The translations under genes were made by a program, and so were the position numbers. A stretch of DNA of 35,550 nt from Minisyncoccota bacterium (GTDB lineage: Bacteria > Patescibacteriota > Minisyncoccia > Minisyncoccales > GBS-2), in the NCBI GenBank assembly GCA_938023415.1, contig CALHEE010000031.1, positions 1-35,550 of the forward strand, given 5' to 3'. Of the stretch, positions 1 through 35,550 are shown in pieces; position 1 is the stretch's first letter, and the number at the start of each line of letters is the position of its first letter. The notes beneath the pieces are model-generated. The model was not told where the DNA came from. It saw only the letters and a program-made list of their open reading frames with translations, and did no database searches.

Positions 1-1
1 T

Positions 2-43
2 ATTTTCATTTGGCCAGGTGAAATTTTAAAGCCAGTTAAATAA
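2..43 (+). CDS. C-terminal tail of an upstream gene (partial)
   Basis: An open frame enters from the left edge and gives 13 residues, IFIWPGEILKPVK, before TAA at 41-43. The next gene's ATG lies one base further on. The tail resembles the end of that next protein (FLPGKILRIEEKR), with the shared pattern PG-(E/K)-IL. This suggests that the upstream gene is a tandem relative of the VirB2-like protein. Thirteen residues are too few to prove it. The tight spacing fits one operon. Confidence 0.5.
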   Translation: MFIWPGEILKPVK

Positions 44-44
44 A

Positions 45-1556
45 ATGAAAAAGTTATTTTTTTTAATCTTTACCTTCTCTTTTCTCCCTTGCTTGATTTT
101 CGCCCAGACTTTTCCTTTAGAAGTTACTTATCCTCGATTCGGTCCCATTGTTTTGCCTTCTTTTACTGAACCTGATGAGTTTTTGCCAAGATACATTGAT
201 TATATCTATCAAGTTTCTACCATCGCCTTTTCTATTTTGGCTTTATTTTCTTTAATTTTAGGGGGGATTTTGTATTTTTCTTCTTTTGGCAATGTAAGTA
301 AACAAATAGAGGCTCGAGAAAGAATTTTGAGTGCCTTTTTGGGAATTTTAATTCTTGCTTCTTCTTTTTTGCTTTTAAGGTCTTTACACCGAAGATTCAC
401 AAGAATTGAACTTGCCCAACTTCACATCCCTTTTGATGAAATCGAAGAAGGAGTATGGCTTTGTAACGAAGAAATGAGAGTAAAAGATCCTTATCTTTCA
501 GAGGAAGTAAAAAGGGATGTTTACTTTTCTTTTGAGCAATATCTTTATTTAAAAGAACTTTTAAGCGAAGATTGGAAAGAACAAGAACTAGAACCTAAAA
601 TTGAAAAAGTGGTGGCAAGTTTGATTAAAACAATTAGAGAGAAATGTCTTCATTTTACAGTAAGCGGTGAAATTCCAGCAGATTTCCGCTATCCAAGCTG
701 GCTTTACATTGTAGGAAATTTTGGAGCTATCTTGCACACTTTCCCCAATTTTAAAGGATATTGTGGTTTACCTTATCTCGTCAGTGGAAAAATCGATTTT
801 AAAAGTACTTATCAGTCAGCTAACCAAGCTTACAGAAACTTTGTTTTAGGAGGACAGCTTCAGACATCAGATCCAAATCTTGTTGCTCCATCTTTTGCCT
901 TTGAGGTAGCTAATCTAACTCTTCCAAAATCTACCATCACTCTCTTTAGTGATTTTAGATTAAACTATGCTGACCATCTCTTAAATGGCCAACCTTCTGG
1001 TCCCTATCCTCAAGAAAACGAAACGACCACGATTACTTTTTATACCTTTAGAAATTTTCACGAGGATCTTCCCTCACAATATCAGCAAACTACCAGCACC
1101 TGTCCCAGACTTTCTGATCCTTTTGAACAAAGCTGTTTAATTGAAATAAACTTAAACATTAAAGATTACTTTGGGCAAAACCCCGTCCAATCTCACCAAT
1201 ACTCCCTCGGCACCACTACCTTTCAGGCAAGGACCATCTCAATTAGGGAAAAATGGGAAAGTATTGATTTAGATAGCTGTTATTCTTTTCAAATAAAAGT
1301 TCCTCAAGAAAAAGAAGGAAATTCTTGGGTAGTAATCCTTTATCCACCATTTCAAACTGTCCCCACTACGACAGAAGAGGTCTTAACAAAACCATTTTTT
1401 TGGTGTGATATCTTTGGAGAATCAGACCGCAATCTTGAAAACAACTACACGAGTTATTTTTGCGAAGATAAAATAAGACAAAAAAGATATCCTTGTGTCG
1501 GACCTGTTTCTTTTTTACCAGGAAAGATTTTAAGGATAGAAGAAAAACGATACTAA
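45..1556 (+). CDS. VirB2/TrbC-like pilin domain fused to a large Cys-bearing exported domain
   Basis: A signal peptide (residues 1-20, ending FA/Q) is followed by two hydrophobic helices (about 55-79 and 95-112). They are joined by a short polar loop containing SKQIEARERI, the arrangement of VirB2/TrbC-type T4SS pilins in Patescibacteria. Such pilins are usually about 100-150 residues; this protein has 503. The extra ~390 residues should face outside, and they contain nine cysteines, which suggests disulfides. I recognise no family in the extension. It has no Shine-Dalgarno sequence before ATG and is followed by virB6. The role as pilin or surface component of the T4SS is inferred from the N-terminal domain and the neighbours. 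It could instead be a structural adhesin that borrows the membrane module. Confidence 0.7.
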   Translation: MKKLFFLIFTFSFLPCLIFAQTFPLEVTYPRFGPIVLPSFTEPDEFLPRYIDYIYQVSTIAFSILALFSLILGGILYFSSFGNVSKQIEARERILSAFLGILILASSFLLLRSLHRRFTRIELAQLHIPFDEIEEGVWLCNEEMRVKDPYLSEEVKRDVYFSFEQYLYLKELLSEDWKEQELEPKIEKVVASLIKTIREKCLHFTVSGEIPADFRYPSWLYIVGNFGAILHTFPNFKGYCGLPYLVSGKIDFKSTYQSANQAYRNFVLGGQLQTSDPNLVAPSFAFEVANLTLPKSTITLFSDFRLNYADHLLNGQPSGPYPQENETTTITFYTFRNFHEDLPSQYQQTTSTCPRLSDPFEQSCLIEINLNIKDYFGQNPVQSHQYSLGTTTFQARTISIREKWESIDLDSCYSFQIKVPQEKEGNSWVVILYPPFQTVPTTTEEVLTKPFFWCDIFGESDRNLENNYTSYFCEDKIRQKRYPCVGPVSFLPGKILRIEEKRY

Positions 1557-1571
1557 AGCAATTTAGGAAAT

Positions 1572-1601
1572 TTGACAAATGTTTTTCCCAAAGAATAAAA
1601 T
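1572..1601 (+). promoter_or_regulatory. Sigma70-type promoter before virB6-like gene
   Basis: TTGACA (1572-1577) is followed after 18 nt by TAAAAT (1596-1601), a 5/6 match to TATAAT. The predicted start point near 1608 is only about 6 nt before the ATG at 1614. The VirB6-like gene may therefore have its own short-leader promoter inside the T4SS operon. Confidence 0.5.
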
Positions 1602-1613
1602 TAAATTAAGGAA

Positions 1614-3560
1614 ATGAAAAAACCAAAAATTAAAAAGGGATTTTTTATTTTAATTTTCTTTTCCCTTTTCTTTCCTTTTTTTGTAAAAGCTCAGGGTCCT
1701 CTTTCCTTTTTCCAATATCTCTTATCAGGTGTTTTTAAAATTTACGAAGCTGGTGTTTTATTCATCCTTTTTCTCAAACTGGCTATCTTAATAGCTTCTT
1801 CTATTTCTGGATTTTTGGCCCTCGGGCTAAGTATAGTTTTACAACCTGGATTAATGGGGAATTGGAGTTATACTCGAAATCCTTTTGTCGATGCTGGTTT
1901 GGAAATTACCCAAGGTTTCATTAGTATTGGATTGGTCTTAGCTTTAGTTTGGATTGCTTTTGCCACCATTTTAAGACTTGAAGGTTACGATACCAAAAGA
2001 TTGTTAGTAAGATTAGCAATCGCTGGTCTTTTAGTCAATTTTTCAAGGGTAATTTGCGGTTTAATCGTTGATGCCAGTAATATTTTTATGTATTATTTCT
2101 CTGATAAAATTGCCGGGGTGGGGATATTGACAAATAATTTGGTTTTAGTGGGAAGACAACTTCTTGAAGCTTTAGCAGCTATTGTCAATCCTTTAGCCTG
2201 GCCAAGAATAATTGCTGAATCGATAATTTTAATTTCTGTTCAATTCTATTTGATTACTCTCTTGCTAGCTTTCTTTTTATTGTTCTTATTCCGTTATGCG
2301 GCAATTTGGATAGCGGTAATTTTAGCTCCAATTGCCTTTGTTTGTTGGATCTTGCCAGCCACTAGAAAATACTGGGAAGAGTGGTGGAAAAATTTTATTG
2401 GTTGGTGCTTAGCTGGGCCAATTACTGCCTTCTTCCTTTATTTGGCAGCAAGAGCTGGAGAAGTGATTGCTCATGGAGGGGGGCAATCTTTAGGTCAACA
2501 GTTAGCCCAAGTTTTTTCTGGGTGGCGGAATATTGCGCCAATCATTCCTCATTTTTTTACGATCGGCCTCTTACAAATGGGAATTGTTTATGGAGTAAGA
2601 GGAGCAGGCTGGGGTGGAGAAATGGCCCTTGCTTTCGCTAAAAGAGGAACAGGTTGGGTAAGAGGAAAAATGGCAGGCTGGGGAATGACGCCTGGAGGAA
2701 TGTGGCGAAGGGCTTTAGGAATGCCTTTGGGTACAACTTTAGAACCAGTATTAGGAAAAGAGAGGGTGGAAAGATGGAGAAAGAGACTTGAAGAAAGAGC
2801 AATGAAAGAAGCTGTGTTACCAAGACCTGGTGAGGGAGTGCCTGGGATGAAAGGAGTGCTTATTCGAACGGTAAGTTGGCCAATTTGGGCTGTGCGTCAA
2901 AAGGTAGGTGAAACTTTTGGGCCTGGTCAGATTGAAGCTGAAAGAAGAGAACTTGAAGTAATAGAAAAAGAAACCTTAGGAAAAAAGGTGGAAGAACAAT
3001 TAGCCCTTTTCCGAAAAGCAAAAACTCCGATTGAAAAATTAGCAAGATTAAGAGCGATAATTAGAGATCGAAATATTGAAACCGCCATGGATGCATTAAG
3101 GTTTGGTGCCTCTGCTATTCAGCAGGCAGAAATAGAAGCTTTATATGAAACGGCAGAAAGATTAGGAAGAGTAGATGTAATTAGAGCTGCCTTTCCTCAA
3201 ATGGCAAGAAGACATTTGCCTCCAGGCACAGTTGGTCAGGCACCTCCTGGAATTACTCAAGCTCAATATGAAACACAACATATTTTCAGACAAATTAGGC
3301 CGGACCATTATTCAAGCATGACCAGGGGTGTTTTGCAAGATAAAGAATTTGTAGAATCTCTGATAAGAATTGGCAGTCCTGTTCACCTCCATGCTTTCCT
3401 CGATAGATTCTACGATGAAGGTGCAGAGGCTTTTGAAGAAAAACTAAAGACGCTCGCCCAAACTGCTGGAATGACCCCAAGGCAATTCCTCCAAAGTGTC
3501 AACCCAAGATTGTATCATTATATCACCAGAGGAGGAGCGAGAGGGTTAATTTATATTTAA
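1614..3560 (+). CDS. VirB6/TrbL-like T4SS inner-membrane protein
   Basis: A signal peptide-like start (ending in KAQ) precedes a stretch of about 340 residues with many hydrophobic helices. The stretch includes a Trp-rich loop (ATRKYWEEWWKNFIGW) typical of VirB6/TrbL polytopic channel proteins of type IV secretion systems. Residues about 350-648 form a soluble tail rich in Arg, Lys and Glu that looks mainly helical and has no domain I recognise. VirB6 is usually about 300 residues, so the tail doubles it, as happens in extended VirB6 proteins. It would form part of the inner-membrane translocation complex with the VirB4 encoded downstream. AAGGAA abuts the ATG too closely to act as a normal ribosome-binding site. 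Confidence 0.8.
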   Translation: MKKPKIKKGFFILIFFSLFFPFFVKAQGPLSFFQYLLSGVFKIYEAGVLFILFLKLAILIASSISGFLALGLSIVLQPGLMGNWSYTRNPFVDAGLEITQGFISIGLVLALVWIAFATILRLEGYDTKRLLVRLAIAGLLVNFSRVICGLIVDASNIFMYYFSDKIAGVGILTNNLVLVGRQLLEALAAIVNPLAWPRIIAESIILISVQFYLITLLLAFFLLFLFRYAAIWIAVILAPIAFVCWILPATRKYWEEWWKNFIGWCLAGPITAFFLYLAARAGEVIAHGGGQSLGQQLAQVFSGWRNIAPIIPHFFTIGLLQMGIVYGVRGAGWGGEMALAFAKRGTGWVRGKMAGWGMTPGGMWRRALGMPLGTTLEPVLGKERVERWRKRLEERAMKEAVLPRPGEGVPGMKGVLIRTVSWPIWAVRQKVGETFGPGQIEAERRELEVIEKETLGKKVEEQLALFRKAKTPIEKLARLRAIIRDRNIETAMDALRFGASAIQQAEIEALYETAERLGRVDVIRAAFPQMARRHLPPGTVGQAPPGITQAQYETQHIFRQIRPDHYSSMTRGVLQDKEFVESLIRIGSPVHLHAFLDRFYDEGAEAFEEKLKTLAQTAGMTPRQFLQSVNPRLYHYITRGGARGLIYI

Positions 3561-3576
3561 AAACAGTTCTTTAAAG

Positions 3577-3602
3577 AAAAAGGTGCCATTCTCTCTGGCA
3601 CC
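3577..3602 (-). terminator. Rho-independent terminator of the KNH-domain gene
   Basis: A 7-bp perfect stem, GGTGCCA / TGGCACC (3582-3588 and 3596-3602), has a 7-nt loop. Read leftward it is followed directly by TTTTT, 11 nt past the stop of the leftward gene. Read rightward there is no T-run, so it mainly serves the minus strand. Confidence 0.75.
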
Positions 3603-3612
3603 CTTAAAGGCT

Positions 3613-4176
3613 CTATTGGATGGTAAACTCTTTGCTTACTGATGAGAGGCTGGTGGTCAGATCGTATATTGAGATTTGGTAGTCGTTTCCTGGAGGAATT
3701 TCAGCTGGAATGAGCCAGGAAAAACCACCACTAGCTGTTGGAGCTCCCAAAGAGATATCCTTAACTAATACTCCCTTTTTTAAAAGTCCAATTCTCAGCC
3801 TTTCTCCGATTACTCCAGAGCCACTCCAGCGAATTTCTAAGGTGCTTCCTTTATTGAAGGTTTCACCACCTTTAGGAAAAAGAAGAGCAAGAGAAAGAGG
3901 TTCTTGAAGTTTTTGCTGAAGTTTTTCGTTTTCTTCAATTAAAGCTTGAAGTTCGTTTCTAATTTCAGCTTCTAAACGCCTGATTGAAGCTTGGAGCTTC
4001 AACTTCTTATTCAATAGGGTGTGAATTTGTAATTGTTGAGCTAAGTCGGTAAGATCTTCTGGAAAAATAGTGGGAAAGCCTCTCTTTAGATCTTGAATTT
4101 TAGCTAAGAATGAAAGGAGTTTCCGCCTTTTTCTCTCTAACTTTTCTATCTCCCTCCTTATTTCCCACTCTTTCAA
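3613..4176 (-). CDS. Coiled-coil protein with C-terminal KNH/Kre9-type (Ser-Thr-rich GPI-anchored family) domain
   Basis: Residues 1-95 are charged and helical, with heptad-like Leu/Ile spacing (coiled coil). Residues about 98-186 form a beta-rich domain with features of the KNH/Kre9 family (PF10342): FPKGGETFNKGSTLEIRWS, WLIPAEIPPGNDYQISIYD and a terminal FTIQ. These domains are usually found in extracellular proteins, yet there is no signal peptide or membrane segment. The start is TTG at 4174-4176, supported by a perfect AGGAGG 6 nt upstream. The gene sits on the opposite strand inside the T4SS locus, with its own promoter and terminator. Its function is unknown; a scaffold or cell-surface role by a non-classical route is conceivable. 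Confidence 0.7.
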   Translation of the reverse strand: MKEWEIRREIEKLERKRRKLLSFLAKIQDLKRGFPTIFPEDLTDLAQQLQIHTLLNKKLKLQASIRRLEAEIRNELQALIEENEKLQQKLQEPLSLALLFPKGGETFNKGSTLEIRWSGSGVIGERLRIGLLKKGVLVKDISLGAPTASGGFSWLIPAEIPPGNDYQISIYDLTTSLSSVSKEFTIQ

Positions 4177-4180
4177 TTTT

Positions 4181-4190
4181 CACCTCCTTT
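4181..4190 (-). promoter_or_regulatory. Canonical Shine-Dalgarno for the TTG-started KNH gene
   Basis: AAAGGAGGTG lies with its AGGAGG core 6 nt before a TTG start codon. It is the only full-consensus ribosome-binding site I found in the window. It shows that anti-SD pairing is probably functional in this organism and it fixes the start of the leftward gene. Confidence 0.8.
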
Positions 4191-4204
4191 CAAGAGCTAT
4201 CTAA

Positions 4205-4233
4205 ATTTAATCATAAATTAGAAATTTTGTCAA
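4205..4233 (-). promoter_or_regulatory. Sigma70 promoter with extended -10 for the KNH gene
   Basis: On the minus strand, TTGACA (4233-4228) is followed after 17 nt by TTAAAT (4210-4205), preceded by TGA (an extended -10). Transcription would start near 4198, giving a leader of about 22 nt that includes the AGGAGG. Confidence 0.65.
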
Positions 4234-4257
4234 GGTCAATTAACTTTTTTCTCTTTT

Positions 4258-4668
4258 ATGGCAGAAGAATATACAAAAAAAGAACTCTGGAAATTGTATA
4301 AAAAACTTCCTGAAGAATTAAAAAAGGCGATTTTTTCTGAAGAAACGGTGGAAGATTTGGACAAAATTGCTCAAAGATATCAGCTTAAAGAAGAAAAGGT
4401 AGAAAAAATAGCAGAAAGAATAACTCATGTCTTTTTAGGACTTTTACCCCCAGATGAATTGGAGGGGGTTTTGGTTAAGGAAGTAAATTTAGATTGGGAA
4501 ACCGCGAGAAAAGTAGCAAGAGAAATTAATCGCTATATTTTTTTTCGGGTGAAAGCTAATTTGGAGAAGCTTTATGGAAAGGAATTAATTCCTATTTTTC
4601 AACCCAAAGAAAAAATTGGAGAAAAAGAAAAATTACCTCAAGATATCTATCGGGAACCTATCGAATAA
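4258..4668 (+). CDS. Small helical protein of the T4SS locus, unknown function
   Basis: This 136-residue soluble protein is rich in Lys and Glu, with no signal peptide or membrane segment. It resembles small conserved Patescibacteria proteins containing an LLPPDELEGVLVKEV-like stretch followed by a helix ending INRYIFF, which tend to lie near PrgI/VirB4 genes. That recognition is from memory and not a defined domain. It lies 37 nt before prgI, co-directional. There is no Shine-Dalgarno sequence. It may be a cytoplasmic accessory of the secretion apparatus, but this is inferred from position only. Confidence 0.65.
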   Translation: MAEEYTKKELWKLYKKLPEELKKAIFSEETVEDLDKIAQRYQLKEEKVEKIAERITHVFLGLLPPDELEGVLVKEVNLDWETARKVAREINRYIFFRVKANLEKLYGKELIPIFQPKEKIGEKEKLPQDIYREPIE

Positions 4669-4705
4669 ATTTGAATTTTTCTAAAATTTTGTTAAAAATT
4701 AACTG

Positions 4706-5119
4706 ATGAGATTTAATGTTCCCCAATTTATCGAATACGAAACGAAATTAATTGGGCCTTTGACCTTAAGACAAGCTCTCTTTATCATTATCCCAGGAGG
4801 GTTTTGTTTTCTTTTGTATCTTGCCTATGCGAAAACGAATTTTGCTCTTTTTTTCTTTCCTTCTTTAATTATCATGGGAGTTAGTTTAAGTATGGCTTTT
4901 TTAAAAGTGGCTGGTCAAAGCTTACCTGCTTTTCTGTTGAACCTTTTAAAATTTATCGTCAACCCGAAAACTTATGTTTGGCGTAAGCCAGCCCAACCAA
5001 TCATGAGATTAGTTTTTAAAACAGAAAAAAAAGAAGAGAAAGAAGAGTCACCCTTAAAAATTCCAGAAGGTAGTCGATTGAAGAGAATTCGAATTCAAAT
5101 TGAAACTAAAACAAAATAA
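4706..5119 (+). CDS. PrgI family membrane protein
   Basis: The N-terminus MRFNVPQFIEYETKLIGPLT and the following two hydrophobic helices (about 24-42 and 46-66) match the PrgI family (PF12666). PrgI is a small inner-membrane component encoded immediately before VirB4 in Gram-positive and Patescibacteria T4SS loci, in the position of VirB3. After a short YVWRKP segment the C-terminus is a basic cytoplasmic tail. The expected VirB4 partners follow 4 nt later. Confidence 0.85.
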   Translation: MRFNVPQFIEYETKLIGPLTLRQALFIIIPGGFCFLLYLAYAKTNFALFFFPSLIIMGVSLSMAFLKVAGQSLPAFLLNLLKFIVNPKTYVWRKPAQPIMRLVFKTEKKEEKEESPLKIPEGSRLKRIRIQIETKTK

Positions 5120-5123
5120 AATT

Positions 5124-5738
5124 ATGCCTTACAAATCCACCCAATTATTTTTAGAGATAGACAAAATTAAAGAAGGGATATTAGTTTTAAAAGATAAAAG
5201 CCTCCATGGGATTTTAATGGTCTCTTCAATAAACTTTGCTTTAAAATCAGAAGAAGAACAAAATGCGATTATTTTTCAGTTTCAAAATTTTCTCAATTCC
5301 CTCGATTTTCCCATTCAAATTGTTGTGCAATCAAGAAGATTAAACATTACTGGTTATTTAGATAAACTAAGAGAAATAGAAAAGTCCCAATCAAATGATC
5401 TTTTAAGAAGACAAACAGCTGATTATCGTCAATTTATTCAAAAGTTAGTTGAAAGCGGACAAATTCTAACGAAAAATTTTTTTGTTGTCGTTCCCTTTTT
5501 TCCAATGGAAATTCCGGGAGTAAAAAAAGGGGAGAGTTTAGAAAAAGAAAAATTTGAACGGGCAAAATTCCAACTTTGGCAAAGAATGGAATTTGTTGCT
5601 TTGGGATTAAAAAGATGCGGTTTAGAATGTGTTCCCTTAAGCACCCCAGAAGTGATTGAACTTTTATGGAGTCTATACCATCCAGAAGAAGCTGAGGTCG
5701 GATATTTCCCAGAAATTCCACCAGAATTTATTATCTAA
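5124..5738 (+). CDS. TraC/VirB4 N-terminal-like protein
   Basis: I chose the ATG at 5124 (MPYKSTQLFLEIDKIKEG), because an earlier in-frame ATG at 5100 would overlap the end of prgI. The 204-residue product resembles the N-terminal, non-ATPase domain of TraC/VirB4 proteins, including the pattern FQNFLNSLDFPIQIVVQSRRLNI. No Walker motif is present. The separate VirB4 ATPase follows 3 nt later. A two-gene split of VirB4 is, to my knowledge, usual in Patescibacteria, so I do not read it as a frameshift. Confidence 0.75.
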   Translation: MPYKSTQLFLEIDKIKEGILVLKDKSLHGILMVSSINFALKSEEEQNAIIFQFQNFLNSLDFPIQIVVQSRRLNITGYLDKLREIEKSQSNDLLRRQTADYRQFIQKLVESGQILTKNFFVVVPFFPMEIPGVKKGESLEKEKFERAKFQLWQRMEFVALGLKRCGLECVPLSTPEVIELLWSLYHPEEAEVGYFPEIPPEFII

Positions 5739-5741
5739 AAT

Positions 5742-7529
5742 ATGAAATTACCATTTTTCAAAAAGAAAGAAGAAAAAATTGGAGAAATTGTTGGCGCTCC
5801 ACCTATTGAATTAAAGGATATCTTAGCTCCCTCCTCTATTACCATCGCCCCAAATTATTTTCTTTTGGGAGGAAGGTTTGCGCGAACTTTTTTTATTTTT
5901 TCTTATCCTCGCTATTTAACCGCGGGTTGGCTTTCTCCGGTCATTAACTTTAATGCCCCAATGGATATTGCCATTCATATTCATCCTTTGGAAACAGGAA
6001 TAGTTTTAAAACAATTAAGAAAAAAATTAACCGAGGTTCAAGCTGAAATTATGGAAAGGGAAGAAAAGGGATTAGTGAGAGAACCAGCCTTAGAAATGGC
6101 CTATCGCGATTTAGAAGAAATGAGAGATAAGTTAGTGAGTGCTCAAGAAAGAATGTTTCGCGTGGGTATTTATTTAACCATTTATGGTAATTCAGAAAAA
6201 GAATTGAAAGATATTGAAACTGATTTAAGATCGATTTTAGAATCGAAATTGGTCTATTTAAAACAAGCTCATTATTATCAGCAAATTGAAGGTTTTGTCT
6301 CCACTTTACCTTATGGGACAGATAAAGTGATGAATCATACTACCTTAAACACTGCTCCTCTTTCCACTACTTTTCCTTTTACCTCTTTTGATTTGAGCTC
6401 AAACGAAGGAATTTTATACGGCATAAATTTGCATAACAATTCTTTGATTCTTTTTGACCGCTTCAGTTTAGAAAATGCTAACTCAGTCGTCTTTGGTAAG
6501 GCTGGCGGGGGCAAAAGCTATATGGTGAAGTTAGAAATTTTACGATCTTTAATGTTGGGAACGGAAGTAATTGTCTTAGATCCAGAAAATGAATACAAAA
6601 CTTTAGCTGGAGCAGTCGGGGGTTCATTTTTTAATATTTGTTTGGGATCCCCTCATCACATCAATCCTTTCGACTTACCTGTACCAAGAGAAGACGAAGA
6701 TCCAGCGACCGTTTTAAGATCAAGTATTATTAATCTGGTGGGCCTAATGCGAATAATGCTGGGAGGATTAACTCCAGAAGAAGACGCCCTCATTGATCGA
6801 GCCCTAACTGAAACTTATGCAGCAAAAGACATCACTCCAGAATCAGATCCTAAAACCTGGCCAGAAAAAATTCCCTTAATGGAAGACTTTGAAGAAATTC
6901 TTTCTCGAATGGAAGGAACAGAATCTTTAGTGAGAAGGGTAAAGAGATTCACGAGAGGAACCTTTGCCCAATTGTTTAATCAGCCAACCAACATTAACAT
7001 CAACAGACCATTTGTTGTTTTTGGAATCAGAGACATGGAGGAAGAATTAAAATCCATTGCCATGTTTATCATTATGAGATACATTTGGAACAAAGTTCGC
7101 TCGGAATTGAAAAAAAGAATTTTGGTCATCGATGAGGCCTGGTGGCTAATGCAAAGTGAAGATGGTGCTTCTTTTTTGTATGGAATTTGCAAAAGGGCGA
7201 GAAAATATTGGTTAGGAGTAACGACCATTACCCAAGATGTGAACGACTTTATGAGATCAGTTTACGGCCAACCTATTATCACCAACTCTTCCTTACAAAT
7301 TATTATGAAACAGTCACCTGCAACCATCGATATCGTCCAACAAACTTTCAATCTAACCGAAGAAGAAAAATATATGCTCTTGGAGGCAGAAATTGGCGAG
7401 GGAATTTTCTTTGCCGGGAAAAAACATGTTTTTTTCAGGGCAGTCGCTTCCTATATTGAAGATCAATTAATCACCACCAGTCCAGAACAAGTGGCCCGAG
7501 CTAGAAAGATGAAGGAAATATTAAAATAA
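5742..7529 (+). CDS. VirB4-like T4SS ATPase
   Basis: This 595-residue ATPase has a Walker A motif GKAGGGKS at about residues 252-259 and a Walker B ILVIDEAWWLM near 458-468. A later TTITQDVNDF segment is typical of the VirB4/TraC AAA-like core. The region before Walker A carries the usual DRFSLENANSVVFGK approach. VirB4 energises assembly and transport in type IV secretion systems at the inner-membrane face. It completes the order virB2-like, virB6, small protein, prgI, traC-N, virB4. No terminator directly follows the stop. Confidence 0.9.
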   Translation: MKLPFFKKKEEKIGEIVGAPPIELKDILAPSSITIAPNYFLLGGRFARTFFIFSYPRYLTAGWLSPVINFNAPMDIAIHIHPLETGIVLKQLRKKLTEVQAEIMEREEKGLVREPALEMAYRDLEEMRDKLVSAQERMFRVGIYLTIYGNSEKELKDIETDLRSILESKLVYLKQAHYYQQIEGFVSTLPYGTDKVMNHTTLNTAPLSTTFPFTSFDLSSNEGILYGINLHNNSLILFDRFSLENANSVVFGKAGGGKSYMVKLEILRSLMLGTEVIVLDPENEYKTLAGAVGGSFFNICLGSPHHINPFDLPVPREDEDPATVLRSSIINLVGLMRIMLGGLTPEEDALIDRALTETYAAKDITPESDPKTWPEKIPLMEDFEEILSRMEGTESLVRRVKRFTRGTFAQLFNQPTNININRPFVVFGIRDMEEELKSIAMFIIMRYIWNKVRSELKKRILVIDEAWWLMQSEDGASFLYGICKRARKYWLGVTTITQDVNDFMRSVYGQPIITNSSLQIIMKQSPATIDIVQQTFNLTEEEKYMLLEAEIGEGIFFAGKKHVFFRAVASYIEDQLITTSPEQVARARKMKEILK

Positions 7530-7818
7530 AGAAAAATCAAATCTTTAAATTTTTCCTTCCTTTGCCAACTTCTTTCAACTCAAGTTCTAAAAATTGCTCC
7601 TTCCTCCCTTGCCCTTTTAAACTCTTCTTCAAAAAATGGTCCAAAAGTAAAAGTTTTAAAAATTTCTTTATTTAAAAAGCTAAAAGCTAGCTTGCACTTA
7701 ACTTTGGCTTTTTTAATTTGAGAGATTAATGAAGGAGTTTTATTTTCGAGATGGAAAATCTCTTTCTCAAAGATTGAAGCAAATTTGAATTTAAGATGAA
7801 AAATTCTTGCGGTTAAAA
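7530..7818. other. Gene-poor stretch between virB4 and the jag terminator
   Basis: There is no convincing gene on either strand. One leftward frame stays open for 85 codons (7837 down to 7580), but its only start is a GTG inside a terminator hairpin. It has no ribosome-binding site and encodes a Phe/Lys-rich product I do not recognise. The stretch may be a long virB4 3' untranslated region or a decayed gene. Confidence 0.4.
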
Positions 7819-7844
7819 AAGGTGGACATTTAACCACCTTTTTG
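7819..7844. terminator. Bidirectional terminator
   Basis: A GGTGG / CCACC stem (7821-7825, 7834-7838) has an 8-nt loop and is flanked by an A-run on the left and TTTTT on the right. It can therefore terminate both strands. It lies about 50 nt past the leftward jag stop and about 290 nt past the virB4 stop. Confidence 0.75.
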
Positions 7845-7894
7845 TGAAAAAATAAAAGAAACTCCTCAAATCAGAAAAGTAATTAATTTTCTAA

Positions 7895-8353
7895 TTAAGG
7901 ATAGGGCCTGATAATTACTTGTCTTTTTGGTTCTTGTCCGGTACTTTCAGTAGTGACATCTGATCTGGTGGCCAGTTCTAAATGAATGATCCTTCTTTCG
8001 TAAGCAGGCATAGGCGGAAGAACTTTCTCTTTTTTCGTTAAAGCAACTTCATCAGCTAGTCTTTGGGCTAAATCTTTTAGGTATTTAATCTTTTTCTCTT
8101 TGTAATCATTAATGTCTAAGTCAATGTAAAAATTTTCTTTAAATTTTCTTTTTAAAATTGCCTTCAAAAGATGCTGAATTTCAAAAAGAGTCTCTCCTCC
8201 TTCTCCAATAATCATTTGAGGATCTTTTACTTTCAGGTCCACAGGTAAGGTTAAGTCTTGCCAAGGCTGAATTTCTATTTGAACTTCAAAGCCCATTTTG
8301 GCGAAAAACTCAGCGATCACTTTTTTTATTTCTTCTAAATTTTCTTTGATCAT
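7895..8353 (-). CDS. jag: Jag/KhpB RNA-binding protein (KH + R3H)
   Basis: The 152-residue protein has a KH-like core with the loop IIGEGGETL near residues 48-56. A C-terminal R3H domain follows, with MPAYERRIIHLELA (conserved R-x3-H). In other bacteria Jag/KhpB/EloR binds RNA and affects cell-wall elongation. Its N-terminus is shorter than in Firmicutes, without the full Jag-N extension. Its start overlaps the yidC stop by 4 nt (ATGA), so the two are translationally coupled. It is the last gene of the leftward rpmH-rnpA-yidC-jag operon. Confidence 0.9.
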   Translation of the reverse strand: MIKENLEEIKKVIAEFFAKMGFEVQIEIQPWQDLTLPVDLKVKDPQMIIGEGGETLFEIQHLLKAILKRKFKENFYIDLDINDYKEKKIKYLKDLAQRLADEVALTKKEKVLPPMPAYERRIIHLELATRSDVTTESTGQEPKRQVIIRPYP

Positions 8354-9081
8354 GTTTTAAATACCATTCTTTGTTGAATTAAAGAATAAAGAGAAGTGAC
8401 TGTCCAATAGAGAGCAATGGCAGAAGGAATTTGAATTAAAATCAAAAAGGAAAGGGAAATAAAAAAATAGGTCATTGTCTTTTGAAAAAATTCCTTTGGC
8501 TCTTTTTTCATTTTCGGCTGAAGCATTTGAGTTTGAAAAAAAGTAATTAAGATGGCCAAGATGACTAAAGGAAGAGCTGGCCAATAGTAAAAAACCTTTC
8601 CCCCGCTAATTACTCTGAATGGCTTGGAAAGATCGAAAATTCCTAAAAAAGAAGTAGAAAAGTTGATAGGTTTTGGTAAGAAAGGATAAATAAGTCCCAT
8701 TTTTTCCTCACTCAGACCATTTCCGAAATTTTTTAACACCAAAAAAAGGGCAATCAGAATCGGAAGTTGAATGAGAGTAAAAAAGAAGGGGCCAAAAGGG
8801 TTAATTTTTTCTCCCTGAAATAATTTCAGAGTTTCTTTTGCTTGTCTTTCTTTATCTTCTGAATATTTTTGTTGGATTTCTTTTAGTTTAGGTTGAATTT
8901 CTGCTATTTTCTTTTGGCTTTTTAAAGAAATAGTTACTAAAGGATGTAAAATAATCCGGATGAGTAAGGTTAAAAGAATAATAGCTATTCCAAAATCGTG
9001 TCCTGGTATCACTTGGACAAAAAAAATTAAGATGTTGAAGATTGGTTGATAAAAAAATTTTTGAAATATTTGGGCAATCAT
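8350..9081 (-). CDS. yidC: YidC/Oxa1 membrane protein insertase
   Basis: The 243-residue polytopic protein begins with an N-terminal helix and FGIAIILLTLLIRIILHPL, the first core transmembrane helix. That helix carries the conserved Arg used in the hydrophilic groove. A charged coiled loop (about residues 58-85) and further hydrophobic helices follow. It lacks the large periplasmic domain of proteobacterial YidC, so it is of the short Gram-positive/Patescibacteria type. It inserts membrane proteins with or without SecYEG. It starts 3 nt after rnpA and overlaps jag by 4 nt. Confidence 0.93.
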   Translation of the reverse strand: MIAQIFQKFFYQPIFNILIFFVQVIPGHDFGIAIILLTLLIRIILHPLVTISLKSQKKIAEIQPKLKEIQQKYSEDKERQAKETLKLFQGEKINPFGPFFFTLIQLPILIALFLVLKNFGNGLSEEKMGLIYPFLPKPINFSTSFLGIFDLSKPFRVISGGKVFYYWPALPLVILAILITFFQTQMLQPKMKKEPKEFFQKTMTYFFISLSFLILIQIPSAIALYWTVTSLYSLIQQRMVFKT

Positions 9082-9084
9082 AAC

Positions 9085-9414
9085 TTATATTTTCATTAAA
9101 AGATTCTCAATCGCTTTTTTCACCACAAAAAAATTCTCATTTTCAATGCCGGGAAGAGCAATAAAAATTCCGTCTATCTCCTTTTTTAATTCCTTTATTT
9201 TCCCTCTGGTAGCTTCGCTCATCCACCTTCTAATTTTATTTCGGACAACCGCCTTTTTTGAAACTTTTTGGGAAACGATAAAGCAGAAACGGCTTTTTTT
9301 TAAATCATTTTCGATAAACTTAAAGAGAATGAAATTTTCTCGATATACCCTACCTTTCTGGAAAACTCTTTCAATCTCCTTTTTCTTTTTGAGCCGATGA
9401 CTTTTAGGAAGCAT
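9085..9414 (-). CDS. rnpA: Ribonuclease P protein component
   Basis: The 109-residue basic protein begins MLPKSHRLKKKKEIERVFQK and contains VSKKAVVRNKIRRWMSEA, the RNR signature that contacts the RNase P RNA. It assists 5' maturation of tRNAs. It lies between rpmH (6 nt upstream) and yidC (3 nt downstream), the standard origin-proximal order. Confidence 0.95.
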   Translation of the reverse strand: MLPKSHRLKKKKEIERVFQKGRVYRENFILFKFIENDLKKSRFCFIVSQKVSKKAVVRNKIRRWMSEATRGKIKELKKEIDGIFIALPGIENENFFVVKKAIENLLMKI

Positions 9415-9420
9415 ATTAAA

Positions 9421-9555
9421 TTATACGGTCAGACGCCATCTACCTTTTTTTCTCCTTCTCGCTAACACCTTTCTTCCACCTTTAGTTTTTTGTCTTTTTA
9501 AAAAACCATGGGTTCTTTTTCTTTTCTTTTTTTTCGGACGGTAAGTAATTGACAT
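9421..9555 (-). CDS. rpmH: 50S ribosomal protein L34
   Basis: The 44-residue very basic protein, [18 protein letters not shown] to [13 protein letters not shown], is a full-length L34. The start is ATG at 9555. A longer frame to 9609 would add 18 unrelated residues and run through the promoter. A strong promoter ends only 7 nt before this ATG, so the mRNA is probably leaderless or nearly so. It is the first gene of the leftward operon. Confidence 0.96.
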
Positions 9556-9562
9556 ATTTTTT

Positions 9563-9591
9563 ATTTTACCCACTTTTTTTCTTAATGTCAA
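9563..9591 (-). promoter_or_regulatory. rpmH promoter
   Basis: On the minus strand, TTGACA (9591-9586), a 17-nt spacer and TAAAAT (9568-9563) form a near-consensus sigma70 promoter. Initiation would fall at about 9556, next to the rpmH ATG at 9555. Confidence 0.75.
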
Positions 9592-9595
9592 TTCA

Positions 9596-9609
9596 CAATT
9601 TTTACCCAA
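9596..9609 (+). repeat. 14-bp direct repeat, copy 1 (left of dnaA)
   Basis: CAATTTTTACCCAA is identical to 11093-11106 on the far side of dnaA, in the same orientation. The TTTTACCCA core occurs a third time at 9564-9572, where it overlaps the rpmH -10 box. Confidence 0.7.
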
Positions 9610-9663
9610 GATATTAACAAAAAGTCATTTTTTTACGGCCTTTCCTTTTGGCTTGACAAAGGA

Positions 9664-9669
9664 TATAAT
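9664..9669 (+). promoter_or_regulatory. Possible dnaA -10 box
   Basis: A perfect TATAAT ends 5 nt before the dnaA ATG, which would make the message leaderless. No good -35 lies at normal spacing, since the TTGACA at 9653-9658 is only 5 nt away. The AAAGGA at 9658-9663 could instead act as a weak ribosome-binding site for a message started further upstream. Confidence 0.4.
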
Positions 9670-9674
9670 AAAAT

Positions 9675-11033
9675 ATGACCCAAGAAGAACTCTGGCAGGC
9701 GGTTTTAGCACAAATTCAACTAACCATTTCTCCCGCTAATTTTGCTACCTGGTTTAAGGACACAACCATTAGCTCGATTAAAGACGGAGTCGCTTTTATT
9801 TCTGTGCCCAATTCTTTTGCCAAAGAGTGGCTCGAACAAAAATATCACAAGACGATTTTTAAAATTCTTCATGAGTTAAACGAAGAAATTAGAGATGTCA
9901 AATACGAACTAAGTAAACCTTTAACCCAGACGATCAGGAAAAGTTTTATTTCCTTCAAGGAAAGCTCAGGCCAACTAGAGTTTTCTGAATTCGAAGTAGA
10001 CAAAGAAACAAACTTGAACCCAAAGTATACTTTTTCTAATTTTGTCGTCGGGCCCTGTAATGAATTAGCCCAGGCAGCTGCTTTAGCAGTAGCTGAAAAT
10101 CCAGGAAAAGTTTACAATCCCCTTTTCATTTACGGAGGGGTAGGTTTGGGAAAAACCCATCTTCTTCAGGCAATCGGTAATGAAATAATAAAAAATTCAA
10201 AAACAAAAAGGGTAAGGTATGTCCAGGCAGAAAAATTTGTTTCTGCAGTTATTTCTGCTATCCGCAATCATCAGATTGAAAAATTGAAGTCTCTTTATCA
10301 GGTAGTTGATGTTTTAATTATTGATGATATTCAGTTTTTAGCTGGAAAAGAAAAAACTCAAGAAGAATTTTTTTACATTTTTAATTCACTTTATGAAAGA
10401 AACAAACAAATTGTTATTTCTTCAGATCGTTCACCCAGGGCTATTCCTGCTTTAACAGAAAGATTGCGCTCCCGTTTTGAGGGAGGAATGATTGCTGACA
10501 TTACCTTCCCCGATTTTGAAACGAGAATGGCCATTTTAAAAGCAAAATGCCAAGAGAGAAAGGTAGAGTTTTCAGAAGAAATTTTAAATTACATTGCTTC
10601 CACTATCCAAAAAAATATTAGGAAACTTGAGGGAGCTTTAAATATTTTAATCGCCTATCGCAATCTTCAGGGCTTTCCTCCAGACTTAAAAATTGCCAAG
10701 ACCCTCCTAAAAGATTTAACCTCTTCTACTTCGAAGGCAATTACCGCTAAAGAAATTATTAAAGCGGTAGCTGAATTTTATGATCTAAAAGAAAAGGATC
10801 TGCTTTCTAACTCACGAAAAAAAGAAGTAGTGAAACCTAGGCAGGTAGCAATGTTTTTGCTTAGAGAAGAGTTAAAAAGCTCTTTTCCTTTTATTGGCAG
10901 AAAATTCGGCGGAAAAGACCACACTACAGCTATCTATGCTTATGAGAAGATATTAAAAGAAATCGAAAAATCAGAAAATTTGCGCGAGGAAATCGCTTTA
11001 ATAAAACAGAGGTTAACCAGTGGAGAAATATAG
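9675..11033 (+). CDS. dnaA: Chromosomal replication initiator DnaA
   Basis: The 452-residue protein has all four DnaA domains. Domain I begins LWQAVLAQIQLTISPANFATWF. The AAA+ core starts at YTFSNFVVGPCNELAQAAA, with Walker A GGVGLGKTH (about residues 154-162) and Walker B VLIIDDIQF. The C-terminal DNA-binding domain IV includes GRKFGGKDHTTAIYAYEKI. It binds the origin and loads the replication machinery. It is encoded rightward next to the presumed origin, with dnaN following after 121 nt. Confidence 0.97.
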   Translation: MTQEELWQAVLAQIQLTISPANFATWFKDTTISSIKDGVAFISVPNSFAKEWLEQKYHKTIFKILHELNEEIRDVKYELSKPLTQTIRKSFISFKESSGQLEFSEFEVDKETNLNPKYTFSNFVVGPCNELAQAAALAVAENPGKVYNPLFIYGGVGLGKTHLLQAIGNEIIKNSKTKRVRYVQAEKFVSAVISAIRNHQIEKLKSLYQVVDVLIIDDIQFLAGKEKTQEEFFYIFNSLYERNKQIVISSDRSPRAIPALTERLRSRFEGGMIADITFPDFETRMAILKAKCQERKVEFSEEILNYIASTIQKNIRKLEGALNILIAYRNLQGFPPDLKIAKTLLKDLTSSTSKAITAKEIIKAVAEFYDLKEKDLLSNSRKKEVVKPRQVAMFLLREELKSSFPFIGRKFGGKDHTTAIYAYEKILKEIEKSENLREEIALIKQRLTSGEI

Positions 11034-11092
11034 AAAAAACAAAAAAGAAAAAAATACAGGAAAAATTCATCAAAAATCCCATTTTTCTTCCC

Positions 11093-11106
11093 CAATTTTT
11101 ACCCAA
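11093..11106 (+). repeat. 14-bp direct repeat, copy 2 (between dnaA and dnaN)
   Basis: An exact second copy of CAATTTTTACCCAA lies in the 121-nt dnaA-dnaN gap. The rest of the gap is A/T-rich with no clear promoter for dnaN. A weak TTGAGA (11116-11121) with TAAATC after 15 nt is the best candidate. Confidence 0.7.
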
Positions 11107-11154
11107 AAAAATTAATTGAGAAAACAAGTTTTCCTCTAAATCAACTACAAAAAC

Positions 11155-12279
11155 ATGAAATTAACTATTTTAAAAGAAGTGTTAAAAGAAGGTGCAGAAA
11201 TTGCTGGGAAAATTACTGTAAAAACTTTTACTTTACCTATTCTCCAGACCATTTTTTTAAATGCCGAAAAAAACTTTTTAAATATTTCAGCTACTAACCT
11301 TGAAACAGGCGTTATTTGGTGGGGCCTAGCAAAAGTTGAAAAAGAGGGAAAAATTTGTTTGCCAACAAAAATATTTTCTCAGCTGGTAAATTCCTTTCCT
11401 CAAAAATCAATTTCTCTTTGGCAAAAAGATTTTACTCTTTTTATAGAAGGTGAAGGTTTTAAAACCCAAATTTTAGGGACAAACCCTGAAGATTTTCCAA
11501 TTTTCCCTCAAATTCCCCAAAAAAATCCTATTATCGTTGACAGTAGCTCTTTTTGTCAGGCTTTGTTTCAGGTAATGAAAATCCCATCTCCCTCTTCCAC
11601 TCGGCCAGAAATTTCTGGTATTTTTCTTAATTTTCAAGGTAATGTGATAAAGGTGGTTGCTACTGATAGCTTTAGGTTGGCGGAAAAAAGAATTTTTTTA
11701 AAAACTTCTTTGCCAGAAAGTTATTCTTTGATTATCCCCCAATCTGCAGTTAGAGAATTAATCAGTATATTTGGTAATGAGACAAAAGAGTTAAGAATTT
11801 ATCTTTCCCCCCACCAAGTCTGGTTTGAATCTTTAATGTCAGAAATTTCTCATCCTAAAATTCACTACACCTCAAGATTGATTGAGGGTGAATATCCAAA
11901 TTACGAAGAAATTATTCCCAAAAAGTTCAATACTGTCGTTTTTCTCTCTAAAGAAGAATTTTTAGCAAAGATAAAAACAGCCAGTCTTTTTAGCGGAAAA
12001 AGTAATGAAATAAAAATGGAAATTGATCCCAAAGAAGAAACGGTCTTTATTTTTAGCGAAAGTCCGGGTGTGGGAAATTACCAAGGTTCCTTAAAAGGAA
12101 AGGTTAAAGGACAAGAATTAAAAATTTCATTCAATCACCGATTTTTGACCGATGGAATTAACGAAATAAAAACTCCGGAAATAAGCTTTGAATTTACCAA
12201 CGAAGAAGGACCAGCAGTTTTGAGACCGGTGGATAGCGAGGATTATTTTTATGTCGTAATGCCAATTAAGACAAGTTAA
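11155..12279 (+). CDS. dnaN: DNA polymerase III sliding clamp (beta subunit)
   Basis: The 374-residue protein has the DnaN fold. It begins MKLTILKEVLKEGAEIAGKI and contains FRLAEKRIFL after ATDS at the end of the second domain's first half. It ends EDYFYVVMPIKTS, like the usual ...YVLMPMR terminus. The length is normal for the three-domain clamp. It tethers the replicative polymerase to DNA. The gene meets the leftward penicillin-binding protein gene tail to tail with 5 nt between them and no visible terminator. Confidence 0.95.
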   Translation: MKLTILKEVLKEGAEIAGKITVKTFTLPILQTIFLNAEKNFLNISATNLETGVIWWGLAKVEKEGKICLPTKIFSQLVNSFPQKSISLWQKDFTLFIEGEGFKTQILGTNPEDFPIFPQIPQKNPIIVDSSSFCQALFQVMKIPSPSSTRPEISGIFLNFQGNVIKVVATDSFRLAEKRIFLKTSLPESYSLIIPQSAVRELISIFGNETKELRIYLSPHQVWFESLMSEISHPKIHYTSRLIEGEYPNYEEIIPKKFNTVVFLSKEEFLAKIKTASLFSGKSNEIKMEIDPKEETVFIFSESPGVGNYQGSLKGKVKGQELKISFNHRFLTDGINEIKTPEISFEFTNEEGPAVLRPVDSEDYFYVVMPIKTS

Positions 12280-12284
12280 GCGTA

Positions 12285-14192
12285 TTATCGTTTTGGAAAC
12301 TGCTCTCGGGGATATTTAGGTAAAACCTTCTCTAAAAAATCGTGAAAAATTGGAGCTGCCACCATTATTCCTGCTCTTTTTTTTATTGGAGCGTTGTTAT
12401 TATTTCCCACCCATACCCCAACCACAATCGAAGGCGTGTAACCTATTGTCCAGGCATCCCGATAATCTTGGGTTGTTCCAGTTTTGGCTGCGACCTGATA
12501 TCCTTCAAAAAAAAGTGGTGATCTTGGTCCAAACATTGGTGTTCTCGCTTCATTGTCAGAAAGAATGTCGTTAATCAATCGGGCGACATTTTTTTCCAAA
12601 ACTCTTATTCCAGAGGGTTTATTTTCTTCAATAACATTTCCTTTTGAATCTTCAATTCTCAAGATGAAAAAATAAGGATACCTTATTCCGTCAGCAGCGA
12701 AGACACCATAAGCTGAAGTTATTTCAATCAATTTTACCTCCCATCCCCCCAAAACAATTGATGGGCCAAAAGGAGGTTTCAAAGTAGTAATTCCTAAAGC
12801 CTGGGCTGTTTTCACGCTATCTTCTAATCCTGCCAGATGAAGCAAGACCTTAACCGAAGGGACATTTAATGATTGAGCTAAAGCTTCTCTTAAAGTTACC
12901 GGGCCCCGGAATTTCCCATCGTAATTTTGGGGGATATATTCTTTTCCTCCCCAAACGCCAAAATTGGTCGGTTCATCTATTACTATTGTTTTATCGTCAT
13001 AACCTTTTTGAAAGGCAGTAGCGTAAACGAATGGTTTGAAAGCTGATCCTGGTTGACGCCCTAAATATCCTTTTACCCCAGTGACTACATTGAATTTTGG
13101 ATCAAAAAGACAATCGAAACCACTTTTGCATCCCTCAGGATAAGGTTGGGCATTATAATCTCCTACTCCGACAGTTAAAGCTAAAACCTCCCCTGTTTGG
13201 GGAGAAATCGCAACTAAAGCAGCATTGTGAGCATTGACTAACTTATTCCTTTCAATTCCCTTCCTTACTACTTCTTCGGCGATTTTTTGAAGCTCCCAGT
13301 CTAAGGTGGTGTAAACTCTTAGTCCCCCTCTTTCTAAGAATTCACGGCCATATTTTTTTTCTAATTCTTCTAGGACCACTAAGGTAAAATAAGGTGCTTT
13401 CAACTCAACCTTTTTTTCGGCAAATTTTATTTCTTCTTTTTTTCCTTCTTCTGCTTTCTCTGAGGTTATATAACCTTTTTTTGCCATTCTATCTAAAATG
13501 TAGTCTTTTCTCGCAAAAAGCTCTTTTCTTCCCTCTTCATTATATGGAGAAAGACGATAAGGAGCCTTAATTAAGGCAGCCAAAGTTGCTGCTTCTCCTA
13601 AGGAGATTTGGGAAACTGGTTTTTTAAAATATACTTGGCTAGCTTCTTCTACTCCATAAGCATTTTGGCCTAAAGGAATTTGATTTAAGTACCATTCTAA
13701 AATTTGATCTTTCGAATAGCGACGATTAAGCTCTATCGCTAAAATGACCTCCCGAATTTTTCTTTCTGCAGTTTTTTCAGAAGACAAAAAGGTTGATCTT
13801 ACCAATTGCTGGGGAATGGTTGAACCTCCATAAACTGGTTTTCCAATTTTTAAATCTTCTAAAATTGCTCTAATTACTCCTTTTAAATCTACCCCAAAAT
13901 GAGAATAAAAATTAGCATCCTCAGCAACAATTACTGCCCATTTTAAATAATCAGGAATTTCCTTTAGGGAAACCCAGGTTCTTTTTTCTTCTCCATAAAC
14001 TTCATACAAAATCACTTTTCCTGTCCGGTCGTAAATTTTCGTAGACTGAGCTAAGTGTCTTTCGGTAAATATTTCTGGCCGGGGAAAATCTTTGATGTAA
14101 TAAAGAAATAGAAAAATTGCCCCAAAAAAGAAAAAGAGGAAAAATCCAGCAATTACTTTAAATACCAGAAAGATTTTATTTACCTTCCTCAT
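12285..14192 (-). CDS. Class A penicillin-binding protein (PBP1A-type)
   Basis: An N-terminal membrane anchor (about residues 7-32) precedes a GT51 glycosyltransferase with the catalytic Glu in AEDANFYSHFGVD and the GGSTIPQQLVR motif. The transpeptidase domain follows, with SAFK near residue 382, SLN near 440 and KTGT near 568. The 635-residue length is normal for a compact class A enzyme. It polymerises and cross-links peptidoglycan outside the membrane. The start is ATG, with AAAACT about 6 nt upstream as a possible -10, divergent from tyrS. Confidence 0.94.
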   Translation of the reverse strand: MRKVNKIFLVFKVIAGFFLFFFFGAIFLFLYYIKDFPRPEIFTERHLAQSTKIYDRTGKVILYEVYGEEKRTWVSLKEIPDYLKWAVIVAEDANFYSHFGVDLKGVIRAILEDLKIGKPVYGGSTIPQQLVRSTFLSSEKTAERKIREVILAIELNRRYSKDQILEWYLNQIPLGQNAYGVEEASQVYFKKPVSQISLGEAATLAALIKAPYRLSPYNEEGRKELFARKDYILDRMAKKGYITSEKAEEGKKEEIKFAEKKVELKAPYFTLVVLEELEKKYGREFLERGGLRVYTTLDWELQKIAEEVVRKGIERNKLVNAHNAALVAISPQTGEVLALTVGVGDYNAQPYPEGCKSGFDCLFDPKFNVVTGVKGYLGRQPGSAFKPFVYATAFQKGYDDKTIVIDEPTNFGVWGGKEYIPQNYDGKFRGPVTLREALAQSLNVPSVKVLLHLAGLEDSVKTAQALGITTLKPPFGPSIVLGGWEVKLIEITSAYGVFAADGIRYPYFFILRIEDSKGNVIEENKPSGIRVLEKNVARLINDILSDNEARTPMFGPRSPLFFEGYQVAAKTGTTQDYRDAWTIGYTPSIVVGVWVGNNNNAPIKKRAGIMVAAPIFHDFLEKVLPKYPREQFPKR

Positions 14193-14198
14193 TGGCTT

Positions 14199-14214
14199 AG
14201 TTTTATGATAATAT
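14199..14214. promoter_or_regulatory. Overlapping divergent promoter elements, pbp and tyrS
   Basis: Only 29 nt separate the two start codons. Rightward, TGaTAATAT (14206-14214) is an extended -10 predicting a start near the tyrS ATG. Leftward, AAAACT (14204-14199) sits 6 nt before the pbp ATG. No clear -35 exists for either. If correct, both messages are leaderless. Confidence 0.4.
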
Positions 14215-14221
14215 TTTAAAT

Positions 14222-15433
14222 ATGAAAGTCAAAACCGATCCTCAAAAGATTGAAGAGATTTTAAGTAGGGGAGTAGAGAAGATTATTGAGAAAGAAAGCT
14301 TACTTAAAAAATTAAAATCTGGCCAAAGATTAAAGATAAAATTAGGCATTGATCCTACCGCTCCTGATCTTCATTTAGGGAATGCGGTTGTTTTATGGAA
14401 ATTAAAAGAATTTCAAGATCTAGGCCATAAAATTATCTTGATTATTGGCGATTTTACTGCCCGGATTGGTGATCCTTCTGGGAGATTATCTTTGAGAAAG
14501 GCTTTGAGTGAAAAAGAGATTAGAGAAAATCTAAAAGCTTATCGTTTTCAGATCGGAAAAATTTTAGATCTCAAAAAGACAAAAATTGTTTTTAACAGCC
14601 GTCATTTATCTCGTCTTGACCTTTCTAAGCTTTATCGGATTTTCTATTTTTTCACCGTAAATCAGCTCTTAGAAAGAGAAATGTTTCAACAAAGAATGAA
14701 ATCAGGAAAACCAATTTTTTTACACGAATTTTTCTACCCCATTTTACAAGCTTACGATTCGGTTGTGGTAAAAGCGGATGTAGAAGTGGGCGGAAGCGAT
14801 CAACTTTTTAATATGCTAATGGGAAGAGAACTTCAAGTTTTTTTTCACCAACCACCTCAAGAAATTATCACCATGAAAATTCTCGTAGGTACCGATGGTA
14901 AGCAAAAGATGAGTAAAAGTTTTAATAACTACATTGGAATAAACGATCCACCTGGGGAGCAATTTGGAAAGCTAATGTCAATTAAAGACGAAGCCATTCC
15001 CCAATATCTTGAATTGTGTACCCGTTTACCGATAGAAGAAATTAAAAAAGATACTCAACTTCTTGAAAGCAGGCAGATCAACCCTCGCGACCTGAAGAAA
15101 AAATTGGCCAGAGAAGTAGTCTCTTTGTATTACGGAAAAAAGATAGCTCTCAATGCCGAAAAAGAATTCGAGAGGGTTTTCCGAGAAAAAAAACCTCCCT
15201 TAAAGATGCCAGAAATTAAACTCAAAGAAAAATATTTAAATATTTTAGAGTTATTGGTAAAAACAAAGATGGTTAATTCTAAAAGCGAGGCAAAAAGATT
15301 AATTTCTCAAAAAGCAGTTGAAATTGATGGACAAACAAAAGAAAATTGGGCAGAGGTAATTGAAATCAAAAAAAAGATGGTCGTCAAGGTAGGGAAAAGA
15401 AAGTTTGCAAAAATAAACCCCACCTTTAAATGA
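14222..15433 (+). CDS. tyrS: Tyrosyl-tRNA synthetase
   Basis: The 403-residue class I synthetase has the HIGH-type motif HLGN (residues 51-54) after LGIDPTAPDL. KMSKS lies near 229-233 and a C-terminal S4-type RNA-binding domain at about 340-400 (MVNSKSEAKRLISQKAVEIDG). It charges tRNA-Tyr in the cytoplasm. The stop codon TGA lies inside the loop of the terminator hairpin. There is no Shine-Dalgarno sequence. Confidence 0.96.
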   Translation: MKVKTDPQKIEEILSRGVEKIIEKESLLKKLKSGQRLKIKLGIDPTAPDLHLGNAVVLWKLKEFQDLGHKIILIIGDFTARIGDPSGRLSLRKALSEKEIRENLKAYRFQIGKILDLKKTKIVFNSRHLSRLDLSKLYRIFYFFTVNQLLEREMFQQRMKSGKPIFLHEFFYPILQAYDSVVVKADVEVGGSDQLFNMLMGRELQVFFHQPPQEIITMKILVGTDGKQKMSKSFNNYIGINDPPGEQFGKLMSIKDEAIPQYLELCTRLPIEEIKKDTQLLESRQINPRDLKKKLAREVVSLYYGKKIALNAEKEFERVFREKKPPLKMPEIKLKEKYLNILELLVKTKMVNSKSEAKRLISQKAVEIDGQTKENWAEVIEIKKKMVVKVGKRKFAKINPTFK

Positions 15434-15450
15434 GAAGTGGGGTTTATTTT
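15411..15450. terminator. Strong bidirectional terminator between tyrS and the acidic peptide gene
   Basis: A 13-bp perfect stem, AAATAAACCCCAC / GTGGGGTTTATTT (15411-15423, 15437-15449), has a 13-nt loop holding the tyrS stop codon. T-rich sequence lies on both outer sides, so it can end tyrS rightward and the acidic peptide unit leftward. Confidence 0.85.
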
Positions 15451-15469
15451 CAATCTTGGTAAATGAGAA

Positions 15470-15586
15470 CTATTCAAGCTCTTCTTCCTCTATGTAATCT
15501 GTCTCATCCATTTCTTCAGATTCGTCTATCTCATCGGTGTAATCTTCAGTTTCTTCTTCAATTTCTTCTTCGTCAAAATAAACCAT
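15470..15586 (-). CDS. 38-residue highly acidic micropeptide
   Basis: The frame ATG at 15586 to TAG at 15470-15472 encodes a peptide starting MVYFDEEEIEEETEDYTDEI and ending YIEEEELE. About 60% of residues are Asp or Glu, with no Lys or Arg. No membrane segment or Cys is present. It has its own consensus promoter, an 80-nt leader with two hairpins, and a strong terminator just after the stop, so it is probably expressed. I recognise no family. An acidic tail-like peptide could bind basic proteins or metal ions, but that is speculation. Confidence 0.6.
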   Translation of the reverse strand: MVYFDEEEIEEETEDYTDEIDESEEMDETDYIEEEELE

Positions 15587-15594
15587 GATTTATT

Positions 15595-15659
15595 GAAAGG
15601 TCATAATTTATTTTTCCGACCTTTCTTGGCCCAAAGGATAATTAAAAAATTTGGGCAAG
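15595..15659 (-). promoter_or_regulatory. Two-hairpin leader of the acidic micropeptide
   Basis: Transcribed leftward, the leader can form two hairpins. The first pairs CTTGCCCAAA (15659-15650) with TTTGGGCCAAG (15635-15625), with one bulged base. The second pairs GAAAGGTC (15625-15618) with GACCTTTC (15602-15595). The second ends 8 nt before the start codon, so it could influence translation. I know no riboswitch of this form. Confidence 0.55.
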
Positions 15660-15672
15660 ATTACTATCGCTA

Positions 15673-15700
15673 ATTATAAGAAGGCAAAAAAACTTGTCAA
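15673..15700 (-). promoter_or_regulatory. Consensus promoter of the acidic micropeptide unit
   Basis: On the minus strand, a perfect TTGACA (15700-15695) is followed after 16 nt by a perfect TATAAT (15678-15673). It lies just past the yebC stop, and initiation is expected near 15666. It is the only promoter in the window with both hexamers perfect at an acceptable spacing. Confidence 0.8.
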
Positions 15701-15712
15701 GAGTGAAATTTT

Positions 15713-16441
15713 TTATTCCTTGAGGTTGGAATAAATTTCCTGAACAGTGTCGCTTTCATCTAAAGCATCAAAAAGCTTCAAACAAGCTTCTTTTTCTTTT
15801 TCGCTCACCTGGACCGTCTCTTTTGGTTTCCAATCTAAACCAGCCGATTCAATTATTACTCCCTTTTCTTCTAGTTTTCTTTTTACCTTCTCTAACTCCT
15901 CTACTTTAGTATAAATGTCTAAGTTATCATTATACCAATAAAAATCTTCTGCCCCTGCTTCGATTGCAGCCAATTCTAACTCTTCTTTATTTTTAAAGTT
16001 TTGAGCTTTCCAATTGACGGTAATACACCCTTTTCTTTCAAACATCCATCTAATTGCCCCTCCTTCAACCAATTTTCCCTGATGCTGATTTAAAATTTGT
16101 TTTATTTCTGTAAGGGCCCGATTTTTATTATCGGTAATCCCCTCGATAATTATCGCTACTCCACCCGGACCATAAGCTTCGTAAATAACTTCTTCTAGTT
16201 TTTCTTTCTCCCCCCCTCCAACAGCCTTTTTGATTGCATTTTCAATATTTTCTTTTGGGAAATTATAAGTTCTGGCAGTTTCCAGAGCAAACCTGAGCTT
16301 AGGATTAGTTTCAGGATTTGCTCCTCCCTCCCTTACTGCAACCAAAATTAAACGGGCAATTTTTGCGAAAATTTGGCTCCTTTTTTTGGCGTTGGCCTCT
16401 TTCGTTTTTCGGACTGTTTTAGCGTGGCTATGTCCTGCCAT
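15713..16441 (-). CDS. yebC: YebC/PmpR family protein
   Basis: The 242-residue protein begins MAGHSHAKTVRKTKEANAKK. It contains AREGG-like VREGGANPETNPKLRFAL and GPGGVAIIIEGITDNKNRA, hallmarks of the YebC/PmpR family (TACO1 in mitochondria). The family has been described as DNA-binding regulators and more recently as translation factors that relieve ribosome stalling. The length is standard. The TAAACT box at 16456-16451 is 9 nt before the ATG, suggesting a nearly leaderless message. Confidence 0.93.
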   Translation of the reverse strand: MAGHSHAKTVRKTKEANAKKRSQIFAKIARLILVAVREGGANPETNPKLRFALETARTYNFPKENIENAIKKAVGGGEKEKLEEVIYEAYGPGGVAIIIEGITDNKNRALTEIKQILNQHQGKLVEGGAIRWMFERKGCITVNWKAQNFKNKEELELAAIEAGAEDFYWYNDNLDIYTKVEELEKVKRKLEEKGVIIESAGLDWKPKETVQVSEKEKEACLKLFDALDESDTVQEIYSNLKE

Positions 16442-16450
16442 ATTTTTCTT

Positions 16451-16456
16451 AGTTTA
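16451..16456 (-). promoter_or_regulatory. Probable yebC -10 box (TAAACT)
   Basis: TAAACT followed by AAG lies 9 nt before the yebC ATG. A TTGAAA occurs 21 nt upstream of it (16483-16478), longer than usual spacing. The same hexamer precedes gspE, rpsT and the structured RNA. Confidence 0.4.
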
Positions 16457-16487
16457 TTGTAAATTTTTTTTATTTTTTTTCAAGCCC

Positions 16488-16516
16488 TTGACAAGCTTTT
16501 AACAATTTGCTAAACT
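16488..16516 (+). promoter_or_regulatory. Promoter of the structured RNA
   Basis: TTGACA (16488-16493), a 17-nt spacer and TAAACT (16511-16516) predict initiation near 16523, just before the RNA's first stem. No protein gene follows in this direction before 18014. Confidence 0.6.
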
Positions 16517-16522
16517 AAAAAT

Positions 16523-16629
16523 CTCCGGAACCAATGGAATTTCTTTTAGTTCGGAAAGCCTGGCAGGGCTGGGCTTTTCCTCGAAGAAATTCCAAAAAAA
16601 GATTTTCTCTTTTTTGGTTCCGGTTTTTT
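16523..16629 (+). ncRNA. Candidate structured small RNA, about 105 nt
   Basis: The sequence can fold into nested helices. P1 is a perfect 10 bp (CCGGAACCAA 16525-16534 with TTGGTTCCGG 16614-16623). P2 is a perfect 9 bp (TGGAATTTC 16535-16543 with GAAATTCCA 16586-16594). An imperfect inner stem (TTCGGAAAGCC with GGGCTTTTCCTCGAA) surrounds a G-rich loop. A possible third arm, AAAAAAGA / TCTTTTTT, lies between P2 and P1. P1 is followed at once by TTTTTT, so the RNA ends as an intrinsic terminator. A promoter precedes it. I could not match it to SRP RNA, 6S or tmRNA. Alternatively it is an elaborate terminator for the leftward gspE, but the T-run is better placed on the plus strand. Confidence 0.55.
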
Positions 16630-16631
16630 AT

Positions 16632-17930
16632 TTATTCAGCAGTAACCCTTTCTACTTCCTCAAAAGTTGTCTCTCCTTTTAAAACCTTGAGATACCCATC
16701 TATATGCATTGGTACCATCCCTTTTTTTAGGGCCATTTCTTTTAAATCTACAATCGATGGGCTAGTAAGAATAAATCTTTCGAGATCGTCATCGACAGAA
16801 AAACTTTCAAAAATGCCAATTCGACCACGATAGCCAGTAAAATTACATTCTCGACACCCCTTTCCGACCAAGATTTTTGTTTCTGGCCCCAAAGTTGGAG
16901 CTTTAACTTGAGGGGGAAGGGTTTTAAAGAGAAGTTTCAATCTTTCTAATCTTTTGGCTGGAATGGGTTCCCATTGGCTACACTTTTGACAAATTCTTCG
17001 AACCAATCTCTGGGCGATGACTAAATTTAAGGCGGGGGCAATATTGGTAACACTTTCTCCTAAAGCCTGAAGCCTAGCAACCGTTCCAGCAGCATCGTTA
17101 GTATGGAGGGTGGTTAAAACTAAGTGGCCGGTCAAGGCTGCCTGAAGGGCAATTTTAGCGGTTTCAAAATCGCGAATTTCTCCCACTAAAATCACATCAG
17201 GGTCTTGTCTGACAATTGCTCTGAGAGCATTAGCGAAAGTGTAGCCTTTTGATTCATCAACTTGTGTTTGAGAAACTCCTGGTAAATGATATTCAATAGG
17301 ATCTTCCACGGTAATGATTTTAATTTCAGGATTGACAAGCTTTTGTAAAAAGGCATAAAGGGTAGTAGTTTTTCCCGAACCAGTAGGCCCGGTACAGATG
17401 ATCATTCCTGTCGGTTTTTTTAACTCCTCATAGAAAAGTTGAAGCATGTCCTCTCTCAAACCCAAAGCTTCCATACTCACTACCCATTTAGGATTTAAAA
17501 TTCTCATGACAATTGTTTCTCCATATTCGGAAGGGAGAGTAGAGGTTCTGATTTCAATCGAATTGTTTTCAATTAAAAGAGAAAAACGACCATCTTGAGG
17601 ACGATCAGTGACATTGATTTTTAATCCAGAGAGAACTTTAAGACGAGAAGTTAAAAGACGATAGGTTTCATGGCTTAAAAACAAAACATCGTGTAAAACC
17701 CCATCTATTCTCACTCTTAAAAGGACATTTTCTTTTTTTGGCTCAAAGTGAATATCGGAAACATCCAGATAAAAAGATCCTCCCATGATAATTTCTACTA
17801 AATCAGTGATATCGTAAAAAGAAAATCGTTCAATCTCCTCCTTTAAATCAGGGATGCACTTTATCTTCTCTTTCACTCGAAGAACCTTTTCGGGTGAGAT
17901 TCTAATTTGGCCAACAATTTTTTCTCTCAT
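16632..17930 (-). CDS. GspE/PilB-type secretion or type IV pilus ATPase
   Basis: The 432-residue protein has the GspE/PilB core. Walker A GPTGSGKTTT lies near residues 178-187. The Asp box is VEDPIEY, the Walker B ILVGEIRDFETA and the His box TGHLVLTTLHTNDA. A zinc-binding four-cysteine segment follows (CQKC ... CREC). These enzymes power extension of type IV pili or type II secretion from the cytoplasm. Full PilB is about 560 residues; this one lacks the N-terminal MshEN-type domain. No pilin or PilC gene lies nearby. TAAACT ends 5 nt before the ATG as a likely -10. Confidence 0.9.
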   Translation of the reverse strand: MREKIVGQIRISPEKVLRVKEKIKCIPDLKEEIERFSFYDITDLVEIIMGGSFYLDVSDIHFEPKKENVLLRVRIDGVLHDVLFLSHETYRLLTSRLKVLSGLKINVTDRPQDGRFSLLIENNSIEIRTSTLPSEYGETIVMRILNPKWVVSMEALGLREDMLQLFYEELKKPTGMIICTGPTGSGKTTTLYAFLQKLVNPEIKIITVEDPIEYHLPGVSQTQVDESKGYTFANALRAIVRQDPDVILVGEIRDFETAKIALQAALTGHLVLTTLHTNDAAGTVARLQALGESVTNIAPALNLVIAQRLVRRICQKCSQWEPIPAKRLERLKLLFKTLPPQVKAPTLGPETKILVGKGCRECNFTGYRGRIGIFESFSVDDDLERFILTSPSIVDLKEMALKKGMVPMHIDGYLKVLKGETTFEEVERVTAE

Positions 17931-17935
17931 TAAAA

Positions 17936-17964
17936 AGTTTAAATTTTTCTTCTTTTTTTCTAAA
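17936..17964 (-). promoter_or_regulatory. Possible gspE-type gene promoter
   Basis: On the minus strand, TAAACT (17941-17936) has TTTAGA (17964-17959) 17 nt upstream as a 4/6 match to the -35 consensus. Initiation would fall at the ATG, making the message leaderless. Confidence 0.4.
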
Positions 17965-18013
17965 ATAAAAAGAGATTCTTATTTTTGATTAGCCAATTTT
18001 CTTTCGTTTGTCA

Positions 18014-18478
18014 ATGAAAAAAATTTTTCTTTCCAAAAGCGTTACTCAGACAAAAAAGATCGGAGAAAGGTTGGCAAAAAAAATGTCAAAAAAGGGGTTA
18101 AAAGAAGCCCTGGTTATTGGTTTAGAAGGAGACTTGGGAGGTGGGAAAACAACTTTTTTACAGGGGTTTGCTAGAGGTCTGGGAATTAAAGAAAAAATTT
18201 TGAGCCCCTCTTTTATTATAATGCGAAAGTTTAATCTTAAATCTAAAAATTTAAGCTTTAAACATTTCTATCATTTTGACTGCTATCGGATCGAAAAACC
18301 AAAAGAGGTTCTCGAACTTGGCTTTAGAGAAATCATTAAAGACCCTAAAAACATTGTAGTTATTGAGTGGTCAGATAAAATAAAAAAAATCCTACCAAAA
18401 CCAACGATTAAAATAAAATTTAAATTTCTTGATCAAAACACCCGGGAATTGGTAGTTGAAGGAAAAATCAATTCATGA
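18014..18478 (+). CDS. tsaE: tRNA threonylcarbamoyladenosine biosynthesis protein TsaE
   Basis: The ATPase has Walker A GDLGGGKTTF and a following SPSFIIM (switch-like SPTF motif). HFDCYRIEKPKEVLELGF (H-x-D-x-YR) and VVIEWSDKI (the EW-x-(E/D) motif) follow, all typical of TsaE. It works with TsaB and TsaD to make t6A37 on ANN-decoding tRNAs. I start at ATG 18014, because the frame could begin at TTG 18008 but nothing supports that. The stop overlaps the next ATG by 4 nt. Confidence 0.93.
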   Translation: MKKIFLSKSVTQTKKIGERLAKKMSKKGLKEALVIGLEGDLGGGKTTFLQGFARGLGIKEKILSPSFIIMRKFNLKSKNLSFKHFYHFDCYRIEKPKEVLELGFREIIKDPKNIVVIEWSDKIKKILPKPTIKIKFKFLDQNTRELVVEGKINS

Positions 18479-19377
18479 AAGAAAAAAAATTATTAATTTT
18501 TGATGCCAACTCAATCCTCCACCGTGCTTATCACGCCCTACCTTCTCTTTCTACTAAAAGGGGAGAATTTGTTAATGGGGTCTACGGATTTCTGTTAGTT
18601 TTTTTTAAAGTGATAAAAGAATTCCAACCAGATGCGCTTGTTGCCTGTTTTGATTTTCCCGCTAAAACATTTCGCCACAAAGAATTTAAAGATTATAAAG
18701 CCACCCGCCCCCCAACACCAAAAGAGTTAGCCTCCCAAATCCCTATTTTAAAGGAGGTTTTAAAGGCTTTCTTAGTAAAAATCATTGAGAAAGAAGGCTA
18801 TGAAGCTGATGATCTCGTGGGAACGATTTGTCAACAACTTCCCAATCTAGAAAAGATCGTAATAAGCGGAGACAAAGATCTTTTACAATTGGTTAACCCA
18901 CACACTAAAGTCTATCTTTTAAAAACAGGAATAAAAGAAAAAATTTTGTACGATGAGCAGATGGTGAAAGAAAAATATCAAGGCCTCACTCCACTTCAAT
19001 TAGTGGACTTGAAGGCCTTAGTGGGAGATCCTTCAGATAATATTCCGGGAGTTTTCGGAATCGGAGAAAAGACAGCCATTAATTTGATAAAAAAATTTAA
19101 CAATATTGAAGGTATTTATGAGAATTTAGAAAAATTAAGTTTAAAACTTAAAAAGTTATTACTTGACCAAAAAGAAAAAGCCTTTTTGAGCAAAAACTTA
19201 GCAAAAATTAATAAAAACGTACCTCTTAAGATCTCTTTTCAAGAAAACAGCTGGCCAAACTTTCAAGAGGAAAAGGTGGTTGAAATTTTCAAGAGATTAG
19301 GATTTAAAAGCTTGATTAAAAGATTGCCCGAGCTAAAAAAAGAGATTAAAATAAAACAAGGAAAGTTATTTTTTTAA
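18475..19377 (+). CDS. Stand-alone 5'-3' exonuclease (DNA polymerase I N-terminal-type / FEN)
   Basis: The 300-residue protein matches the 5'-nuclease domain of PolA. It starts LLIFDANSILHRAYHA and contains ACFDFPAKTFRH, then EKEGYEADDLVGT with metal-binding acidic residues. VISGDKDLLQLV and LKALVGDPSDNIPGVFGIGEKTA (the helix-hairpin-helix DNA-binding element) follow. There is no polymerase domain; it ends with a basic KIKQGKLFF tail. Such enzymes remove RNA primers and flaps. It is coupled to tsaE by ATGA overlap and leads into the sensory island with a 30-nt gap. Confidence 0.92.
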   Translation: MKEKKLLIFDANSILHRAYHALPSLSTKRGEFVNGVYGFLLVFFKVIKEFQPDALVACFDFPAKTFRHKEFKDYKATRPPTPKELASQIPILKEVLKAFLVKIIEKEGYEADDLVGTICQQLPNLEKIVISGDKDLLQLVNPHTKVYLLKTGIKEKILYDEQMVKEKYQGLTPLQLVDLKALVGDPSDNIPGVFGIGEKTAINLIKKFNNIEGIYENLEKLSLKLKKLLLDQKEKAFLSKNLAKINKNVPLKISFQENSWPNFQEEKVVEIFKRLGFKSLIKRLPELKKEIKIKQGKLFF

Positions 19378-19407
19378 AAGATTAAAGAAAGGCCTCAGTG
19401 AAATTTT

Positions 19408-20022
19408 ATGGAAAAAGAAAAGATTACCCCAGAGGAAATTCGATCACTTCTTAAAATTCCAGGAAAAGTGAGAGGGCAAGTTTTTTCGACTGATTTAGAA
19501 TATCTCAGAAAAAAGAAAGGAAAAGAAGGCGTAGAATTACTTAAAAAGAAGATGAAAGAATTGGGAAACCCAATAGATTATGAGAGGATAAAAATTTTTG
19601 AATGGTATCCAGTAGGTTTGAGGGCGGTTTCTTTATTAGTAATCAAAGAACTTTTTCAGTTAGGAGACAAAGAGATCTCAGAAATGGGAAATTTGGCACC
19701 AAAATTTTCTTTCATTATTAAGTTAATAATGAAACACTTTCTTTCCATTGAAAGAGTTTTTCAGGAATCTCCCAGCTATTGGGAAAAACATTACACAGTC
19801 GGGAAATTGGAGCCGGTAGAGCTTAATGAAAAAGAAAAATATCTCAAAGTTCATCTGAAAGATTTCAAAGTTCATCCCATTTTATGCACCTATTTGTTTG
19901 AGGACGGTTATTTTTTAAGAATTGCCCAATATGTTTTAAAAAGCCCAACGATATTATCCAAAGAGACAAAGTGTGTTTTTAAGGGAGACCCTTATCATGA
20001 ATGTTTAATCAGCTGGCAATGA
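19408..20022 (+). CDS. DUF2378/V4R-like sensory protein, copy 1
   Basis: This 204-residue soluble protein has no signal peptide. It resembles the ~200-residue myxobacterial paralogous family (TIGR02265/DUF2378) and V4R/heme-NO-binding-like ligand-sensing domains. The pattern includes FEWYPVGLRAVSLLVIKELF, YWEKHYTVGKLEPVEL and a terminal CVFKGDPYHECLISW, typical of the V4R end. I am moderately sure of the fold class and unsure of the exact family. It has a close relative in the next gene. Such domains sense small molecules; the ligand here is unknown. Cys and His near the end could bind metal or heme. Confidence 0.5.
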   Translation: MEKEKITPEEIRSLLKIPGKVRGQVFSTDLEYLRKKKGKEGVELLKKKMKELGNPIDYERIKIFEWYPVGLRAVSLLVIKELFQLGDKEISEMGNLAPKFSFIIKLIMKHFLSIERVFQESPSYWEKHYTVGKLEPVELNEKEKYLKVHLKDFKVHPILCTYLFEDGYFLRIAQYVLKSPTILSKETKCVFKGDPYHECLISWQ

Positions 20023-20026
20023 AAAT

Positions 20027-20632
20027 ATGCTCACACTAAAAGAGGAATTTCAAAAATTAAGTCTTGAGAAGATAAAAGGAGAGGTAATTGGTTTGGCCCT
20101 TGAAAATCATTTTAACTTTATTTTAGAAAAAGAAGGAATGGAAAGGGTAAAGGAAGTAGAAGAAAGGTTGAATGAGTTAGGTTATCCTCTAAGATATAAG
20201 GAAATAAAAAGTTTTCAATGGTATCCCAGGATTATCGATGAGGCAATCTATTTTGTAATTAAAAAGACTTTGGCCTGGAATGATGAGAAATTTCGAGAAA
20301 GTGGGAAATGGGGGGCGAAGGTTTCCTTTATCACAAAGATTATGATGCGATATTTCCTCTCGATCGAAGAGATCTTTGCCGAAATTAATAATTATTGGCG
20401 GAAATATTACACGATTGGGAATTTAGAGCCAAAGGAAATAAACTTAAAAGAAAAATATTTAGTCTTTGAATTAAAAAATTTTCCTATTCTCTTTCCTGAA
20501 CATTGCAGGTATTGGGAAGGGTATTTTTGGCAGGTGGCCTCTTATGTTTTGCCGAAAGAAAAGCTTAAACTTACGGAAACTGAATGTACTTTTAAAGGGG
20601 GAAAGACTCATCAGTTTAAGGGCACCTGGTAA
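20027..20632 (+). CDS. DUF2378/V4R-like sensory protein, copy 2
   Basis: This 201-residue protein is clearly paralogous to the preceding one. Shared blocks include QWYP, VSFITKIMMRYFLSIEEIF, YWRKYYTIGNLEPKEI, KEKY, ASYVLPK and CTFKG. It starts 4 nt after copy 1. The C-terminal CTFKGGKTHQFKGTW replaces the first copy's HEC segment, so the putative ligand or metal site differs. Tandem duplication with divergence suggests a heteromer or two ligand specificities. Otherwise it is as copy 1: cytoplasmic, with no output domain. Confidence 0.5.
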   Translation: MLTLKEEFQKLSLEKIKGEVIGLALENHFNFILEKEGMERVKEVEERLNELGYPLRYKEIKSFQWYPRIIDEAIYFVIKKTLAWNDEKFRESGKWGAKVSFITKIMMRYFLSIEEIFAEINNYWRKYYTIGNLEPKEINLKEKYLVFELKNFPILFPEHCRYWEGYFWQVASYVLPKEKLKLTETECTFKGGKTHQFKGTW

Positions 20633-20647
20633 TTATAAGAAAGAACA

Positions 20648-21232
20648 ATGAAGAAAAACGATTCTCAAAAAATTATTATTGAACAACTTTCTCAGGACTT
20701 AGAAGATTTAGTAAATTATCTCAAAGACCTGTGGCAGTTTTTGCCCATACCTATCCTCTATGTAAATCCTCTTTTTGTCATTCTTGATGCGAACCCAGCT
20801 TTAGAAAATTTCTTTGGAGTGAGGGCAATAGAAATAATTGGAGAAAAAATTGAGGTTCTTTTAGGAGAAAAACCAATTACTCAAGAAATCTTAGAGACTC
20901 TTTCGAAAGAAAAAAAGATAGAAAACAAAGAAATAGAAGTTTTTACCAGAAATGGGAAAAAGATAGTGAGTGTTTCAGCCAATAGTCGGGAGGACGAGAA
21001 GGGGAAGATTATTGGGTATTATTTTTTATTTCTTGATATTACCACCCAACAGGAACTTCGAGAAAAACTTGAGGAAAAAGTGAGAGAAAGAACAAAAGAG
21101 CTACAAGAAAAAATTGATGAACTTGAAGCTTTTCAAAAGCTTACCGTGGGGCGAGAATTGAAAATGATAGAATTAAAAGAAGAAATCGAGAGATTAAAAA
21201 AAGAATTAGAAAGGTCGAAAAAAGAAAAATAA
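20648..21232 (+). CDS. PAS-domain coiled-coil signalling protein
   Basis: The 194-residue cytoplasmic protein has an N-terminal helix and then a PAS domain (about 30-140) with IPILYVNPLFVILDANPALE and the closing YYFLFLDITTQQE. A signalling helix (LEEKVRERTKEL) leads to a tail containing LTVGRELKMIELKEEIERLK. There is no kinase, cyclase or receiver domain. The same tail type ends the HAMP receptor two genes on. It probably relays ligand or redox state through coiled-coil contacts with the HAMP receptor or kinase; that is inference. Confidence 0.75.
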   Translation: MKKNDSQKIIIEQLSQDLEDLVNYLKDLWQFLPIPILYVNPLFVILDANPALENFFGVRAIEIIGEKIEVLLGEKPITQEILETLSKEKKIENKEIEVFTRNGKKIVSVSANSREDEKGKIIGYYFLFLDITTQQELREKLEEKVRERTKELQEKIDELEAFQKLTVGRELKMIELKEEIERLKKELERSKKEK

Positions 21233-21239
21233 ATTGTTT

Positions 21240-22028
21240 ATGAAAAAAATCATCTCCTTTTTTCTACTTTTTGGTTTTTTAATCGTTGGGTTAGTTTACT
21301 ATAAATTTTTTCTTCCGCCAAAAAAAGAAAAAGTTACTGACCCAAAAATAAAAGAAATTTTAAATCGAGGAAAAATTTTGGTGGGTACGGAAGCTAGCTA
21401 TCCGCCGATGGAATATTTAGACGAGGCAGGTAATTTTCTAGGCTTTGATATCGATCTGGCAAAAGAAATCGCTGCCGATTTAGGGGTGGAGGTGGAATTT
21501 GTGAATATTCCTTGGGAGAAACTTTTTGATGCCTTAGCTGAAGGAAAGGTTGATCTGGCAATATCTGCCATCACTATTACTCCAGAAAGGATGGAAATTT
21601 TGAGTTTTTCTGTTCCATATCTTAATGTTGGACAAGTGATTGTCGCTAAAAATGACACGCAAATTAAAGGGATCGCTGACCTTCAGGGAAAGGTTCTGGG
21701 AGTTCAAAGAGAAACGACGAGCGAAGAGGAAGCAAAAAAATATACTGACCCCAGTTTGGTCAAAAGCTTTCCGAACTATGACCTGGCCAAAGAGGCTTTG
21801 GAGCGAGGAGAAATTGAGGCGATAATCATTGATTATCCCGCCGGGTTGGCGATGGTGGCAAAAGATAAAAATTTAAAAATAGTTGGCAAGCCCTTTACCC
21901 AAGAATTCTATGGCGTAGCTCTTCAAAAAGGACAAGAGGTTCTTTTAGAAAAAGTTAATCAGACCATTAAAAGGCTTCAACAATCAGGAACCCTTCGGGC
22001 TCTCGAAGAAAAATGGTTCAGTAAATAA
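21240..22028 (+). CDS. Family 3 extracellular solute-binding protein (amino-acid type)
   Basis: An N-terminal hydrophobic segment (about residues 5-23) acts as anchor or uncleaved signal; there is no lipobox Cys. The SBP_bac_3 fold follows: GKILVGTEASYPPMEYLDEAGN, GFDIDLAKEIA, then AISAITITPERMEILSFSVPY with the Arg that binds the ligand carboxylate. AIIIDYPAG follows, with the Asp that binds the amino group. The length fits a single domain. I chose ATG 21240 over an in-frame TTG two codons upstream. No ABC permease or ATPase gene accompanies it; a HAMP receptor gene starts 5 nt later. Confidence 0.88.
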   Translation: MKKIISFFLLFGFLIVGLVYYKFFLPPKKEKVTDPKIKEILNRGKILVGTEASYPPMEYLDEAGNFLGFDIDLAKEIAADLGVEVEFVNIPWEKLFDALAEGKVDLAISAITITPERMEILSFSVPYLNVGQVIVAKNDTQIKGIADLQGKVLGVQRETTSEEEAKKYTDPSLVKSFPNYDLAKEALERGEIEAIIIDYPAGLAMVAKDKNLKIVGKPFTQEFYGVALQKGQEVLLEKVNQTIKRLQQSGTLRALEEKWFSK

Positions 22029-22033
22029 CCATC

Positions 22034-23092
22034 ATGAGATTGCGTTTCACCCTTAATTTAAAAATGATTTTCACCACCCTTTTGGTAGTGATTTTAAGTT
22101 TTTTATTCTTGGCTTATTTAAATATAAAAAGGCAAAGGAATTTTTTAGAACTTGCCATTGAAAATTTTGGGATTAATACTGCTCAAGCTTTAGAAGCTAA
22201 TATTAGGAGCAGGGAGGAATTAGCTGAGGTAAAAAGACTTCAAACAACCATTCTCAAACTTCTTTATTCTAACCCATTGATTAATTCTATCACCGTTAAT
22301 TTGCCTGTGGAAGAAAAATTAAAAGTAGTTGCCTCCAATGAAAGTGAATTAATTGGAAGAGAGGCATCCCTAGAGAATTTATCTTCTTATCGTGATGGAA
22401 AAATCAGGACAGCCCGAATCAAAGGAAGAGAAAAAAGAGAGCTATTAAGAGTAATTGTTCCTATTCGCTTGAGTGGTGAGATCGTTGGTACCTATGAGAT
22501 AAAGCTCAATCTCGAACCATTCAAAGAATTGATTTTGAAGGGGGAGAAAGAATTTTTTATTACTGCCCTTTTTTCTCTGGCTTTTATTGTCATCTCTCTT
22601 TTTTTATTAATTCACATTAGCGTGATCAAACCGGTGAAAGAAATTCAAAAAGGAATGAGAGAGATAGGAGAGGGAAAATTAGATTTTAGAATAACAAGCA
22701 AGAGAAAAGATGAGTTTGGTGATCTTATTTCAGGATTTAATCAGATGGCTGATCAACTCCAAAAAAATTATCAACAGCTAAGAGAAATTCAAAAAAACCT
22801 TGAAAATAAAGTCATGGAAAGAACTCGAGAATTAGAAGAAGCAAAAATGGTTTTGGAAATAAAAGTGAGAGCAAGAACAAGAGAACTGCGAGAATTGGCT
22901 GAGTCTTTAGAAAAGAAGGTAAGAGAGAGAACGAAGGCGCTTGAAGAAAGCCAAAAAGAACTTCAAAGAAAAGTTAGAGAATTAGAAAAATTCCATCAAT
23001 TGGCGGTTGAGCGAGAATTAAAGATGTTGGAAATGAAAAAGAGAATTCGAGAATTAGAAAGAGAACTAGAAGAAAAAAACAAAAAGCAGTAA
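22034..23092 (+). CDS. HAMP receptor with coiled-coil output, no kinase domain
   Basis: A first transmembrane helix (about 10-28), an extracytoplasmic sensor domain of about 145 residues (Cache-like in spacing) and a second helix (about 176-200) come first. A HAMP domain (about 200-250, IKPVKEIQKGMREIGEGKLDF) follows. The rest is a long helix with three 18-residue repeats of LExKVxxRTREL and a final AVERELKMLEMKKRIRELE tail. There is no histidine kinase, methyl-accepting or cyclase domain. The gene directly follows the amino-acid binding protein gene, so ligand-loaded binding protein may dock on it (inference). Confidence 0.8.
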   Translation: MRLRFTLNLKMIFTTLLVVILSFLFLAYLNIKRQRNFLELAIENFGINTAQALEANIRSREELAEVKRLQTTILKLLYSNPLINSITVNLPVEEKLKVVASNESELIGREASLENLSSYRDGKIRTARIKGREKRELLRVIVPIRLSGEIVGTYEIKLNLEPFKELILKGEKEFFITALFSLAFIVISLFLLIHISVIKPVKEIQKGMREIGEGKLDFRITSKRKDEFGDLISGFNQMADQLQKNYQQLREIQKNLENKVMERTRELEEAKMVLEIKVRARTRELRELAESLEKKVRERTKALEESQKELQRKVRELEKFHQLAVERELKMLEMKKRIRELERELEEKNKKQ

Positions 23093-23094
23093 AA

Positions 23095-24087
23095 ATGAAG
23101 TTCAAGATTATTTTCATTTTATTTTTTCTTTGTTCTTTTCTTTTCTATTACTTCTACTTTCTTTGGTACTCTTTTTCTTATTTTCCACCGGCGAAGAATG
23201 TCGCAATTTTTCCTCCTCTTCAACCTGCAGAGGGACCAGGGGGGAAAGATTATCTTAGTGAAAAGATAGCGATTTTGGAATTGAAAAGAGAAGAAGGGAC
23301 TATTTTTTTGTTTTTGCCCAAAAACATTAGTTTAGAATCTTTGCCAATAATTTTAGTCTTACCAAATTCTTTATTTCCTTCTGCAACCTCCTTTTCTCAA
23401 ACACCAGGATTGATCCATTTGGCAAAAAAAGGCAACATTCTTGTTGTTCCTGTTTCTCAACAAAAGTTATCTGACCTTTTTGATTATCATCGATTAATCG
23501 ATAAGGTTTATAATTTGAGTAAAGAAGGGTTGTTTAAGGTTCAAGAGCTTGCCCCAAACAATGACTTTTCTAAGTTTGCTATCATTGGAATTTCTTTGGG
23601 GGGTTCAATCGCCACCCATTTAGTTCAGACTGATTTACCCCAGCCAAAAGTTTTCATTTTGATTGCTCCTACCGAAGGTCTACCTTTATTTTCTTCTCAG
23701 TTCTATGGCATCCCGTTTCGTGACTTAAAAACTCTTCCATATCATTCCTTTTTGCTTGGAATTTTAGCCGAAAACGATCGAATTGCTTCCCCATCTCAAA
23801 TTAAAAAACTTTTTAAAACTTCTTTTTCAAAAGAAAAACATCTTTTCAAAATTCCTTCTGATACCTACGGAAATCCACCTTTAATTAGCAATCATCGAAC
23901 TCTTTTTCATCAGTATAACGCTTTGAACTTTTATGGTTCTTTTAAACTAATCGAAGCTACTTTAGAATGTGCTTTTTACTTTCGATTTTGTCATATTGCT
24001 AAAGGAGAAACTCAAGAAACTTTTTTTATGGGCAAGTGGAGCAATGATTATCCAGTGAAACAAATCATCAGCATTCCTTTAAAATAA
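23095..24087 (+). CDS. Membrane-anchored or exported alpha/beta-hydrolase-like protein
   Basis: An N-terminal hydrophobic helix rich in Phe/Tyr (about 5-28) is followed by an alpha/beta-hydrolase-like domain. The nucleophile elbow is GISLGG (G-x-S-x-G). A later AENDRIA could supply the acid and SNHRTLFHQ the histidine. GPGGKDY occurs near the start of the domain. The substrate is unknown; an ester, amide or lipid is possible. It starts 2 nt after the HAMP receptor gene, so it belongs to the sensory operon. It should act outside the membrane and may release or modify the sensed ligand (speculation). Confidence 0.65.
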   Translation: MKFKIIFILFFLCSFLFYYFYFLWYSFSYFPPAKNVAIFPPLQPAEGPGGKDYLSEKIAILELKREEGTIFLFLPKNISLESLPIILVLPNSLFPSATSFSQTPGLIHLAKKGNILVVPVSQQKLSDLFDYHRLIDKVYNLSKEGLFKVQELAPNNDFSKFAIIGISLGGSIATHLVQTDLPQPKVFILIAPTEGLPLFSSQFYGIPFRDLKTLPYHSFLLGILAENDRIASPSQIKKLFKTSFSKEKHLFKIPSDTYGNPPLISNHRTLFHQYNALNFYGSFKLIEATLECAFYFRFCHIAKGETQETFFMGKWSNDYPVKQIISIPLK

Positions 24088-24112
24088 AAAGATGGTTTAA
24101 TTTTATAATAAA

Positions 24113-24142
24113 TTGGCAACAAAAATTTCAAAGTGTTAAAAT
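24113..24142 (+). promoter_or_regulatory. Possible promoter of the potD-like/kinase pair
   Basis: TTGGCA (24113-24118), an 18-nt spacer and TAAAAT (24137-24142) predict initiation about 6 nt before the ATG at 24155. The layout is the same as the virB6 promoter. A TATAAT at 24104-24109 without a -35 is an alternative. Confidence 0.4.
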
Positions 24143-24154
24143 TAAATAAAAACC

Positions 24155-25246
24155 ATGCCCAAAAAAATTTTGTTAATTATCCCCTTTATCTTGATTATTT
24201 TAATCACTACCAGCTTCTTTTTCTCTCCTAAAAAACCTTTACCACCGACTCCTTTAAAAGAGGAAGAGCTTAATATTTTCATTTGGGAAAATTATCTTTC
24301 CCAAAAAGTAGTTGAAGAATTTGAAGCGAAATTCGGGGTTAAGGTAAATATTGACACTTTTGAAGATACCGATCAAATGTTCGCTGTTTTACAGTCTCAG
24401 CCTGAAAAATATGATCTCATCGTGGCCGAAGATGACTTAGTGGTTTTAATGAAAAACCTAAAATTACTTTCTCCTCTTGATCATTCAATGATTCCTAATT
24501 TAATTTATTTAAAAGAAGAAGCAAAACAAAATCAGTATGACTTTGGTAATGTCTTTTGCCTTCCTTATGTCGCTGGTTTTACCGGAATTGCCATTAACGA
24601 AAAGTATGTGAAAGATTTCGATCAAACCAGGAAGATTCTTTGGGATGAAAACTACAAAGGAAGAATTTCCATGCCCAATAACCTTGAAGAAGTTTTAACT
24701 AATGCCTTATTTTATTTAGGTTACCCAATCAACACTCCTACCAAAGAACAACTTGCTAAGGCAATAGAGCTAGCTTTGCAACAAAAAGATCTTATCATTG
24801 GGTACGACGATCCCATTACTCAAAGGAATTTGATGATTAACGAAGAGGCCTGGATTGCTTATATTTATTCCACGGAAGTTTTCCCTATCCAAAAAGCCAA
24901 TCCAAATGTTAAGTTTTTTGCCCTTAAAGAAGGAGTTTTACTTTGGGCTGACAATTGGTGTATCCCTAAAGATGCTCCCCACAAACACCTTGCCCATCAA
25001 TTTTTAAATTATCTTTTAGATCCAAAAGTAAGCGCTCAAAATTCCGAAGAGATTGGTGCTCTAATGGTTAATGAGGCAGCCAAAAATTTTATCTCTCCAG
25101 AAATTAAAAAAAGCTTAGAAGGGCTTGATTTTCCAAGAGAAAGAGAAATCCTTTTTAAGAGCCAATACTTTCTTGCTAGCACAGACCCAACAATCAGGGA
25201 AGCTATTAATCTTTTAGAGAGTGAGTTATTTTCTAGCGCCCCCTAA
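24155..25246 (+). CDS. PotD/PotF-like extracellular polyamine-type binding protein
   Basis: The N-terminal hydrophobic segment (about 4-22) has no lipobox Cys and is a signal or anchor. The mature part follows E. coli PotD/PotF organisation: LNIFIWENYLSQKVVEEFE, YDLIVAEDDLVVLM, GLD-like turns and WENYKGR-type WDENYKGRISM. The W-x-D of LLWADNWCIP corresponds to the Trp/Asp that hold spermidine in PotD. The length (363) is normal. No potABC transporter genes are near. The gene is followed 12 nt later by a Cache histidine kinase, so a sensing role is likely. Confidence 0.82.
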   Translation: MPKKILLIIPFILIILITTSFFFSPKKPLPPTPLKEEELNIFIWENYLSQKVVEEFEAKFGVKVNIDTFEDTDQMFAVLQSQPEKYDLIVAEDDLVVLMKNLKLLSPLDHSMIPNLIYLKEEAKQNQYDFGNVFCLPYVAGFTGIAINEKYVKDFDQTRKILWDENYKGRISMPNNLEEVLTNALFYLGYPINTPTKEQLAKAIELALQQKDLIIGYDDPITQRNLMINEEAWIAYIYSTEVFPIQKANPNVKFFALKEGVLLWADNWCIPKDAPHKHLAHQFLNYLLDPKVSAQNSEEIGALMVNEAAKNFISPEIKKSLEGLDFPREREILFKSQYFLASTDPTIREAINLLESELFSSAP

Positions 25247-25258
25247 TTTTAAGTAAAA

Positions 25259-27568
25259 ATGAAAGGTTTTAGGTTTTCATTTAAAACAAAAACAATCTTA
25301 ATTTTACTTTTTTTTGGAATAGTACCACTTCTTCTGAATGGATTTTTTATTCTTTCTCAGTTGGAAAGTTATCTTAAAAATAAAACAATTCAAAATTTAG
25401 AAGAAATTGAGAGATTGGTAGCGGTTCAGATTGAAGACTTCGTTGCTGAAGCTTTCAATAATGTGATCTTTCTTTTTAAAACGCCTGTTTTCAGCTCATT
25501 AACCGTTCCTTTGGAAGAAAAGATTGCTGAAATTAAGAAAATCGCCAGCTATTATCCTAACTTTCAAGATATTACCCTTTTGGACAAAGACGGTCGCATC
25601 TTATTTTCTTCTTCATTTAAATTTTATGGAAAATTTTCAAGTAATTTTTGGTTTTTACAAGCTAAAGAAAAAAAAGAAGTGATCATTTCTGATATCTATG
25701 CTGTTTTAGATCCTACTCGACCTACTTTAAGTTTTTTTCTCCCTATTTTAGATGAAAAAAACGAACCGATCTTTTTTATTTCCGTTCAGCTGAATATGGA
25801 AAAATTTTTAGAGATTATTAATTCCGTGAAAGTTGGAGAAAGGGGGCAGGCTTTTTTAATTAATGAACGAGGAGATATTATTGCCCACCCTTACCGATCA
25901 CTCCTTTTTGAAAAAATTTCACCTGACTATCCATTAAAAGAGGCAGTTTTCCTCAAAAAAGGGGTGGTAGAATTTACTTTTCGCGAAGAAAAGATGGTTG
26001 GAGCCTTCCGGATAATCGAAAATTTTCAGCAATATCCAGGGAAGAATTGGCATTTAATTTTAGCTCAACCAAAAGAAGAAATTCTCAGTTTAGTAAGGCA
26101 AATTAGAAAGCAAATTTATTTCTTTTTATTTTTGTCTTCTATAGCCATTGCCTTGATTGCCTCTCTTTTGAGTAGATCCATCACTCAACCTTTAGAGAAA
26201 TTTATTTCCGCAGCTCACCAAGTGACTGCTGGTAATTTCCAGGTTCAAGTAGAAGTTAAGACCAACGATGAATTTGAAGATTTAGCTACCACCTTCAATC
26301 AGATGATTAAAGAATTAAGAAATTCTTATCTTAAACTCAACGAGGCCAAAGCAAACCTTGAAAGACAAGTTCGGGCAAGAACAGAACAGTTAGAAACTTT
26401 GGCTAAAAGTTTAGATAAGGAAGTAGAAAAACGGACTCGGGAATTAAACCTAAAAATTGAAGAATTAAGAAAATCGAGAACAGCTCTCATTAATATCTTA
26501 GAAGATGTTGAAGAAGCAAGAAAAAAGGCAGAAGAAGAAAGAAAGAAAACTAATGCTTTAATTGTCAACTTTAGCGATGGTCTTTTATTCTTTGATCAGG
26601 AAGGAAAACTTTCTCTAATTAATCCTCAGGCAGAAAAATTTTTGAAAGTTAACAGCCAGGAGGTGATTGGCCAATCTCTTTTCCAATTAAAGAAAATTCC
26701 TTCTTTTCAGCCTTTGATTGAGCTTTTAGGAGAGAAAATTCAAGAAATTTTTCGAAAAGAATTAAAAATGGGAGAAGATTTAATTTTAGAAGTTTCTGCT
26801 ATCTCCGTAATCAGCGAAAAAGAGCAACTAGGACATTTAATAGTTTTACACAATATTACCAGAGAAAAAATGGTAGAAAGAATAAAAACTGAATTTGTTT
26901 CCTTGGCCGCCCACCAGCTCAGAACACCATTATCAGCTATCAAGTGGACCTTGAGGATGATACTGGATGGAGACTTAGGTGAAGTTAGCCCAGATCAAAA
27001 AGCCCTTCTTGAAAAATCCTATCTGGCCAACGAGAGAATGATTAATTTAATTAATGACCTTTTGAATGTTGCCAGAATTGAAGAAGGAAGATATCTTTAC
27101 AAGCCTCAACCTGAAGATATTGGAATAATTTTTAGCGAGGTGATAGAGCTTCATAAAGAAAAGGCTGAAAGAAAAAAGATTGAAATAATTTTTAAAAAGC
27201 CAGAAAGCTTACCAAAAGTATTAGTAGATAAAGAAAAAATAGCCCTGGCCATTAGTAATCTCGTCAATAATGCCATTGAATATACCTTAGCAGGGGGAAA
27301 AGTAACTGTTGAGATCCAAAAAAGAGAAAAAGAATTGTTGTGTCTTGTAAGCGATACAGGTATTGGAATTCCTAAAGATCAGCAGTCGAGAGTGTTTACC
27401 AAATTTTTCCGCGCGACAAATGCAATGAGAATGCAAACAGAAGGTACGGGATTAGGGCTTTTCATTACCAAAAACATTATTGAAGCCCATGGGGGAAAAA
27501 TCTGGTTTCAGTCAGAAGAAGGAAAGGGTACAACTTTTTACTTTAGCTTACCATTAATAGAAAACTAG
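25259..27568 (+). CDS. Cache-HAMP-PAS hybrid-free sensor histidine kinase
   Basis: This 769-residue kinase has a transmembrane helix at about 11-31 and an extracytoplasmic double-Cache-type sensor (about 35-280). A second helix lies at about 286-306 and HAMP at about 307-360. A coiled coil with two 18-residue signalling-helix repeats leads to a PAS domain (about 435-540). HisKA has the phospho-acceptor His at residue 552 in LAAHQLRTPLSA. The HATPase_c domain has NLVNNAIEYT, DTGIGIP and GTGLGLFI. No receiver is fused. Likely partners are the two receivers encoded next. It sits 12 nt after the PotD-like gene. Confidence 0.93.
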   Translation: MKGFRFSFKTKTILILLFFGIVPLLLNGFFILSQLESYLKNKTIQNLEEIERLVAVQIEDFVAEAFNNVIFLFKTPVFSSLTVPLEEKIAEIKKIASYYPNFQDITLLDKDGRILFSSSFKFYGKFSSNFWFLQAKEKKEVIISDIYAVLDPTRPTLSFFLPILDEKNEPIFFISVQLNMEKFLEIINSVKVGERGQAFLINERGDIIAHPYRSLLFEKISPDYPLKEAVFLKKGVVEFTFREEKMVGAFRIIENFQQYPGKNWHLILAQPKEEILSLVRQIRKQIYFFLFLSSIAIALIASLLSRSITQPLEKFISAAHQVTAGNFQVQVEVKTNDEFEDLATTFNQMIKELRNSYLKLNEAKANLERQVRARTEQLETLAKSLDKEVEKRTRELNLKIEELRKSRTALINILEDVEEARKKAEEERKKTNALIVNFSDGLLFFDQEGKLSLINPQAEKFLKVNSQEVIGQSLFQLKKIPSFQPLIELLGEKIQEIFRKELKMGEDLILEVSAISVISEKEQLGHLIVLHNITREKMVERIKTEFVSLAAHQLRTPLSAIKWTLRMILDGDLGEVSPDQKALLEKSYLANERMINLINDLLNVARIEEGRYLYKPQPEDIGIIFSEVIELHKEKAERKKIEIIFKKPESLPKVLVDKEKIALAISNLVNNAIEYTLAGGKVTVEIQKREKELLCLVSDTGIGIPKDQQSRVFTKFFRATNAMRMQTEGTGLGLFITKNIIEAHGGKIWFQSEEGKGTTFYFSLPLIEN

Positions 27569-27592
27569 AGAGCTTTTAGAAAAGATTGTTTT

Positions 27593-27601
27593 TGTTATAA
27601 T
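27593..27601 (+). promoter_or_regulatory. Extended -10 promoter upstream of the receiver pair
   Basis: TGtTATAAT is a perfect extended -10 with no clear -35. Initiation near 27608 would give the receiver genes a leader of about 140 nt, the longest in the window. The leader holds a weak hairpin (ACCTTT / AAAGGT near 27695-27725) but nothing I recognise as a riboswitch. Confidence 0.45.
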
Positions 27602-27747
27602 AAAATTATCAGCAACTTAATTGACCAAGCTTTTTAAAAAAATAAAATTAAATAAAGGTCGGATAAAACTAGAGTAAAATTTTTCTTGTCTAAACCTTTC
27701 TGCTTTTTGCTACTTTCTAAAGGTCTTTTAAGTTATCGTTAAACAGT

Positions 27748-28119
27748 ATGGCTAAAAAAATATTGTTGGTCGAAGACGAAGAAATCATGATCGATCTTCT
27801 TCAAAAAAAGTTGGGAAAAGAAGGCTATACGGTTTTTGTTGCCAAAGAGGGAGAAGAAGGTTTAAAAAAAATGAGAGAAGTTAATCCAGATTTGGTTTTA
27901 CTTGACATTATCATGCCCAAAAAAGGGGGGTTTGAAGTGATGGAAGAAATGAACAGAGATCCAAAATTAAAAAATATCCCGGTGATTGTGATTTCCAATT
28001 CTGGCCAGCCGGTAGAACTTGATAGAGCAAAAGAACTTGGGGCGAAAGACTGGCTTATTAAAACTGAATTCGATCCAAAAGAGGTTTTAGAAAAGGTAAT
28101 AAAACAAATTGGTAAATAA
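27748..28119 (+). CDS. Stand-alone response regulator receiver, copy 1
   Basis: The 123-residue CheY-like receiver has the acidic pair in VEDEE, phospho-acceptor Asp53 (LLDIIMP), Ser in VIVISNS at the switch Thr/Ser position, and the conserved Lys in WLIKTEF. It has no output domain. Such proteins act by docking on partners, for example pilus motors, or as phosphorelay shuttles. It follows the histidine kinase by 179 nt with its own promoter and is followed 2 nt later by a second receiver. Confidence 0.93.
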   Translation: MAKKILLVEDEEIMIDLLQKKLGKEGYTVFVAKEGEEGLKKMREVNPDLVLLDIIMPKKGGFEVMEEMNRDPKLKNIPVIVISNSGQPVELDRAKELGAKDWLIKTEFDPKEVLEKVIKQIGK

Positions 28120-28121
28120 AT

Positions 28122-28490
28122 ATGGCAAAGAAAATTCTTATCGTTGAAGATGATAAATTTTTAAGAGAATTAATTACCCGGAAGTTAGAAAGCGAAGGAT
28201 ACAAGATAATTGAGGCAGTAGATGGGGAAGAGGGGATAAAAAAGGCCACTGAGGAAAAATTAGACCTCATCTTACTCGATCTTATCTTGCCTGGAATTGA
28301 TGGTTTTGAGGTGTTAACCCAGCTTAAACAAAATGAAAAATTAGCCTCCATCCCGGTGATCATTTTGTCTAACCTTGGACAAAGGGAGGAAATAGAAAAG
28401 GGATTGAAATTGGGAGCAATTGATTATTTAGTGAAAGCTCATTTTACCCCTGGTGAGATTATTGAGAAAATCAAAAATATTTTAAAATAA
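28122..28490 (+). CDS. Stand-alone response regulator receiver, copy 2
   Basis: The 122-residue receiver has VEDDK, phospho-acceptor Asp53 (LLDLILP), VIILSNLG and YLVKAHF with the conserved Lys. It is paralogous to the preceding receiver. The chemistry is intact and there is no output domain. Having two receivers after one kinase suggests branching of the signal or a phosphate sink. Confidence 0.93.
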   Translation: MAKKILIVEDDKFLRELITRKLESEGYKIIEAVDGEEGIKKATEEKLDLILLDLILPGIDGFEVLTQLKQNEKLASIPVIILSNLGQREEIEKGLKLGAIDYLVKAHFTPGEIIEKIKNILK

Positions 28491-28507
28491 ATTCTTTCCT
28501 CAACAAT

Positions 28508-29380
28508 ATGCCTGAGCTACCGGAGGTAGAAACGGTAGTATTCGATTTAAAAGACAAACTCCCTAAAAGAGTTTTTGTTAATGTTTGGACAGATTCACCT
28601 AATCTAATTAGACATCCAAAATTTGATCAATTTAAAAAAGAGATTAAAGGAAAAAAAATTGAGAGAATTTGGCGTCGGGGAAAAAACATTATTTTTGATT
28701 TATCAGGTGACCTCTCTCTTCTTGTGCACCAAAAATTAACTGGCCATCTTTTATTAGGAAAATGGGAAAGAAAAGGAAAAAAATGGGAGGCTCTTGAAAA
28801 AGGTCCGCTTTCTGACGATCCAATGAATAAATTTTTGCATTTGATCTTTTGGTTAGATGATGGTCGACAATTGGCTCTTTCTGATTTAAGAAAATTTGCT
28901 AAGGTGGAACTTTTGAAAAAGGAAGAGTTGGAAGAAAAATTAAAAAAACTTGGCCCTGAACCTTTAGAGAAAGATTTTACCTTCGAGAAATTTAAAGAAG
29001 CAATATTAAAAAAGAGAAAAGGAAAAATAAAACAAGTATTAATGGACCAGGAAGTGATTGCCGGGATTGGTAATATCTATTCGGATGAAATTTTGTGGCG
29101 GGCAAGAATTCACCCCTTGAAAAAGGTTGATCAATTGAGCGAAAGAGATTTGAAAGAAATTTATTCGGCAATGAAAGAGGTTTTAAAAAAAGCGATTGAA
29201 ATGGGGGGAGAATCTATCTCTGATTTTCGGCGTCCCTCTGGAGAAAAGGGTGGGTTTGATAAGGAAAGGAAGGTTTATCGAAGAGAAGGGGAAAAATGCT
29301 TTCGTTGTCATACCCTTATCAAAAGAATTAAATTAGCCTCTCGCTCAGCTTATTTTTGTCCCAATTGTCAAAAGCTTTAA
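28508..29380 (+). CDS. mutM: Formamidopyrimidine-DNA glycosylase
   Basis: The 290-residue protein begins MPELPEVETV, giving the catalytic Pro and Glu after Met removal. A beta-hairpin Lys lies in HQKLTGHLLL. VIAGIGNIYSDEILWRARIHP is the helix-two-turn-helix. A C-terminal zinc finger has CFRC and CPNC with the final RSAYFCPNC. It excises oxidised purines (8-oxoG, FaPy) and nicks the strand. All catalytic elements look intact. It is co-directional with the receivers (17 nt gap) and 1 nt before holA. Confidence 0.96.
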   Translation: MPELPEVETVVFDLKDKLPKRVFVNVWTDSPNLIRHPKFDQFKKEIKGKKIERIWRRGKNIIFDLSGDLSLLVHQKLTGHLLLGKWERKGKKWEALEKGPLSDDPMNKFLHLIFWLDDGRQLALSDLRKFAKVELLKKEELEEKLKKLGPEPLEKDFTFEKFKEAILKKRKGKIKQVLMDQEVIAGIGNIYSDEILWRARIHPLKKVDQLSERDLKEIYSAMKEVLKKAIEMGGESISDFRRPSGEKGGFDKERKVYRREGEKCFRCHTLIKRIKLASRSAYFCPNCQKL

Positions 29381-29381
29381 T

Positions 29382-30314
29382 ATGATTGTTTTTCTTTTTG
29401 GTCAAGATACCTATCGCTCTTACCAAGAATTGAAAAAAATTTTTGAGCACTATAAAAAAAATCAAAAAAAGGAAGTAGACCTGAAAATTTTAGATTTAAA
29501 AGAGAAGAATTTTGAAGATTTCAAAACCGAAATTTCTTTTTCTTCAGTGTTTGCGGAAAAAAAATTAATTGTTTTAAAAAATGTCTTTTCCAATAGAGCT
29601 TTTCAAGAAAAGTTTTTGAGAGAGATTGAATGCTTTAGCAAAGCAAAAGAAACAATCTTATTTTATGAAGAAGGAGATATCAAAGAAAAGAGTTTTTTTC
29701 AGGCGGTAAAAAAACATGGAAAATGGCAAGAGTTTCAACCGCTAGAAGATTGGTCATTGAAAGTTTGGATAAAAAGAGAGTTGAAAAAACTCGGGGCAGA
29801 GATTGAAGAAGAAGCCCTCAGAAAATTAATAGAATTTGTTGGGAATGATCTTTGGCAAATCTCTAACGAAATGAAAAAATTAGTCAATTATACCAACGGA
29901 AAAATAATTAAAAAAGAAGAAATTGAGCTATTGGTCAGACCAAAAATTGAAAGGGATATTTTTAGAGCACTTGAGGCCATTGCAAGAAAAGATAAAAAAA
30001 CAGCCTTAAAATTAATTAAAAATCATTTGGCAAGAGGCGAAAAAGTAAGTTATTTGTTAGCAATGATCAAATATCAATTTAAAAATCTTTTGATAATTAA
30101 AGATCTTCTTGAAAGAAAAACTTCCTTTCAAATTATCTTGAAAAAACTCCAAATTCCCCGCTTTGTTTTTCAGAAAAATTTGGCCTTGGCTAAAAAATTT
30201 ACTCTCTCACAGTTAAAAAATATTTACAGGAAAATTTTTAAGGGAGATTTGGCGATTAAAACCGGAAAAATCGACCCAGAAACGGTGTTGGACTTATTAA
30301 TTACCGAGATTTAA
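29382..30314 (+). CDS. holA: DNA polymerase III delta subunit
   Basis: The 310-residue protein has the HolA pattern: an N-terminal FLFGQDTYRSYQELKKI, a middle KLVNYTNGKIIKKEEIELLV (the AAA+ lid region) and a helical C-terminal collar domain with LIKNHLARGEKVSYLLAMI. Delta opens the sliding clamp in the clamp loader. It lacks a working Walker A, as expected. Its last 18 nt overlap the end of rpsT on the other strand. Confidence 0.88.
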   Translation: MIVFLFGQDTYRSYQELKKIFEHYKKNQKKEVDLKILDLKEKNFEDFKTEISFSSVFAEKKLIVLKNVFSNRAFQEKFLREIECFSKAKETILFYEEGDIKEKSFFQAVKKHGKWQEFQPLEDWSLKVWIKRELKKLGAEIEEEALRKLIEFVGNDLWQISNEMKKLVNYTNGKIIKKEEIELLVRPKIERDIFRALEAIARKDKKTALKLIKNHLARGEKVSYLLAMIKYQFKNLLIIKDLLERKTSFQIILKKLQIPRFVFQKNLALAKKFTLSQLKNIYRKIFKGDLAIKTGKIDPETVLDLLITEI

Positions 30315-30581
30315 ATCTTTTGAGAATTTATTAACTATTTTAGTAAGGCGTGATTTTTTCCTATTAGCGGTATTTTTCTTAATCACCTTTTCTTTTACCG
30401 CTTTATCTAAAACCTTATATAGCAGTGATAACAGCTTTTTTGCCTCCTCAATCTTTTTTTGAGAAAGTAAAATTTTTATCTCTTTAGTAAGATTTTTAAT
30501 TTTGTTTTTGTAAAAAAGGTTATGAGCCCTTTTCTTTTTAGCTTGTCTTAATGCTTTTTTGGCCGATTTTTTAATTGGCAT
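30297..30581 (-). CDS. rpsT: 30S ribosomal protein S20
   Basis: The 94-residue Lys-rich helical protein begins MPIKKSAKKALRQAKKKRAHN and contains KKNTANRKKSRLTKIVN, the conserved S20 segment. It is a primary 16S rRNA binder. It is convergent with holA and overlaps it by 18 nt. Its promoter places the start point at the ATG, so the mRNA is probably leaderless. I see no terminator at its end, which lies in holA. Confidence 0.95.
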   Translation of the reverse strand: MPIKKSAKKALRQAKKKRAHNLFYKNKIKNLTKEIKILLSQKKIEEAKKLLSLLYKVLDKAVKEKVIKKNTANRKKSRLTKIVNKFSKDLNLGN

Positions 30582-30588
30582 ATGATTT

Positions 30589-30617
30589 AGTTTAGCTGAA
30601 AATAAATTTTATTTCAA
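30589..30617 (-). promoter_or_regulatory. rpsT promoter
   Basis: On the minus strand, TTGAAA (30617-30612), 17 nt and TAAACT (30594-30589) form a good sigma70-type promoter. Initiation is expected at about 30582, adjacent to the ATG at 30581. Confidence 0.65.
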
Positions 30618-30628
30618 GGGAAAGAGTG

Positions 30629-30637
30629 TGATATAAT
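30629..30637 (+). promoter_or_regulatory. Extended -10 promoter of the second T4SS locus
   Basis: TGaTATAAT is a perfect extended -10, giving initiation near 30644, 12-18 nt before the first gene. It is divergent from the rpsT promoter and shares about 50 nt with it. Confidence 0.6.
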
Positions 30638-30655
30638 AAAAAAGCCCTATCTTCA

Positions 30656-31084
30656 ATGATCATGGCAATCAATTTTCAAAAAAAAGAAATTTTCGAAAAA
30701 ACAAAAAGCACACCAAAAGAAGAAATTGAAGAATTAAGTACAAGAATTGAAAGGGTTCAAAAAAAACTGAAAAAAGAGGGTGATTTCCAAGAACGAGAGA
30801 AAATAATAAAAGAAGAAATTAAAAGCTATCTTGAGGAATTTCAAAAATTACCTTCTTTCGCTGCTCCCAAAAAAGTGAGAGATGAAGCCAAAGAGATTGC
30901 TAAATTTCCAAAAGAGCAACAAGTAGGAGCTTTAATTGCTCTTGTTTTTGAAAAAGGTCTAAAAGAAGCAATTTCCGTAGCTCAGGCCCTCCCTAATCCA
31001 GCCATTTTAGACGAGTTTCACGATACTTTGGTTGATCGTTTTTATCAGATTCTACTGGAAAAGAAAATCATTAAACCCACTTAA
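30656..31084 (+). CDS. Small helical protein preceding the VirD4/TraG-like ATPase
   Basis: This 142-residue cytoplasmic protein is Lys/Glu-rich with a coiled-coil N-terminal half. Its C-terminal half contains KEQQVGALIALVFEKGLKEAI and LDEFHDTLVDRFYQ. I recall similar small proteins lying directly before TraG-like genes in Patescibacteria, but know no function. Translation could begin at ATG 30656 or at ATG 30662, two codons later. It is 3 nt from the ATPase gene and is possibly an adaptor or substrate-recruiting partner (inference). Confidence 0.7.
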   Translation: MIMAINFQKKEIFEKTKSTPKEEIEELSTRIERVQKKLKKEGDFQEREKIIKEEIKSYLEEFQKLPSFAAPKKVRDEAKEIAKFPKEQQVGALIALVFEKGLKEAISVAQALPNPAILDEFHDTLVDRFYQILLEKKIIKPT

Positions 31085-31087
31085 GAT

Positions 31088-33532
31088 ATGCCGTTTTTCT
31101 TTTTCCTTCCTTTCTTTTTCCTCCTTCCTCTTTTACTCTTTTTTCTTTTTCAAAAAATTAGTAAAGAGAAAAATTTTTTGCGGGGGATGAATTTGGCCCT
31201 CTTCTTAGTTACCCTTCCCCAAAAAGCATCAAAAGAAAAAGAATTTTCTTTAGCTCAGTATTTAAAAGTGGCGGAACAGTTTTACAGTTCTTTATCAGCA
31301 ATCAAAGAAAAAAATTTCCTTTTGAAACTTTTAGCTGGTGATCCCTTTTTGGTTTTTGAAATTGCTGTCCCTAGAATTGGGGAAGAAATTTACTTTTATT
31401 TAGCTTCGCCAAGGTCAATAGCCCAATTGGTAGAAAAACAAATTCTTGCTTTTTGGCCCGAAGCTCAAATTCAACCTACTCCTGACTACAACATTTTCAA
31501 TCCAGTCGGTTTTTCCCTAGGAGCGAGCGCCTATTTGGTAAAATCCCCTATCTTCCCTCTAAAACCGCCAAAGGACTTTGAAGTTGACCCTCTTTCTGCT
31601 ATTACCTCAGTTTTTACCAAATTAGCCCGAGAAGGAGAAGGGGCAGCAGTTCAAATTTTAATTAGAAATAGCCAAAGGCAATTAAAACCACTCTCTCAAA
31701 GGACAATTGAATTAATAAAAGAAAGAAAAAAAACAAAAGAGACCTTACCAACTTTTAAAGGAGAAACAGGAGCTTTTTTAAGAGTATTAAGCGAGATTTT
31801 CTTTCCCACTAAAACTAAAAAGAAAAACTCCTCTGAAACAACTTCTTATTCACCTTCCCTTACCCCTGAAGAAGAAGAACTTATTACCCTTCTTTCTAAT
31901 AAGACATCCCGGCCTCTTTTTGACACCAACATCAGGATTTTAGCTTCTGCTCCCAGCGAAAAGAGAGCCAATGAGATTTTGAGTCAATTGGAGGCTTCTT
32001 TTGAACAATTTAATCATCCAAACTTAAATCAATTGAGGTTCAAAAGATTTTCTGGCAAAAAGTTAAAAAAACTTTTTTACAATTTTTCTTTTAGGATCTT
32101 TAATGAATCAGAAATCTTAGTGCTTTCTTCTGAAGAATTAGCGACCATTTTTCATTTCCCCCCACCCCAATTATCCACCCCTTTTCTTAAAAGATTAAAA
32201 ACGAGGGAAGTTCCCCCACCTTCAAATTTACCAGAAGAAGGAATTGTTATCGGAAAAAATGTTTTTCGGGGCGAAGAAAAATTAGTAAAAATGCTTAAAG
32301 AAGACCGTCGGCGCCACTTTTACATTGTCGGTCAGACAGGAACTGGAAAATCAGTTTTACTTCAGGAAATGATTAGGCAAGACATGGCAGAAGGAGAAGG
32401 AGTGGCTTTAATTGATCCTCATGGTGATTTGGCAGAAAGAGTTTTGGGCTTAGTACCTCCTTCTCGGATCGAAGATTTAATTTACTTTGATCCTGGAGAT
32501 TTAGAAAGGCCTTTGGGTTTAAATATGTTAGAGTATGATTTAAAATTTCCAGAGTCAAAAACTCTTGTTGTCAACGAAATTTTAGAAATTTTTGAAAAGC
32601 TTTATAATTTAAAAGCTTTAGGTTTTGGAGGGCCAATTTTTGAACAATACATGAGGAATGCCCTTTTGTTGGTGATGGAAGATCCAGAATCTGGCAATAC
32701 CTTGGCGGAAGTGCCACGAGTGTTGGCTGATAAAAATTTTAGAAAATATAAACTTTCAAAATGTAAAAACATTATTGTCAAAAATTTTTGGGAATTAGAA
32801 GCAGAAAAAGCAGGAGGGGAAGCTGCCTTAGCCAACATGGTTCCTTACATTACCAGCAAAATGAATATTTTCATTGCCAACGATTTAGTAAGACCGATTA
32901 TCGCTCAAGAGACCTCTTCTTTTAACTTTCGCGAGATTATGGATCAAGGGAAGATTTTAATTGTCAATCTTTCAAAGGGTCGATTGGGTGAGATTAACAG
33001 TTATTTATTAGGGATGATCATTGTGGGAAAAATCTTAATTGCAGCTTTCTCACGAACTGACCTTCCAGAAGAAAAAAGGCGCGACTTTTACTTGTATATT
33101 GATGAGTTCCACAACGTGACGACTAAAACGATAGCTTTTGCTTTGGCAGAAGCGAGAAAATTTAGGTTAAATCTTATTTTGGCCAACCAGTACATTGGCC
33201 AATTGGATGAGGAGACGAGAAAAGCAATTTTTGGTAACGTGGGAACAATTTTGGCCTTTCGGGTTGGTCCTGAAGATGCTAAATACTTAATTTCTGAATT
33301 TGAACCAACTTTTAGTGAAGAAGATTTAGTTAACTTTGATAATTATCATGGAGCTTTAAAGCTTTTAATCAACGGGCAACCCTCAAATCCATTCAGTATT
33401 GTTACTTTTCCTCCCTCTAAAGAAAATCAAGAAGTAAAAGAAATGGCTAAAAAAATTTCTCGGGAAAGATATGGCCGAGACCGAGAAAAAGTAGAAACAG
33501 CATTGTATGAAAGGCTAACAAGATATTATTAA
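31088..33532 (+). CDS. VirD4/TraG-like coupling ATPase
   Basis: The 814-residue protein starts with a very hydrophobic membrane anchor (residues 1-20, almost all Phe/Leu/Pro). A ~380-residue N-terminal region follows. The motor domain has Walker A VGQTGTGKS near residues 413-421 and Walker B LYIDEFHN near 668-675. FNVGTI-like GNVGTILAFRVG is typical of TraG/TraD/VirD4 and HerA-like DNA pumps. It would bring DNA or protein substrates to the T4SS channel encoded at 45-7529. It is longer than classical VirD4 (~650) because of the N-terminal region. Confidence 0.87.
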   Translation: MPFFFFLPFFFLLPLLLFFLFQKISKEKNFLRGMNLALFLVTLPQKASKEKEFSLAQYLKVAEQFYSSLSAIKEKNFLLKLLAGDPFLVFEIAVPRIGEEIYFYLASPRSIAQLVEKQILAFWPEAQIQPTPDYNIFNPVGFSLGASAYLVKSPIFPLKPPKDFEVDPLSAITSVFTKLAREGEGAAVQILIRNSQRQLKPLSQRTIELIKERKKTKETLPTFKGETGAFLRVLSEIFFPTKTKKKNSSETTSYSPSLTPEEEELITLLSNKTSRPLFDTNIRILASAPSEKRANEILSQLEASFEQFNHPNLNQLRFKRFSGKKLKKLFYNFSFRIFNESEILVLSSEELATIFHFPPPQLSTPFLKRLKTREVPPPSNLPEEGIVIGKNVFRGEEKLVKMLKEDRRRHFYIVGQTGTGKSVLLQEMIRQDMAEGEGVALIDPHGDLAERVLGLVPPSRIEDLIYFDPGDLERPLGLNMLEYDLKFPESKTLVVNEILEIFEKLYNLKALGFGGPIFEQYMRNALLLVMEDPESGNTLAEVPRVLADKNFRKYKLSKCKNIIVKNFWELEAEKAGGEAALANMVPYITSKMNIFIANDLVRPIIAQETSSFNFREIMDQGKILIVNLSKGRLGEINSYLLGMIIVGKILIAAFSRTDLPEEKRRDFYLYIDEFHNVTTKTIAFALAEARKFRLNLILANQYIGQLDEETRKAIFGNVGTILAFRVGPEDAKYLISEFEPTFSEEDLVNFDNYHGALKLLINGQPSNPFSIVTFPPSKENQEVKEMAKKISRERYGRDREKVETALYERLTRYY

Positions 33533-33535
33533 TCT

Positions 33536-34381
33536 ATGCCTTTTGAAACCTTCGAAATTATACCCAAGCCACACCTTAAAAAAGAAAAAGAACCGCCATC
33601 AAAAAGAGAGGTTTTGCCAGAGCATTTGGAAGGGTTTGTACGCTATTTAAACGAAACAAGGGAAAGACTGAAAAAAGAAGGGGTTCCAGTTGACGAAAAT
33701 TTAAGAATAGATCCTGAGGCTTTTAAAAAAGTTTATTCTCCAGAGATAGTAGATTTTGATTTGAAAAGAGCAAAAGAAAAACTAAAAGAGTATGAGGCTA
33801 AAAGACCAAAAATTAAAAACGAACGAGCAGAGCTATTAGAACGATATGTCGTCGCTCTTTTTAATAAACATTTTGGTGAATATTTTATTGTCGTAAGAAC
33901 TTCTTTACCTGATGATCTTTTTGGTCACGCGGACAATTTGATAATTGACAGAGAAACAAATATCCCAATTTGTGCTCTCGATGAGGTGAGTGTGAGTGAA
34001 GGACCCACTTTTGAAGGAAAAGCAAAGAAAGTTTTTACTAGAAATCTAGAACGTCAGGGAACCAAAGGCGGAGTGAGAATAAAATATGGATTTTCAGTAA
34101 GTCCAGAAGGAATTAAGTTAAGAGAACTAAAAAATGTCCCCCTATTTTATCTTGCTCTTCAAGAAGAACTTTTATACCAGGGGATAAAAGAATTCAGTCC
34201 TTCAGAAAGAGAAGTTTCACCTTCTGAAAAAGAGATATTAAATTCTTTTTTCATCTCTTTACAATCTCAGATTGCCAAACTTCATTCAGAGAAAACACGA
34301 CTTTCTCCAGAGATTATTGAAAAAATTGATTTTTTCAATAAAAGGTTAGAAAGTTTGAAAGAAAAAATATCAAAAAGTTAG
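33536..34381 (+). CDS. T4SS-linked protein with nuclease-like signature, copy A
   Basis: The 281-residue soluble protein has a charged helical N-terminal part (1-100). A core with HADNLIIDRE ... ICALDEVSVS (about 130-155) follows, then KVFTRN and QGTKGGVRIKYGF and a strand VPLFYLAL. The spacing of Asp, then a hydrophobic strand with Asp/Glu, then basic residues is reminiscent of PD-(D/E)xK nucleases, but I cannot assign a family. The next gene shares the KVF-x-x-N ... QGG-x-R-x-KYG block. It lies 3 nt after the coupling ATPase, so it may be a relaxase substitute, processing nuclease or exported effector. Confidence 0.6.
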   Translation: MPFETFEIIPKPHLKKEKEPPSKREVLPEHLEGFVRYLNETRERLKKEGVPVDENLRIDPEAFKKVYSPEIVDFDLKRAKEKLKEYEAKRPKIKNERAELLERYVVALFNKHFGEYFIVVRTSLPDDLFGHADNLIIDRETNIPICALDEVSVSEGPTFEGKAKKVFTRNLERQGTKGGVRIKYGFSVSPEGIKLRELKNVPLFYLALQEELLYQGIKEFSPSEREVSPSEKEILNSFFISLQSQIAKLHSEKTRLSPEIIEKIDFFNKRLESLKEKISKS

Positions 34382-34404
34382 TTTTAAATCCATTTTTCTA
34401 AAAT

Positions 34405-35550
34405 ATGTCTTTTGAAAAGAAATTTTTTCCTTATCCTTATTCTCATTTTGAAGGAGGAGAAGAAAGGAAAAAAGAATCTGAGAGCAATGAAGTGAGAGGA
34501 TTTTACACAGCCATTGCGAAAGTGATAAAAGAAGGTTTTGAAAGAAATCTTGGGGTTGAAAAAGGTTTAGATTTTCATTCCTGGCGAGAGCTTCCAAGGC
34601 TTATTGAAATGTTAAAATCTTCATCTTCGGTCGATATTTCTTCTCACATTTTTCGAGAGGCGCTTAGTGATGAAAATTTAGTAAGGGAGCGAATAGCAAA
34701 TTTTGAGGCGAGAAGAATGCGAGAGATAGAAAGCACACTGATGAAGAAGGGAAAAGATCCTAGTGAATATGCACTGGAACTTAAGGGGAAAATGGATGCC
34801 AGAATGGGTGAAAAAGCTGAAGAATTATTTTTGGGCTTAGGAATGAAATATTTTGAAAAGGTTATTATTCTCCCTACCACTCGCTACGATGATGTAATGA
34901 ATGGATTCAATATTGGGGGCAAATCTATAGGCGGAGTAGATTTTTATGGCATTGATTGCGAGAGCGGGAAACCATTTTTTGCGATCGATGTTGGAGCTTA
35001 TAATCTGGGGGAAGAACAAGCTAAAGAAAAAAGAGAAAAAGTTTTCCAACTTAATTGTCAAGGAGGAGCAAGATTAAAGTATGGAGTGGAATTGGTTCAC
35101 TCAAAAGAGAATTTTGAGAAGAGAAAAAGTGAAAAAAGAATAAAGATAGAAAAACAAAGCGGTTTACCTGTTTTTTGGATATTTCTTCCTCCTTCTGTCG
35201 TGAACAAATGCGAGAGAGAATTTAAAGGTAATCTTAATGAAAGTTCAAATGTTGAAAGAGAGACATTTTTCAACTATATTTTTTTGCCCTTAATTTATCA
35301 GACAGGGGGAAAAGTAGAAGAAGAAATGATCAAGCTGATTGAGCCTAAGTCTGAACAAGAAAATGAGAAAGTAACTCAATTTCTAAATTTTATCAGGGGC
35401 AAATACCCTCCGCTCTCACGCTTACTTCCAACCCAAAAAATATTTCGTCCAGAGGATCCGAAGGCCAATTTCCTGAAAAATTATGAAATTTTAAACCAGT
35501 GGTTGTTAAAAATGCTTCAAAGAAATACCGATTTTGTAAAGGAAGCTTTA
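34405..35550 (+). CDS. T4SS-linked protein with nuclease-like signature, copy B (partial, runs off window)
   Basis: An open frame from ATG 34405 runs 382 codons to the window edge without a stop. It begins MSFEKKFFPYPYSHFEGG, with a helical, charged N-terminal 140 residues. The core has GGVDFYGID ... FFAIDVGAYN (about 175-200). KVFQLNCQGGARLKYGVEL and LPVFWIFLPP follow, the same block order as in copy A. The C-terminal region after residue 260 is additional. It starts 23 nt after copy A. No family is recognised; the shared core suggests an ancient duplication. The C-terminus is unknown. Confidence 0.65.
   Translation, partial: MSFEKKFFPYPYSHFEGGEERKKESESNEVRGFYTAIAKVIKEGFERNLGVEKGLDFHSWRELPRLIEMLKSSSSVDISSHIFREALSDENLVRERIANFEARRMREIESTLMKKGKDPSEYALELKGKMDARMGEKAEELFLGLGMKYFEKVIILPTTRYDDVMNGFNIGGKSIGGVDFYGIDCESGKPFFAIDVGAYNLGEEQAKEKREKVFQLNCQGGARLKYGVELVHSKENFEKRKSEKRIKIEKQSGLPVFWIFLPPSVVNKCEREFKGNLNESSNVERETFFNYIFLPLIYQTGGKVEEEMIKLIEPKSEQENEKVTQFLNFIRGKYPPLSRLLPTQKIFRPEDPKANFLKNYEILNQWLLKMLQRNTDFVKEAL

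Follow-up and report, generated by a model that had tools for sequence, protein, structure and literature searches.

An acidic mini-gene between yebC and tyrS

The window analysed here, a stretch of 35,550 nucleotides, belongs to a genome (G000) of 619 kb in 35 contigs that is 97% complete. On the minus strand of the yebC–tyrS interval lies a compact unit composed of a promoter, a hairpin-bearing leader, a 38-codon acidic frame and a terminator (Table 1), which confirms the self-contained transcription unit described in an earlier note on this DNA. The -35 element starts 13 bases beyond the yebC stop codon, and one arm of the terminator stem consists of the last codons of tyrS. The earlier note had given this stem 13 bp, one fewer than we count (15448-15412); the terminator itself is there, and it is absent from the output of the automatic scan. 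An Rfam search of the unit's DNA at both thresholds gave nothing above the gathering score, and the best match (E 0.043) fell on the terminator.

Table 1. Coordinates of the acidic unit, its neighbours and the 16S rRNA tails compared
Feature	Position	Strand	Basis or remark
tyrS (convergent neighbour; 3' end overlaps the terminator of the acidic unit)	14222..15433	+	PF00579
Intrinsic terminator, bidirectional, common to the acidic unit and tyrS	15412..15448	-	14-bp stem, then T
38-aa acidic ORF MVYFDEEEIEEETEDYTDEIDESEEMDETDYIEEEELE	15470..15586	-	translation; family comparison; dN/dS
7-bp perfect inverted repeat, AAAGGTC 15624-15618 / GACCTTT 15602-15596	15596..15624	-	read from sequence; could hide the motif
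Leader motif AAAGGTCG, 30 nt upstream of ATG	15617..15624	-	exact in 29/38 syntenic members
First leader hairpin (CTTGCCCAAA / TTTGGGCCAAG)	15625..15659	-	-8.7 kcal/mol; 3.5% of shuffles equally stable
-10 element TATAAT, 16-nt spacer	15673..15678	-	part of 12/12 sigma-70 match
-35 element TTGACA	15695..15700	-	part of 12/12 sigma-70 match
yebC (neighbour)	15713..16441	-	PF01709 + PF20772
16S rRNA of the window genome	L173, G000:C25:24127-25672	-	tail GGATCACTCAATTGA
Other 16S tails without CCTCC	L174, L176-L186, L188, L189, L191, L192, L197		order set

The promoter is fully consensus, as the earlier note had stated, and matches sigma-70 in the form TTGACA-16-TATAAT at 12 of 12 positions. Perfect TTGACA-N16-18-TATAAT sites number five in the 619-kb genome, that of the acidic unit included, and the reversed-pattern control gave none. 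One of the other four lies within an open frame, and three stand ahead of other frames: a 43-codon basic leader frame and, in our reading of the letters, a putative helix-turn-helix-like frame and a putative lipoprotein-like frame. At L111 (G000:C7:17253-17280, minus), a perfect promoter is followed by AAGGTC, a 43-codon very basic frame and a terminator-like stem, beyond which lies a gene that we take to be GreA-like; this arrangement is possibly an attenuator. Given its promoter, the acidic unit would be transcribed constitutively and at a high level.

Conservation and coding status of the frame

Patescibacteria rank among the nearest named genomes by the window's YebC. YebC was found in all 60 genomes compared, namely that of the window, a same-family genome and, for the remainder, genomes of the same order, including a Candidatus Nealsonbacteria genome (G005). 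The DNA downstream of yebC was examined in 59 of them, leaving out G014, which offers only a contig-end fragment. Between yebC/ruvC and tyrS/pbp, an acidic frame of 18-106 codons is present in 38 of the 59 genomes, the window's included. In the other 21, no acidic ORF next to yebC passes the thresholds applied, and at least six of these have a member elsewhere or below the filter (G003, G048, G044; G009, G007, G019). TTGACA precedes 37 of the 38 syntenic members and the exact TTGACA-16-TATAAT precedes 28. Among all 56 members the exact 16-nt form occurs in 45, no exact promoter has a 17- or 18-nt spacer, and a terminator-like stem lies downstream of 53. These counts retain weak members: L042 (18 aa, with basic residues), L027 (no promoter found), and L047 and L055 (no motif).

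A search for promoter plus leader motif found a match in 171 of 247 genomes of the order, against a single match over all rows for the reversed pattern. Among 20 loci picked from these matches, 18 encode a member, some of them away from yebC, and the remaining two encode a DUF5320 protein and groES; since the search pattern requires both promoter and motif, these 18 loci are not independent evidence for either. The pattern was matched in 3/3 own-order, 1/6 other-class and 5/136 other-phylum genomes, and with a wider gap in 8/8 own-order genomes and 29/134 others of the class. These comparisons show that the acidic mini-protein is encoded by an independent gene, distributed order-wide in Patescibacteria, with a near-invariant promoter and usually its own terminator.

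The same-family relative Parcubacteria bacterium GBS-2 (G001) carries an 18-codon frame, MLFEEELEEEIEEEEIEE, with the same promoter, the same leader motif and its own terminator, all within about 160 bases. There the unit lies directly upstream of pbp on the same strand, with the terminator between, as would befit a leader peptide or attenuator for the next gene (pbp or tyrS). We consider such a role very improbable because tyrS is convergent in the window and the unit occupies other places in G003, G048 and G044; members of up to 106 residues also speak against it.

The window peptide contains 6 Asp and 17 Glu among its 38 residues, no Lys, Arg or His, and has a computed charge of about -23, in agreement with the earlier description of an Asp/Glu-rich frame free of basic residues. 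In eight of ten pairs of related members dN/dS ranges from 0.07 to 0.49, with dS saturated in the other two, and the pooled pN/pS is 0.34; in the nucleotide alignments of the ten pairs, 17 of 17 gaps are multiples of three. The earlier note had proposed to seek the frame downstream of yebC in relatives and to compute dN/dS, and had made its claim depend on the frame staying intact in them. The frame is kept beside yebC in 38 of the 59 genomes and is open in GBS-2, and ratios below 1 together with in-frame indels mark it as coding. The note had also left the product as a peptide, a regulatory RNA or both. Because the frame is under purifying selection and its indels come in threes, a peptide is at least one product, and a product that is RNA only is disfavoured. 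The case that the acidic frame is a coding gene is therefore strong. A chance open frame in a GA-rich stretch, which low complexity and GAA repeats might suggest, is refuted by dN/dS and conservation and further opposed by the N-terminal pattern described below, leaving it a negligible probability. Part of the coding signal reflects selection for acidity alone, since the tail is of low complexity, and for the same reason homology among members is partly a matter of position and motif.

A leader motif and the context of translation initiation

Of the two leader hairpins in the earlier note, the 5' one recurs in place, as hairpins of unrelated sequence lie between the -10 element and the motif in many relatives; the second is not conserved. 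What is conserved in the leader is a short motif absent from that note, AAAGGTCG. Besides the exact copies, close variants (AAGGTC, AAAGTCG, GGGTCG) occur in seven more syntenic leaders, giving 36 of 38, and L047 and L055 have neither motif nor variant. The chance level of AAAGGTCG in 100-base leaders is well below 1%, as calculated from 38 copies in 619 kb. The motif mostly lies 20-45 nt from the ATG; at larger distances a stable hairpin usually stands between the two, and where the motif is farther from the -10 element, a hairpin often precedes it.

The 255-nt transcript is more stable than its dinucleotide shuffles (z -3.5), to which the terminator and a helix hiding the start codon (15602-15615 with 15575-15587) contribute. 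The minimum-energy fold favours this helix over the 7-bp inverted repeat that could hide the motif. The two overlap on the minus strand at 15575-15624 and are mutually exclusive in this species. They possibly form a switch, and no equivalent of the 7-bp repeat was seen in the leader of the same-family relative GBS-2.

The motif also precedes ordinary genes. Inspection of all 38 copies of AAAGGTCG in G000 placed 24 upstream of an ATG at distances of 17-52 nt, counting copies 10-60 nt ahead of an ATG whose frame runs for at least 50 codons; the acidic frame of the window is too short to be among the 24. The antisense control gave 1/38 and random positions in the same stretches 16% (p 6e-11). In an unselected sample of G000 (230 kb, 215 genes), AAGGTC ends 15-35 nt before a start 13 times against 1.2 expected (p 2e-10), with one occurrence each for the antisense and reversal controls. 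In a second genome, G033, AAGGTC precedes 0 of 165 genes (0.6 expected), which argues against a universal initiation signal and for unequal usage between families; G033's own acidic unit (L014) carries the motif.

Copies of AAAGGTCG in the window lie at 15617-15624 (minus), 21210-21217 (plus) and 27654-27661 (plus). Some leaders hold two copies (L149, L153). At L145 (G000:C1, minus) a copy stands ahead of an 11-codon frame, MNFLVEGEINW, possibly another mini-gene, and at L169 (G000:C28, minus) one copy falls in rRNA-like sequence, presumably domain V of 23S rRNA.

These leaders bear on the reading that the RNA is the main or a dual product, in which the frame would be secondary and the 5' hairpin with AAAGGUCG might, for example, titrate an RNA-binding protein as a decoy. 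The motif or a variant in 36 of 38 leaders, a hairpin conserved in place and not in sequence, and the occurrence of the motif in other leaders are in its favour. Purifying selection on the frame with indels in threes is not, and a motif that precedes ordinary genes resembles a leader signal and not a stand-alone RNA; we hold an RNA as the main or a dual product to be distinctly unlikely.

Across the class, the leaders of khpA (PF13083) contain GGTCG within 110 nt upstream at 24 of 30 loci (L271-L300, the best matches among 107 genomes with a match) and [AG]GTCG at 27 of 30; exact AAAGGTCG lies within 130 nt upstream at 14 of 30. For GGTCG the control leaders of yebC and tyrS gave 2/30 and 0/23, respectively, the khpA leaders being richer in G+C than these controls (0.38 vs 0.27), and in the khpA leaders themselves CGACC occurs in 1/30 and the reversal GCTGG in 2/30. 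The presence of [AG]GTCG in khpA leaders suggests autoregulation or a shared reader. Of 59 sites read, 21 were flagged as acidic peptides, and khpA and DUF5320 are among the recurrent others. By our own reading, further recurrent genes at those sites would be groES behind a CIRCE-like repeat, nusA, Hsp20 and an MscS-like protein. The DUF5320-like genes (L221, L249, L260, L261, L262) have in common a dyad (TATGGGTATATACTCATA or close to it) that overlaps the -10 element and is followed by AAGGTCG; the dyad looks like a conserved operator.

The acidic unit does not resemble a Shine-Dalgarno-led gene, with a purine-rich element near the ATG and CCUCC in the 16S rRNA. A 4-base Shine-Dalgarno-like core precedes 4 of the 56 member ATGs, the window's ATG not among them, and the 16S rRNA of the window genome ends in GGATCACTCAATTGA, without CCTCC. 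All 18 readable 16S tails of the order, the window's included, are without this anti-Shine-Dalgarno sequence. In the phylum sample, where only 12 of 145 genomes gave a readable tail, two of two from other parts of the class also have no CCTCC, and in eight from outside the class the corresponding stretch reads ACCTCC or differs from it by one or two bases. Loss of CCUCC is already on record for Absconditabacteria, Campbellbacteria and Wolfebacteria genomes, as outlined in PMC10783764. Organisms lacking the anti-Shine-Dalgarno, which that outline extends to Flavobacteriia and others, are described there as having few Shine-Dalgarno sites (PMC10783764). The present genomes share with them the absence of CCUCC from the 16S 3' end, and differ from them, as far as that outline goes, in that a AAAGGUCG-like leader element recurs before many genes.

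In the sample of G000 (L223-L232 and the window), a -10-like hexamer lies 4-8 nt before the start 25 times against 2.4 expected. Such a position is the mark of a leaderless mRNA, and many mRNAs of G000 are probably leaderless. Leaderless starts are enriched in G033 as well (13 vs 2.35), and Shine-Dalgarno-like cores in the G000 sample number 16 against 5.7 expected. Translation of the acidic unit itself would not rely on Shine-Dalgarno pairing.

Pairing of AAAGGUCG with 16S rRNA was rejected, as no complement is conserved across the order. The candidate complement UCGACCU recurs in many genomes; it was rejected because the 16S rRNA of the window genome did not show it and because it presumably lies in helix 42 of the 16S head. 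A GUCGAC stretch shortly past the 16S 3' end is capable of weak pairing with the motif, but we place it in the spacer.

Composition and putative role of the mini-protein

Members range from 18 to 106 residues and consist of a short hydrophobic N-terminus and an acidic tail of variable length. Their median composition is 49% Asp/Glu and 4.5% Lys/Arg/His, which suits a nucleic-acid mimic. Averaged over members, the first 12 residues have 22% Asp/Glu and 40% hydrophobic residues, and the remainder has 60% and 10%, respectively. The N-terminal consensus is close to M-I-Y-E-E-K-I-L-T-P-F-V-x-Q-[DE]-E-E. Of the 38 syntenic members, 28 show a hydrophobic pair and then an acidic or Gln-acidic step (shuffled mean 4.8), and 20 of 29 other members share this hydrophobic pattern (shuffled mean 4.3); the patterns were written after the syntenic members, with the other 29 also already seen, so that the test is descriptive. 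Pfam and NCBIfam gave no meaningful match for the window peptide or seven relatives, and a PDB sequence search with the window peptide gave none at E up to 1. AlphaFold2 predicted a single long helix (pLDDT 76), which adds little given its low pTM of 0.37.

We infer that the gene encodes a highly transcribed polyanionic mini-protein whose N-terminus docks on a partner and whose tail competes with nucleic acid, and give this reading a probability of roughly 0.4. The protein would be mostly disordered. Its short hydrophobic N-terminus would dock on a conserved cytoplasmic partner, for which RNA polymerase, the ribosome and RNA-binding proteins such as KhpA/KhpB are candidates. The polyacidic tail, free to vary in length, would act much as the acidic tail of the RNA polymerase delta subunit does, contending with nucleic acid for a basic surface. 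Several observations argue against this docking model. The same-family member, at only 18 residues, is short for both a docking motif and a tail; the window protein has lost most of the N-terminal consensus, keeping little beyond M-[IV]-Y and an acid run; the predicted single helix runs counter to a disordered chain; and 21 of the 59 genomes lack an acidic ORF next to yebC that passes the thresholds. A protein acting by charge only would have no specific partner. It would solubilise or buffer as a polyanion, serving as counter-ion to polyamines, Mg2+ or basic proteins, its N-terminus being only start-codon context. Tail length that varies widely (18-106 aa) at a kept composition and the 18-residue relative would fit such a protein, but the N-terminal hydrophobic pattern is far above shuffles, including in members not used to see it, and we regard action by charge only as unlikely.

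The Bacillus RNA polymerase subunit delta (RpoE) has a polyacidic disordered C-terminal tail that works with RNA polymerase. With 60% Asp/Glu after residue 12, the members resemble this tail. Unlike delta, the window protein has no folded HARE-HTH-type domain, being too short and without a Pfam or NCBIfam match, and hence does not belong to the delta family. Also unlike delta, the whole acidic protein amounts to a tail plus about 12 residues, and its association with RNA polymerase is only putative. The available outline of PMC7749165 implicates delta in RNA polymerase recycling. CrsL of actinobacteria, as summarised in PMC12709188, is a very small, intrinsically disordered interaction partner of CarD. 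The acidic mini-protein, likewise very small and presumably disordered, resembles it by description only and comes from a different phylum. The putative resemblance to the delta tail and CrsL is thus one of working style. Titles and abstract openings that our searches of the open PMC literature brought up hold no account of the acidic peptide or the AAAGGTCG motif.

A long shot links motif and protein: in this class, whose 16S rRNA has lost the anti-Shine-Dalgarno, AAAGGUCG might serve instead as a signal for initiation or stability that KhpA or the ribosome reads, with the acidic protein as its most conserved client, an RNA mimic that feeds back on the reader. The khpA leader itself carries the motif.

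In summary, frames of 18-50 residues are commonly discarded by automatic gene callers, so that this order-wide gene, whose promoter is among the strongest-looking in a genome of 0.6 Mb, could easily escape notice. The gene itself would be a surprise to specialists of these bacteria; its biochemical role is what we infer. Should the peptide reach the abundance that its promoter suggests, it would belong to the core machinery of these minimal bacteria. The leader motif may reveal how some start sites are marked in bacteria that have no anti-Shine-Dalgarno, and if so, the question of translation initiation in the candidate phyla radiation would become directly testable.

Follow-up and report, generated by a model that had tools for sequence, protein, structure and literature searches.

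Each of the parts from which the locus described here is built has a published precedent: solute-binding proteins serve as co-sensors (PMC10384115), V4R domains provide kinase input (PMC10715001) and stand-alone receivers deliver the output (PMC5847659). In three-component systems such as CuaD–CuaS–CuaR, made up of a solute-binding protein, a sensor kinase and a regulator, the gene for the co-sensor adjoins the kinase gene (PMC10384115), and this is likewise the case here. However, the solute-binding proteins of our locus also pair with receptors that lack a kinase, several inputs would share one kinase, and the regulators are without a DNA-binding domain. Control of pili by receivers has precedents in PilG/PilH (PMC10519157) and PixE–PilB1 (PMC7690835), and the Pil-Chp and cyanobacterial Tax/Pix systems have, as here, two receivers without DNA-binding output (PMC10519157, PMC7690835). 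Unlike those systems, the present locus encodes no methyl-accepting chemotaxis protein (MCP), its kinase is of the HisKA type rather than CheA, no PATAN domain was seen, and the pilus is a putative target. Archaeal two-component networks, which are dominated by stand-alone receivers, have a protein-contact output in common with the one predicted here, and their description also links the V4R, HNOB and MetOD1 domains (PMC5847659), but our system is bacterial, its gene order is conserved, and solute-binding proteins and kinase-less receptors are added. Finally, the V4R domain is shared with MopR, DmpR and PoxR and with the V4R kinase PcrS, an example of V4R as a known kinase input (PMC7264223, PMC10715001). 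In contrast to these, the sensors described here stand alone, are present in one to at least 12 copies per genome, are predicted to be H-NOX-shaped over the entire chain, and have a His in place of Cys as the fourth putative metal ligand.

The locus lies within a 35,550 nt stretch of a Patescibacteria genome (the window), in which ten open reading frames at 19408–28490 had been proposed to form a sensory island with a composition matching no named system. All ten are found at those positions on the forward strand, and we also found no named system that matches. Our literature search, which covered few subscription papers, returned no published description of a fixed core combined with a swappable slot and with kinase-less receptors that share a tail. 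Patescibacteria are usually portrayed as stripped-down organisms, and little is understood of the ways in which they perceive a host or their surroundings. The locus is of interest here as an order-wide sensory system, with a fixed kinase–receiver core and swappable sensors, in a genome that lacks BPD_transp_1 permeases, MCPs and OmpR-type DNA-binding domains. The island probably lets cells without standard gene-switch regulators or chemoreceptors signal the state of their surroundings to protein machines, for example pili.

Pfam searches bore out most of the domain labels in the original prediction, namely PAS, SBP_bac_3, HAMP, SBP_bac_8, dCache-HAMP-PAS-HisKA-HATPase and two Response_reg domains, as well as the lack of DNA-binding, MCP and cyclase domains in the ten proteins. 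The DUF2378 label for the two tandem sensors had to be dropped, as none of 67 aligned family members matches it in Pfam, and the hydrolase label is weak: the putative anchored alpha/beta hydrolase (23095–24087), which has a GISLGGS motif, scores 20.5 bits against Hydrolase_4, below the cut-off of 27. The gaps between the ten genes are, in order, 4, 15, 1, 5, 2, 67, 12, 179 and 2 nt, so that the tight spacing described earlier holds for seven of the nine and breaks down before the PotD-like gene (67 nt) and before RR1 (179 nt). Each of these two gaps contains a good sigma-70-like match, at 24113–24142 and 27621–27648, respectively. Separate transcripts are thereby allowed but are only hinted at, because sigma-70-like matches occur across the region at about the frequency expected by chance (38 observed, 33 expected).

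The central component is a sensor histidine kinase (HK, 25259–27568) with the architecture dCache-HAMP-coil-PAS-HisKA-HATPase. It is matched by both PF00512 and PF02518, the phospho-acceptor His is present in the H-box (His552), and this residue and the HATPase motifs are invariant in an alignment of 32 kinases. Its dCache-HAMP-coil part (25343–26473, residues 29–405) was delimited by homology to a stand-alone, kinase-less receptor in a relative (L090, 7750–9087), with which it has 33% identity. Downstream lie two receiver-only proteins matched by PF00072, RR1 (27748–28119), of the SNSGQ...KTEFDP or ‘NSGQ’ class, and RR2 (28122–28490), of the SNLGQ...KAHFTP or ‘NLGQ’ class. Both retain the phospho-acceptor Asp (LLDI/LLDL), and in L129 they are fused in a single protein. 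The simplest reading is that RR1 and RR2 would work together, and that the sensors would all report to one kinase. NSGQ and NLGQ strings also turned up in proteins of 612 and 357 aa, which by inspection are a transketolase and a DHH-like protein, and these were set aside as chance occurrences.

Gene neighbourhoods were compared in 247 genomes from the Patescibacteria order to which the window belongs, mostly draft assemblies, with the genes of the relatives called mechanically. Kinases of the HK type (E ≤ 1e-90) are present in 187 of these genomes. The order 5′–3′ exonuclease, sensors, HK, RR1, RR2, mutM/holA recurs in 51, with some members missing in some, and the grouping of HK, RR1 and RR2 is thus more than a chance one. 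These core loci, in which HK has the expected flanks and is accompanied by at least one of RR1 and RR2, contain RR1 in 45 cases and RR2 in 47; mutM/holA lies downstream in 50, and the exonuclease gene lies upstream in 42, with a further seven at contig ends. The possibility allowed for at the outset, that the genes are rarely together, thus does not apply to HK, RR1 and RR2, while the other genes are variable. As a ten-gene unit, the island did not hold up: the genes for the solute-binding protein, the PotD-like protein and the hydrolase all vary, and the last of these, with no homolog in the neighbourhoods of the relatives, was seen here only and is an accessory gene.

The slot upstream of HK holds mainly sensor genes, whose number ranges from none to nine per genome (nine in L057); the exonuclease gene immediately precedes HK, with no sensor, in 5 of the 51 core loci. 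Its contents are V4R proteins, PAS-coil proteins, Cache/HAMP receptors, solute-binding proteins and FIST proteins. V4R sensors are found in 33/51 core loci, a count inflated by the many loci that were fetched by V4R, and sensors bearing a shared C-terminal tail in 40/51. Five solute-binding protein families are represented (SBP_bac_3, SBP_bac_8, ABC_sub_bind, Peripla_BP_6 and Bmp), and most of these proteins adjoin a Cache/HAMP receptor. In four kinase-less genomes (G244, G104, G168 and G231), the exonuclease gene is joined to mutM/holA with no system gene between them. In three others (G001, G099 and G053), the absence of the kinase is ambiguous, with contigs ending at the locus, and the statistics were repeated without them. 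Since the flanks of HK–RR1–RR2 are conserved and some kinase-less sites are empty, the core is kept or missing as a block. HK, RR1 and RR2 form a stable core, and the set of sensors attached to it is swappable. The synteny with housekeeping genes is in part a matter of slow rearrangement.

The reading that we favour, and hold to be more probable than not, sees the locus as a modular phosphosignalling hub that takes several inputs, with one kinase, exchangeable sensors and two protein-binding receivers. HK would gather signals from the exchangeable sensors encoded directly upstream and is predicted to pass phosphate to the stand-alone RR1 and RR2, which would act through binding other proteins. 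Cytoplasmic inputs would come from the PAS protein and from the two V4R/H-NOX-fold sensors, with their predicted metal site and small-molecule pocket, and the two solute-binding proteins would deliver extracytoplasmic ligands to the HAMP receptor and to the dCache domain of HK itself. The PAS and HAMP proteins would probably act on HK via coiled-coil contacts. Partner contacts, ligands and phosphotransfer are here deduced from the anatomy of genes and domains.

None of the seven receivers in the genome has a recognised output domain (six are 121–123 aa long), MCPs (PF00015, MCPsignal) are absent from the genome and found in 7/14 controls, and the OmpR-type DNA-binding domain (Trans_reg_C) is also absent from it. 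This points to an output by protein contact, a reasonable reading that the original prediction had already offered. One of the partners it had suggested, the pilus ATPase encoded at 16632–17930, was rejected as an indicated target: this gene stays beside tsaE and the exonuclease gene in the empty-site genomes, so its nearness to the island is no evidence. A suggestive and better pilus lead is a separate pilB–receiver–pilT operon in the same genome, whose middle gene encodes a receiver with 57% identity to RR2; in addition, a kinase–receiver pair lies upstream of a second PilB gene. A receiver adjoins pilT in 26 of the 30 relatives first inspected. Among 89 chosen genomes, the proportion is 42/52 for those with the kinase and 11/37 for those without, and it is 1/8 at confirmed empty or kinase-less sites. 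When stratified by family and calculated without the ambiguous G001, the association gives p 0.022, in statistics that are exploratory and partly corrected for relatedness. The presence of pilT itself is a low-power correlate, because the gene is nearly universal (223/247 genomes). The association of the receiver shrinks on stratification by family, and could reflect a general loss of two-component genes. On contig C32 there is also an orphan kinase that could serve the receiver between pilB and pilT. The type IV pilus motor would tentatively be the most likely known output machine, reached via RR1 and RR2 or via the pilB–pilT receiver, and the evidence for it as the output of the island is suggestive only. 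If true, the link would offer a path, open to testing, by which chemical signals lead to attachment or DNA uptake.

The receivers might instead act on a target other than the pilus, such as envelope assembly, T4SS-like secretion or metabolism, or RR2 might be a phosphate sink for RR1, and to these options together we give a substantial minority share of the probability. A kinase and another receiver, which shares 65% identity with RR2, are flanked by genes labelled by inspection as FtsW/RodA-like and O-antigen-ligase-like, the window also contains T4SS-like genes, and phosphate-sink receivers are known from CheY pairs. Against this, pilB/pilT is the clearest conserved effector linkage that we found for related receivers.

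How the sensors could reach the kinase is indicated by their C-termini. The soluble PAS–coiled-coil protein (20648–21232, PF13426) has no kinase domain, and its PAS domain shares 40% identity with the one at the N-terminus of an orthologous kinase in a relative. The HAMP membrane receptor (22034–23092, PF00672), also without a kinase, consists of two hydrophobic stretches, HAMP, a coiled coil and a tail; its homolog in one relative is an sCache-HAMP protein whose gene adjoins an SBP_bac_3 gene. The translated C-terminal coiled-coil tail of the PAS protein (21095–21229, motif LEAFQKLTVGRELKMIELKEEI) and the tail of the HAMP receptor (22970–23089, LEKFHQLAVERELKMLEMKKRI) have in common the sequence around GRELKM/ERELKM, and sensors of relatives bear the same tail. 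The kinase-less PAS and HAMP proteins end in this tail at roughly the point at which fused proteins continue into the kinase, which makes coiled-coil contacts probable. The shared motif is thus a handle on communication between kinase-less receptors and a kinase. A more specific proposal, which we regard as possible though somewhat doubtful, is a split-receptor system in which interchangeable kinase-less receptors plug their coiled-coil tails into a shared kinase, and the two receivers signal to the pilus motor. A genome of ∼0.6 Mb could in this way gain or drop senses by gene cassette, with the combined result carried without transcription.

The hub that we favour also has to be weighed against an ordinary HK–RR1–RR2 system whose sensor-like neighbours are unrelated to it and have accumulated by chance at a site near the origin that tolerates insertions. 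The hydrolase, solute-binding protein and FIST genes do differ between genomes, there are the five core loci with no sensor before HK, and V4R arrays exist elsewhere without a kinase. However, the slot contains mostly sensor families and lies on only one side of HK, most of the core loci have tail-bearing sensors, the same modules are found both fused and split, and the HAMP/tail family has no match outside the island in its own genome. A chance gathering therefore seems unlikely.

Both solute-binding proteins fit the sensory role. The extracytoplasmic SBP_bac_3-type protein (21234–22028; PF00497, 2.3e-44) has an N-terminal hydrophobic stretch, and its true start is likely to be the ATG at 21240. 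The PotD-like protein (24155–25246, SBP_bac_8 by Pfam) is 40% identical to a PotD-like protein whose gene immediately precedes that of a dCache-HAMP receptor in a relative (L091). No BPD_transp_1 permease (PF00528) is present in the genome, which is 97% complete, though one was found in 14/14 controls, and sensing is consequently the most likely function of both proteins. That they are transport proteins feeding ABC importers encoded elsewhere, with the kinase regulating uptake, is highly improbable and was rejected. In its favour, SBP_bac_3 and PotD-like proteins are normally parts of ABC importers (from their best NCBIfam relatives), but the permease is missing, and there is no OmpR-type regulator for switching uptake genes.

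The two sensors that open the island, a (19408–20022, 204 aa) and b (20027–20632, 201 aa, 41% identical to a), match no Pfam family themselves at E ≤ 0.01. At the same threshold, 36 of 67 aligned relatives match V4R (PF02830), with a best value of 1.4e-11. The AF2 model of sensor a, built from a 67-row alignment, has a pLDDT of 95.6, and Foldseek matches it to H-NOX over nearly the whole chain (about 195 residues of predicted structure, TM 0.68/0.75), followed by the V4R aromatic sensors MopR and PoxR and by TRAPP subunits. In a weak profile comparison (E 0.54–0.57), residues C160, E186, C189 and H197 correspond to MopR positions 155, 178, 181 and 189, as counted by hand from the alignment. 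Zinc in DmpR and its relatives is held by three Cys and one Glu (PMC7264223, PMC10715001); here C, E and C align with this V4R ligand set and the fourth residue is His. The pattern C/E/C/H is kept in 83/110 homologs, and sensor b retains all four of the putative metal-site residues. The Cys pair is retained or lost jointly, with both present in 102 homologs, C160 only in three, C189 only in none and neither in five. The predicted fold is like that of the H-NOX gas sensors, but a heme-binding function was rejected: no member of the 67-protein family matches the HNOB profile in Pfam, the YxSxR heme-binding motif is not conserved (the string occurs in 2/110 homologs), and the helices at residues 100–130 contain no strongly conserved His. 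The model and the alignments indicate that a and b are V4R-type sensors with an H-NOX-like fold, with a predicted metal and ligand.

V4R proteins occur in 64 of the 247 genomes of the order, frequently many per genome, and a sample of 380 genomes from across the phylum yielded them in seven, of which five belong to the order. Named relatives, found with a set narrower than the 67-member alignment, are from Nealsonbacteria, Portnoybacteria and Gribaldobacteria, with outliers in Saganbacteria, WOR-3 and DHVE2 archaea. Among the kinase matches listed, V4R is present in 42/55 genomes with N-terminal-PAS kinases, compared with 22/192 others. Many copies form tandem arrays distant from any kinase, which suggests a function for V4R in other places or with different partners as well; the genes flanking these stray arrays, judged by eye, have no common function. 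V4R-like parts also occur joined to kinases, as seen in Deltaproteobacteria and, with the kinase architecture GAF-PAS-PAS-HisKA_3-HATPase, in L145.

Receivers are found beside pilus-like genes at two places in the window's own genome. On contig C8, genes for PilB-like, receiver, PilT-like and PilC-like proteins lie in series (locus L201, 4984-9361), the receiver having no adjoining kinase. On contig C20, a kinase and receiver pair is followed at once by a second PilB-like/PilC-like pair (L200, 5201-9553). Another receiver of the same genome, a 188 aa protein encoded on contig C15 (L203, 3241-3807), carries a Cys-rich extension at its C-terminus; its gene is flanked by PPDK-like and PEPCK-like genes, as labelled by inspection.

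The core of histidine kinase, RR1 and RR2 has a fused variant and a possible remnant. At L129 (12908-13750), RR1 and RR2 are fused into a single protein of 281 aa. In genome G207 (L315), a kinase-like fragment of 199 aa is flanked by the exonuclease gene and mutM, and is possibly the leftover of a lost core.

Genes for V4R proteins, the predicted H-NOX-fold sensors, also occur in runs of four to nine genes with kinase-free surroundings (L068, 6426-13204, in genome G159; L072; L080; L081). V4R relatives with 36% identity to the window protein are present in DHVE2 archaea (L141, L142 and L143), at L143 adjoining a GAF-PAS kinase; inter-domain transfer or a binning error may account for them.

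Within the window, PrgI/VirB4-like and TrwB-like genes lie on either side of the region (4706-7529 and 31088-33532). Two long ORFs at 45-3560, of 503 and 648 aa, gave no Pfam matches. Since yidC, dnaA and dnaN are located at 8350-12279, the island lies close to the likely replication origin.
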